Positions 1-64,000 of a stretch of DNA of 64,000 nucleotides are shown here, in pieces. Both the position numbers and the translations under genes were made by a program. The stretch is from positions 3,953,501-4,017,500 of the forward strand of contig NC_092016.1 in assembly GCF_042242105.1 (NCBI RefSeq). Direction: 5' to 3'. Numbering within the stretch: position 1 is the stretch's first letter; every line of letters starts with the position of its first letter. Origin of the DNA: Pempheris klunzingeri. Taxonomy: Eukaryota > Chordata > Actinopteri > Acropomatiformes > Pempheridae. Under the pieces are notes generated by a model. The model saw nothing but the letters and a program-made list of their open reading frames with translations, did no database searches and was not told the origin of the DNA.

Positions 1-1322
1 AATCAAGCCAAAGCACGAAAAGAGAGAGACACGAGTCAAACCTCCCATCTAACCGAGCACACACAGACACATATGTACACAGGCACAGCTCCCCGTAGTC
101 CACAATCATTCAATCAAACAGGGAGCAGCATCAATGGGAGCTGCAGCCGAGGGTCCTCGGTGCAGTGCGCCTCCATCACCGCGTGATGTCGACAAACTCA
201 GCCAGAGATCCTCCTCACGCTACAACCCCCTCCCCTCTCCTCCCTTTCCCTCCCCTCTCCTCTCCTCTCCCCTCCTCCCCCGCCCTTAAAAAAGTATGCA
301 CTCCTGACTCCTGCAAGTTGCAGACCGCAGCAGACTCCCCCCCCCTTTTTTTTTTTCTTTTTCTCCCCCCAACAGTGAAGCCTTTGTCCGGCTCCCTCTG
401 ACAGTGACAGCCACAGAGCAGCATTAGTTACATGAGCTGAGCTTTCCTCACTTTAAAACATCAGCAAACTGCCTGCCGCAACAAGCTGAAGTCACACATG
501 GACACCTACAACTACCAGCACTGAGAATATCCCATGAAAATGACTTTTGAAGCTGATGCACACATAAAAAGACGCAGTTTCACGATATATCACGGTGTCA
601 AAGTGGTGCAACTCCAGAGGAAAACACCTGTTTTGCCACTTTTAAAAAAAAAAAACTTCACTTTCTTGCTGTTCACGTGCATCACATGCACAGGAGCGGG
701 TCATGTGGTGCCACGAGGACACCGGCTGGCTGCTGTCCGTGGTGCTGAACAGCTCCAGCTCCCACTGCTCCATCTGAACAGACTGATGCCGTCGTGCGCT
801 GCTTCGGCGGATATGCAGGTACAAAAGTTGGAGAACAAGCACGACTTGCAAAAACCCGGTTCCACGGAAGAGGAACACGACAGCGTGTCAGCCTGAAGTG
901 GCTGCAAACACGTGTTGACTGACGCAAGTCCGCTGCGGAAAGTTGTTTACAAGTGGAGAACTAAAGGCGCATTACCTCCAAGTTGAGCTTTGTCTATAAC
1001 AACTATACACGAATGAGGGACTGTCACGCTCCCCTCCTCCTCCTCCACCCCCCCACCCCCATCCCCTCTCTCTAGACACTCACATTTGCTTTATTGGCAC
1101 GACAGAGAGGAAACGTGTTGCCAAAGCAGAGAAACATATGAGAGATGCTACACACACACACACACGGATCACGGATGTCTCCGTCTCTTCTGGTTGTTAC
1201 TAGGCATCTCAGCAGAGCAGGCAGCCTAAAGCAGAGGATCCCCAACACGTGAACACTCCTACGCATTACCGCAGCTCGCTCTCTTTGAGTGTCTGCAAAA
1301 TCCCCTCCGTTGTTGTCAGTAT

Positions 1323-1323
<1 letters not shown>

Positions 1324-1367
<44 letters not shown>
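1324..1367. repeat. (CA)n microsatellite
   Basis: About 22 CA units in the left repeat-rich region. Confidence 0.95.
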
Positions 1368-1369
<2 letters not shown>

Positions 1370-2090
1370 CCCCCAAATCCTTCCTGAATACCGCTCCGTT
1401 GCTGTGTTTACAGCCTCCAGCCCGATCGCCCCTGCAGACAGCGACCCTTGCAAACCCCGGCATGCCCCGCGATGAACCCAAATAAAGTCGCCTTGGATGT
1501 CTCATGTGCAGCGAACAGGAGAGATGGTTAATCAGGAGCTCGAGTTTAAATATCTCTGAGTAGCGAAGAACCCACAGCTCTAAGGGAAATGTTCACACCA
1601 AACGCAGCGGTTCCCCCTTAAAAAAAAAAAAAGACCGACATCCTCACATAATTTAGATCATTGTGTCAAAGAGATGTGTGCAGACTATAGCAGCACTGAC
1701 TTCTCCCCGCCACTACATTCCTGCCCGGGAGAGAGCTACTCATCCTCAGATCACAAAATATCTCCGCATGGTCCACCTGCAAACTTCCCAGACTGCCACA
1801 GCGCGCTCTGAGTCCACAAAACACAAAAAAATCACTTACCTTTTTGATTTAGATTTGTTTTTTTCTCTCTTTTTAAAACTCTTTTTCAAAGAATGGCAGG
1901 CTGAGACAGAGAGAGGAGACAGAGAGGGAGAGAGAGAGAGAGTGGAAGCAGAGCAGCCTACAATCTGTGCTCCTGCGTCAAGATGGAAAAAGCAGGTCAG
2001 TCCGACGCGCGTCGCCTCTCTGGTCTGTCAGAGACTAAAATATTTTGATGTTGCCATTCAGGATTCTGTGAGCCGGCTCAAAGGAAAGGT

Positions 2091-2121
2091 TGGTTGGTTG
2101 GTTGGTTGGTTGGTTGGTTGG
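2091..2121. repeat. (TTGG)n microsatellite
   Basis: About eight copies of TTGG/GGTT, followed 60 bp later by G-runs. Confidence 0.9.
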
Positions 2122-2324
2122 TGCTGGGAGGGGTGAAAGGTTTGGGAGTGGATAGGAGGTGGTGGTGGTGGCTGGAGAGGAGGGGGGGTGGGGGGGGGGG
2201 GGTGGTGGTGGAGGAGAGTACACAGTTACAAATGTGAGCCAGCTGATAGAAAGAGCCCGCCAAATCAGGGGGACTTTACGCAATTGGGGAGGCGCGCTGC
2301 ACGATCCAGCTCACTGCATATACT

Positions 2325-2378
2325 GCCTCTCTCTTTCTCTCTCTCTCTCTCTCCGTCTGTGCACGTGTGTGTGTGTGT

Positions 2379-2410
<32 letters not shown>
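2325..2410. repeat. Compound (CT)n-(GT)n microsatellite
   Basis: A CT run followed after a short gap by a GT run with one GTGA interruption. Confidence 0.9.
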
Positions 2411-2825
2411 CAATGACTTCCAGACAGAGACGGAAAGCATGAATGGGGCAGGAGAGGCGCGACTGGGAGTCCGTGCTATTATCGGCGCAAAGCCACTGGG
2501 AAGAGAATAAATCAGGCACAATTAAAAAGGCACGAGGACCAAGGCGAAGCAAAAACAGCTCGAGGGATGGGATTGGGAATTCATTTAAAAAAAAAAAAAG
2601 AAGATGAAGAAGAAGAAGAAGAAATAACCACAAGGAGAGAGACATTCATGACAGAAGACAGGGAAGGGCTTTGGAAAAGTGTCTCGACGACCAGACCTGC
2701 AATCACCCCTCTCTCATCTCTCTCCCTCTCTCTCTGGGTGTTTGTCTCTCTATCTGTCTCTCCCCCTCTCTCTCCCCCTCTCTCTCCCTGGTCCTCTTCT
2801 CCAGCAGTGTGCTATTGACCTGCAT

Positions 2826-2833
2826 TGACGTCA
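2826..2833. promoter_or_regulatory. Palindromic CRE (TGACGTCA)
   Basis: A perfect cAMP-response-element palindrome with a second half-site-like GCGTCA seven bases on. It sits upstream (in the minus-strand sense) of the purine-rich stretch at 1-2800, which may be a promoter and leader of a gene off the left edge. Confidence 0.35.
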
Positions 2834-3319
2834 TTGCGTCATTAGGTTTCCCTTAGAAACACTGACTTTCAAAAATAGTATCAAATTAATTCAGCTGGCA
2901 AGGAGAGAGAGGTGGGGCTTAGGAGTGTTTGGGGTTTGGGGCGTTTGGGGTGAAGGGGGAGTGAAGGGGGTAGGTGTGGGTGAGGAGCCTGTTGTATTCT
3001 GAGATTTATTTATTTTATTTTTTTTTTTACCCCTCAAACAATCACTCACATCTCCTGGCACGACCACCATTTCCAAGCCTACTGGGGTAGAGAGCTGGAG
3101 CAGACACATCGATACCTGAAGCCGACAGACAAAGTGCTCAGTGTGGAGAGAGAACAATACCAGAATAACTCAAACTCAGAGTGAATCTCACATGTGCATA
3201 TCAGTGACTGTGGCCAAAGTAGGTGTATAAAGACGCAGACGATGACAACACAGTGACTGATGTATAAAAAATAAAAAGTAATAGCTTTGATAATCAGGTT
3301 AAACAGATCAGATGGGTTC

Positions 3320-3320
<1 letters not shown>

Positions 3321-3357
<37 letters not shown>
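3321..3357. repeat. (TC)n microsatellite
   Basis: About 18 pure TC units; a polypurine/polypyrimidine tract. Confidence 0.95.
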
Positions 3358-3359
<2 letters not shown>

Positions 3360-4825
3360 CTCTTCCGGTCTAAAAATATCCTCTAGCTGACTATGTTGAA
3401 AAGCTTTTTTCCCCATTTAACCTGCAGCTCTTAAAGCCAAGGAGCTAGAACACCACACGGACACAGACAGACAGACAGGCAGGCAGACAGGCAGCAGAGA
3501 GACAGGAGCTATAACTCCACAGGTTGTCGGTATGCTGGGTTCTTCTGGGATTTTCAGTTTGGATTAGCAGACCTATAATGACCACTTTGATTCTTACAAA
3601 CAGACTAATCAATATACAGAATCAGGCACGGCTCTTGATTTGGAGCGTGTTTGTACATTTTGGTGGAAACTTACACTGTTCAGGTGCTGAACATACCGGA
3701 AGGACTGGCTTTAGTTTCATACGCAGTCTAGAAGGAAGAGCTTTTAGATTCAGAGTTCACTGTTCTGTACTTGGGCTCCTTTTCAGGAGCTGTCCGCGGT
3801 GCTGAAACGTCAATACAAGCTGAAAACCTTCACGATTTTACTGCTTTTCCTTTTTTTACTAATTTATCCAGCCTGTCTCAACTCCACCCAACTCTCTCTT
3901 GCATATTTCCATGTTTTTTCCTGCCACAGAGCGACTAACTCTTCTTCCTACAACCCCCAGAAACCCCATTCCTGACCCCTCATACTGGCCCGTTCACATT
4001 CACTCCTCTGTTCTGCCTGCCTGATATCAGACCTTTGCCCCTTCAGGCCTTGAGTTTACACCTGAACATTTTACCTGTCAGTCTCTGAGTCGTACATCTG
4101 GGTTCAAGCCTGTTTCTCAGCGGAGCCATGATATATTTATATACGGCACCCTCCTGAAAACTACTGGAAAGAGCGGCCTCCATAAAAATAGCATTACAGC
4201 TTTAGTTTTGACAGACCTCTGTCTCATTTGCATCCCAGGGATATATCGTTAGTGATCATTGTTAATGGCCTAAGAAGTAAAATGGCAACACATCCACTTA
4301 TATCACCTATGAACTGCAATTTACATTACATTAAGAGCTATGGGAGAAAATATAGAACTGCACAATGAAAATCATGCATGTCCAAATTTGGGGAAAAAAA
4401 CCTAAAGGAACCCCGTAAAGGATTCCTTTACAGGTTCCCCTTGTTCTTAGGCTACACAGTTACAAAACCCACTTGATTATCAGACAATGGTATTGTTGCA
4501 AATGTCAGAGAAAATAGCTAAACACGTAAAGATAGAAAGAAGAAAACAGAAGCCACGTAGTTCTCTACTCTAACTTCTACTCACTAAATGGACTTTGCCG
4601 ATTGCTGCATTAGAGAAGAAGAAGAACTGTCTAAGTGGTTGAAAGAATCACTGCCCACAGCGTTTCAGTGTCCATTGAAGTAAACAAAATGTATGTGTGT
4701 TACATAAAGACAGAGCGTACATGAGTGTCTTTTCAAAGAGAATCACTGATTATTGTTTAACTTCTGTCAGGAGGTTAAAGTTCATGTGATCAGGTCGCTA
4801 CTCGATACCGACGGTCAGCACTCAC

Positions 4826-4905
4826 CCATCTGGTCTCTGTGTTTCCACTGAAGAATCTGGTTTAAAGTGCACGTGGTTCTGGTCCGACTCCGACCTTTGA
4901 CCTTC
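4826..4905 (-). other. Putative isolated 80-bp exon, minus strand
   Basis: On the minus strand a pyrimidine tract and acceptor (CTTTCTTCACCTTACAG) precede 80 bp, followed by a strong donor (CAGATGG|GTGAGTG). Two of the three frames are open. The first bases, AAGGTCAAAGGTCGG, also resemble a DR1 nuclear-receptor element with one mismatch. No protein family was recognised. It may be an exon of a non-coding RNA or of an unseen gene, or chance. Confidence 0.25.
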
Positions 4906-7176
4906 CTGTAAGGTGAAGAAAGCAAAAAGCATCAGCAGACAATTCTCCCTGTCTGCTGCCAGTTATTTTCAATTATGGCGAAGAAACTTTTTGCAGAATC
5001 GTGGGCTGTTACCTTTATATATCCACAATGTGTGAACAACATCAGTAATGTTTGCCTTTAATTTAATACGAGTCAGAGACATGTTGTTTTGGAAAATAGC
5101 TGCTGCACCTTCCTCCAAGAGACACATTGCCATTGATGCATGCATGGCTACGACACACACAAACACACCCGCCGTACATGCAGATGTTGGCTACTGATTT
5201 GGAACTTGTCCACCTGCTTATGAATTTTCACACTAGGATCCTTTGAAAAGTTGCCCAACCTACTTTAGTCACAGGACGGCCATTTGTTTTTGTTTTTTTT
5301 TTGCGATTGTGCAGAAATAAATTGAGCCTGTGTTTTTGTATGTGTGATATATGAGGAGAGAATGAGAGGAACATAGTGAAAAAGAGAGAAGAGACTGTGG
5401 CAAATATACTTCAGCACTGGGACAGAATTAGGCCTCGTGATTCATCCTCTTGAATTGAGAGACACACATTTCAAATGTCGTAGGATGTTCCATCTCACGT
5501 TCGAAAGCCATTTAGCACTACACCTTTCAGGCTTTTGCTGAGAATTGTCTGCCAAAAACACTAAAAAAAAAGGGTGCGAGTGCTGTTTGGGAGGTGGAAG
5601 TGAGCTGTGTGATCAACAACAGAGAGGAAATATGCTCTGTACAGACCCAATTACATGAACGCGCCACTAACCTGCTCTGGTTTTTGCAATTAAACCGATG
5701 GGTGCCTATCCGGGGGGTTCAAGCAAACATCTGGCCTGCTGAAGCGCCCTTGAGGAAGTCCTGCTACTTCAGGGAGGTTCTGTGGCTGCGGCTGACCTCC
5801 GACCTCTGCGAACGAAAGGAAAAGACGAGTTATCATCTGACAGAAATCAAAAAAGGGGGGAAACACAATAAGTGAGGAAAGAACGAGACAAACGGTGGCG
5901 AGAAAACAAGTGTTGTTGCAGGTACTGGCTGTGGGACTCAGAGATGTGTGATAGCAGGACAAGGCGGGGGACCCACATGGGGAGAAATGTATCATAGAAG
6001 ACGTCATTAGCACCAACAGAAGTCACGCAGCATTCAGGGGTCAGTGCCAAGGCTGACGACAGAGTTAGAGAGACAGAGAGAGATCCTGGGTGTGACTAAG
6101 ACACTCCGACCATGGAAAAACAGTGTGCTGTCCTCTTTCCCTCCTCCATAATAACATAAACACACGAGTCAGAAAGCCTGTTTGAGCGGAAATGTTAGTC
6201 TTGATAACGAAATGAAAACATCTCTCCCTCTGTACGGCCTATTGAGCTTCAACCCTCCGCCTCGTCCTTTTTTTTTAAGCATGTCAATACAATAATAATA
6301 CCTTCCAAAACATTTGCCTTGGGTGTATGATGGCCCCCGTCTTTTCCACTTGGATCTCTGCTTCTGTGTGTGTGTGTGTGTGTGTGTGTGTCTGTTGTAT
6401 ACACACAGGTCTTTTTAATTTGTTTGATGTCCCCTCCCATCTGCCTCGTGGCTTTCCATTCCGACTTGTAGGCTGCGTCTTTCTAGGAAACAGTGGGTGT
6501 TTTGGTCTGATGTTTACTATCGGGCCCCAGTAGACGAGGGCAAGCGTGCAGACCGAAGAGAAGGGATTCAAGGGATCCTTCGCTTTACGAATCCAACCAC
6601 CAGGGCCAAAAAAAATAAACTCCAGAGAAGGGAGCGATATTATTGTGGTAAAGTCTTGTCTTTGTGGATTTTACTTGGTTTAATGTGCGATTTTTTTTTT
6701 TTAATTGGCTTAATAAACAGGTGCCTCTACTGATCTGTTTAAAGAACTCCCAAAAGTAAAATATACACTAAAATAAGAAAATCTGAAAAGATCAATCAAA
6801 ACAGACAGACAGCAGCAATCCATGCTTCCTTAAGGTGTCATTTATTTACACATTTTTATCCACTTTGTTCTCTGGTTCAGTTTAACTGAATGTGATAATT
6901 AACAAAATACCTCCAACCAAAGCAGAATCAAAGAGAAGCTTGCAAAGGTTTCAGGTCCATGGGAGCCACGGCCAGGTTCACAATGTGAAACCATTTTTGT
7001 TGAGAGTGTGTACAGAGGGATGGCTGGCCAGGTTTTGTTTGAATTTCAAGCCCAGATTAAGGAACCCTGCGCCGTCTCCTCCCTCCCCTCCCCCTATTTA
7101 TTTTTCCATCTCTACTGCCTAAATGATGTCAATGGAAGCAGAGCTATAGTGCTATTTATAGAGCGCCCCCCCTACA

Positions 7177-7213
<37 letters not shown>

Positions 7214-7436
7214 ACCACTTACATACCCCCCCCCTCTCACATACACACACACCACCCATCCTCAGCATCACATGCTTGGTTGGGAGCTCTGCTGCACATA
7301 ATAAACCACCTCAAGAGAAGAATCCGCTTGAATCGAGCCGCTGAATATTTATGAACGGCTTTGTCACATGTGCGCCAGCGCGCACACGTTTGCGCGCACG
7401 CCCTGTGCCCCATAACCTCTGCTCGGCCCCTCTTTC

Positions 7437-7437
<1 letters not shown>

Positions 7438-7486
<49 letters not shown>
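7438..7486. repeat. (GT)n microsatellite, about 24 units
   Basis: The longest pure GT run in the window, following a CpG- and GCGC-rich patch at 7370-7405. Confidence 0.95.
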
Positions 7487-7489
<3 letters not shown>

Positions 7490-7673
7490 GTATGTGTTTG
7501 CTCTCCCTGCTTGGTTATTGCCCGTGCAGCCGTACTTCCCTCTGCAGGAGAAAAAAAAAAGAGAGAAAGAAAAAAAAAAAGCCCATTGAGAGGGACAGGA
7601 GCGATGCGCGCCCCCTGCGTTCTTATTCTTCTTTCTTCTGCTGCTGCTGCTCTTCATTCACTCATTTCGTGCA

Positions 7674-7701
7674 GTCATTCATTCATTCATTCATTCATTC
7701 A
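7674..7701. repeat. (CATT)n microsatellite
   Basis: About seven copies of CATT/ATTC. Confidence 0.9.
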
Positions 7702-7849
7702 TCACCTCCCCACTCACTCATTCACACAATTCCTCCCGCAGAGTCTGTGAATGGACGAACACATGGGATGAACGCGGGGAGCCACCTGTTCCACCAGAGC
7801 TGCTGCTTTGTTTGGAGTTTTATTTTTATTTTTTTATTATTATTATTCA

Positions 7850-7884
7850 TATATTTATATTTATATTTATATTTATATTTATAT
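7850..7884. repeat. (ATTTAT)n hexanucleotide array
   Basis: Nearly six copies of ATTTAT, following an ATT-rich stretch. It is not a telomere repeat. Confidence 0.85.
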
Positions 7885-8025
7885 ACAGTTGGAATCACCA
7901 CCAACTTGTGCTCGTGCGTGGAGGGAGGAGGGGAGGAAATCTAACATACCAAGTCTCAGGGGACACCAGAGTACACTGTGTTCCCTGGGTATGAGTTTTG
8001 GGAGCTCTATGCATAGACCAAATAA

Positions 8026-8047
8026 CCCCCCCCCCCCCCCCCCCCCC
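8026..8047 (+). repeat. C22 homopolymer run followed by (CT)n
   Basis: Twenty-two consecutive C followed by about nine CT units. The length may be affected by sequencing error. Confidence 0.85.
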
Positions 8048-8161
8048 TCTCTCTCTCTCTCTCCACGACTCGCTCTGTCTCTTGACATTCACATGCTAGA
8101 TTACGTAACATAGTGGGGGGGGGTCGGAGTTGAAAGCTGCAGGAGTGGTGGTGCTGGGGGG

Positions 8162-8162
<1 letters not shown>

Positions 8163-8192
<30 letters not shown>
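8163..8192. repeat. (GT)n microsatellite
   Basis: About 15 GT units, followed by GGT repeats and a G-run. Confidence 0.9.
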
Positions 8193-8193
<1 letters not shown>

Positions 8194-8730
8194 TGGTGGT
8201 GGTGATGGATGGGGGTGGGGGGGGGGGGGTGTTTAAAGTCTCCTTCCAACACAAATAAATTCACGGTTTGCTGCACAAGCGTCTTCGATTGAGAAGAACT
8301 CGTGAGGTCTGTTTTTTTTTTAGACTGCCTTCTATTTCTGAAAGGCGGCCGTGATAAAAATAAACCACCCCCCCACCACCACCTCCACCTCCACCACCAC
8401 ACCCCACCCCTCTCCCAAAATCCATCACCCACCCTCATCCACTCTTAGATTCAGAAAAGCTGAATTTCAAACCCGTCCTTCATCAGCGGAGCCGCGTAAA
8501 TATCCATCCGCAGGACGGCTGATCATCCTGGGGGGGTGGAGGGGGTGTGGGGGGGTCTAACGGTGCAAAAATACCCGACTAGAAATAGATTCAACCCTCG
8601 TGTCTGATTTCCAGAATCCCCCCCCCTCAGAGCTGATGTACACACACGTCTTCTGAGAGGCGGAGGAGACTATTTGTCATGTTTCTTCACTAAAGTGCCC
8701 TTTAACTGCATCTATTCCTTGTATGTTAAA

Positions 8731-8732
<2 letters not shown>

Positions 8733-8762
<30 letters not shown>
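8733..8762. repeat. (GT)n microsatellite
   Basis: About 15 pure GT units. Confidence 0.9.
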
Positions 8763-8764
<2 letters not shown>

Positions 8765-10948
8765 ATCGTCCGATGGGCAGAATGAAACCCGTCCGGCTCG
8801 GTGTTTACAGGGTGGGGGGGGATGGGGGGGGGCTGTGGACATAAACGGCGGTCACACGTGCAGAAGCCGCTTCCCTGCGCTCCTGCTGAAGTTGACATGT
8901 TAACACTCACTGGCTGCTATATTTAGCAGAGCCTCACAGTGCTGTTACTATTCCCAGCATTGTACATGAGGGGGCGGACGGTGCTGGGGTTTTTTTTTTT
9001 CTTTCTTTTTTTTTTTTTAGCCTATATAAAAAGGAAGAAAAAGATCCCTTTTTCACTACTGATTTACTTTTCCACGCACACCCCGGCCTGGTGTCTGCCT
9101 CTGATACTACACTGATACCAGGTGAAGTCCATTAAGGTTTTAAGAGTGAAGGGAAGAGCACTGATGGTGTGTAGCTGACCTTGACCTCTGACTTCTGTGT
9201 GGAGCAAACTGCATTTCATATTTCTAACTGGACATACTGGTGACATGATACTGTTAAATACACCCCATAATGGTCCTTTTCCAAAAACTTCAAATGCTGC
9301 TCTCACTCTTTGGAAATTGATCTGTCAGAAACATGCCAAGCTAATTTCTCCTGCGCTCCTTAAACTGCCCGACTCGTGTCTGGTGTGTTTTCAGCACCGG
9401 GGACAGTTCCCACCACAGCTCATCCACACACGCAGCTCCACAGTCATCCGTCACATACATTTACTTACATGTCTGCGGTCCAGGAGCCCTTTCAGCCTTT
9501 TCACAGCACGTCCTGGACGCTGAAGGAAAAACTTGAGTACATGGATGGATGTAAAGCAGAACTCATGGGAAGTTGGGAAAAGACAAGTTGGTGGAGCTGA
9601 GAAAAAAACACAGATGTACTTAGACATTAAGGGCCAATAATGAGATAATAATAACCAGCACCGACAGGAGTGAAGGGTGGCTGCTATCTCATCTACATCT
9701 CTGGCTAAGCGCCACACTGAAGCCCACAAATGTGACCATGTGCTCTGACTTCTCTATACACACATAATACACACATTTTAATTCCTGTGTGTACACTGGC
9801 AATAAAGTAATCTTCTCAAAAACTTGAAACATCATCACTATAACACGTCACAGTCCTGGTATGTGTTCACATACTTGGTGAGTAAAGACGATTCTGAAGC
9901 AATAAACACCGTGAGAGTAGCATCTCATCTCTTTTCCTATATAATGTTTCTAGACTAAAGACAGTGAGAATACAAGCGAGCAAAGAAGCAGCTCTTTATA
10001 GTGAATCTGAGTGGTCATTGTCATGGATAGTACTTAATAAGCAAAAATACTTTTTAATAGCAGCCCTTGTCTCTTAGCCGAGCTGCTTTAGGACAATCTG
10101 AGCCCCTTCTTCACTCACTCAGCTTGTTATTCTAATAACTAAATGGTAAAGAGAACTCACTCCTGTGTGTCACATATATTCCAGTTAGGAGCCTCCAGTA
10201 CATCAATTGTTCCTCTCTTTCTATAGGCCCCATTAATATGGATCATTTGTTATCTGAAAATGACCCTTTATATTGATTCCATGCAGCTTAACCATCACAA
10301 GTGCAGCTACTACTCATGTTGGCATTTGGCTGTGAAGCCTCAAACTGTATGTTCAGGTGCTGAACTTCTGCAAGAAGACACAAACACCAGGAGAACATTT
10401 CAGTCTGCTGCAGAGGTTGTGGGTCTGTTTTGTATCAGAAAACCAGGAATTTGAGCTTAAATCTGTCGTCACAGCGATGAATGCACTTAATGTTCCTGCA
10501 GGTCCAAAGGTGGAGCAGATGAAAACAGAAGGGCAGTTTACCAGAAACCCACCACACATATTTATTTGAATTGCAGCGACTAAATCAGCAGGTTAAGCTC
10601 ATTGTTTAACATTATTTGGACTGTTTAACTGTAGTTAATTTGCAGGAAACAGTCACCCATTCATGCAAAGTGCAGATCTGGCCTCATGTCTGCTGGGGTA
10701 CAGTATGAGGACCTTATTTCATCACCACCACCAACACCACCCTTCCCCAAAGGTTGGTAATAAAGTGAGGAAACCCATTGAGTTCCACCAAGTGCTTCAG
10801 GACTATTGATTTACCTTCACTTCTACTCTCACATGGACTCGTACAGTCGCTCCTTCCTTCTCTCTTTCTCTCTCTGAGGGTCGTCTTCGCTTCCTCTCCC
10901 GCTGCTGCCGCCCACTCCTCCTCCACCACTTGATTATTTTCAGCTCCG

Positions 10949-10950
<2 letters not shown>

Positions 10951-10992
<42 letters not shown>
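10951..10992. repeat. (GT)n microsatellite
   Basis: About 21 pure GT units. Confidence 0.95.
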
Positions 10993-10995
<3 letters not shown>

Positions 10996-12229
10996 CATGT
11001 GCCAGGCATTGGCTGGCTGACTGGCTGGTTTGGGAAATACCTGGTCACGATCAATGAGGAGAGGGTTTATCTTGGTTGCATACCGCCCTCTACTGTCCTG
11101 CAAAGAGAACTAAAACTTAGACCTTAAACGCACCATGAAGCCTGTGCCAAAGGATGTACAGTATCTCTGCAAAAAAAAAAACACACACACACACACACAC
11201 CAGCCTGCAGACCTGTTAGGATGAAAGAACAAATTAGTAAAAGATCAGAAGAACTCAAACAGGAGAGAGAAGTCACCCATTAAAAAGCCTCAGCTCACTG
11301 TGCTGCACCAGATTTACACATCTTACATCTCAAACAACCATCTCATGGTTTAGTTGTGATGCCTTCAGGGTTATTACAGCCTCCAGCACCCACTCAACAC
11401 AACATTTGACCAGTAACTGACAGATACTCCAGGCTCTTAACCACTAAATGTTTGGAAAATGAAAGGAAAATGTGTGGTGTGATGTAGGATGGGTTTTATT
11501 CCCCCTCTCTCTCTCTCTCTCTGTCCGGATCCCACTGTTTTACTCTGCGCGCCTTAACCCGAGCAGAAACACAAAGAGAGACAAAAAGACATCATGAAAG
11601 CTTTAAGTGACTCGTTCGGTGGGGATAAAAATAGATCTGGTTGCTTTGCAGGGAAAACCCTGGTCTGGATCGCCCTCTAGAGGAGAGACAGGAGAGTCTA
11701 AGGAAGGATGAGCTGCTGGTTTTATTCTCTGCAATAAGAAAAAAAAAGAAGCTACAAACAGTTTCCTAAAGAAACAACCAGGCACGAAAAAGATGCACAT
11801 TTCTATTAAATTTATATGTAATTCAGTGTTATTTCCTCAAATAGCACATTTTATATGCGGAGACATGTTTATCCCATTTAAAATGGAGATTGTATATTCT
11901 TATATATTTTCATCTGCATTTTTTTTTTTATTATTAGTTTACATCTACTTATTTAAATCAAACGACCTGTGCCTGATTAGCAGGCCTTATATTCAGGGGC
12001 TGAAGCATCACCCAAACAAAGACAAAGCCCTCATGCTGCGTTTGTGCCATTTCATTAATATATTACTTTTTTTTTTTTTTTTTTTTAAATCAATTGTTTA
12101 GAGGATTTATTTCTCAAAGTTGCTTCTCTGCAAAATGCTGCCACAGTCGATTCAGAAAAAAATTGAGAGTTTAAGCGCCCCTTCTCCTTTCAAAGCATCC
12201 GCCCACACACACCAGCACACACACGTGTC

Positions 12230-12850
12230 CTCACATGCAGACATGTAGCACCCACTGAGAGCTCCATCGACTCTTGGTTTGTGTCTTCTGTCGTCGTGAG
12301 GACCATGTTCGGGCCTTTAGGAGCACATGTGGACATTATTTCTGATTAGTTTATGGGTAAGTATTAGAATTAGACTGGGTTTAGGGGAGACTCAAGGCTC
12401 AAAGTGTGGACTAGTTTGAGTTAAATTGGGATTATAAACACAAGTTTAGGTAGATATTCAGCCTAATCTGCCTTTTAGGGGGAAACCTTAAAGTTAAGAT
12501 TGGGTAAATAAGGAATACATGCTTTCACATCCAATTATTGTTGAGTTAAATATTTCTATTTTTAATTTACAGATTTAGACCAATGAATAAAATAAACAAA
12601 TGAATATCAAACCTTTGCATCTCCAAGGGTCCGAGTTAAGCACAGAAAACTGAATGCAAAGTCTGAAAGAGTTTATGGTTAAAGGATTTTGATGCAGCTA
12701 AATGTTAATAAAACCCCATTAGAGGAACGTGAAGTTGTTGCAGAGTAACAACTGAGATTATGCTGTTAAGATCCAGGTTTACTTTATCTGACGTGGGATG
12801 AACGTCGTGGGTGGAAGGTCCTCACAAGTATCACAGCATAACGGGGGGGG
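12230..12850. repeat. Probable GTCCTCACAAG-type dispersed repeat
   Basis: The stretch is bounded by GTGTCCTCACATGCAGACAT and GGAAGGTCCTCACAAGTATC, with ACTGGGTTTAGGGGAGA-like T/G-rich sequence inside. A 19-G run follows. It resembles a frequent fish repeat that is often flanked by GT microsatellites. The family is uncertain. Confidence 0.4.
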
Positions 12851-12861
12851 GGGGGGGGGGG
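12843..12861 (+). repeat. G19 homopolymer run
   Basis: Nineteen consecutive G. Such runs can form G-quadruplexes and are prone to sequencing error, so the length is uncertain. Confidence 0.85.
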
Positions 12862-13049
12862 TCATGTGTAGGAAAATGTGCCCATGACTGAACATGCATA
12901 ACGGAGGCAGAGCCTTCAACACTAGGATGTGTAAAATAAAGTGTGTTCTAAACATGGCAGCAACTATTTATAGAGCCTTCAATTATTGAGAGCCAGATTC
13001 TACTCTTTTCTACTTCAAAGCAGACACACCCACCCCCAGCTCCTCTCAA

Positions 13050-13077
<28 letters not shown>
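13050..13077. repeat. (CA)n microsatellite
   Basis: About 13 CA units. Confidence 0.9.
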
Positions 13078-13080
<3 letters not shown>

Positions 13081-14029
13081 TGGACTGAGGGGGAGGGAGG
13101 AGTGTGTTGATGTAGACAGCCAAGAAGGCACATTTGTGTATGTGTGTATTCTAAATGTAGATGCCAGATCGTGGGCTAAAATTATCCTCCCTTCACTCTG
13201 CTGTGGTTCAGATATAGATGAGTATAAACAGACACGGGAGGGAAAAAAGGAAGGAGAGGAGGGTGGAGAGGATAAATGGGATGAATGAGTGGGCGAGTGA
13301 ATGGAAGAGAGGAGGAGAAAGGTACGTTTGGGAAAGGGTTTGAACAAGATTAGCTCTGAGAAAAGAGCAATTTGAGCAGTGGGTTGTGTTTCTTCTTTGT
13401 CTTCATCCCAAACCTGCTTGCAGCTTAATTACTGCGAAAGTCTAGATAAACAAGGAAAGCACAAAAGTTCATACTTCCATACAAGTTTATGATAAAAATC
13501 CAATGAAACATCATTGATTTATACAAAGTAGCATAGTCAGCCAATTCAACTTAAGCACTAATAAAAAAAAAAGATTAAATAAAAAGGTACAAAGAAATGC
13601 ATTCATCAACATGTTGCAAAACAGGGGGGGTCTTAATCTTTTCCTACAACAATCTGACAAAAAATACTCACAACTCGGGGAGTCTGTTGTTCCACAAAAA
13701 TACACTGAATATTTTAAAAAATTAAAGGGGGAAGAAAACATTTAGATTTACTTGTACTATCGCCTTGGCCAAGAGGAACATGGGAAGTAAATGTTTAAAA
13801 AGTCGGAGCCCGTTGTCTGACACTCTGAAGACAAGACACCAAACCCACACCGCCCCCCAAAAACAACTAAACCTGGATTAGAGAGCTGGAAAGTGAAAAA
13901 AGATGCGGAGACAAAAACAAAAAAAGGGAGGAGAAAAAAAAAAAAAAAAAGGAGTAGGTGACAAATAGTCCATCTGGATGTGATGCAGTTCAATGAGCAG
14001 TGTGTTCTGTGTGTGTGTGTGTGTGTCTC

Positions 14030-17000
14030 TCAGTAGATTCGGCCTCGGCTCCTGTTGCCTCTGGTTCCAAAACCTCGTCCTCGGCCGCCCCTGAAGCCAC
14101 CACGTTGCTCTGCAGTCAACAAAACAAACACTTAGGACAGACAAACATATTCTAACCTGAACAGTACTGAGTATGAGACAGATGCCAGTTTTGGATAACA
14201 AACACACATAACTGACAGGAACTTGTGACAACGACATATTAAAGACACAACTAGAGGTGTCTACTCGTTGTGTCTTTGAATTTGTTCATTTAAAAATCAT
14301 GTGTAATGAACAGGACGGATCACAGTTCAGGAATAAACTCAGTTTTGGACAAACTGTAACAGGAGCATCGTTTCTGAATGACCACAAAAATATCTTTAGC
14401 ATTTCTGCACTGATTTATTTTAACTTACTGGCCGTAAAAAAAATAAAAAACAACGACTAATATTTGTATTTCCCGTCATCGGTTTTTATAACATAACTTC
14501 ACACGAAGATTATAACTACAAACGTTTGGTTGTCCAACCATAACTTCAACAGAATATATATATTATTATATTATAATATGTTTGCCTGGTGTTTCATATG
14601 ATGAATGGCCAGTCTGAAGGCCAGGTGACTGTTACTGATAGTTAAACTATGACTGACAGACAGGACCAGGAGGCTCGTGGCTCTGAAGCTCAGCTGATGG
14701 CAGCATATTTAGCTATTTATTGTATATAACAACCGTATGGATCATTCAGATTAACAATGGAGAATTGTCCATTCAATTACTGCAAACCCAGGCGGACTGG
14801 AGCTGCCGTCTAATTGTGTTTGCTAAATAAACTTAAATTAAATATAAAATGAATGAAATAACCCAGTGTTTAGTAAAATCCATAAAAGGTGAACATGCTG
14901 CACAACAGTGTGAAAAAAAAAAGTGTTCCTCACCGTAATTAAAATTGCCAATGGATGCGCTGTACTTGCCGCTGGGGGGGTTGTATATTTGCCGTGCGTC
15001 CCTTCGGGGCTGAGGAGAGACCTGTTTTTTTGTGGTGGCACCGGAGCCCATCTCCTCACCTGACGGGCGCTTGGGTCTACAAACACAAACCAGAAGTAGA
15101 TGATGAGGACCTGGACCCTGCTGCCGTGTGTTTGGATCCCCACTAAGGTCGAATCGAAAGGTGCTTCTATCATTTTTAACGTTAAACATCGAACATTGAA
15201 GAGGGAGCAGACTTACGCTACTGCTTCTGTCTTCTGGACAGGTTTCCAGGACAGAGTGACTGTGCTCTTAAATGATGGAGGGTTGTGGAAGAGATCCTGG
15301 ATGAAAATAAAGATTGAGAGACAAAAAGAAAACTATTGGTCATCGTGTACATCTTCTATTTCCCCTCCTAATTAACCAAGTGATCAGAAAAATAGAAACA
15401 ATATAATGCCATCTAATACAATCATCATGTCTGAATCCTCACTAGTTGTTGATAGTGTCAGAAAGGTGCCTTGGTTGGTTGGATATTATTATTATCATCA
15501 TTATTAAGAGATGTTTCTGTTTTTCTATATACATAAATGATGCTTTAACATATTGCAGCTCAGCTCAGCACCATGAAGCATCGTCTGAAAACCTACCACA
15601 GAAACAACTCCATACACAAACAACCTGAGCAGCAGTAGTAGATGAAAACTGGACATTTGAAGTTTATCGTGTTGCATCATGCAGGCGTCATTACTGTAGT
15701 CACTGTGTATGTGACCAACATCTTACCTTGATGAGGACATTGATGTTGTTTGTGATCTTGAGGGCCACCACTTTGATCTTGTTCTGATTACACACAAGAG
15801 ACAAGTTAGTCTTTGACATATTTTCACCGCAGAATTATCTCACTTTGCGTGTTTGTTGACTTTATGCATCAAGTTTCTATTCAAGCAAAGCAATCCAACT
15901 TCAGATGACAGTCGCTGTTACCTCTTCTGTCTTCAGAGCGTCGCCTGTCTTGCCTTGCAGTGCTACTCGCAGCTGTCTGATGTAAACCTGCAGGCCTCTG
16001 GCAAAATACTGTAACCTGTTTAAACAGAAATCACATCCAATTCAATGTAAAAAGTTTGGGGATGAAATGCCCAAGATGAGCCTGACAAGCTCAAAATCAC
16101 ACTTTGGTTTAAGCTCACTCATGTTATTACTTCCTTTGTGTGTAACTCCCTCACCTGATCTTGAAGTCTTTGAGACGCTCAGCATCCACTTTGTCGATGA
16201 GGAAGTCTGGCAGCTTCTTGCCCAGCTGGTGGAAGCCGAACAGGAGACACTCCACATAACTGAACTGCAGTTTGGGCTCCTCGTTTGCTGAGTTCTCACC
16301 GTTCTCCACCTCCTCTGGTGGCAGAGGCATGAACTCCTAATGAAACAGAAAAATCAGGGGAAAAAAAAATCAGGACCAAAACCTATTTTAGTGTCAAATA
16401 GCTTGGAGCATTAGAGGGAATATATATTAAAACTAATATATGGGATTTTTTTTAAATACTAGTATTTTTTACCAGTACTTATTGTGGAGCATGCACTGGG
16501 ATACCGCTAAAATAAGCCAATTAATTCTAGAAATTGTTACTAATAGGGCCACTTACAAAGTGTATTTAAAAATAGACAATGTGACTCCGCTTCCTCTCAC
16601 TGTATAAAAATAAAGCCTAAATATTCTGGACACAGGAGCTGCCATCTTGTACTGGTGGAGACGCAATCAGTGCTGCGCAGACTCTGGCTCCAAATAGACC
16701 CCCCCAACCCAGAGACCCACGACATATCACTATATTTCAGTGGCATCAAATAATAAACTGACCAGAATAAGAAGTACCCAAAATGACAGACTATCTTTAA
16801 CATTTATATTTTTTAAAAATAGATTTTACTTTGTTCTGTGTCCCATCCACTAACACTGACACAGTGGGCTTTATGAACCCGTCATGCCATCTGTTTTTAT
16901 ACACAGTCTACGGGGACACTGTTTTAAATTCCCCACGTTGATTACTACAACCTTTTTGCATCTTACAGATAATCCTGTAAGCACGTACTTCAATAACTTC

Positions 17001-20000
17001 TTCCCTACTTTGAGTTGCAAAAAAAGAAAATTGTTGGTTCAAATACACAAACCAGATGGAACAATAATATAAGCCATGCTCATGACTGTCCCAAGCAACA
17101 GTTATTTAAGGAAACTAAGCTAGAAAATTAAACTTCAGTTGACCAGGAGAGCCCACAGTAGAAAGCTGACCATGTGTGCAACAGTATGAATGTAAATAAA
17201 AGAAAATACTAAAAAAAAAAAAGAGCAGTAAAATCTCAGAATGAATCAGGGAGAAAACTGCCTGTGTGTATTTTGATGTTTGAGTACATTTCCATTTGTA
17301 TTCCTCTGTGTCCAACAACAACAACAACAACAGGACCGTCCGTTCTCACCAGCAGCTTGGTAAACAGCATGTTGAGGTTGGCCTCCAGCTTCTCCATGTC
17401 TCCACAGAACGGACTCATCTCAGCCAGCAGCTTCAGCACCTACACACACACACAAACACACAGCGTAATGTGCATTGCTAATGAGAAACAGTGTTGCGTG
17501 GTGCAGACTAATGACCCATTAACAACATGCAGTTGGCTGACACCTCTGACAGGTGGCTGCCACGCTGACTTTGTTTACTACTACAACCGCTCACCAAATG
17601 TCAGACATTAGGAGTATCGACCTCACACCTGTGGCCATATTCGTCGGGCCTCTCAGGAGTAGAAGTGCTGATTCGGGTTGAATAAATGCAGGTCGGGTAA
17701 CAAGTCTTTGTGTCTAATGGCCACACTGGCTTGTAAACAGCAACGGTGAATAGGCGCTGGTCTTTTTGAACGAGGCTGTACTGTTGTGAGGTCGGGTGGT
17801 GGGGGGCAGCATCAGCTGACAGCGTCATGGAGAAGAGGCAAGTCAGAGAGGTCACAAATTCAAAACAGTTCGTCTGCTAAGAGTCGAGGACAAAACACGG
17901 CGTCACAGTTGCTGAATTTACCCACAACTGAACCAGAGTTTCAAAGTAAATGGGTTTAAGCTGCAGATTGTGTTTTCACGGAATTTCAAGCTCGTTGATT
18001 AGATGTTTCTTGACATAGTTCTCCTCGAGAGTCTACCTTGAAACAGCTTGTATCTTTATAAAAGGAGGAGACATATTCTGACTATTTTCTGTACTGGTGA
18101 TTTTACTATGAGACTTTCATACAAATCCAGTTTTACTTCTGGTGCCAAAAAAAACCCTCATATTTCAAGTTTCATAGTAGAATTACGCAGAACACACAAC
18201 AGTTTTAACCCATCTTTTTACAGCTGAATCCAACACAAAATATACAAAAGTAAGTGCCTTAAGGTTTTTGCTAAAACTGATGATCATTGGTCCAAATATC
18301 ACTGACACGGGCATCAAGGGGATGTAGAAGTCTACTTTTAGATATCATTTCAATCATACCACAGCAATAACCACAACCATGTCCGATAGTCCATTAGTCC
18401 AAGACTGCAACACCAGGGTGGTGGTGGTGTGACAAATTAATGTAAGAAGAAAACGCTAATTTCATCATTAGACATTAAAAAGACAAACTCACCTCCAACT
18501 GAATGTCCAGCTCAGCCACAGGACTTGTCAGAGCGCTGAGGTTGGTCAGGACGTGTTCACAGAAGTAGGTTACAAAACGTGTGGAATGGACGTTTTTCTA
18601 TAAAGACAGGAGATAAACATGATTACTCATCGTAACTGTGTTCCTGTAAGAGGACTGGATATGTGTAAGAACATAATACTGAGCAACTAATTTGATAATC
18701 CATTAATAATCATTTATGTCCTTCATACAAACATGAATATGCTGATTCCAACATCTCAAATCTGAGGATTTGCAGCTTTTCTGTGTCTTATGTAATGGTA
18801 AAATGTTTTTTTACAATAAGCAAAGCAAGGACACAACTTTGAATGTTTGTGATGAGTGAATTCTAGTGAAAGTTTCCTCTATTTTTGAGTCAATTAACAG
18901 ATTAATCAAAAAATAAGATCGCTTGTCAACTCTGACATTATGTCATGTGTTTTAATGTATGGTGCATGCAAGACGTTCTCATTTTGAGTTCAAGTTCAAG
19001 CATTGTTTTCTGTCATGCTGAAAGTTTTTAATGTCAGCTGCCATTGTTTCTGGACACATTCAGCAGTGATTTATAAGGCTCTTCTTAAGTACTTACAAAC
19101 GCTGATATTATGCCAAAAAATGTTGAATTCTCATTAAAAAAAATCTTTTAAAGGCACTAAAACCTTTTAATTGAACTTGGCAAAACACTTTTCTAATCTA
19201 TGTTAAGTCATTATTTGGTCAGTGAACTTGGTTGATGTGAAGTGCGCTGGTTGTTCTCACAGAGAAGAGGGGCAGGGCCTGGCGTGTGCACTGCAGCAGG
19301 CGGTCAACAGTATCGGGATCAGCTGGGTTGAGGGCCTGCTCCAGGAAAGCCTGTTCCACCACCAGCTCCACCAGCTGCTGTCGTCCGTTCACCGTCTGCA
19401 GCACCCGAAGGCCCGATACTACACGCATCAACAGCACAAACTCCTCTCCCGTCACATCCTCCAGGACCTGAGGAGAACAAAAGAAAAACCCTCAAACGTG
19501 TGTTCCTTTCTTTTTTCAGCAGTCCAACATCTATCAAACGCTCCATTGTCATTTGAACTCCCAGTCAGACGATTTTCAGCAAAGGTAACATGTAAAGCAA
19601 AATCTCATCTCCACTTTCTAAATGGTAATTAAACCCGTGGCCATATTATACTGGGGGAGAGTTGTTGATGGACTCGTAGATTCACAAATCAGTTCACCAA
19701 TTTACAAAACAAATGCAAGAACACAATATGGAGTGATGTAATTTGATGTAAATTACCTTTGTTACATTCAGGCGTAAAGAAAAAGTTCACTCATCTTTGA
19801 TCAAAGACCACTGATCAGTTCTACACTATATGCTAACCTTCTTTGTCTCTGCAAAGACGTAGTCCTCCACCTCCTTTGTCATGACGTCCTCTGGCAGGGT
19901 CTTCAGTTTGGCTGACAGAAACTTGATGGCTCTTTCCCGCACGATGTCTTCTCCCTGCAGGATCTGAGAGAAGAGGCCTCCGAGAGTACCTGAGCAACAA

Positions 20001-22471
20001 AACACAGCAGGAAAAAGGATTGTGTTGATGAAAGTCATTAAAAACTCAGTGGGATTACAATCTGAACTAACTAACTCAACTATCATGAAATACAAGCTAA
20101 ATTGTAATCTCATGATTACAAAAAAGGAAAATCCAATCACCCTATTGAGCAGGTAGAGAAATCTGCATGACAGAAGAGATTACAAATTATGAGGGATTAT
20201 TTCCAAAAAAGAAATAAACTTATTCAGATCAACTGGCAGCGATGGATGAATGATGCTAACAGGAGCAATTCACACAGGTATCTGTATAAAACATTCACAT
20301 GGCCAATGACACAGCCCTGAGTGAAATGATATAGTTCACAACAAGCCCGCTCTACAAGTAGAGAGAAATCTCACTCTGGGATAAGTATCCCAAGGAGGAA
20401 GAAAAGAATCCTTAAAAAGAATTAAGAAGCAAACAGGAGCAACACTCACCCTTTGCATCGATCTTGAAGATAGAAATAAGTGCTGCATTCACTTGGTTGA
20501 ACTCTGCTGTATCATCTGAAAGCACAAACAATTACAGATTCTTCAGTGGTCATTCTATGAGATTTTTACTGAACAGTAGCAGATCACAGCAATCAAGACA
20601 TCAACGTGCTTGGTCAGACTGACAAGCATATCCAGGGATTAACACTGTCTGACAAACAGAGTAGAATATTCACAATAGATCACAGCTGGGACTGAAGTAA
20701 ACAACACAGCCACACTTAAAGCCTGTAAAACCACCTCTGTCAGTGAAGTTGCTTGTTAAAAAAAACTAATTTAAAACCCTAACAGGACATAGAGGTCCCG
20801 CAAGTATTCAGCTTGAGGAATCTAATACCTGTCTGAAGGAGCTGGGTGAGAATATCTGCAACTCTGAGGATGTTCTCGCCAGTTGCAAAACGCGGGAGCT
20901 CCTTGATGGCCTGCCTTCGAATCTGGGCAAAGACAAGTACACATACACAGAGAGGTGGTTAGAAAAGACTACTGTGAATCCAGACAGTCAAGGGAGGAAA
21001 CTCCACATCAAACTAGGAACATATGAAGCAGCAAATTTTAACGCTAATAACCTTAAAGGTCAAGGCCGACTCTGCGGGTGCCACAGAGTCTACTGGGGTG
21101 TCCATGCACACCCGTGTCCTTAAGTACTCACCGACACATCCTCATCTTCACAGAGGTCAAGCTGAGCGTTAATGGCTGCGTCGGCCAGTTCTGGAAAACT
21201 GCTGAAGAACTTGGGGATAAACTGCGCTGCCAGGCGCTTCTCCTTCGGGCCGCCCTTCACGCCATCCAAGATTACTTGGTAGGCATCTTTGTGCTGCAGA
21301 ATAAAAGAGAGGGCATCAATAACCATGTGCAGCATATACAACAGCAGCATCACATTATAATTCATGCTGAATCTCACGCTATGATACGGCACAGGTTCCA
21401 CATTGAAAGTGACTTCAAAGGCTCACTGTTTTGTAGCACTGACTAGAACAGCGGTGGGACACTGAGTGAACCTGGGTGTTGTAGCTGATATTGTTATGTA
21501 GAAACTCCTGTACTGTGTATGTTTGTTTACGACAGGGAGAGGGGATGCTGTGAAACTATTCTGTTTGAGGGCAGAATGGCCATTGATGCCTCTATGCATG
21601 CAAAGGGCACGTCACTTTAAAAAAATAAAATTATTTTAGTTATAGGAGTACTGATCAGCTCATGAAAATAACTAAAACTGATGAGAATAAAATCTGCATT
21701 ACACACTGGGGGGTTAAAGGGTATTTACCAGGGGCTACGGACTATAAGGATGTGGTGAAGTTTCACTGCAGGCAAGTTTCTCTCTAATCTCTGCACTTAT
21801 TTTGCCCACTCTTTGTTATTTGGTCAGCTGTGACTCCCCTAAAGTTATGAAAATGTAATACTACGTGGCTGATTGCTTCTCTATCAGGCAGCCTCGGAAC
21901 AAATGTGTGTATTTTGATCATTTACTAGGAGATATTTCTCCTGTTCACTACCTTGTAAACGTTATCAATGTGCTGTTGAAACTGAATCTCAAACTTGAGG
22001 TGAAGTTAACTAGTTTTCCTTTTGTGCTGCGATCTTACAAAGTTCACATCAACTTCTAGATAACACGAGCTCGGATGAGAGGTGCTGCGGTGAATGTGAA
22101 TCAGCCACCCGGGATAAATAGAGCTGCCCTGGGTTGAACTTGAATGAAAATGGGTCCCCAAGTAACTAAATTAGCGCCTGGTCGACTTGTTGAATTGTGA
22201 ATGTCGTGTTAGTGCCGCCTATCGTGAGGTCCACGGCGAGGCCATCACCATTGGCCCGGTCAGTGCGTTAGCTAGCTAACGATACAGTTAGCCTAGCACG
22301 CACTCAGCTGAAGTTAACAGCAGTGGAAGCAAGATGAGATGCAGAGGCGAGTCAAAAGAAATATTGGTTCAATAATGTTAAAAAATGAACTATATTTACC
22401 TGGCTAAGGTTGTCCTTGGCATCAGCAAGGACCCCGTAGCTCCGATAGAGATCCTCAATAGTGACCGCCAT
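14030..22471 (-). CDS. api5: Apoptosis inhibitor 5 (API5), complete
   Basis: Nuclear helical-repeat scaffold protein with anti-apoptotic roles (family knowledge). Fourteen coding exons join in phase to 1584 nt (527 aa; human about 524): 22400-22471, 21132-21293, 20829-20922, 20450-20515, 19838-19989, 19261-19467, 18493-18597, 17350-17439, 16155-16336, 15922-16015, 15727-15783, 15217-15296, 14934-15076, 14030-14109. The start MAVTIEDLYRSYGVLADA aligns with the human N-terminus. HEAT/ARM-like helices fill the first part (e.g. HKDAYQVILDGVKGG). The leucine-rich segment VECLLFGFHQLGKKLPDFL follows, then a basic stretch (PRRDARQIYNPPSGKYS) and a C-terminal RGG tail (QRGGFRGGRGRGFGTRGN). Lys252, the first residue of exon 7, corresponds to human Lys251, reported as an acetylation site. 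No break is seen. The 5' side carries an NRF1-type site; the 3' UTR end was not fixed. Confidence 0.97.
18690..18930 (-). repeat. Likely dispersed repeat in an api5 intron
   Basis: CATCTCAAATCTGAGGATTT and TTGAGTCAATTAACAGATTA recall a common teleost interspersed repeat related in style to the one in the tdg introns. The match is remembered, not computed. Confidence 0.35.
22267..22280. repeat. Perfect 14-bp palindrome near the api5 5' end
   Basis: GTTAGCTAGCTAAC, in intron 1 of api5, 120 bp inside the first coding exon boundary. It is one of several GCTAGC/GTTAGC words near 5' ends in this window (see findings). Confidence 0.8.
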
Positions 22472-22716
22472 CAGCGTGCGTCCGGGTGGCTGTCGCTCAC
22501 AGAAAAGACCGCCAATAAAACCACAAAGAAAGCCCTCACTCTCTGGTCGATTTAACTCCGTTTCAGACGACTGCAGTAAAAACAACACCGTTGTACCGGA
22601 AAGGGGACAGGGGAGATGAAATTATCGAGACGCCGCTGAATGAACACCCCCCACTATCTGTCTTCCCGCACTGTTCTCTAGCGTGCTAGCTTAAAGGCTA
22701 CGGAACAATCAGGAGA

Positions 22717-22726
22717 GCGCATGCGC
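22717..22726. promoter_or_regulatory. NRF1-type palindrome upstream of api5
   Basis: GCGCATGCGC, the palindromic core of nuclear respiratory factor 1 sites, lies about 246 bp upstream of the api5 start codon in a local CpG-containing stretch. Such sites are typical of housekeeping promoters. The assignment is by motif only. Confidence 0.55.
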
Positions 22727-23388
22727 GGGGTTAGCCAACCGTGTGGAGAGTCACTGCACACGTGATCCCTCGTGTGCGCAGAGCCGGTGCGCAGTAAAAC
22801 TGCATGTAAACAGATCTCGGATTTATTTTAAGAGCATTATTAAGATAATACGGATTATAGTGGACATAACTTCCTTTATTGACATTGTTGTTTTTATTTT
22901 ATCCTATGTGTTCATGGTTTTTTTTTTAAATAAATTAACCTTTTTCCTATTGTAAAATGACACATTTTCTATATACTGTAACTAGTATGATGCCAAGTGA
23001 CTGTTTGAAACTTGTGGGGTATCTACTTTACTTTTGTAGGATGTGTGTCTTTATACCTGCATGACAACAAATACTTTGTATTTAAGAAAAAAAAGCTGAT
23101 GATACATGTAGATTATAAAACATAAGTCAAGAATGTGGATCCAGGAGAAGACGACTTCCATCAACAAAGTTGCTGTCTGAAAACATCAGTGAGAACATTT
23201 TCTAATCAATATAATTCACTGATGTGAATGTGAATGTATAACATGTCAGGCAGGCTGTGTTTCATTGGAGACAGTCTGCTGACAAATGTCTTGTAATGTG
23301 ACCTGAGTAAAATCTGATTAGGTGTCCTGTATTTGATCTCTGACAGTAAATGAAAAGACAAATCAAAATGTAAAGTCAGCGCAAACAC

Positions 23389-23394
23389 TTTAAT
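23389..23394 (-). terminator. Probable samm50 polyadenylation signal (ATTAAA)
   Basis: ATTAAA on the minus strand about 120 nt after the samm50 stop codon. This is the nearest polyadenylation hexamer variant seen and would give a short 3' UTR. No transcript evidence is available. Confidence 0.4.
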
Positions 23395-23511
23395 TGAACT
23401 AATTAGTCGCAACAACCATTCTGTACAAGTATTTTCCTCTTCCAGCAACATGTTTCTGGCATAAAATTAATGTCGACAAGGAACACAAGGATTCTCCAGA
23501 TCCAAGGGGTT

Positions 23512-26500
23512 TCACAGGAACCGGATTCCTGCTCCAAACTGAACCCCATCACATATCCTGCAAGGACGGAGAGAATCAATAGCAAAGCAAAGCAAGATAT
23601 TGCACATAAAATTTAGCCTAGTATGCCTTAAATTACCTTAAAATAAGTCTAATGGGGGAACTTCAAAGTCATCTTGCCTAAAACAACCCCCAACCAGCCC
23701 TACCTGTCTCCACTCTGGACTCCCATGGGAATGCAGTAATTCAGCTCCAGCCGGGCAATGTTCCCCAAACGCAGCACAATGCCAAGTCCATATGACCAAC
23801 GGATGCATTCTGCCAGTTTTTTTAGATGTGCCTGTGGCCCCTCACCTGAGAAATAGCAATCATATTACCTCAGCCAAACAGATAACAAGTTAAGGTATTA
23901 AATCTAATTTTACTCATTACACGGCTGCTCATTGGGTTTCCCACTACTCACCATAGTTAAGGTTACAAAGGTTTCCGGCATTGAGGAAGAAGTGTGTTCT
24001 GAAGAGGTCACCAAAGCCCCCCCTTCCTGGCCTGAAGGGTAGAGGGGTGTAGAGGTGGAGGCCTCCAGCCCAGTAGCCCTCTCCACCCAGGTAGTCGCCT
24101 GCCAAGCCAGTAATACCAGCACACAACCTTTCAATTAACCATCGAACTTCAATCTATTTCCACGCAACTCAGCCAAGTTAATGTCTCACCTTCACTCTGT
24201 GGGCCCATGCTGTACATACTGAATCCCCTGATGCTCGTGGGGCCTCCGAGATAGAACCTACGAGGTTGGCAGGAGGACAGAAATCCACTTAGAAATCATG
24301 AAAAAAGACACTTCTTATTACCCCAGCGCTTGACTGAGAATTCTCACGTTTTTACATTTTCTTCAGTATCAAAGTAATCCAGTAATAGTTGTCCTAGACA
24401 TCTACAGGTACATTGCAAACAAGAACTGCCGATAGCTAATTCGGCATACTTTTCATGATGTCTCTTTGCAAAAATGTAAATACACACAATGCACTGAATT
24501 TCTGTACCTGTCTGCTATGCTTGTTGGCTTGTCACCAATGGGAAGGAGTAAACCACCCCACAGTGAAGCAGAAAGGACCTGGAGGAGAAAGTCAGAGGGT
24601 TTAGTCTAACAAACTAACCAAAGATCATCATCAAGTTGGTGTTTTGGTAACATAAAAATTAATGGCTAAAGAAGGAAAACACCAAGGTTTTTCAGTAATT
24701 AGTCTGTTGGTCCTTAAGTTAACTTTCTGCTAACAGACCATTCTTATAAAAACCTGGGCATATTACTTGAATTCTTCACCTCGCACTTAAATTGTTGGAC
24801 AAAAACAATGTAAAACCACAAATAAACCAATACTTCAATATCCTTGTACTTGTAAAGTACATGTAGACGTTAAACTGCATGAAGTGCCTTTAGATGGGAT
24901 GATCTGGTAAATGGCTGAAATGTCAAATGTAGAATCTCACAGAGTCCCAGAAGAGCGTTTTGTTGAGCTGGATCTCAAAGTCCTCCTTCAGGAAACTGGC
25001 GTCTCCCCCAGTGTAGCCAGCAAGTTCCTACACAACCACAACACAAAACATCAACCTGGTGTACAGGTTGAGCCATATTCTTTTCATAAAGCATTTGGAA
25101 AAAGCTCTGGTTTAGTGCTCAACAACAAACCTGATGGATCTTCAACAGGCCGCCTTTCCTGGGAAGGATGGAGGAGTTTCTGGTGTCGATGACCATAGCA
25201 TGCTGTAAAACAAAGTGGCATCTTTCACATGATACTGCTAAACACAGGTGTAGTTTATTATTATTATTATTCACTTTTCACCAACTATTCAACATAATTC
25301 ACACCAGCATTTACCGTCCCCAACTGTATGATGAGTTACTGAAATGTGTTCTGATTGTTTGAAGCCTTTACTTAAGTGCTGAATAACAGCTAGGTAGTTT
25401 ATTCTCCAACAGAGGACTTCACGAACCTTCACAGCTATTTCGAAGTAGCATCTTCAACATTAAACAGGGAATAAATACCGAAAGTGAAGACTTGAGGGAA
25501 TGGCCGCTCTCCTCCCGAACAGCAAACGAGGCGGTGCGAGCCAGACAGCCGAGCTCTCTCCAAACTCCCTCCCACTTCAGGGTTTGGTTGGTCTTCCACA
25601 CTGGGAACTGTGGGGGGTAAAAAGGTGATTAAAGCACCAGTTTATTACTTTTATTTACGCAGATCTCGTGCAGTAAACGAGCCTGCTTCATATTTTGTTG
25701 GTAACACAGCAACTGTTGTCTCCTTACAACATGAGGAAGTGATTTGTTTCTGCAAAAGGCTTCTGTTGGTAGAGCAGATTCCTTATTATTATATAAGAAA
25801 ATGTTAGTGAAAGACAACTGGCCCGAACTCTTTGTGTTTAAGGAATAAAACTCCAGCCCAGAACTGACATTATGATCCAGAACAGAATATTTCGAGCGTC
25901 CGTTCTGATTATTTTCAGTTCATTTTGTCAACAATCTTAATCGCACAAAATGAGAAAATATATACATATTGATATACGAGTGGGATAATGTAGAGCGAGC
26001 TGGTCATTATTGCAAACAGCAACAGTCTGCTATTCAGGAATAACAGACCGTAGAAAGCCGTAATTGACCAACTGATCAGAATCGAGTATTCAACAAAGCC
26101 GTGTAATAAATATATATAGTATATAAAAGTATTTACACTTATTTCAGCAGAGACGCCTCGATCCGTCTCCCTCAGTGAACTCCATGGAAACTGACCGGTT
26201 ACTTTGTACAAGTTGAGTGAGACACTGAAAGTGAAAACAGAAAAGAAGAAGTGTCAACACCCTGCTTGGACTTAGAATATATCCACATGTAGCTACAGCA
26301 GAGAAGGAGCCAAATCTAGAGCTCAAGGGGAGTCACCCTATCTGCATAATGTGCAACCTCAACCACCATGTAACAGGACTGCAGGACTTATAGCAAAAGA
26401 AAAAGTCTTTCTGTAAATACTGTAGACATCATGTATTAAATCATTCGACCTTTGTGAATCTTACTTGCGTTCAAAGTTTCCTGGTTGAGGTTTGAAGAAG

Positions 26501-28593
26501 GACAGGCCGTAGGATGTCTCTTTGGTGCCGTAGGAGAACTGGAAGGTCATTTTTTCTGCCCGACCCAATAGATTAGGTAACTTCAAGCCCAGCACCTGAT
26601 ATTAAAGCGGCAAGGCAGGGCACATTTATTCATACAGAACGTTTCATAGCCAAAAGACAACTTTAAAAGCTTCACAGAGAACAAAAGCAACAGAGAACAA
26701 ATGATAAAAACAATAATGGCAACAAGCAAGAGCACACATAGTTAAAAAATAGGGGAAAAAATTAAAAATCAAGAACCCACTGAGGAAAAAAGATACAACA
26801 TACTAACAAATAAACTGGATTTCAGAGAAAATGAATGAATCTGTCTAAAAAACAGATATAAAACTATTTCACATTGAAATGAAACTATACTAGTGCAGCA
26901 AACTCAAGGTGAAGTCAAGCTAAATGGAAGAAATTGGCAAACTAATTGTATTGAAGCCAGTGCAGTGCGACGCTACGACTGGACCCACGTCCGTCTGTGG
27001 GTGTAGAAGGTGACACGAGCCACCGCAGCGCTCACCATGCTTCCTTCATTGTTTCCAACCATGGTGTTGTAGCTGCCCGTCATCCGTCTCAGCTCAGTGA
27101 CTTCAAACGTCACGTCGAGGCCGTTGGGTAGAGCGTCCTCACCTGGAGAGGAGAGAAAACAGAGCCTCAAAATGATTTGTTGTTTTTTTTTTGTACATTT
27201 ATTAGGAAAGTGCCTGCATGTAATTAGAAGAAGACAGAGAGATTAACTTTACCTCGTGAGGTGTCAATAACAACTTCAACTTTTCTGAAGATACCGAGAC
27301 GCAGCAGCTTCTGTCGGGCTTCGTGAGACTTTCGCATCACCTGTGCACCAAAATGAGCCACATGTTGACGTCAGTTACGACTACTGAGCTTAAATAGAAG
27401 GAGCGTTAAGTAGTGCAGCTGTATTAACGTGTACTACGCACATCAATCAAGTTCTTTGCCCGGAAAACATCGGAGATTTCGTACGTCAACAGGTCCTCCT
27501 TGGTTCTCCCGAGCCCATCTATGTGCACTCGTTGAACTACGACCTGAAACATGGGAGGGACAGACAGACTTATTAACAGCATCCCAAACAAATACAGTAC
27601 ACTCATTTAAAAAAAAAAAAATGGAAAGAAAGATCTACAACTTTCAGTCTATCGATTAGAGATCATTCAGTTGTGCTCTTCGTGTGTTTACAAATCATTC
27701 ATCACACTTGTCACAGCATGAACTTACATCTTCATATGTCACACTGTATGGAAAAATAGGTTTGGGTTACTTGTGGGAAGGGATTTTGTTCAAATATCTC
27801 ATATTGTATTTCTAATTATATTTTATATAACCTCAAAAAATACTCTGAATAAAAAGGAATCTTTAAATTGATTTAAATCCACAACAGCTGCACTTTCATT
27901 TCATTTACAGCCACTGTATTTTTTTCAGAAGTGTCTATTTCATATCAAATCGTATTGCTGATACAAGGCGAGGAATCCCTTTCTGTCCTTTCCTGGCAAA
28001 GCACCAACACTCAGTGGAGACCGGTCTGTCTGGCAGTGCGAGAGTCTGGTGTAACTGCTGTCTGGAGAAAAACAAGTCTTACATCCTTGTTCTCGAGAAC
28101 TTCTTGCTTTGGCTCATGATCAATCTCTGGAGGCTCCATGTCGTCAGGTTGAACTCCGAGCTCTGGCCCCCGCATGGGCAGAGGGTCCAGGCTCTGCAAC
28201 GCAAAATACACAAGGAAACAGAAATCATAATCACAGCCAGAGTTCGTATCAGGTTTTAACCAGTCAAGTAAAAAACACGGAAACAATGATTTACAATAAG
28301 TTCAGTAAGACGCTACAAGATCAGGGTCATTTTAATTATATAATAACACAATTATAATTATAATAATAATGAATATAAATGTCAGGTGTCTTTATGCTGA
28401 AACTACTGATTCTACACCATGAATTTAGTTTTTTCTTTTATCATTCACAACAATAAAATGCAGCTAACTTGCTGTCTGACCAAAACCCAAAGATATTCAG
28501 TTTACAGCAATATAAAACAGAGAAAAGCAGATTAATGGATAATCTAAATAGATGCTTACTACTTGTTGCAGACCTGCATGTAACAAATTGTTT

Positions 28594-28635
<42 letters not shown>

Positions 28636-29594
28636 TATAGCATGGGGGAAAAAAACAGGGAGCAAAGAAGAAACAGGAGTAACATGAACTAGGTTTTAAT
28701 TACTTTTACTGAGTGTCTATTTGCACCAGACGGCCGCTATTCGGCTATTTACACCCGGTCTAGTCGTGCAGTTTAAAGAAAGATAAAATAGTATTCAGAT
28801 CAGTGTGGTTTAGTTACAGGACTTTCACACAAGAGAATGAGATTCAAGACCAACAGTAAATTACATTAATTTATCTGCTAACTTATATATTTTTGTTTTC
28901 CTCTATTATCAACAGTTCAACAATCGCTTGGTTTGGTAGTTTGGTTAGGTTTAGTCAACACAACTGCTCGCTTAGGTTTAGGAAAAGATTATAGTTTGGG
29001 TTTAAAAGTTAAATACACATATAAAAAGCAGAGTATATTAAACAGAATACATCTTCTACTGTGGCTGCTGACACCAGGGTGCAAATAGCACCTTAAATGT
29101 ACATTTTCTCACCACATACTTCAGGTTAAAGGAGACTTTTAAAGCTTTATTATTATTTCCTTTAAAACTCACATTTCACATTAATTGTAGCCTAGCCTGA
29201 GCCTGACTGCAGCCCTGTACAAGAAGAATAAGGATAAGAATGACGAGTAAGTTAAGTAGTAATCCTAATAGTAGTATTAACAGTGAGTGCAGCTGTATTT
29301 AAGCGTGCAGTGAATGGAGGAGCCACTAGCATCTCTATTTACTGTCACTTCGTGCTCAAAATAAACACCAAACAGCGCGTTTGAGTGTAATTGTGCGGTT
29401 TGCAGCAGTTTTGCAGGGCATGAGCTGATCCTGCAGCCACAGTCTCTGAATGTACAGCAGCAGCACTACGGTCCACTGCGGGCCTTTTGTTCCAGCATCA
29501 GATAAACTGAATGAACACACGGAGAGGTCACACCGAGGGTCCCAGCTGGCACCTTCGGCCCACCCGCTCTTACCCTGGCGTGGACGGTGCCCAT
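23512..29594 (-). CDS. samm50: SAM50 / sorting and assembly machinery component, complete
   Basis: Mitochondrial outer-membrane Omp85-family protein that inserts beta-barrel proteins and anchors the MICOS bridge. Fifteen coding exons give 1410 nt (469 aa, the same as human): 29574-29594, 28083-28193, 27442-27543, 27253-27340, 27036-27142, 26465-26595, 26137-26224, 25479-25607, 25131-25202, 24941-25027, 24508-24578, 24190-24257, 23952-24098, 23704-23845, 23512-23557. The start MGTVHARSLDPLP matches human MGTVHARSLEPLP. A POTRA domain spans roughly residues 45-125 ([19 protein letters not shown]). The 16-strand barrel follows, including the conserved [19 protein letters not shown] loop, and it ends in a beta-signal-like [11 protein letters not shown]. 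All junctions are GT-AG and in phase. The first coding exon is only 21 nt. The gene lies downstream of efcab10 on the same strand. Confidence 0.97.
26600..26760. repeat. Dispersed teleost-type repeat in samm50 intron
   Basis: A stretch starting GGCAAGGCAGGGCACATTTA and continuing through a CTTCACAGAGAACAAAAGC-like segment resembles a related stretch at 58540-58655 (AAGGCAGGTTTATTTTTATA, then GTGCTTCACAGGGAGATAAA). Both look like diverged copies of one interspersed repeat common in fish introns. The family name is not known to me. Confidence 0.45.
28596..28640. repeat. (TA)n microsatellite in samm50 intron 1
   Basis: An almost pure run of alternating T and A of about 45 bp with one interruption, inside the first intron of samm50. 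Confidence 0.9.
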
Positions 29595-29710
29595 GCTGAG
29601 CTCCGCGAGGGCGCTGTCCCGGTGGATGTGGGCGAAAGTTTGCGTGGAGGATGACCAACTTATTTAACCTACAAGTCACCGAAGAGAGGAGAGGAGGCTC
29701 CGTATAAGGA

Positions 29711-29729
29711 GGCCGCCATGTCACTTCCT
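29711..29729 (-). promoter_or_regulatory. samm50 leader with ETS- and YY1-like elements
   Basis: On the minus strand the sequence GGAAGTGACATGGCGGCC sits about 120 nt upstream of the samm50 ATG. It combines an ETS-like GGAAGTG with a YY1-like CATGGCGGC, a composite usual at vertebrate housekeeping start sites. The ATG inside it would open a short upstream frame (see findings). Confidence 0.4.
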
Positions 29730-29759
29730 GACCACGCCCCTCTGCCGGTGAGCGTTCAG

Positions 29760-30880
29760 CACAGCAACGCTGCAAAATGAGGAAAAATGTGTAAAAATAA
29801 ACAATAAAGTGACATTATTTCTGCTATTATATCATAATATCATCGTTATCATTATTACATTAATTACCAAAAATATTTTAAAAAATACTACTGCTAAATT
29901 ATTATTACTACATCTACTACTACTAATAATAATAATAATAGTAAATATTTAATTTGATAAGAGCTTCTTAATAAATATCATATATCTTAATTGTATTTTA
30001 TTTCCTTCTGGGAGTTGCTCAAATTTCAAATTGAAGACTGTGTGTTCATAATAGGTACTATTAATTATGAATAAAAGCAAAAACAAAAGAATAGCCTGTG
30101 TGCTTTTTCTTTGGTTTTCATATAATGGAAGATACAGACATGAATCACTACAACTTTCTCTTGACGTCTATGCAGGTTGGATGGCAAGATGGATCAATTC
30201 CTTCATTTAACATATCTTATTTTTACATTACCAGTAGGGTAATAATCGTGTTTAAGTTTTAGGCCATGGTCATCACAAGGAGTAAATAACTAACTAAATA
30301 TAACATGTATCTTGTATGTATGAGACCAAAAACTGACCAATAGTGTGAGATTTCTTTGTTTTAATTTAAGAGTAGAAAGAGATAATCATCCTTCAGAAGG
30401 GGGGTACAGAGCTACCATGTAGATTCAGGATGCATAATGTCTGTCACCCTACTTTTCTGAGAGTCCTCATCACATCTTGCACCCTGACTTGGAGGTATTT
30501 CTAGTGGCACAGCAACTTTTAGCAGCAGTTTTTAGAAGAAACTCCATGACAACATACAAAAGTTGACCTTAGTGTAAAAAGGAAAGACTTGACACAAGCC
30601 TACCTGAATCAGAATACACAATGATATTAACAGTTTAATAATAAGTCCCAGTCACGATAGCAACATTCAAATGCATGCAAATCAACATTAAATCATGGAA
30701 TAAATAACATGTACGCTGATGGGAAGAAAAAGTTCACAGTTGTTCGTATGTTGCTGAGCATCTCTGCAGGCCTTGTATCCTGTAACAACAAAATGAGACA
30801 AAAAAATTACCGACATAATGAATTCCAAAAAGCTGGTGAACATCGTCTTTGTCGTGCTGTTGAGATTTTACAAGCTGCTC
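29760..30880. other. Intergenic, AT-rich, between samm50 and efcab10
   Basis: A1.1-kb AT-rich stretch with no coding exon seen on either strand. Part of the right end should be the efcab10 3' UTR. No clear repeat or RNA gene was recognised. Confidence 0.5.
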
Positions 30881-32005
30881 TTACGCTTCTGTTTTGAAGG
30901 TCTCACAGGAAATTCTGTCTTCATTTACACCTTCAGGACATTCATTAATGTCTCCAATGCCCAGTGTGGTCAGAGCTGTAGGGAAAAAAGGGGAAAAGAG
31001 TATTTTTTCCAGTATTGTTCGATCAAAAACACTGTGATAGTGTCTTTTTACTTTATGAAGTCACAACTGGGTGAATTAAAAGTACAAATGACTAAATAGG
31101 CCACTACATATGAAAAAATGTGTGTAATTACTGGTTATCTTATCTTATTTCTCGGTTTTCTGCCCAAGAAAGCCTGGCAATCCCGATGTCGTGTGCTCAC
31201 CCTGTTTGTATTGGGCAAAAGTGATGTATTTTTGGTTAGTAGGGTCCAGTATCCCAAAGACTGCATCCAGGTTGGCACTGTTGAACAGATTCGGCCCTTT
31301 CACTCCACTCTGCCGAGAAATCTTCAGCTGCTCCAGCTGCTCAATAAGAAACTCTCTGGGTTTCTCTGAAAAACAAAATTATCAACAAAATAAAACCTTA
31401 TATGAGCAATAATAACTATCAAAGAGGAAGCAACACACGATCAACACTTAGATATATACGCTGCCAGCATCAGTGCCATGTTAGTGATTGAAAGTTATGG
31501 ACGCATATTTCTGCCACTATGATGAGAAAAAAGACCCTTTAAGTCATTATAATGAGACATGGTAGCTCAAAATCATGACTTAGCACCTTGAAATAATGAC
31601 TTAATGTCTCAAAATAACCTAATATCTCAATATAGTGACTTAGTATATCAATAACATGATAAAATAATGCCTTAATATCTCATTGATTGATTAATTACAT
31701 AGTGACTTTATATTATATTTACTTACAGGGTCTTTTCTTGGTGGAAATGAGCCTTTAGCCCTCAGAATGATGCTTAACGCCTGATAATTAGCTTCGGGCT
31801 AGCTAAAACTCTCGTTATAGCTTCACTTAAAGTCGTGGATATTTGCTGCCGTGCATCAGCGCTCCGTGTGTCCGGTGATTTTAGCAGTAAAAAGGCTCTA
31901 ACCGGGTCTGTAGTAGAAGAGGAGGCCGCTCAGGTTCTCCATCAGCTCGATAATTTTGTGTTTTTTCAGATAATCAGCGGCGTCTCCTTCTCTCTGCGCC
32001 GCCAT
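30881..32005 (-). CDS. efcab10: EF-hand calcium-binding domain protein 10-like
   Basis: Three coding exons (31903-32005, 31201-31365, 30881-30975) join in phase to 363 nt, 120 aa. Residues about 10-50 form a DPY30/RIIa-type dimerisation helix pair (YLKKHKIIELMENLSGLLFY, then RPEKPREFLIEQLEQLK), typical of ciliary docking proteins. Residues 67-98 form one EF-hand (FGILDPTNQKYITFAQYKQ). Its loop, residues 75-86, has Asp at position 1 but Gln at position 12 where Glu is usual, so calcium binding may be weak or lost. This domain order and length fit EFCAB10, a poorly studied cilium-associated protein; the name rests on remembered similarity. The start codon lies inside a YY1-like element. Intron 1 carries a degenerate repeat. 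Confidence 0.8.
31530..31690. repeat. Degenerate AATGACTTAATATCTC-type repeat
   Basis: In efcab10 intron 1, units of roughly 20-25 bp resembling AAATAATGACTTAATGTCTC recur several times with heavy divergence. It looks like an old tandem array or an AT-rich MITE interior. Confidence 0.5.
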
Positions 32006-32008
32006 CTT
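31998..32008 (-). promoter_or_regulatory. YY1-type element overlapping the efcab10 start codon
   Basis: AAGATGGCGGC on the minus strand is the classic YY1 core, and its ATG is the efcab10 initiation codon. This arrangement is known at many vertebrate genes with very short 5' leaders (TISU-type starts), so the leader here may be short. Confidence 0.55.
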
Positions 32009-32759
32009 TTCCACTTCACAGTCTGTTTGGGCCTGTTGCTAGGATACGCCAACATCCAGCATCCTCCATTGAGGCTAAAACAAACCATTATTTACACTTC
32101 TGACGAATGTTTTAACTATTTTTTAGGACAAACTGACTCCAAAAATACTGAAAAGTGTCCGTCAGAGGCTCCTAGAGCCAAAGTTAGTGACTTAATGTTG
32201 TTTATTTTGCCTCACTAACAGTCAAAAACACCATAATACTTAATTTACAATGATACAATACAGAAAAACCCCATGAAATCTAGAAATTGTTTTAATCAAC
32301 TAGCAAAATTGCTGATGATTAATTGTACAAGCTTGTAAGTGTTTCCCTATAGAGCCCCTACACATACCGCAAAGTAATGACAAAGGCTTTGAAATACATA
32401 TTTGCTGAAGAGAGAAACAATGAAAACTTTTGAATAGAATAAAGTTATTTAATGACTTCAGGAGATAGACAGTGTGTTCATGAAGCGCTCTTTTACTCTC
32501 TTTACACATTTCATTACTCGGTCTAAAAGTGCAAACGCGTTCCAAACAGACAAAGAGACGTATTACCAGACAGATACAAACGGCTGGATTCACCAAATGA
32601 TCTTCTTCCAGATAACATCATCAACAAAAACATTAAAATATTCATTTGTCCCAGAGAAGACGTCACTCCAAAGCACCAGGGCTCCGCTGACTGTTGGCAA
32701 ACACTGGACAAAGTCCGCTTGGTTGAGTGTCCATCACACAGAGGATGTATGACTCCCCA

Positions 32760-33913
32760 TCAGTCCACCTTTTCTTCTGCTTGAAGCTGCTGCAAAATAG
32801 CCGCAGTAGCTTCTTCTCTGACTTTGAAGCCCCGCAGTTCGGTCAGCAGCTCCCCAGGCTTTGGCGGGACTTCTGGTATAGTCTGAAAGACAAAACAGCA
32901 AACACAGTTTTAATTCCCATGCATAATTAGTCAACATTAGACGACACAACGCCAATTAGAAACTATTTTCAGGAGCAATGCTGAAAAGTGATGGCAAAAA
33001 ATCTTTCAGTGATCTACAACATCAATGAGAATCTGGCTTTAGTGTCACCTGAGGGTCATTTTTTATTTTATTTTATTATTAAAGCTCATTATGACACAGT
33101 AGAGCCACAAGAATGAAAGCAAATTATTAAAAAAAAAAGACCTGACTGCTTGATCCCTACTGTATTTACAGTATATATGATCATAAACCCATCTTTGTGT
33201 AAAAGCAACACTTTTACTGCTGCCATACGGTGGCTATTAAATTTAATTAAATCTAAGGCGGGAAAACTTAATAGTAAAGTGTGTGTAGCTGAAAATCAAA
33301 CCAGGGACACAGAATCAGTGAATCTCCTCTTAAAACATGATTTTATTTGGGAGCTTTTCCTTATTTTATTTAATTCTCATCCAGATTATATTTGATCAGG
33401 GGTTATTTAATTTTTTTATTTGATCTCCCTCGTCTCATTTAATTTGCATTTGAGTTCATTGACTGTCCCTTTGCTGCTACAAGACGTTTGGTTTGTTTTT
33501 TTTATTATATATATCTGCTTGTGCTGCCTTGTGTGAAGCAATTAGTAATGTGGGTTAAGAATAGTGCTCTCTAAATAAAGATTACTATCTTTATTATAAT
33601 TATTACTATTATTATTAAGACAGATGCTATGTGTAATAATAACAGAAGCACTTCACAGGTAGAGCCAATCATATGTACATTACTGGTGTTAAACCTGATC
33701 ATAGTCATCATAATCATTTTAGTGCACCCCTGCACTTTGCAGATATGTTTATTGATTACATCTACGGGACAGAAGTGGGAAAAAAAGGCTAATTTTGCCC
33801 CTCACCAGATCAGGTAGGTAGTACTGGTGGACGGCCTGTGCTCCTGCAAACATGGCCAGCATACTGGCACCAAACATCCTGAGGTAGCGAGCCCAAGACA
33901 CACCGGCTGGCAT
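32760..33913 (-). CDS. uqcc6: UQCC6 / BRAWNIN, complex III assembly micropeptide
   Basis: Two coding exons (33806-33913, 32760-32882) give a 76-aa protein. The start MPAGVSWARYLRMFGASMLA aligns with human C12orf73/BRAWNIN (MPAGVPMSTYLKMFAASLLA), and the motif YYLPDLTIPEVPPKPGELLT is the family signature. One hydrophobic helix (about residues 10-30) anchors it in the mitochondrial inner membrane, where it is needed for ubiquinol-cytochrome c reductase assembly. The C-terminus (about residues 56-76) is Ala/Glu/Gln-rich and a little longer than in human (71 aa). Minus-strand splice donors at 34405 and 34935 suggest one or two non-coding 5' exons. These would place the promoter next to that of the divergent tdg copy. 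Confidence 0.93.
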
Positions 33914-34404
33914 CTTCACACACTTCCCTGGTGTGGAGGAAGAGAGGAAGACATGAGTGGACAGGTTCAAATCTAACTTCTGATCCTTTTGGCCTCTCCT
34001 TTTCATTTTGGTGTAAAATCAAACATTAAGTCAAATCATTTTCTTGCTAAATAAAGTCTTATTGTCTATTGAAACTGAAATAATGCCACATAACAGGACC
34101 ATATATCATATAACTGATCAGTATGAGTGAACAGCTACTATGGGAATCTAGTATTAGTATATATAAATACATGTATATATGATATTGAATGGGTATTTAA
34201 TATCACATATAAGCAAATATTATGCATGTATTGTATATTATTGCTAATCACCAGCACATTAAACCCAGGTGGTGTGAGGCTAACTTAGTGTTATTGCTTG
34301 CTAGCCCTGATGTAACAGTTACCAGGCTAAAAGTGTGAAAAACAGGGAACAGCGACAGACTAACAGACATTACCTGACCTGAGGTGACGCCAGTGAGACC
34401 TTAC

Positions 34405-34809
34405 CTTCTCTAATTCACCGTCTCTTCGAGAAATGACCGCTGAGTGAAGCAGGTTTTCACCATTTTAGACCAAACTGTTTGTCATTGAGGCACCAGACGA
34501 GAGCAGGTCATGCTGTTTAGCTAACGCGAAGATAAGCTCAAAACGGAAGAGGTCTCACTCTGCCTCCGTTTACCATAACAAACCACAAAAGTTATTGATT
34601 GCGTTTACCCGTCGCCTGCGTGTGCACGTGAGGGCTAAGCTTTTGTTGATTTATTGATTAAAGTGGACTGTAGTTACTTATTAAGCTCGAGCACAGCTAT
34701 TATACAATTTTGAGGCTGCTAACATTAGCATTTTTAACAGCTAAACTCACTAGCAGTATACTGAAAGTTATGAGGTGTATTTTCACCTCATCTACTTTTG
34801 TAAAAAAAA

Positions 34810-34840
<31 letters not shown>

Positions 34841-34985
34841 ATGTAAAGGGTTCAGATACGTACTTTTAACTATTTACGCGTATTTTGGAGGAGCGCTGTT
34901 TTCACTGAGGAGTGAGGTGTTACTTTAAACTTACAATCTTTGCTGTCTGCTTCGTTCTTCTTCTACGGTCTTGGTTTACGGTCAT
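34405..34985 (-). other. Possible non-coding 5' exons of uqcc6
   Basis: Two good minus-strand donors, AGAAG|GTAAGG with exon edge 34405 and AGATT|GTAAGT with exon edge 34935, lie upstream of the uqcc6 coding start in a less AT-rich stretch. Either could end a leader exon, and they may be alternative. Upstream exon ends cannot be fixed from sequence. Confidence 0.35.
34813..34841. repeat. (AAAT)n microsatellite
   Basis: About seven copies of AAAT/TAAA in the interval between uqcc6 and the first tdg copy. Confidence 0.9.
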
Positions 34986-35214
34986 TACGCGGATTTCTCG
35001 TCCTCTAGCGGTGTCTTGAACTCACACGGGCTGTTTACCACGCATTATAATCCTGTGTGAATTTTTTTCTAATTAATCTGCACGGTTTTAGTAGCAAATT
35101 AACGATAGCTGGTTGTGACCGTGTTTTTTTTGTTTTTTTAAATCGTTAATTTTAATTTTAATCTCACCCGTGCAGTACACCTCCTGACCGCAGGGCGGCG
35201 GTAAGGCCTCACTC

Positions 35215-35319
35215 ACACGAGGAAAAGGAAACGTTTAGCGTTTAAATGGTCTTTGTTTTGGGTGGACTCTCAGCCCACCGTCTTCTTATTTGAGAACCAA
35301 AGAACAAAATGTATGACAG
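35215..35319 (+). other. Probable 5' UTR exon of tdg copy 1
   Basis: The stretch ends in GACAG|GTATGT, a strong donor, about 265 bp before the coding start. It contains ATGTATGACAG just before the donor. If spliced to the acceptor at 35579 (TCAACAG) this ATG opens a four-codon upstream frame (MYDS). The upstream edge is approximate. Confidence 0.4.
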
Positions 35320-35584
35320 GTATGTTAGTTTGCTCATATATCTCTATGTGTCGTTAATGTAGAGGTGACCTGCGGGGTTAAAGTCTACCTTTGGGCCGCG
35401 TTTTGTAGTTAGCCGACTGTTAGCTAAAGCCTCCTTCCTCCCCACAGCAGCGTCCATCCGTCTCCTTTGTGCCAGATATGTTCCTTATGTGCTATAATCT
35501 CCACACAGCTCACATCCCCAGTGTGCACTGATGCATCTGACAACAGAATGAATGTTAATTTATTCAAATAAGTCAACAGTTAAG

Positions 35585-38500
35585 ATGGAGGAAAACCAGT
35601 ATACATCATTGACGGTTCCTACGGATTATTTTCAGCAGTGGTGAGTTGCTGCTGGAGGTGGCGGGTCTTGGGAAACTTCCCATGTTATCCCCTTGACATC
35701 TTCATTTTCATGCATGAGATGGACAAAAAAAAAACAATCAGCGTTTGACACACGACATTATGCATACCTGTATACTTGTAGCATGTGATAGTGTAATTAT
35801 TAAGCATAAGAATATGTCAAAATGTTTAAAAAATTCAGATATAGTCCAAGAAATTAAGTAAAATCATGTTATTAATTAGAAATTAGCCTGTTAGATAATC
35901 TCACAGGGTAATGATATTGCATTATGTGTGCTGGTGTGACAAATCCCAAAGAGATATTTAAGATTTTGACATGTTACTACATTACCCAGCAGTTATTACA
36001 GCATCACCTGCTACAGGCTTCATAAATACACCTTCGCTGGCTCTCGCTCAGCCTATTTGCCAACTGTGGAATGGATTAGGCTGTACAAAGGAAAAAAAAA
36101 ACAAAAAAAAGAGAGCTTGTAGATGACTTCACATCAATCACAGTCACAGTCTTCTTGCAAGTCCTATCAGTTGTTTGTATATCTTCATTCCATTCTGGTC
36201 GGCATCATCACCGCAGCACACAACAGAGTTGGTGTTGAAAGATTTGTGGGTGCTATGAGTGAGTGGTCTTGGTTATGTGTCCAAAATGAATCAAGCAGCC
36301 CTAATAAAGGGAGGAAAACTTAGATACTCGTGCAATGAATGAAATGCAGAGAATACAAACAGGTGTATGTCAGCGCATGTATGTTTTTGTAAGTATCGTG
36401 TCTTGTAAGTTTGCTTCACCCGCTTTTTCCACGCACCTCATTGAATGACATTATTTGTGTTCTCTTGCTCTGTCCAAGACCTGTTTCATTCTGCTCACCT
36501 TCCTTTTCCTCCTCTCTTTAACCTTATTCTTCCTCCTCCCGTCTCCTTCCGTGCACCCTCTTTTCCAGGTACCAGTCCAGCCAGCAACACCCGGAGGCCC
36601 AGTATGTGATGCCCTATCACAACACAGGCCATTACTCAGAAGGGCCCAGAGATGAGCTGGTCATGGCCGAGCTGTCCGTTCACCGCGAGCCGCCTCTTTA
36701 CCAGGAGTCTTTTCATCACAACAACCCCCCAGTCCTGAATCTCTACCAGGAACAGGCCCACCAGCAGAACTTCAGGGAGCAGCAGCAGCATCCTGCTCAC
36801 CTGCACCACCCTCAGCATCAACATTCAGTACAGCAGCAGCAGGAGCCGAATGTTCAGCACCAATATCAGACTGTTGGTCCACCTCAAGGTATGCACGGAG
36901 ACTTTTTTCAGCCCCATCTACTGTCAGGCTACAACTTGAAAATACTTTCATTATCGTGTCATTATTTTCATTTTCCTGATTAATCGATCAGTTGTCTGGT
37001 CCACAGAATGTCAGAAAATGGTGAAAAATGTTGGTTACCATTTCCCAAAGCTCGAGGTGACGCCCTCAAATGTCCTTTTTTTGCCACAACCCCAAAGATT
37101 TACAGTTTTCTGTCATAGAGGAGTCAAAAAACGAGAAAATATTCACATTTGAGAAGCTGAAATAAGAGAATTTTTATTAAAAAGATGACTCAAAACTACT
37201 CAAAAAAAGTGATATATTAATCAGCTAATTGTTGCAGCTCTTATCTACCGTATTTAAAAGTCTGGTAGTTTTTGTAGCAGGGAATCTGTCAGACTGCTAC
37301 ATTTTTCATATACTGCATGATGATTTTCTGGAGTAATTTAGGGACTTAATCTTGTCGTTTAAAGGACTAAACAACCAAGAAGCAGAAAAAGTCCTAATAA
37401 AATGGGACCCTAGTCTGCGTCATTGTCCGCTGTATTTGAACTAATGATCACATCTTTGATTCACCGCTCGCCAACTCACTAGAGACACCTGGTCTTTGTT
37501 CTAGCTGCGACACCAGTGAAGAAGAAGAGAGGCCGGCCTCCTAAGCAGCAGGCGGAGGAGGGCAAGGCACAGGAGGAGGAGGATGAGGTGGAGGCCGCCA
37601 AAAAAGCCAAGAGGGCTCTTAACCGCTTCAACGGCATGACAGTGGCTGAGGTTATGGCCAGAACTCTGCCAGACGTTATTACCTACAATCTTGACATCCT
37701 GATAGTGAGTCATTTACTGAGGACCTGTCAAGATTTTATATATTCATGTTTAATGGAATAAGCAGTGGACTGTTTTGTCTTTTTTTTTTTCTTTTTCTAT
37801 TTTTTGCCGTTTTACAAAAAAGGTGTCAGTCACAAGAAACTGTCATTTTTAGGTCTGTTGCCGTGGTAACACCTTCATGTTTCTCCTCAGATTGGAATTA
37901 ACCCAGGACTATTGTCAGCCTTCAAAGGACACCATTACCCAAACCCAGGAAACCATTTCTGTATGTTGAAATTCAATTTCATTACTGACTACAGGGAGTA
38001 CACGCCAGCCTTCACTGTTAACTTCCTCTGACCCTCCGTCGGTCCACCATCACGAACACTTGTTATGCAGCTCAGATTTGTTCAAACTCGTTATTTCAAT
38101 TGAATTACAAAGAGAAGCCATAAAATGATGCAAATACTCTTTTACGACTTTTGTTTTGATGTATTGGTGCAGCCGTAAAAATGGTGTCTTGGGTTTGAAT
38201 ATTTAATTCTGTCTATAAATTATGTATCTTCAGTGGTGCACTGCAGCAGGCAGACAATGTGATGCACGATATGTGCGACACTCTTACTCTCACTCGTTGA
38301 TTTATCATCAACGGAGGTGTTTTTCAGACAGGTATTTAAAAGGAGAGGTTGTTTAATCAGGGTGCAAAATAATTTCATGGACGTTCACATTGAGCTCCTG
38401 AAGGATATTTGCCATCACACTCTTCCTAAAACACAGCAGGCACACACGTGTTCTTTTCTCCCAAGAATCTTTGACATTCAGATTAGTCTTTGATTTTCAT

Positions 38501-40383
38501 TTATGTTTTGTGTCTATTGTTATGCTGATATGCAGCCAAATATTTTAGATTCTTGTGCCGTCATTCGCTTAACTTTAGCCTCAGCAGGTCCACTATCAGC
38601 ACATCACAATGAGAACATTTACTGCTACCAGTGACTTCATCGTGTTCATCATCGGCTCACTAATTATGTGTGCTGATCCTGTAGATCCAGTGCAGCTACA
38701 ATAACTGCAAAATCACTCAACTAGCTGATAAACTGAGTCTAGTGTTTGGAAAAGTATTTTGTTTGTTCTGATTGGCACTTGGCTAATTAAAATGTTCAAC
38801 TCTTCTTTTCCACCCAGGGAAATGTCTGTTTCTCTCTGGTCTGACTGAAATCCAGCTCAACTACATGCATGACGAGAGCCTGCCAGAGAAATACAGCATT
38901 GGCTTCACCAACATGGTCGAGAGGACCACGCCTGGCAGCAAGGACCTCTCCAGGTGAACAGGAACAACAGTTTCACTTTAAAAATGTTGTTTACAATTAC
39001 AAGTCAGTCATTTTAGTTGATACTTTTATACAGAATGATTCAGAGTTGATGCAACAATACACTGAGAATGAATTATAAGATCACCAACAGTGAAGAACCT
39101 CTGGGTAAATATCACCCAATACAATCCAGTGTCTGTTTTTAAACATTAAAATTTTCTGGGTTTCTGTTTCTGTTCCAGTAAAGAGATTCGTGAAGGAGGC
39201 CGGCAGTTACTTGACAAGCTGCAGAAATACAAGCCCTTAATAGCAGCTTTTAATGGAAAAGGTAAACTATGATGTATATTAATGCCATTGAGGTTTTTAA
39301 AAAAAAAGGGAGCTGGGGAAGGAGAGTAATATTATAAAAAAAAAGAATCTGAATTTCCAGGATTAAAGTAGTAAATTTACAAGACAAAAAACTCAGATAT
39401 TCTCTGAAATTAAAGTTGTAAATTTGCAAGAGAAAAATCTCAGGAATTCTCCAAGACTGAAGTCCTGTGTCGAGGAACAACTTCGCTTCAGTTTGCAAAG
39501 TTGGATCAACCTCATCACGCCACAGTCATCTCCGCTTTCCGCGTATTCTGTCTGCAGTGGAAGACCTCATCAAATTATAACATGCAATCGAATTTAACAA
39601 TAAGGAAATACTAGTGATTTTATTCAAGAAACACTATTTTTCTTAGTTTATTTCTCATAAAATTACAACTTTAATCTCAGAATATTACTCCACCCTGCCC
39701 CGTCTCTGTAATGTTCTGTGTTTTTGCCTATAATGGCCCTAATCCATGTTATTGTGTACTGACATTTGTTTATTTTGGCAGGTATTTATGAAATCTTCTG
39801 CAAGGAAATCTTTGGTGTGAAGGCAAAGAATCTCGAGTTTGGTCTGCAGCCCTACAAAATCCCAGAAACTGAAACAGTATGTTGAAACAGCACCTGGATT
39901 ACTCTTAAAATATACTCAACAGCACAAACAACAATCTTCACAGCATGTTTCCTTACACCTAGGTGTGCTACCTGATGCCATCATCGAGCCCTCGCTGTGC
40001 CCAGTTTCCTCGTGCGCAGGATAAGGTACACTTCTACATCAAGCTAAAGGAGCTGCGAGACCAGATGAAAGGTGTGGCACCGAGCCTGGAGGTGAAGGAG
40101 ACAGACTACTCATTTGATCTGCAGCTCGCAAAAGGTAAATAGTGTAAACAGATACATGTAGTGGTTTTATTCGATTTTCTGAAACGTGAGCAGGGTCCAG
40201 ATTTTAGTTTTACGTGGATACTTATGTCTTAGATGAAGATCTGACTCCTCGATGTTGTGTTTGTTTTTTTCTGCAGAGGATGCCAAGAGGATGGCAATCA
40301 AAGAAGAGCAGGTGGATCCAGAGTATGAAAGCTGTAGTGGGCTGCATGGTGACGTGAGGCAAAGCAGCAACTCCTCCAACTAA
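35585..40383 (+). CDS. tdg.1: Thymine DNA glycosylase, tandem copy 1
   Basis: Excises T or oxidised 5-methylcytosine (fC, caC) opposite G in base excision repair and active demethylation. Nine coding exons (35585-35640, 36569-36888, 37505-37704, 37891-37960, 38818-38953, 39179-39261, 39782-39876, 39963-40134, 40277-40383) give 412 aa. The N-terminus is His/Gln-rich, with an AT-hook-like KKKRGRPPK after it. The catalytic motif GINPGL has Asn196 (human Asn140), followed by the usual [12 protein letters not shown]. The second motif reads [11 protein letters not shown], so human Ala274 is replaced by Pro while the intercalating Arg is kept. A SUMO-type IKEE is present near the C-terminus. The protein stops early in exon 9 and lacks the terminal QWMTQSF-type segment of copy 2. 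Symbol by analogy with the zebrafish tandem pair; which copy corresponds to which is not proven. Confidence 0.95.
36925..37240 (+). repeat. Dispersed repeat in tdg copy 1 intron 2
   Basis: The segment runs from ATTTTCCTGATTAATCGATC to TTGTTGCAGCTCTT. It shares long stretches with the reverse complement of 43180-43445, for example GTCAGAAAATGGTGAAAAAT, CCATTTCCCAAAGCTCGAGG and AGAAAATATTCACATTTGAG. It is an interspersed repeat widespread in teleosts (recognised from memory); the class is uncertain. Confidence 0.6.
39308..39706. mobile_element. MITE-like repeat in tdg copy 1 intron 6
   Basis: The left end GAGCTGGGGAAGGAGAGTAA and the reverse complement of the right end (GAGACGGGGCAGGGTGGAGT, AATATT) form imperfect terminal inverted repeats. 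The interior holds two diverged copies of a roughly 48-bp unit containing ATTAAAGTTGTAAATTTGCA. No transposase coding is present. Confidence 0.5.
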
Positions 40384-40631
40384 AGGAGACGGAGGAGAGG
40401 TGAAAAAACAGGCCTGTCTGCTGTAGCACACAGGTAGTGTAGCTACTATGTAGTTCTATGTAAATTTAGCTGGATTTAGATTAAATGGGACTTAAATAAT
40501 AAATAAATAATTTCAGGTGCATATAATCCAAACCACTGTGACTGCTTCTCTACTATAACTATAAGAAAAGCATTGGTTGACTTCTAACTGGCTTCTGCAA
40601 GCAGCACTAATCATTGTTATTTATCTTGCAG

Positions 40632-40738
40632 AAATGGGCATTGTAGGCCAGTCAGCGGACAACATGACAAGGAACCGCCGCAGCTGGAAATGTCCGCACA
40701 ACAGATACCAGATATCAGCTGTAGCATGATGCATCAGT
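40632..40738 (+). pseudogene. Decayed terminal coding exon of tdg copy 1
   Basis: After a good acceptor (ATTTATCTTGCAG) lies a sequence ending GCACAACAGATACCAGATAT, CAGC, which matches the last exon of copy 2 (GCAGACCAGATCCCAGACAT, CAGC) at 21 of 24 bases. It follows the stop codon in exon 9. A donor at 40399 (GGAGAG|GTGAAA) would join it in the ancestral phase, as 3' UTR. It appears to be a former coding exon now untranslated. Confidence 0.55.
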
Positions 40739-41187
40739 GAGGGGGAGAGACCCTCTGATGACACCACAAGAGAAGAGGAGTCCCACTGTTTCCTGAAGCA
40801 TCACAATGTGACGCACAAGGGGTGAAGTCCCCACAACGGTTACATTTTCTAACTCTCAAACAGACTGTGCATGTTTTGGTGTCATTTTTTATCTCTATTT
40901 ATTGCATTTTGTATGGTATGTGTGTCCAGTGAATTATTTTTGTATTTTGAAAGAATGACATTTTATGATTTTGAGCTGTATAAATAGGTAATTGTCCTCT
41001 GGCATTTCTAATCCGTAATTGCAGAGTTATTAAATCTCTTCTAAAGCCGCCACGTTTACTGTCTCATTGTTTCAGTCGTTCATGTAAAACTGTACCAGGA
41101 AGCATGTTTTACTTCTCAGCAGCCGTGTGTTCAAGTTTATATTAAGCGCAGACCTGCAGAGAAAACGCCAACATTTATAAAGCTAGA

Positions 41188-41193
41188 AATAAA
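41188..41193 (+). terminator. Candidate polyadenylation signal of tdg copy 1
   Basis: AATAAA about 800 nt after the stop codon; an ATTAAA at 41029-41034 is an equally possible, nearer signal. The choice cannot be made without transcripts. Confidence 0.3.
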
Positions 41194-41199
41194 ATCACA

Positions 41200-42120
41200 A
41201 TGACACATAACGACGTTTAATGATTTTAGAAAACAGTCAACGTTCACACATTTCTGGCTACAAAATGTTTTGTTGAATACAACTAAAAAGGACAGATTCA
41301 ACCCAGTGTTTGAACCCAGGCCACGTTTAAGTTTCTGTTATCATTTAGATGTAAATGTGCATAAGATGCTTAAAACATTGCACTGTGTGCCAATTATAGA
41401 TCTGATTTTCAAAAATCTGAGTTCATTATATAGCAAAATACACCCTCTTATTTTCTGCTGTGATAAATGTCTTATCAAGTTGTATTGACTTATTTTGCAC
41501 AACCCCCTGTTTGTAACATAGGTGTAGTTAACAAAGAAGAAAGACTGGTCAATAGAAATGCCCCACTGGGACCTTTAGGCCTGTGTGTGATACCACAATA
41601 GATAGTTTAAAGTTTGAAACAGTGCAGCTACGTTAAATTTGTAATTCTAATTCATTCTGTTTAAAAATTCTAGATTAAATGTGTATTAAAAATATTAAAG
41701 GAGTTGTAGTATTAGTTGTACTACTGGGAGTACGGGAGAAATAGACTATATGAGGCCAAAATAAATAAACACTGCACCAAGCTGGCATCATAATGAGCAT
41801 CCCAGACTATCAACCAATAGAAGAAAAATCTCACAGAGTTTAAAAGTCGAGCAGCTCATACCAATGCTAAAATGGGTGTGTACTATTTTGTCTGCTGTCG
41901 ATTTAATCGCGTAGTTTACATTATAAACATTATATTCAAAGGTGATTATTTAAATAGCGAGCTATAATATATAATATTTTAAAATATGTTCCTGGAGTTG
42001 ATGTTCTTGTTTATAGTAATAGATGTTTTTATTGTGCCACCCCTATTTGTTGGACTTGGGATCTTCCGGTGTCAAAGTTGACCGGCGGTGCTGTCATGTC
42101 TTTGTTGCCTCAGTAGCTCC
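41200..42120. other. Intergenic region between the two tdg copies
   Basis: AT-rich spacer with no coding exon recognised. The right end should hold the promoter of copy 2. Confidence 0.5.
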
Positions 42121-42139
42121 TCATATTTTGTGAATAGAA

Positions 42140-42208
42140 GAGCGGGATAGATGGAAAAAAGAGAGCTACCTGGACAGAAGAAACAAATTTAAACCTCACC
42201 CTCAACAG
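42140..42208 (+). other. Probable 5' UTR exon of tdg copy 2
   Basis: The stretch ends in CCTCAACAG|GTTTGT, a usable donor, about 630 bp before the coding start. It contains a complete 13-codon upstream frame (MEKRELPGQKKQI). The upstream edge is approximate. Confidence 0.4.
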
Positions 42209-42297
42209 GTTTGTTCACGTTTTTAAACGCTGGCGAGCTGTGTTCAGTTTCTTTGTGAGAAATCTCCATGGAGGCGAAACCATTCATCCATGCTAAA

Positions 42298-42326
42298 GTT
42301 AGCCGAGCAGCTAGCTGCTGGCTAAC
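42298..42326. repeat. Near-perfect 29-bp palindrome in tdg copy 2 intron
   Basis: GTTAGCC, G, AGCAGCT then AGCTGCT and GGCTAAC (preceded by no matching base): 14-bp arms with one unpaired G. It lies about 90 bp after the putative leader exon of tdg copy 2. Confidence 0.75.
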
Positions 42327-42837
42327 ATTAGCTGCACTTGTGGCTCTGCTACTGAATTGCTGTTAACAAAACCATTCACATTATCACCCGGAATACAAAA
42401 CATTGTTTACTAAAACTAGGTCGCCACAAACGTGTACCAACGCATGCTAGCAGTGTATTTTAAACCTGTTGTAAGATTGTGCATTAATATCTGGTTTTCA
42501 TTCCGGGCTAGCTTGCTAGCTAGCATAGCTATGGGAGAACAATTTAAAGCAGGTGTAGATGTGTAGTCACAGACTTTGGTGTTCAGGAAGTCTATTATTG
42601 TCGTGTTTTTTATACAGTAGGGTCCGCAAAGGAATGATTTCATGTGTAATCGCCATCTAAGTTATCTTTTGTTTGAATGTTTTATGCTGTGGTTTATCTT
42701 TTGTTGCTAACTTCACAGTTTGTCCACAAAGTCCTGCCACATGCATTCAGTTTCACACACTGCCAGACTCTTAATATGTTAAACCACATAGATATCTTTC
42801 TATTGATTTTATTCAATTAAGTCAAACCACCCAAAAG

Positions 42838-45800
42838 ATGGAGGAAAAGCTGAATGGATCATTCCCTGTTGTCTCCCCGGAGTATCTTCAACAGTGGTGA
42901 GTCTTCCTCCTCCCCACAATGAGGCCATGCAGGAGTCAGCTTATATCAGCAAACCTCTGAATGGCAACGTGATGAAAATGAAATGAAAGCATGTGTGCCC
43001 AGCCGCCCTTTCTGTCTTTTTGTTTTACCATTGTTTTCATAATATGCCATTTTTGTTTGTGCACTGTGAATGATGCTTTAGGGGGCCATGTGTGTTGTTT
43101 TATTACAGCTGGATGGCATTTTACTTTGATTTAATTCAGGTAAAAGAAAAGGATTTTCCTTTCTTCGATTTGTCCTCAACTATGAAATTAATTGTCAGAT
43201 AATTTTTTACAATCGATTAATCTATTTGAGTAATTTTTTCAGAAAAAAAACCCTAAAAATTCTCTGATTCCAGCTTCTCAGATGTGAATATCTTCTGGTT
43301 TTTTTACTCCTCAATGGCAGTAAAGTGAATTTCTTTGCGTTGTGGACAAAACAAGATATTCTTATTCCATCTTAGGCTTTGGGAAACACTGATTGACCTT
43401 TTTCTGACATTTTTATTGTTGATTAACCAATAAAACATTCAACAGATTAACTAACAGTCTGAATAATAAGTAGTTGCTTATTACATATTATATATATAAC
43501 TGATATGCACTCAGGCGTCAGTTTATTAGATCAACCTTTCTGAGGGTAACTCAGACTTCTGTAACAGAAATTATTTGAGGTTATAATGATCAGGTTTTGT
43601 TTATTTAAACTGTCATTGTTTCAACTTTATGGTCAGTCTGAAGTTTGTGAGACTGTTTAATTGTATTGTGTTTCACTAAGAGGTATGCAGCCACTCACTG
43701 ACCTAAAGGTCCACAAACACCTCTCTTAATATATTAAACCCAATATTGGATTAATCTCAAACAACTCAGATAATTAGGTTAAAGTGAAGGAATTTGTTAT
43801 TTAGGTTACATAACTCACTGGTCTAACTCAGCTGTGACCCTGCAGCACACCTCGCTGCCATTTCCTTTGTTGTATTTATTATTTCCCTCTTTTCTTTTTA
43901 TTAATTATTCTTCCACCACAGGGTTCAGTCTGCACAGCAGTTTCAAGCTCTCCAGGCCCAATATTCAGGGTTCAACCCCAACTCTCAGTTTCACCACCCG
44001 GAGGGGCATATGGGAGAGACGGGCATGGCACACATGGGTAATCCAGAAGCCATGATGGAGCAGCAGGAACCTGCCAACCTGACAAAACGTACTACGATCC
44101 CTTTTGAATGAAATATCCTCACTGTATATAGAGCAGCTGGTAACAGATTTCTTGTTGACTCAGTGTGTCAACAGTAGGTCTACACATTTCTAAAAAAAAA
44201 TATGTTACTGCCTGGCACTTTCTAGTAAGCTGTTGGTGACAGTTTTATCAAATAAATTTTTTTCTAGAATGATTTTGAGTACTATTTGCTTGGAAATGTG
44301 GCACAGAAATATATAGATGGAGTTGTTAAAGACCGTTCTCCCTTTGAATAAAATGTCTCTGAACTTTTCCATTAGCCCCTGCCAAAAAGAGAGGCAGACC
44401 AGCTCAACCTAAGGAACCTAAGCAACCTAAACAACCCAAGCAACCCAAACCACCCAAACCACCAAAAGTTCCCAGGGCACCAAAGCCACCTAAGGACCCA
44501 AATGCACCTAAAGCCAAACCTGGTCCTAAACCCAAGAAGGGTGCTGAGGCTCAGGCCGACGGAAAGCAAGAGAAGATTGACGAGAGCTTCAAGAAGGTCA
44601 AGAGGAAAGTTGACCGCTTCAAGGGAATGTCAGAGGAGGAAGTTATGAAAAGAACTCTACCAGACCTGCTGGAATACAACCTGGACTATGTCATTGTAAG
44701 ATTCCCAGTTCAGCTCTTTAACAGTGGAGCCAAGCACTGCGCCATCAGGAATTAATTTGAGTTAATAAGCTTCAAAAACATGCACTGTGTTTTTTCCAGA
44801 TTGGTATCAATCCCGGACTCATGGCAGCTTATATTGGACGGTGGTTTCCTGGTCCAGGAAATCATTTTTGTAAGTTCTGTGACAATGATTTTGACTTGTG
44901 TTGTAATGTAGTAAAAATAGTTCCTGTGCTCGTCTGAAAAAATGATCCTGTATCTTTGTAAGACCCAAAGTGAGATTATTCAGGTTGAAATCAGAAGCAC
45001 ACATGGCCTTTAATAGATTATTTTACGTCACTTTCCCCATTTTTATAAATGAAGATTAAGGAGGATGCTGTGACATCAGACAAATATAATAATTCTTGTT
45101 AAAGAGATGAACCTTTTCATTCCAGGGAAGTGCCTGTTTCTGTCTGGATTTACTGAGGAGCAGCTCAACCACATGCATGACAGCACGCTGCCTGTCAAGT
45201 ACAAAATGGGTTTCACCAACATGGTGGCCAGGGCGACGCCAGGGAGCAAAGACCTCTCTAGGTAGGGGGGCATGTGAGATGCATCGTGTTTGATGTTACT
45301 GGAGCCAAAAAAATCAGAAATGTTGGGCCAAGAGGTGTCCTGAGTTGTGCTGAAGTTGGATGAGCAAACAGAACTCTGTGTTAGGCTGATATTCCTGTTA
45401 GCTTTGAGATTGAAATTCTGTTGCAACAGTGTATGTACAACCATTTTTTCTTATGTTTTCATCCCAACAGTAAAGAGTTGCGTGAAGGAGGCAAAATTCT
45501 CGTAGAAAAGTTGAAGAAATTCAAGCCTCTTATTGCTGTTTTCAATGGAAAATGTAAGAACTCTTCTACTACAGAGCAACAATTAGAGTAAGATGATTTG
45601 TTCTAGTGATTAAAGTGATTTTCTATTTCTCTCTCTGCAGGTATCTATGAAATGTTCTGCAGAGAGTTGTTTGGTAAAAAACCACAGAGTCTTCAATTTG
45701 GTTTGCAGCCACACAAGATTCCCGACTGTGACGTGGTGAGCTTCATTATGGATTCTTCAGATATTAATGAAAGTTACCCTCATTTTCTAAACTGGCCTCT

Positions 45801-47194
45801 CAAAATGGACGGACTAATGGTTTGAGTTTTACCTGCATAGTAAAGTTAATATATCAGTTCAGTACTTGGTAACAGATTCAGTTAATCACAGGACATTTAA
45901 CATACTTGCTCTACTCAAGAGTTGAAAAACCATATCCTCATAACTTAATGTACGAACAGCCGCCAGTTTAGAAAATGAGACTGTAAACCACACCGCAGCA
46001 GTCCATGTTTCATTACCTCTGAAAACTCGACCTGACAGTCGTTTCCACTGCGCAGGCTCTGTACCTGATGCCTTCATCCAGCGCTCGTTGTGCCCAGTTC
46101 CCTCGTGCTCAGGACAAAGTCCACTTCTACATCAAACTGAGGGAGCTCCGAGATGAGCTCAAGGGCATCCAGAAACAGACTGAAATCGAGGAGGTTAAAT
46201 ACTCATTTGACCTGCAGCTAGCCAAGGGTAAGAGTGGAGGGGTTTAGTGTAGATTCTAAATTATCCAAACTTTAAAACAGAAAACAACAACACAATAATG
46301 CTATAAGCCTCGTTAAAGATAATTAGTTCTGGTGTAGTAAAGAATGAACGTTTTCTTTTAAACGCTAATTGGCGCTGAAAGTAGCAGCATCATCATCATG
46401 GACTTGATACTCTGGATCCAGGTCCGATCATGTTTGGCATTCGTTCTTCCCTTTTTCACAGAGGATGCCAAGAGGACGGCGATAAAGGAGGAGCAGTACG
46501 ACCCTGGTTATGAAGACGCCTACGGTGGAGCATATACAGAGAGAGGACCTGAAGGGGACCAGGCCCAAAGCCAGACCAACGGTCACTGTACATTCTCCAC
46601 TGGAGAAAACACAGGTACCTCACATACTGTTGACTCGGAGTGTCTTCCACTCTTCAGATGTACTTATGTACAGGGTGCAGCATGGTGTCGTATAACCAGA
46701 CATGTATTTTAACCATCTTTTTTTTTTTAAATTATCGTTTGGACAATTTATGGCTTTTTATTCGACAGCGCTAACAGACGGAGAAAGGAAACAGAGTGAG
46801 GGAACGACACGCAGCAAACTGTCCGGCTAGCATGGAGTCAGCCAGGGACTCACTGCTCGGGACATTTGTGCCTGAACTTTAGCAATGTTTACAGGAAAGT
46901 TAGTGAGTTCTTGGTCAGCTGTGATTGGAACAGTCAGCATTGTTATGTGAACTGAAGTAACCGTGTTACAGCTGGCTTTCTGCACTCAGGTGATTTCTTG
47001 AACATCATGTGTATGAGAAACCTGATTCCTGTAGTCAGAGACGCCTGATTTTTATTTTTTATGTTTTCGCCCCCGCAAGATTACTTCAGGAGAAGTAACT
47101 TCTAAAGCCATGTATACGTGCAACCAGGTTTCTGATCAGCTTTTTGCAAGTCCGCAAGTGTACGACAAGTTGTCCTTATCACTGCACCGGCCTC

Positions 47195-47232
<38 letters not shown>

Positions 47233-47642
47233 GTATTAGCAGATTACATCACCACCATTACTTCATACGGTCGGGCATACATCGGCTGCTGCTTCATGTG
47301 GGTTTAAAGTTACAAGGCTGTCAAATATCCTGCATTGCCTGATTTTCTTGAGGTAAACGGGTGTCTTGTGTGCATGTAAGCGCACTCATTGAAAAAGAGT
47401 CATAGCCTACAGTTGGATTATTACACTGTTGGGCGCTACTGTGCATCTGACAGATCGTATCAGAATGAAGATAATAGATATCAGCGTCTCAGCCTGTGTG
47501 TTGTCTGTCTGCAGAAGGAGCACAGGCGGCGACCACATCACAAATAGCAGAGGGCCAGCTCCCGGACGGACAGTGGATGACCCAGTCCTTTGCAGACCAG
47601 ATCCCAGACATCAGCGGAGGACCAAAGGATGGCAGCGTATGA
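42838..47642 (+). CDS. tdg.2: Thymine DNA glycosylase, tandem copy 2
   Basis: Ten coding exons (42838-42896, 43922-44088, 44376-44695, 44800-44869, 45126-45261, 45471-45553, 45641-45735, 46056-46227, 46462-46614, 47515-47642) give 460 aa. Exons 4-8 have the same lengths as in copy 1 (70, 136, 83, 95, 172). The N-terminus has a [13 protein letters not shown]-hook-like core, then a Lys-Pro-rich tract built of PKQ/PKP units. Motif 1 is GINPGL with Asn186 as the catalytic residue. The following loop reads [16 protein letters not shown] where human has MAAYKGHHYPGPGNHF. Motif 2 [17 protein letters not shown] is intact, as are the SUMO site IKEE and the C-terminal [16 protein letters not shown]. 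It therefore keeps the full vertebrate TDG architecture but with an altered substrate-pocket loop. Confidence 0.95.
43180..43445 (-). repeat. Dispersed repeat in tdg copy 2 intron 1
   Basis: Reverse-complement copy of the repeat at 36925-37240; shared blocks include GTTTCCCAAAGCCTAAGATG and ATTCACATCTGAGAAGCTGG. It lies in a different intron from the copy-1 insertion and in opposite orientation, so the two insertions are independent. Confidence 0.6.
45779..45979. repeat. 18-bp perfect inverted repeat in tdg copy 2 intron 7
   Basis: CTCATTTTCTAAACTGGC at 45779-45796 is repeated as its exact reverse complement at 45962-45979, 165 bp apart. This may be a small fold-back element or MITE. Confidence 0.75.
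47197..47231. repeat. (CA)n microsatellite in tdg copy 2 intron 9
   Basis: About 17 CA units in the last intron of tdg copy 2. Confidence 0.9.
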
Positions 47643-49006
47643 GGAACAAGGGCTGCGTTGACATGCAGAGACCTCTTTTTGTCAGGTTTTAAGTTGTTTA
47701 CCGTTTTTATTAGTGTCCGAGTGGAGTATACACACATAGATGGACTTTTTAGACATTTTGCAGAATATACTTTCTGCACCTTTTTATTTCGTTTGTGGTC
47801 TTGTATACATGTATGATCGTCTTCATGGCAGTCTTCTTAAATATGTGAAATCAGGGACTTGACAATGATGCTCGACTGTCCTTGGAGAAGGTCATGTATT
47901 TAAACGTTTGTTTTGCCTTTGTACTGTACTGTACCATACTGCACTGTGATGCAGTAAGTGTAAACATTCATATCTACTGTTTGGACAGTAGACAGAACCA
48001 CAGATGGTTATTTTATGAGCTTGACAGATCAGCGTGAGCCAATACGATCCTCTGTGCTAACTGAGGATTTAACTAGCATTAATGTTTTACATTCATGGTG
48101 CTATGAACTGAGCACAATGCAACTCAGTGAAACCAGACTCTTATAATGTCTGTCAGAGATTCCACAGAGGGAATTTCTGGCAAACCTTTCAATATAAAGT
48201 TGCAAAAGTCAAGCAAGTTTTATTTCAATCTTTGTTATTATCACTTTTTTGCTTTAGGGATTTTAGAATTATGATTCATATGTTTATGAAAATGTCATTC
48301 ACAAGGAATTTTATGAAACAATTGTCCATTAAAATGTCCTGATGGTGCTTTTTCTACATTATTGGATTATATTTCTGTTATTTTAAGCGTCATACGGTAC
48401 AGCAGAGAGTATATTGAAGGTGTTTTATTTAGTAAAGGTTCTATTTTAAGAAACAGCAGTTGAAAGTGGAGCCCAGCGTAAGAGAGAGTGACTGACATGC
48501 AACAAAGGTTGTAGATTATATTTATCATTAATTGGTTTTGAGTGTGTGTTTAACTGCACTGAATTTCAACCCATCCCATCCTTTCAGGTAAAGTCTGGTA
48601 TGATGTACTCGCTCTACTTCAGAGTCACGAGGCTCAAGTGCCAAAGCTTTGACTGTAAGAAATTCACAAAATCAACCTGCTTTTTAACACACTTCCTTAA
48701 AAAGACTCTCAGGTGTAGGGTGTGTTGCTGCCCGGCTGTACGACTTACAAAACAGCTCTTTACATTTGGAAGTATTTGAGAAGTCGCATACTTGTATGCA
48801 AGATAAAGAAAAAAACATTTAATTCTTCATATAAATGTTTAACATTTGCATTTCTAACCAGTCTCTTTCTGCCCCGTTCGTGGTTGATGTGTCCATGTAC
48901 TTGTCATCTTGCCATACGAAGGTGTAACGGTGAAGGAGAAGAGGCCCAGGCTACCGCTGTCCTCTGTCCTCTTAAGTTTAGTTGCAATCTGAGGTAACTG
49001 TTGAGG
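47643..49006. other. Convergent 3' ends of tdg copy 2 and pnpla3-like copy A
   Basis: About 1.4 kb containing the 3' UTRs of two converging genes. No further coding exon was recognised. Confidence 0.5.
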
Positions 49007-52000
49007 TCAAAGGTTTAATGTTTTTGTCTCCTCCTGTCTGGATTCTGACGACCTGCTGCTGCAGCACTGCGCTGGAGATTCACTGAAGAATGCAAAAGAT
49101 GAAAACGCTGTGGCAAAGACATCATGTGCTAAACTAAAAACTGAGATTTGACTTATAAATGTGATAAACCCAGAGTTGGAAGGAAATATTCCAATTATGA
49201 GTTTTGAAGTGCGCTCACACCTGTTGGAGTCTTTGCTTTCACTGCGCCATGTCTGCCAGCAGAGACCTGCAGCTGATGTCAGTAACAGTCTGCAGATCGC
49301 TGCACAGGCTGATCCCATCAGGCTGTCACAATATAAAGAGTTCAGATATATAAGATAAACTATTAATCCCACGCTGAGGAAGTTCACATGTTACAGCAGC
49401 TCAAAATAGAGTAAAATAGTGACTTGGTAATAAATAATATATGTATGCACGAGCAAACCTTCTGATGAGTGAGAAGGTCAGCTCAATGGGCAGCATGAGG
49501 ACGGTCAGCAGGTACAAAACCACTTTAAGTGGGAGGAACTGAGTGATCCGACACCACAGAGGGTCACCGTCATGACCGTCCCTGCACGCCTCACACAGCA
49601 CTAACACACACACACACACACACCAGATTAAGACCCTTAAAACATCTAATAATCTAAAATGATAAAAGGAATCTAAATATTCCTCTTCATGCTGTCACTT
49701 TAGGTCAGTTTGAGTTGATTTTGAACAAAGGTTGTTCTCTATATTCTTGAACTGTAACATGGTTTGCACCGTTGACCACTGAACCTTTAATGCTAACTAA
49801 CCCCTCTCTTTGTCTTGTAAGCGTGTGACCAGTCACCCACCTGTCCGCCTCACCTTTCTTGAAGCTGAACGGGAGGTTTTCTATGACTTCCAGGTCCAGC
49901 CACCAGTGATCCTCCAGACAAGCGCTCTGTCCATTCAGCAGTGTCTTCTTTGGCTCCGCCAGCTCACAGCAAACAGGCCTGACTGCCTCCGTCTCCACCT
50001 CCAAACTGGGGGGAGGATTCTGTGCTCCGAGGAGATCTACCGCAGACAGTTGAGTGATGACATGCTTTGGTTGTTTCTGCATAGTGTGAATCAGAGACTC
50101 GGCGGTGAGGAGGGTGAAGGTGAAGGTGGAGGAGCTCACCTCTCTCCCTCAAGAAGCGAAGAGCGTCCATGTAGCCGTTGTGGCAGATCTCAGCCAGCTT
50201 CTGCCAAGAGCAACAGTGGAAACCGTGAAGGTTTGTTTGCTCTGCTGAGACCTACGAACATATCTTTAGATCAATTTGTCTTTTTAACTGGATTCATTCA
50301 GTTTCTTGGTTTGACAGAAAAAGACAAGTAGAAGCTTTTCTCTGCTTTGAAAGATCTCAGTAATATTTAAACTGTACTACTTTAAAGTGAGTGGTGGAAG
50401 AATTACATTACTTTAGAAAAGGCAGAATGTAGAAATACTCTGTTACAAGTAAAAGTCATGCATTTATAATTTTACTTGAGTAAAAAGTACAAAACTATTA
50501 GCATAAAAAAATACCACAGTCTGTTATTTGGGAAATGTACATTAGCATTAAATCTATTGTTGCATTAATAATGTTGCAGCTGGTAAAAGTTGGTCATTTC
50601 TCACTATATGTTCTCCAGATAGCCTTTGAATTTCAGAAAGGATCAATAAAGTGTCACCTGTGTCCGTGATAATACATCATAATTTATTCATTGTTTATGT
50701 TGAATTAATTATCTGAATCTACAAAAAGAAATTAGTAGTTTAAGGTATCAAGTAAATGTAGTGGAGTAAAAGTACAAACTGTACATAAGTCCAGTACTTG
50801 AGTAAATGTACTTAGTAACTTTCCACGACTAGTTCAAGTCAAAGGATCCTGGATGAGGACTCACCTCAAGTCTGGGCGGGAGGAAGGACGTACAGACTCG
50901 ATGCACGTTGCCAGTGTTGACCTGGATGCTCACGTTGCCGTAATGCACCTCGAAGAAGTTGAACGTCCCCTCTCTGGGGCAGATGTCGCTCTCGCCTGAG
51001 AACGGGGCGACGGTGATGGTGTTTCTGTGCTCGGACAGGGGCATGTTGTTGCTCAGGGCTCCGTCCATGTAGTGCTGAGAGGAAGGAGATTAAATTACAG
51101 TAAGGAAAAGGGAGCATTGCGGTCAAAATGTGTGGGAGACTTAGAGAAACTGACTGAGATATAAAATAAAAAAAGGACCAATACCATAAAGTAAAAATAG
51201 AATGCAAAGAAGTACTACCAGCTAAATCTCTTTATGGTATCAAAAGAAGTAGTACTGGTAGAGTTCTTCGTGATATTATCATTTATAACATTATTAGATT
51301 TTACTGTTGTAGCTGCTCGAGGTGAAGCTACTTTTAACAACTTCATGTCCCCTCCAGAGAGTCACCAGATAAATCTGAGAGGATGAGATGGACATTAATC
51401 GGAGGGGAAAGCAGAAACAGATATCAATTTTGAGGATATTCTCCATTTTCTTTGTAGAATATGTAGATTTGACCTCTTTGGGCTTTTTAGTGGTTATTTA
51501 AATGAAACCATCTGAGAAGTTTAGAGGGAAAATGAGGCTTTGGAGGAACTACCAACAGAAAGGCATTACCACTATTTAGCACACTGACCATGTACTAGGT
51601 TACAACCTAGTCTTATTTACTTAAAGGCTTTAAAAATATCTGATTTAAGGGGCTTTAAAGTAAAGTACAGTACAGTAATATTGTATAACTATTTCCCTCT
51701 AATCCTGATAATTAATGTGAAATGTGTCCACTCACCACTCCACGGTATGACGGTGGGATGAAACCACAATATAAAGGGAAAAAGCAGCTGCATGTGAGAG
51801 CCTGAGAAGAAGACAATGCAGGTATTTTACTGAAATACCATCAATAAATGCTCTGAAATCAGAACCAGGCTGCACATCTTGTCAGTTCCCTCCTCCACAT
51901 CTACCTGAATGAGCTCCTCTCTGCTGTCAAACTCGGACACCAGAACGTTCCTCCCATCAGCCACTCTGGTGAGGGACACGCAGAGCTTTCCAGAGGCCCG

Positions 52001-53718
52001 AAGGTGGGCGTCTGCCGGGAGCTTCTCCAGCAGGGAGTCCCGCACTGACCGCAGCAGACTGAAGGTCGGGTGGAAAACTCCCAGAGTGTGTTTTCTGGCC
52101 TCCTTCGCCGTCGTCAAAGCATCAACACAGAGCTGCTCTGAGGGGGAACATGAAGTGAATGTTTCATTTAAAACATGGTTAAACTTGAATGAAGTCCATT
52201 GGTTGCACTTTACAGTTTGACTACTTGAGGATCATTAATATGCTGCCAAGACAGTGACCTGATAAATATCTATACTGCTAAGTCTCAGATCTCATCGGAT
52301 ATTTAACTTACTTTGTCTTCATCAACAAGTTTTCTCCATTTAAACATCTTCATCGTGTCTTCACGGTCAAAAGGTTTCATGTGACACATCAGATGACCAG
52401 ATTCACACACTAAGGCTCTGGTGATATTGTTTACTTTGACATTTTCAGCAAGTCATTGATGAACGGTGATGTGTTTTAGATTAACGGGTAATCAGCAGTA
52501 AACCACATGAATTGTTTCTTAATGATTTATAAAGCTGATTAATATTTTTATAAACCATTTGTAGGTCCTCGATAAGGGTAGTCTTATTGTGAAGTGGTTC
52601 CAGTCCATCTTCTAAAACCTTTTAAATCGATTGATTGATTGATCCAAAAGCAAAAGTTGCACTGCTGTACTGATGGAGGAAATGTGTTTCTTGTCTTCCT
52701 GCTGTATCCCATTGTTTTATTGTTTTTATTTCTGCCTCACTACTTAAGGTTGTAAAAAATTTAAATCTTCTTATCTTATCTGATCTTCATTATTACTATC
52801 TTATTATATCTACGGTTGTGTGTGTTTGTGAGAGACGCCGGCTGACGGCTGTTTTTCCTCTCTGGGCTTTAAACTCTCTGTGACCTGTGGAATTTGCTCT
52901 CACTGCTGCATGAACTCTGTTTGTGTCACTGAACCTGCCAAGTGTCACTCGCTCTGAGATATCCATGACCTTTCTGATTGGCCAGGTACTTCAATTACTA
53001 CAGGAGGAAAAATAAAAACAGACATCAGAGTTTCACAATATGTTTTTGCTCCTAAATATCATCATTATCCATTAATCAGGTTTTGTTTATTTCAGGCATT
53101 TACTGTATAGCTTTATGTCTAAATATCTGTCATTGTGTTTTATGTCTATATGTGAAAGGTGTAATATAGATAATGTTACTCACGGATTTACGTAAAAGGG
53201 AAAATCTCAGAATTCATTACATAATAGAGTAGAGTAATAAAACTGTAACCCCATGCATCAGGTGATCATCACAATAAAACAAAACCAAAAAGTAAAATGT
53301 AATAAATCACATAATAAAACAGTACAGAGTCACACTCCAATGGAAATGGATCAATCGGTCATAGATGATGGAAAGATGTTAATGTCAGAGACAGGATTAA
53401 GTAATAAAGTTAGAAAACCTACAACTGTATTTTTGAACAGGTGGAAACATTGAATACTCACAGCTAATCAGAGGAAGCTTTAAACACGAAGGCGTTGTTA
53501 ACTATACAAACCCAAATCACTGTGAACTCACCGATGGGGATGCCAACAGTCAGAGCTGCAGCCACGAGACAACCGGATGAAGCTCCACAGATTGTGGAGG
53601 CTCCGTGAACCAGCTGTGGGACCCGCTCCAGGATGCAGCTCAAAGCTCCCAGGTAGTAAATGCTCCTGAATCCACAGCCCGCAAAAGAGATGTTCCACTC
53701 CTCATCGCTGTTAAACAT
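49007..53718 (-). CDS. Patatin-like phospholipase, PNPLA3/5 type, tandem copy A
   Basis: Lipid-droplet acylhydrolase/acyltransferase family. Nine coding exons (53532-53718, 51905-52137, 51736-51801, 50865-51074, 50140-50200, 49854-50036, 49459-49600, 49221-49322, 49007-49082) give 419 aa. I start at MFNSDEEW because it aligns with human PNPLA3 MYDAERGW, reproduces human numbering exactly and has A at -3. An in-frame ATG at 53736 would add six residues (MGTPEK). The patatin domain has the nucleophile motif GASSG (Ser47) and Asp166 in DGA. The oxyanion motif reads GCGFRS where GCGFLG is usual. Residue 148 is Phe (human Ile148). The hydrophobic helix [15 protein letters not shown] near residues 335-350 fits membrane or droplet binding. 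The C-terminus is about 85 aa shorter than in copy B. Confidence 0.9.
50390..50830 (+). mobile_element. Non-autonomous DNA transposon, GTGGTGGAAG family, copy 1
   Basis: Lies in intron 4 of pnpla3-like copy A. The left end GTGGTGGAAGAATTACATTA and the reverse complement of the right end (GTCGTGGAAAGTTACTAAGT) form imperfect terminal inverted repeats. The interior contains TACTCTGTTACAAGTAAAAG and AGTAAATGTAGTGGAGTAAA, which I recognise as typical of a very common teleost short element. No transposase is encoded. Target duplication was not convincing. Confidence 0.65.
51210..51350 (+). mobile_element. Fragment of the GTGGTGGAAG-type element
   Basis: In intron 3 of pnpla3-like copy A. TATCAAAAGAAGTAGTACTG and TACTGTTGTAGCTGCTCGAG, followed by GTGAAGCTACTTTTAACAAC, match the interior of the same short teleost element (from memory). 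Both ends are missing. Confidence 0.4.
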
Positions 53719-53749
53719 CTTCTCTGGAGTTCCCATCCACTCAGAACCA

Positions 53750-54940
53750 CATCTCTACCATTGTAGACCTCTCAGACGTCTAGCAGGGGTCAGCGGCCGC
53801 ACTTGGCTTCCTGTCTGTGTATTTCATTAACATGTGAGCCACTGTCTTATCTCCACTACGCTCAGAGGGGAACTGGGAGGTGCTCCAGTTGGATATGGTA
53901 TGGCATTGCACAACTTCTTTGGCTCAACGTTTCAAAATAGAAAATAGCTGCACAACATGTGATACAGTTCTCATAACAGACTTAACCAACACTATACTGT
54001 GTGTGGGGGGGCTCAAACGAGGAATTTCTCCAGAATATACCCTCCAGCTATTGTTGTACAGGTTTCCTCTTCCTCCTCTATCCAGCCTGTAGTTTTCCCA
54101 CTGACTTATTCAGCAGGTTATTCTTATTTCTAGATCCTGCTGGTTTTTTATTTGTTTGTGGGATCATGAAGGATGATGCTTAACAATGTTGGCTCCATCT
54201 TTGTTAAAATGGCTAAAGACACAATAATCGATCCTCATTTATCTTTAAATCTGGATTCATCAGAACAAGCTGACAACAACACGACATTGTCAGCAAACAG
54301 TTTAGACATCCGGCAGACACAGAGGAACATCAGGAACATTATGTCCACCTGATGAATCCAAGTCCAGCTTTCATCCAACCGCTGAGAATAATATCTGCTG
54401 TAGGACAGAAGACCCAAACAATGAGCTGGAAGATGCTAAAGAACCTCAGCGAGCTGCAGGAATAATCTCACAGTGATAGGATTCGTTGTTTTAATGTATA
54501 TGAACCAGAGTTATTATATTTTTGCATTTCTCATTAGTTTTTATTCTTAATTTGTTTTGGTTTTAGTTTCTTTAATCAGTTTATACAGTAGTTTTTTAAA
54601 TTATAATATGTGGAGTATTTGTCAGAGGCAGATTGGAGAAGTTGAGAACTTTGTTTTACAACACAAACACCACACTTTGTGAAGGCAGCTGACTAAAACT
54701 AAAACTAGATATTTAGTTTTGTAAGTACACAGTATTGTTCAGATAATGTTTTCTGCTAATGTCTAGTTCTAATTTTTATTTTCAGTTAACAGAGAGGTTT
54801 TTTCACACCTATTTTTAGTTTTAGTTAACTGTATTAACCTTGATAGGAACCCACTGCTATTGTCTTTGATAGTGACACAACAAACAACAATTCTTTATTC
54901 ATTTATTCAACATTTTTCTTGCCTGTCAGTGCAAAATGAC
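53750..54940. other. Intergenic between pnpla3-like copies A and B
   Basis: About 1.2 kb without recognised exons. The left part should hold the promoter of copy A and the right part the 3' UTR of copy B. No GCTAGC/GTTAGC words of the kind seen near the other promoters were noticed. Confidence 0.5.
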
Positions 54941-54946
54941 AAACAT

Positions 54947-57114
54947 TTACTTGAGTGCAGAAAAGGACATTGAATCATCATCAGTTGTCTTTAGGTTTGA
55001 AGTTTGCTCAGATGCAAAATTTCGGATCCAGCCCACAGCTCGGCCCAAAGCCCAGCCGCCAGCTGCACTTCTGGGTGATTCTGTGGCGGCGTTATCGCAC
55101 CCAGAGGTGGGGCTGAGGGTCGGTGTAGGAGGTGGAGTCAGAGGCGTGTGGTCCAACACACTGTGAGTGTTCCTGGTGAAGGTTAGACTGGAGATGTGAG
55201 TGGCTTCTTTTCTCAGACTCCACAGGTTCAGGTCTTCTGGCAGACTGGTACATCTGCGCAGAGGCGCCTCACTGGAAAAAGCACAGGAAGGAGGCAAGAA
55301 TGCGTCTGCATTAGAAAGGATTAGTTCAGATTTGGCCATGCAGGTATCTTAAGGAGTTAGGACTCCTGCAGTTTGCTTCAGAGTTAAATATCTCGAGAGA
55401 GATCCGTGGACTTTTCATCTACGCTAAATTTCCACTTTACATGAACAGCCAAGTGAGATGGGTTTTAAAGCATTGCTATTTGGAGTGAAACAATAAAACA
55501 ATAGCACATTTATAAAGATCTAGACAGGAGAACTGATTGCTACACTGCATACCTGCCACAGTCCTTCACTTTGCCCTTCCAAGCTTGTTTGTATATGTCT
55601 CCAGCCACACCATAGAGCCAGCTCAGGTCCCGTGGTACGTCTGGGATCCAGTCCACAAGTCTAAAAGACCAATTAGCATTAGCATAAACTGTCAGTGGTA
55701 GAAAAAGAACTCAAATTGTTCATGTAAATAAAATCAGTGCTACCATAAAAGGGGGGAATGATTCTGTTAAGTTCCTGCTTAAAATTCTGACTTGACAGAC
55801 AGCTGCAAATATTAGTAAATGATTGTAGTCAAGAATAAAAGACAAGGTCAGTTTAACTGTTGGTCAACAATCTTGGGGGTGAAGTGAAGAGGCGAGGAGG
55901 GAATAAACACACAGAATCAGATGCTACGACGCTATTTGGAGAGTTTATATGGTGTCAAATTAAAAAACTTTATTTGCAAAGTAACTGCAGCTGTTGGAGT
56001 AGATGTATGAAGCCTCAGTCTGCTTAACTGTCATTGAAAAAAGCACAAAAACAATGTGGAATGTATAATTTTAAGACTGCTAACATCCCCTAAATGTGGA
56101 CAACAGCACCAGACAGGTGGGGTGGTTGGATCAGATGACAAGAGGAGAATGCTACAGTGCTTTAAAGCTTAGTAGAAATAATTTGGATGTGATATTTGAC
56201 CAGGCTGGATGGAAGCTGGTAGACTGTACCTGTGGGCTAGAGAGCGGGCCGACTCCACAGGCAGAGCACTGGAGATCTGCAGGTAAGAAGTCACTTTCTT
56301 TGGCAGGTAGTTGGTCACGTGGGACAACAGGCCACCAGTGGTATGTGTCTCTCTACAGGCCTCACACAACACTGACAGAAAGAGAAGAACAAACATTATA
56401 TATTTAGTTTCACTGCCTTCAATTTAAGCTCTCCCTGCAGATCACAACCACGTCCCCTCTCTCCCGGGGACAGTCCTTACCCTTTTTAATGTTAACTGGG
56501 AGGTTTTCTATGAGTCGTGGGTCCAGCCACCCGTGAGGTGGTTTCCGTCCACCCTGCTGCGTGTTCTCTTCGGCTTCTACCGAGTCCTTCGCCAGCTCAC
56601 AACAGGCGGGTTTGGGTGCGTCCATCTCCAAACTTCTCTGGGGACACTCGCTGCTGATCAGATCTGTGATGGGCATTTAAGTTTAGAGAGATTTCTGCAA
56701 TAAGAAGCGCTCCATTACTCAGCATCACATGAATATTTAATAGTAATCATGAAAACGCATCCTTACTGTTCTCTTGCAGGAAGCGGAGAGCATCTTTGTA
56801 GCCATTCTGGCAGATTTCAGCCATTGCCTGCAAAATCCAAAAGGTGCTTAGTGAGGATGGAAGCTAAACCTACTTAATCTGCAGTATTGCAGGAATGCAT
56901 CCTATATTTGTGGTATCAAAAGTTTTTTGGGTGCTGTATATTTGAACTTGCAATAACCCACTTCTGACCGTCAGAGGGCAGAAAAGAGACGTCAAAAGGA
57001 ACTTGAAGCAGATTTCAGATCTGTGTTATCTCTCAGCCAAGTTTTGATTCATTGACAGCAAACTTTGGTTTTCAAGCTCCTTTTGAAAGGAGAAGCAGCA
57101 ACATTAGGTGGCCT

Positions 57115-57150
<36 letters not shown>

Positions 57151-60100
57151 ATACTGGTTAGCCTTATACTGGCCACCAGTATCATCATTATTGAGTAACT
57201 TGTACCACCTTATATTGGCAAATATCTGAGCCATGCATTCAAGTGTGTAGTGACAAAAAACAACAAAACCAACTGAAATGATTGGAAAACACTGTCTGCT
57301 TAAAGGGAGGATGGAGAGATTTAAAAACTAATATGTCAGTAATATGAAATATATCTGATTTGTGGTAAAGGGGCTAAAAAAAAGAAGAAAATTCTGATTG
57401 AAAAAGTCCATAAATGGTACAGAAATGTTACATCCAGCACACACACAGCTCATAAAGTGTGTTTTTGTATTCAAAGATTCCTACAGTTAATTAAATCTTT
57501 AAAATACCTGCCCTCTGTTTAAATAAATAAGTTTAAATAAAACGAAAAGACTTCCAGCTGCTGCACCAGAGGGTCAAGTAGGCTTCTGTGTCTCACCTCT
57601 GGCTTGGGGGGGAAGAAGGTGCGGGTCACTCTGTACATGTTCTCCGAGTTGACCTGGATGCTCACATTGTTGAAGCGCACCTCGTGGAAGTTGAGCGTGC
57701 TCGCCGGCGGGCAGACGTCGCTCTCGCCGGCGTACGCAGAGAACGTGATTGTGTTCCTCTGGTGACATCGAGGCAGGTTGTCACTGACGGCACCGTCCAC
57801 GTAGTGCTGAGGGGGAACACAGGGAGCTGATCAGAGGGTGGAACCAGACATGTGAATCAATATTTACAATGTTTTCATGCAGGTGTAATAATCAGAGGAT
57901 CAATTTGACAGGTTGATGTTGAGGAACAATGAAGTCTGAAGCCTGTGAATGAAACACAACCCTGTACATTAGAATATAAACAGTCCCATTCAAGGAAAAG
58001 GTTTGTTAAGGAAGGTTAATTCAGACTCTAGTCATTTTACAGGCAGGAGTCTGTGGCCTCATATTTTCCTAATTCCTATTTATGGCAGGTTTGTGTGTTA
58101 CATTACATTAAGATGCTTTTTAAAATGCTTCTATTCTTCTGATCACTCTGTGTAATTCTACATGACAACATGTTGAAACTGTTGATATGTACCATACATG
58201 CTTACAATCTGTTTTACACCTGATGAAAAGCTGTTTTATAATTTTCTATTTATAGAATATCTTTGTTTTATGTGACAATGAACATCTTAAATCTTGAACT
58301 TGATTGAAATAGATAAATAAACAGGATATATCCATATGGTGACGGTCATACAGGCCTAAACCTCCCCGTATTTGCCTGAACTGGATTTCTGAGGGCAGTT
58401 TGAACATGTTGAGCTGTGAACTCTGGTGTCTCCTGGTGTGAGAAGAACGTGCCAGACTGGTTAATACCTTGCATTAATTTAGTTTTAATTTTTAAATCAC
58501 AGAGGGGCTGCGTTTAGCGTCCGCCTAGATGCATCTTCAAGGCAGGTTTATTTTTATAGCACCTTTCAGACACAAGGCAATTCAAAGTGCTTCACAGGGA
58601 GATAAAACACAATAAAAACAAGACACATAAACATTAAATTGCATCTTCAAGGTAAACTGCTCACCATAACAAGCTCTAAATGATGTTGACCCAAATGAGT
58701 GAAGCTCACCGTCGATGTCCTGACTTAGGAGAAAACTTTGTACCGTCTAGTTTAAGTGTAACAGCTTGCTGCTTGACTCACCACTCCGCGGTAAGTGGGT
58801 GGAATAACGCCACAGTAGAGCGGGACGAAGCAGCTGCATATGAGGGCCTGGGAAACAAAGATATTACTGCTTATCAGTCACAGGAGCTCAAACTAAAAAT
58901 AAAAAAACTTTTCTTTAACTTAATTTGTTTTAAGTTTGAAAGCTTATTTCCAGAGAGGAAGGACTGGTGACCAAAACACACAATACAAATACAGCCAGTT
59001 GTGTTGTATTCTCATACAATGACAATAAAGGCTTTTCTGATTAATACTATATGTATGTAACTAAAACAACGACAACTGCATCATCATAGATGTGATACAC
59101 TCTTTTCTTTAAACTGTCTCCTGACAAACTGTAAAACATACCTGAATGAGCTCCTCTCTGCTGTCAAACTCTGACACCAGAACGTTTTTCCCATCACGCA
59201 CTCTGGTCAGGGACACGCAGAGTCTCCCTGAGGCTCGAATGTGGGCGTCTTCCGGGAGGTTCCTCAGCAGAGAGTCCTGTACTATCTGCAGCAGGTTGTA
59301 GGCTGGGTGCAGGGAGCCCAGTTTGTGCTTCCTGGCCTCTTTGGCCATGAACATCAAATCAACACAGCATTTCTCTGCAGAGAGTAATTACAGAGCACGG
59401 ATCTGAATACAAACTGCCTGACAGATTCCTCTGATTGCAGCCATTCTTTATTTACATTCTTTATTTACATATCTTATTTAATTGTTAAAGTCTATTCTGT
59501 ACAGTTTCACTTACTTTGCACACTTCACCTCACACACTGTGACACTTCTCACAAATTTGTACTTTTCAATCTGTACTTTTTGTTTTAAAAAAGGGACAGA
59601 CTATTTAATTGTATTTTATTGTGTCTAACGACCTCTGTATCGCACTCTGGCACAACAATGTCCTCCGGGATAAATAAAGGCGGTCTTATTCTTATTCTTA
59701 TTCTTATTCTTTAGAAACGTACACGGCTGGAAGATGGATTTCACAAAAAACACAGCAAAACCACACTAAAAATAGACATTTTGGTGAATCGTGACTGTGT
59801 ATGTCTTCAAAAAGTGATTCTGTCAACTAAGGACTTCAGTTAGATGAAGAGAAAATGTGTTATGTTTTCTTTAAACTATCAATTATTGGTCCCAAGCGTC
59901 AAATATTAGTTTAAAAATAAAAGATGGGAAATGTCAGGTGAGTCAAAAGCTCACCTGCCTTAACCCTGTGCCAATGTGATGGAAGTCCATCTAAAGTAAA
60001 GGAAAACTCTACACTGTGCACAAGTTTGTTACTTTTTTGTTTTGTTTCTGAAAAATGTCCAAATAAATTGCAACCACAGCAACAAATTCACAGATCAGAG

Positions 60101-60681
60101 AGTCGACTGAGGCTTCTCACGTCTACTAAAGAGGCCAATGTGAGTTCAAGCAGTGAAATCTGATGTGGTCACAATAAATCTACCGTAGAAGAGACAGAGG
60201 TAACACCTGAAGATGTGAATCCAAAGTCTGTCTTTTGCAATAATAAAGTAAAAACAAACAAAAAACAAAAACTAGAATGTTTGTAACAAACTCTCCTCAT
60301 GGTGTTGATGGCTTCGTTGACATTAGAGATTTATCCAAGAACAAGTAGTGCCTTAAATCTATGCCGAATTATTTAATGAAATATAGTGATTTTGATGGCA
60401 GCTGAGTATTGTTTCAGTTAAGATACTATATTTGTGAATTACCAACGTAGCTTTAAAATGCCAGATTTTTGAATGAAGTTTGGTTAGAACTCACCAAGGG
60501 GGATTCCAACTGTGAGAATAGTAGCCAGCAAAGCACCTGCAGACGCCCCATAGATTTTAGAGGCGTCGTGTATGAAACGAGGGAACCGTTCAAGAATACA
60601 GCTGGAGGCACCGACATAATAAATCCCCATAAAGCCGCATCCTGCAAAGGAGATGCACCAGTCTTCCTGCAAGTCAAACAT
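54947..60681 (-). CDS. Patatin-like phospholipase, PNPLA3/5 type, tandem copy B
   Basis: Nine coding exons (60495-60681, 59142-59374, 58782-58847, 57597-57806, 56767-56827, 56481-56663, 56230-56371, 55553-55660, 54947-55271) give 504 aa. The first seven exons have exactly the lengths of copy A. The start MFDLQEDW aligns with human PNPLA3 MYDAERGW. The oxyanion motif GCGFMG is intact, the nucleophile is Ser47 in GASAG, and the dyad Asp166 is in DGA rather than DGG. Residue 148 is Val. After the patatin domain, [20 protein letters not shown] and [20 protein letters not shown] match the human PNPLA3 C-terminal region closely. A Pro/Thr-rich tail ([17 protein letters not shown]) follows. An upstream in-frame ATG at 60762 would add 27 residues but lacks family support. 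Orthology to PNPLA3 versus PNPLA5 is undecided. Confidence 0.92.
57115..57148. repeat. (GT)n microsatellite in copy B intron 4
   Basis: About 16 GT units in the intron between exons 4 and 5 of pnpla3-like copy B. Confidence 0.9.
58540..58655. repeat. Dispersed teleost-type repeat in copy B intron 3
   Basis: AAGGCAGGTTTATTTTTATA, then CAATTCAAAGTGCTTCACAG and an A-rich tail; related to the stretch at 26600-26760. The family name is not known to me. Confidence 0.45.
59440..59712 (+). repeat. LINE-like 3' tail ending in (TTATTC)n
   Basis: In intron 1 of pnpla3-like copy B, the sequence ends CCGGGATAAATAAAGGCGGT followed by five TTATTC-type units. A GGGATAAATAAAG end with a short tandem tail is characteristic of fish non-LTR retroelement 3' ends. 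No reverse transcriptase coding is present. Confidence 0.45.
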
Positions 60682-61003
60682 GTTGTGGTGGAACTGCACC
60701 AGCAGGAGGGCAGACACCACGGGACACCACGGAGACCAACTTGTTTGAATGCTAAAATCCAAATGATGGGGATTGTTGGTGGGCAGCTGCCACCTTCACA
60801 TTACCTGCAAACAGCATCCAAAGGTGACAAGATAACCAATTGTAAAGTTGTGTCATTGAGATCTCTTTTCCTATTGGCTGGGAAATGTCACATGGTAGCA
60901 GAAAGAGAGCCGAGTTGCAGTCTGCTCTGGTGTCAAAGACAGTGTGGTGTCACTCCACCTCTCTTGCACTTTAGTTAACCGAAACACACTTTGGGGAGTT
61001 AAA
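60682..61003. promoter_or_regulatory. Divergent promoter interval, pnpla3-like copy B / oxygenase
   Basis: Only 322 bp separate the start codons of two divergent genes, so this interval must contain both leaders or, if leaders are spliced, part of a shared promoter. No obvious CpG island or TATA pair was identified. Confidence 0.5.
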
Positions 61004-63051
61004 ATGAGCATCCCGGTGGTGGATTTTGGCGCACTGAGCCTGAGCAAGGAAGATGTCAGTGACGAGCAGATGCACCACTTGAGCCAACAGCTGAAAACAG
61101 CTTTCACAGAGGTTGGGTTTGTTTTTCTGCAGAACACAGGGATCACTCAGGAGGAGGTGAGGAGAGCACACAGAGCCAGACACACCAGCATCAAGTGTAA
61201 TTAAAGTGTTTTAAGGTGGAAATGCGTCCCGTGTTTGCGCCCCTGGTGTGTTTGCATTAGATGGATCGTGTGCAGGACATGTCCAAGAAGTTCTTCCTGC
61301 TGCCAGACGCGCAGAAACAGTCCTTCAGCAGGGGAAGCTTTCCCAACAACCCCAACCACGGCTGGGTGTCTCTGGAGAGCGAGAGGTGGGAATCAGAAAA
61401 CGGACACCAAACACTTCTCCTCTGCACGATTGACTTCTTCTCTTAAATGTGAATAACTTTATAGCTTTTTTTTGCAGGCTGAATCCACGCAGACCTGGAG
61501 ACCTAAAGGAGGCGTTCAACACTGCTTCACTGCACCCTGACATTGTAATGATTCACAGGCTCTGTGTATTTAATGGAACAGGCTTATCTGAGGATTTGTT
61601 GTTGATCCAGATAGCAGGAAAGATCCCACTTTATTTAGGATGTTATCAGTTTGGTGGTCAAAGTACTAATTGCTCAATAACAGAGAAAGTTTTATTCCTC
61701 TCTGTTCTTTTTGTAGCCTGATTGATACATTTGATTTGCCAATATTATCAGCCGATATTGATTTATCACAGATATATTTTGAAATATATACACTCCTCAC
61801 TAAAAGTTAGGGATGTTCAGCTTTCAGGTGAAATTTCAGGATGAACCTAAAATGCATTCTAACCTTTCCAGGTGAACTTAATGTGACCTTCTCTAAACCT
61901 TTGAATGCACATGTCCAACTGTTCAGTGTCTCAGTACTTTCTGCACCAGCTGCTGTTCTCTAACAAGAAGCTTAGCAGCAACATTCACAACAGGTTTGAT
62001 CCATGAATCCACCAATACATTTCCTGCTTCAGTCAGAATTGGTATTTAAACAGTCCTCCTCATCCTGCTGTTCACATTCTGACATCATGAGACCAAGACG
62101 ACACCTAACAGTTGATCAGCAGCACCTCAACACTGGAGGCTTCAAACAGGAAGTCCTCAGACGGAGGTGTTCACTGAGCTTAGAGGGTCACAGAGTGTCA
62201 TCAGGAGGTTGGAACAGTGATACAGAGACTGGAAGAGTCACAGAAAGGAGAGGAGTGGACGTCCTTTGGCCACATCCCAATTTATTGAGACACTGAAAAT
62301 GTTTTGTTGTGGTTTACCTACCACTGTTGTTAGATTTTCTTCAAATACATTGTTTAAGATGAATAAAATTACCAGTGCATGCTTCTACTTAAATGCCCTA
62401 CTTTCATGATATAATATCACTGTAGCATTCACTTTTTACATTTTCCATATATTTCACCTGAAAGTCGAATATCCCGAATAACTTTTTGTGAGTAGTGTAT
62501 TTTCACGAGTATTTCCATTTGCTTCTACTGGACTTTTTACTGAAGTGCATGTGTCTGACAGCTTCAGTTACTTGCTGCTTAAGATTAATGATTCAAAATA
62601 TTAACGAATAAATGATGGTGTAATGTTATAGATTAAGGCAAAACGTTATTGATCCCCAGGGGGAATAATCAACTGCACCTTTAACAGCTGTGACATTAAA
62701 CTGATGAGCACATTAATGGATCTATAATCGTACTTCTACACTTAAAATGTGATTGCAAGAGTATTTATACTGTGTGGTATTGAGTACTTCCTCCATCACT
62801 GTACATGCACAAAACAGGACACTGCAGAGCAGAATATCAGTCTGAACCACAGAAATCTAGTCTCCTAGTCTAATCTAGTCTGTCTCCTGTGCTGCAGAAA
62901 TGGCCGTCAGACGCTCTAACAGGCTTCCAGGAGATCCAGACGTCTTTCTTCCAGCGCTGCAAAGAGCTGAGTCTGCGGGTGCTGAGGGTGATGGCCCACA
63001 GCCTGGGTCTGGATCCAGAGGTGTTCCTGAGTACACACCGTCTAGTAGGAA
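61004..63051 (+). CDS. 2-oxoglutarate/Fe(II) oxygenase, isopenicillin-N-synthase-like, 5' part
   Basis: Four exons in phase (61004-61156, 61261-61385, 61478-61544, 62898-63051) encode the first 166 residues; later exons lie beyond the window. MSIPVVDFGALSL, then FTEVGFVFLQNTGIT and the following helices are typical of the DIOX_N domain of plant/fungal-type non-haem dioxygenases, where PVVDFG, GF.....HG and HGW are conserved. The HxD...H iron ligands and RxS co-substrate motif would lie in the missing C-terminal half. Fish genomes carry such genes, annotated variously as oxidoreductases; the substrate is unknown and I give no symbol. Exon 4 ends with one extra base before GTATGT. Intron 3 holds two transposons. 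Confidence 0.85.
61791..62497 (+). mobile_element. Tc1/mariner-like element, internally deleted, 707 bp
   Basis: Lies in intron 3 of the oxygenase gene. The left end CACTCCTCACTAAAAGTTAG and the reverse complement of the right end (CACTACTCACAAAAAGTTAT) continue as inverted repeats for about 45 bp, both reaching CTTTCAGGTGAAAT. TA flanks each end (61789-61790, 62498-62499), as in Tc1/mariner insertions. Around 62083-62260 is a remnant of the transposase N-terminal helix-turn-helix region, including ETGRVTERRG. The catalytic DDE part is absent, so the copy cannot move by itself. Confidence 0.85.
62500..62800 (-). mobile_element. GTGGTGGAAG-type element, copy 2, 3' of the Tc1-like insert
   Basis: In reverse orientation: CTTTTTACTGAAGTGCATGT, CTGACAGCTTCAGTTACTTG and the end TGGTATTGAGTACTTCCTCC, ATCAC. 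It matches the interior and terminal pattern of the element at 50390-50830. It begins directly after the right TA of the Tc1-like element; no matching part lies on the other side. Confidence 0.55.
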
Positions 63052-63231
63052 GTATGTGCACATGTTGTTTGTTGGGTTCAAGCTGCAGGTCACGTAACAC
63101 TTAAGGCGGTGGGTGTAGACCAGCTGATGTGTGGCAACGCTGTGACTTGGTCCTTTGTTTATCTGCACGCTGTCACTCAGGCACATCTTGTCTCACATTG
63201 AGTGGTTCTGGGTTATTAAGTTCATCTACAT

Positions 63232-63680
63232 AAGTACCGTACTGCCAGTGTTTCTCTTTAATGGCACTTTATACTTCTACTTCACTACATTTGTCTGATA
63301 GCTGTAGTTACACTTCAGATTACCTCTCTCTCCAGTGAAAACCAGCAAGTTTAGAAATTAGATTTTCTTCTGATAAACTGAAGTATTGCTTCATGGGTTG
63401 AGAAAATAACTAAAGCTAAATAACTAGAGCTGAATAACTAGAGCTAAATAACTAGAGCTAAATAACTAGAGCTGAATAACTAGAGCTAAATAACTAGAGC
63501 TAAATAACTAGAGCTAAATAACTAGAGCTGAATAACTAGAGCTAAATAACTAGAGCTGAATATAAAATTAGCTAATTACTTAAAATGCAGGACTGTTGCT
63601 TGTAGTTAAGTACTTCCACAGTGTGGCATGAGTACTTTTGCTTAAGTAAATGATCTGAATACTTCTTCCACCACCGCTCA
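63232..63680 (-). mobile_element. GTGGTGGAAG-type element, copy 3, with internal minisatellite
   Basis: In reverse orientation, from about CCGTACTGCCAGTGTTTCTC through TACTTCACTACATTTGTCTG to the end ATCTGAATACTTCTTCCACC, ACC. It is located in the intron after exon 4 of the oxygenase gene. Its middle is expanded by the tandem array at 63405-63562. Confidence 0.6.
63405..63562. repeat. 14-bp minisatellite (CTAGAGCTAAATAA)n
   Basis: About 11 head-to-tail copies of a 14-bp unit. Units differ almost only at one base, AGCTA versus AGCTG, in the order A G A A G A A A G A G. The unit contains the two tetramer palindromes CTAG and AGCT. Confidence 0.92.
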
Positions 63681-64000
63681 CATTCACTAAAAAGCTGTTG
63701 CAGATGAGGAGGTTTGATGATCTATGCAGTTTCCACACACAGTTTCCCGGCTGGTGTAGTGATTCACATTCAGCTGCACTGTTTGACTCCCACATAGTCG
63801 GTATTATCAGAGGTCAGCATCATATTTTTGGGCAATAAACCTGCTGCTTAAGGCCAAATATTTGGAGGAATCAACTAAATGTTTACACAAAGCATGAGCA
63901 GGATACTCAGACGATAGTGTAACCAGTGAGAGCCAAACCAAAGCAAGACAAAATGATTAAGGTAAAGTTAAAATGAGAGGATAAAAACACAGTAGAGAGA

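What the first reader, a model, noticed from the sequence alone, without database searches (positions are those of the whole stretch)
44800..44869. TDG copy 2 has a rewritten substrate-pocket loop beside the catalytic Asn
The exon reads [22 protein letters not shown] as [10 protein letters not shown] then [12 protein letters not shown]; human TDG and copy 1 have KGHHYPGPGNHF / [12 protein letters not shown]. Thus positions matching human K148, H150, H151 and Y152 are I, R, W and F, while the catalytic Asn and the rest of the fold are intact. In human TDG, H151 and Y152 line the base pocket and affect activity and recognition of oxidised cytosines (from memory). A duplicate with an intact fold but four changes in six residues suggests altered substrate choice rather than simple decay.
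Basis: partly seen in the sequence, partly recalled or inferred. Interest (0 to 1): 0.75.

Follow-up and report, generated by a model that had tools for sequence, protein, structure and literature searches.

The report
Fish TDG duplicate with altered pocket
One of two side-by-side fish copies of the DNA-repair and demethylation enzyme TDG looks intact, except that a histidine touching the damaged base has become a tryptophan, so it may choose its DNA bases differently.

Summary
Exon 4 of the second tdg copy is exactly 44800-44869, with good splice sites, and reads [22 protein letters not shown]; human TDG and copy 1 have KGHHY where it has IGRWF. Copy 2 is a complete 10-exon gene (460 residues), and a genome search found no third TDG or spare exon 4. 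It does not look like a pseudogene: N140, N157, N191, N230, S271-273 and R275 are kept, and the copies differ at dN 0.22 against dS 1.67.

The interpretation needs sharpening. Among 109 prokaryotic MUG/TDG relatives with the catalytic Asn, I148, R150 and F152 all occur. Trp at 151 occurs in none (H 82, Y 19, N 7, P 1). Of 36 positions conserved between human and bacterial relatives, 151 is the only one where copy 2 alone departs. So the rewritten loop comes down to one radical pocket change plus three tolerated ones. His151 has published roles in T and caC handling, so altered substrate handling is the best reading, but it is inferred. Four changes in five residues is not unusual over the whole domain (P = 0.14). 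Copy 1 has its own changes in this exon. No other fish tdg sequence could be reached, so fixation and age are unknown.

The parts
44800..44869 (+). tdg copy 2 exon 4: catalytic N140 motif and the IGRWF loop (human 148-152)
42838..42896 (+). tdg copy 2 exon 1, start codon
43922..44088 (+). tdg copy 2 exon 2
44376..44695 (+). tdg copy 2 exon 3: Lys/Pro-rich N-terminal region ending in a human-like KQEKI...KVKRKVDRF patch
45126..45261 (+). tdg copy 2 exon 5, including N191 (and E194A, T196A)
45471..45553 (+). tdg copy 2 exon 6, including N230
45641..45735 (+). tdg copy 2 exon 7
46056..46227 (+). tdg copy 2 exon 8: [13 protein letters not shown] insertion loop with R275
46462..46614 (+). tdg copy 2 exon 9: IKEE, at the position of human K330 (SUMO site, name recalled)
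47515..47642 (+). tdg copy 2 exon 10: C-terminal tail and stop
35585..40383 (+). tdg copy 1, 9 exons (35585-35640, 36569-36888, 37505-37704, 37891-37960, 38818-38953, 39179-39261, 39782-39876, 39963-40134, 40277-40383), 412 residues
37891..37960 (+). tdg copy 1 exon 4: KGHHY kept, but L144, S145, F147 and N154 derived
15219..21317 (-). api5 exons (synteny anchor on the copy 1 side)
23932..24102 (-). Omp85-domain match, possibly samm50 (synteny anchor on the copy 1 side; E 2.3e-5, one stop inside the matched stretch)

Best explanation
Copy 2 is an intact, selectively maintained TDG glycosylase lying at the tdgb (zebrafish tdg.2) position of the tandem pair. It keeps the catalytic apparatus but carries one radical change in the base pocket, H151W, flanked by three changes to residues other family members use (K148I, H150R, Y152F). 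Most likely it still flips and cuts bases by the standard N140 water mechanism, and F152 still stacks on the base. The large, non-basic W151 replaces the histidine that contacts the N4 edge of caC and has been calculated to shuttle a proton for thymine. The predicted effect is a shifted preference: bases that leave easily (U, fC) kept, and T and/or caC changed. Shown: gene structure, residue changes, conservation and co-variation. Inferred: catalytic activity, the direction of the shift, and any division of labour with copy 1.
For: Complete open gene with GT-AG splicing. Human identity over 228 core residues is 162 for copy 2 and 169 for copy 1, with 29 and 22 lineage-specific changes, so copy 2 is not evolving much faster. 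dN 0.22, dS 1.67 between copies. The other active-site residues checked (I139, N140, G142, A145, N157, N191, T197, N230, S271-273, R275) are kept in copy 2. Of 36 positions conserved between human and bacterial relatives, 151 is the only one where copy 2 alone departs. W at 151 is absent from 109 N140-bearing relatives (and from all 126 rows), and D191 occurs only with Y151 (17 of 17 D191 rows), so 151 and 191 look coupled. H to W needs at least two amino-acid replacements at that codon. Literature passages: His151 side chain contacts N4 of 5caC (PMC3488261); calculated proton shuttle for T but not needed for fC (PMC8510025); H151A/Q let TDG act at normal A:T sites (PMC5363859); N191 essential for caC (PMC9800633).
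Against: No enzyme data, no expression data for this species and no other fish sequence. Clustering is not significant over the whole domain (P = 0.14; for 9-residue windows of between-copy differences P = 0.31). Three of the four changes occur in relatives. Copy 2 also has E194A and T196A beside N191, though Ala is the commonest residue at both sites in 84 relatives (34 and 48). Position 151 tolerates H, Y, N and P in prokaryotes, and E. coli MUG, with P there, still acts on G:U and G:5caC (PMC3488261), so W need not alter specificity. A published survey says tdg functional sites are highly conserved in all the sequences it analysed (PMC6976628).
Confidence: 0.48

Rival explanations
1. Tolerated drift: the loop moved within what the TDG/MUG fold accepts and substrate choice is essentially unchanged.
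For: I148, R150 and F152 occur in relatives, and 151 can be Y, N or P; the whole-domain cluster test is not significant; copy 1 also drifted in this exon, and A145S in human TDG is reported to have no effect on specificity (PMC3488261).
Against: W151 in 0 of 109; 151 is the only one of 36 deeply conserved positions where copy 2 alone departs; at least two replacement steps at one codon; the other 19 of the 23 residues 138-160 match human in copy 2.
Confidence: 0.27
2. Weakened catalysis: copy 2 is mainly a DNA-binding or regulatory TDG (reader, co-activator or chromatin role) with low glycosylase output.
For: W at the pocket wall could hinder base entry (inference). Copy 2 keeps the human-like N-terminal basic patch (18 of 29 aligned columns identical) and the lysine at 330.
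Against: N140, N191, N230, S271-273 and R275 are all kept; a pure binder would be expected to lose some of them.
Confidence: 0.15
3. Artefact: assembly error, alternative exon, or decaying pseudogene.
For: Only one assembly could be examined.
Against: Nine in-frame base differences from copy 1 spread over four codons, no Ns in the window, complete frame and splice sites, no alternative exon 4 reported by the genome search, low dN/dS.
Confidence: 0.03

Closest known systems
Vertebrate TDG (human TDG, PDB 1wyw, 5ff8, 2rba)
   Same: Same domain without gaps over 228 residues, 162 identical (71%); same N140, N157, N191, N230, S271-273 and R275.
   Different: K148I, H150R, H151W, Y152F in the base-pocket loop.
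Teleost tandem tdga/tdgb (zebrafish tdg.1/tdg.2)
   Same: Two head-to-tail copies; order api5 - Omp85 match - copy 1 - copy 2 - PI3K_C2 match agrees with the published order pik3c2a-tdgb-tdga-samm50-api5 (PMC6976628).
   Different: That paper reports functional sites highly conserved; the 12 of 21 passages shown to me mention no pocket change, and its alignment (a supplement) was not available.
Bacterial MUG (E. coli mug and 108 other N140-bearing relatives)
   Same: I148 (10) and F152 (84) occur there, R150 rarely (2).
   Different: None of 109 has W151; E. coli MUG has K at the N191 position.

Membership tests
TDG (UDG superfamily family 2) | GINPG motif with catalytic Asn (N140) | tested here: met
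TDG (UDG superfamily family 2) | Catalytic-domain homology over full length | tested here: met
   PDB 1wyw E 4.9e-114. NCBIfam TIGR00584 at 389.5 bits is just under its 402.6 cut-off, as is copy 1 at 401.8. Pfam UDG 42.5 bits, cut-off 24.3.
TDG (UDG superfamily family 2) | Other active-site and wedge residues N157, N191, N230, S271-273, R275 | tested here: met
TDG (UDG superfamily family 2) | Base-pocket H151 and Y152 of vertebrate TDG (not defining for the superfamily: Y, N and P also occur at 151) | tested here: not met
   W151 and F152
TDG (UDG superfamily family 2) | Excision of U, T, fC and caC opposite G | not testable with these tools
   needs enzyme assays
Teleost tdgb (tdg.2) orthologue | Chromosomal position between tdga and pik3c2a | tested here: met
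   against the order in PMC6976628. The api5 anchor is strong; the Omp85 match (E 2.3e-5) and the PI3K_C2 match (E 8.5e-4, the weakest of 13 in the genome, about 57 kb beyond copy 2) are weak and their exact genes were not identified.
Teleost tdgb (tdg.2) orthologue | Groups with other fish tdgb in a tree | not testable with these tools
   no fish sequences other than this genome could be reached

The most novel reading that the evidence does not exclude
Teleosts split TDG's two jobs between a tandem pair: copy 2 (tdgb) fixed a tryptophan at the pocket position that in human TDG contacts caC and guards against attack on normal T, giving a glycosylase with its own base spectrum, for example fC/U-directed or acting on a modified base human TDG ignores, while copy 1 keeps the standard histidine.
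Probability: 0.22. Interest if true: 0.75.

Novelty: new variant of a known kind. Interest (0 to 1): 0.45.

Why it matters
TDG joins two processes that are hard to separate in mammals, G/T repair and removal of fC/caC in demethylation. A natural paralogue altered at the one pocket residue with proposed roles in T chemistry, caC contact and protection of normal DNA would be a ready-made separation-of-function enzyme, and could show how fish divide these jobs, for instance in the germ line, where zebrafish tdg.2 is reported highly expressed in late spermatogenic cells (PMC12452583, passages). If the change has no effect, it shows that His151 is less critical than computation suggests.

Tried and rejected
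Pseudogene or decay: rejected. Alternative or mutually exclusive exon 4: none reported by the genome search. 'All four loop changes are exceptional': rejected by the family survey. 'The cluster itself is highly significant': not supported over the domain (P = 0.14). For between-copy differences, 9-residue windows give P = 0.31, and the densest 11-residue window (9 differences, P = 0.04) starts at 302, not in the loop (8); counting only positions derived in one copy, 144-154 is densest (8, P = 0.04). 'Copy 1 is the unaltered one': rejected; it also has A274P, C233G and a shorter C terminus. Scans for relatives with the two fish domains found none in genome contigs (97 pattern matches, none confirmed) or viral contigs (72, none confirmed); a second genome-contig scan with bacterial MUGs worked. 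A tblastn search found relatives in 98 plasmid records and 7 phage records; I fetched 3 of these. Literature: no paper holds the loop peptides. Two papers hold tdg.1 and tdg.2 together (a review and a stickleback mapping paper) and two hold at least two of tdga, tdgb and the full enzyme name (the phylogeny paper, and a splicing review not opened). Of 178 papers only the 20 listed were seen, three of them opened.

Papers: 15 were opened for term searches only, and passages were seen in 14; PMC4627079 held none of my terms. No paper was read whole.

Full report
The locus. The window lies at about 4 Mb on contig C5 of a 646 Mb genome. Two complete tdg genes stand head to tail on the + strand: copy 1 with 9 exons (35585-40383, 412 residues) and copy 2 with 10 exons (42838-47642, 460 residues), all internal junctions GT-AG and in phase. 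A six-frame search of the whole genome with the copy 2 protein returned 21 places at E up to 10 (34 candidates scored); 17 are tdg exons inside this window and the other 4, on other contigs, have E above 2. To the left lie api5 and an Omp85-domain match, possibly samm50 (E 2.3e-5, with one stop inside the stretch; the better of the two genome matches is on another contig). To the right, about 57 kb past copy 2, is a PI3K_C2 match, the weakest of 13 in the genome (E 8.5e-4). A patatin-like exon lies between copy 2 and that match. [quoted passage not shown] So copy 1 sits at the tdga position and copy 2 at the tdgb position. No tree could be made to confirm this.

The observation. Exon 4 of copy 2 is exactly the reported interval and reads as reported. 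Against human TDG, taken from the PDB alignments, copy 2 is changed at 148, 150, 151 and 152 (K to I, H to R, H to W, Y to F) and identical at the other 19 of the 23 residues 138-160. Copy 1 keeps KGHHY but is changed at 144, 145, 147 and 154. A145S, one of copy 1's changes, is the majority state in prokaryotic relatives (S 90 of 109), and A145S in human TDG is reported not to affect substrate specificity (PMC3488261).

Is it more than chance? With human as outgroup, 29 of 228 core residues are changed only in copy 2 and 22 only in copy 1. Four in a window of five would arise somewhere in the domain with P = 0.14 under uniform placement; copy 2 has another such window at 262-266. Within exon 4 alone, four changes falling within five of 23 residues has P = 0.0087, but that region was chosen after the fact. 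Counting positions derived in one copy only, 144-154 is the densest 11-residue stretch (8, P = 0.04); counting all between-copy differences it is not. So clustering alone is weak evidence.

What changed matters more. I collected MUG/TDG relatives: 80 loci from genome contigs (the best 80 of 578 confirmed), E. coli mug and three plasmid copies of 98 plasmid records, then 50 loci from family searches that hit 11 of 198, 14 of 200 and 24 of 151 genomes. Of those 50, 47 passed a profile; three lie in genomes already sampled and two had no letters at this site, which leaves 42. Of the resulting 126, 109 have the catalytic Asn. At position 151 those 109 have H 82, Y 19, N 7, P 1 and W 0; the 17 rows without that Asn all have Y. 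At 148 the 109 have T 52, V 20, I 10, S 7, L 6, A 6 and eight others including one K; at 150 H 81, Y 13, F 9, R 2, W 2, L 1, A 1; at 152 F 84, Y 25. The 152 column is biased, since one search pattern required F or Y there, and the rows are not independent. Of 36 positions where human TDG agrees with at least 75% of the first 84 relatives, copy 2 departs at three (151, 186, 268); copy 1 departs at 186 and 268 as well (at 186 to a different residue), so 151 is the only one where copy 2 alone departs. The four changes therefore reduce to one radical and three tolerated ones.

Coupling. D191 occurs in 17 of the 109 and always with Y151; none of the 82 H151 rows has it. This may reflect one clade, but it links 151 with 191, the residue reported essential for caC removal (PMC9800633). 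Copy 2 combines W151 with the usual N191, as do all 7 N151 rows and 60 of 82 H151 rows. Beside N191, copy 2 also has E194A and T196A; Ala is the commonest residue at both sites in the first 84 relatives.

Selection. Between the copies dN is 0.22 and dS 1.67 over the core, so the pair is old and constrained, although a pairwise value cannot assign constraint to one copy. Synonymous sites are near saturation, so multiple changes in one codon are not by themselves remarkable; still, H to W needs at least two amino-acid replacements. Copy 2 keeps a human-like basic N-terminal patch (18 of 29 aligned columns), which copy 1 resembles less by eye, the lysine at 330 (its role as SUMO site is recalled), and a C-terminal tail that resembles human TDG's as I recall it (recalled, not tested).

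Mechanism. From passages read: the cleaved base stacks face to edge with Tyr152, and the His151 side chain contacts N4 of 5caC whereas O4 of uracil contacts the main chain of Tyr152 (PMC3488261); calculations give His151 a proton-shuttle role for thymine but not for fC (PMC8510025); H151A/Q and A145G let human TDG act at normal A:T sites (PMC5363859, citing a reference I did not open); E. coli MUG, with P at this position, acts on G:U and G:5caC (PMC3488261). From these I infer that copy 2 remains a glycosylase with changed handling of T and/or caC. The direction is uncertain: loss of the histidine could relax discrimination, as A and Q do, while the bulk of Trp could restrict entry. Drift without effect is the main rival.

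Biology. Zebrafish tdg.2 is reported highly expressed in late spermatogenic cells (PMC12452583). In trout, tdga peaks in late spermatogenesis, while tdgb shows no significant change there and is relatively abundant at the start of development (PMC6976628). These disagree on which copy is testis-linked, but both point to divergence in the germ line. A 2018 review says neither expression patterns nor loss- or gain-of-function data had been published for the zebrafish pair (PMC5869911).

Limits. No other fish sequence, RNA or structure could be used. Fixation, age and enzymatic effect are open.

Noticed in passing
37891-37960 and 39963-40134 (copy 1): Copy 1 is itself changed at functional sites: A145S, M144L, Y147F and G154N in exon 4, and A274P in the DNA-inserting loop (SSSPRCAQ).
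   Followed up: partly
40277-40741: Copy 1 has a shorter C terminus (stop at 40383). A remnant of the last exon downstream (40632 on...SAQQIPDIS...) is read in frame, among the nine GT sites tried, only from the one after 40322 (A|GTATGA), so copy 1 may have two C-terminal forms.
   Followed up: partly
L012, L014-L017 (Azospirillum and relatives): Bacterial relatives with a TDG-like TNLVAR segment and N151 (GHNY), closer to animal TDG around 191-197 than E. coli MUG.
   Followed up: no
relatives: Position 191 Asp appears only with Tyr at 151 (17 of 17), a possible specificity switch in prokaryotic MUG-like enzymes.
   Followed up: partly
60487-60795 (-) and 60899-61201 (+): A patatin-like phospholipase exon and a DIOX_N dioxygenase exon downstream of the tdg pair.
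   Followed up: no
G000:C7:4489218-4489685: The only UDG-superfamily (PF03167) match that the genome search reported (it did not report the split tdg exons); not among the tdg matches; gene not identified.
   Followed up: no
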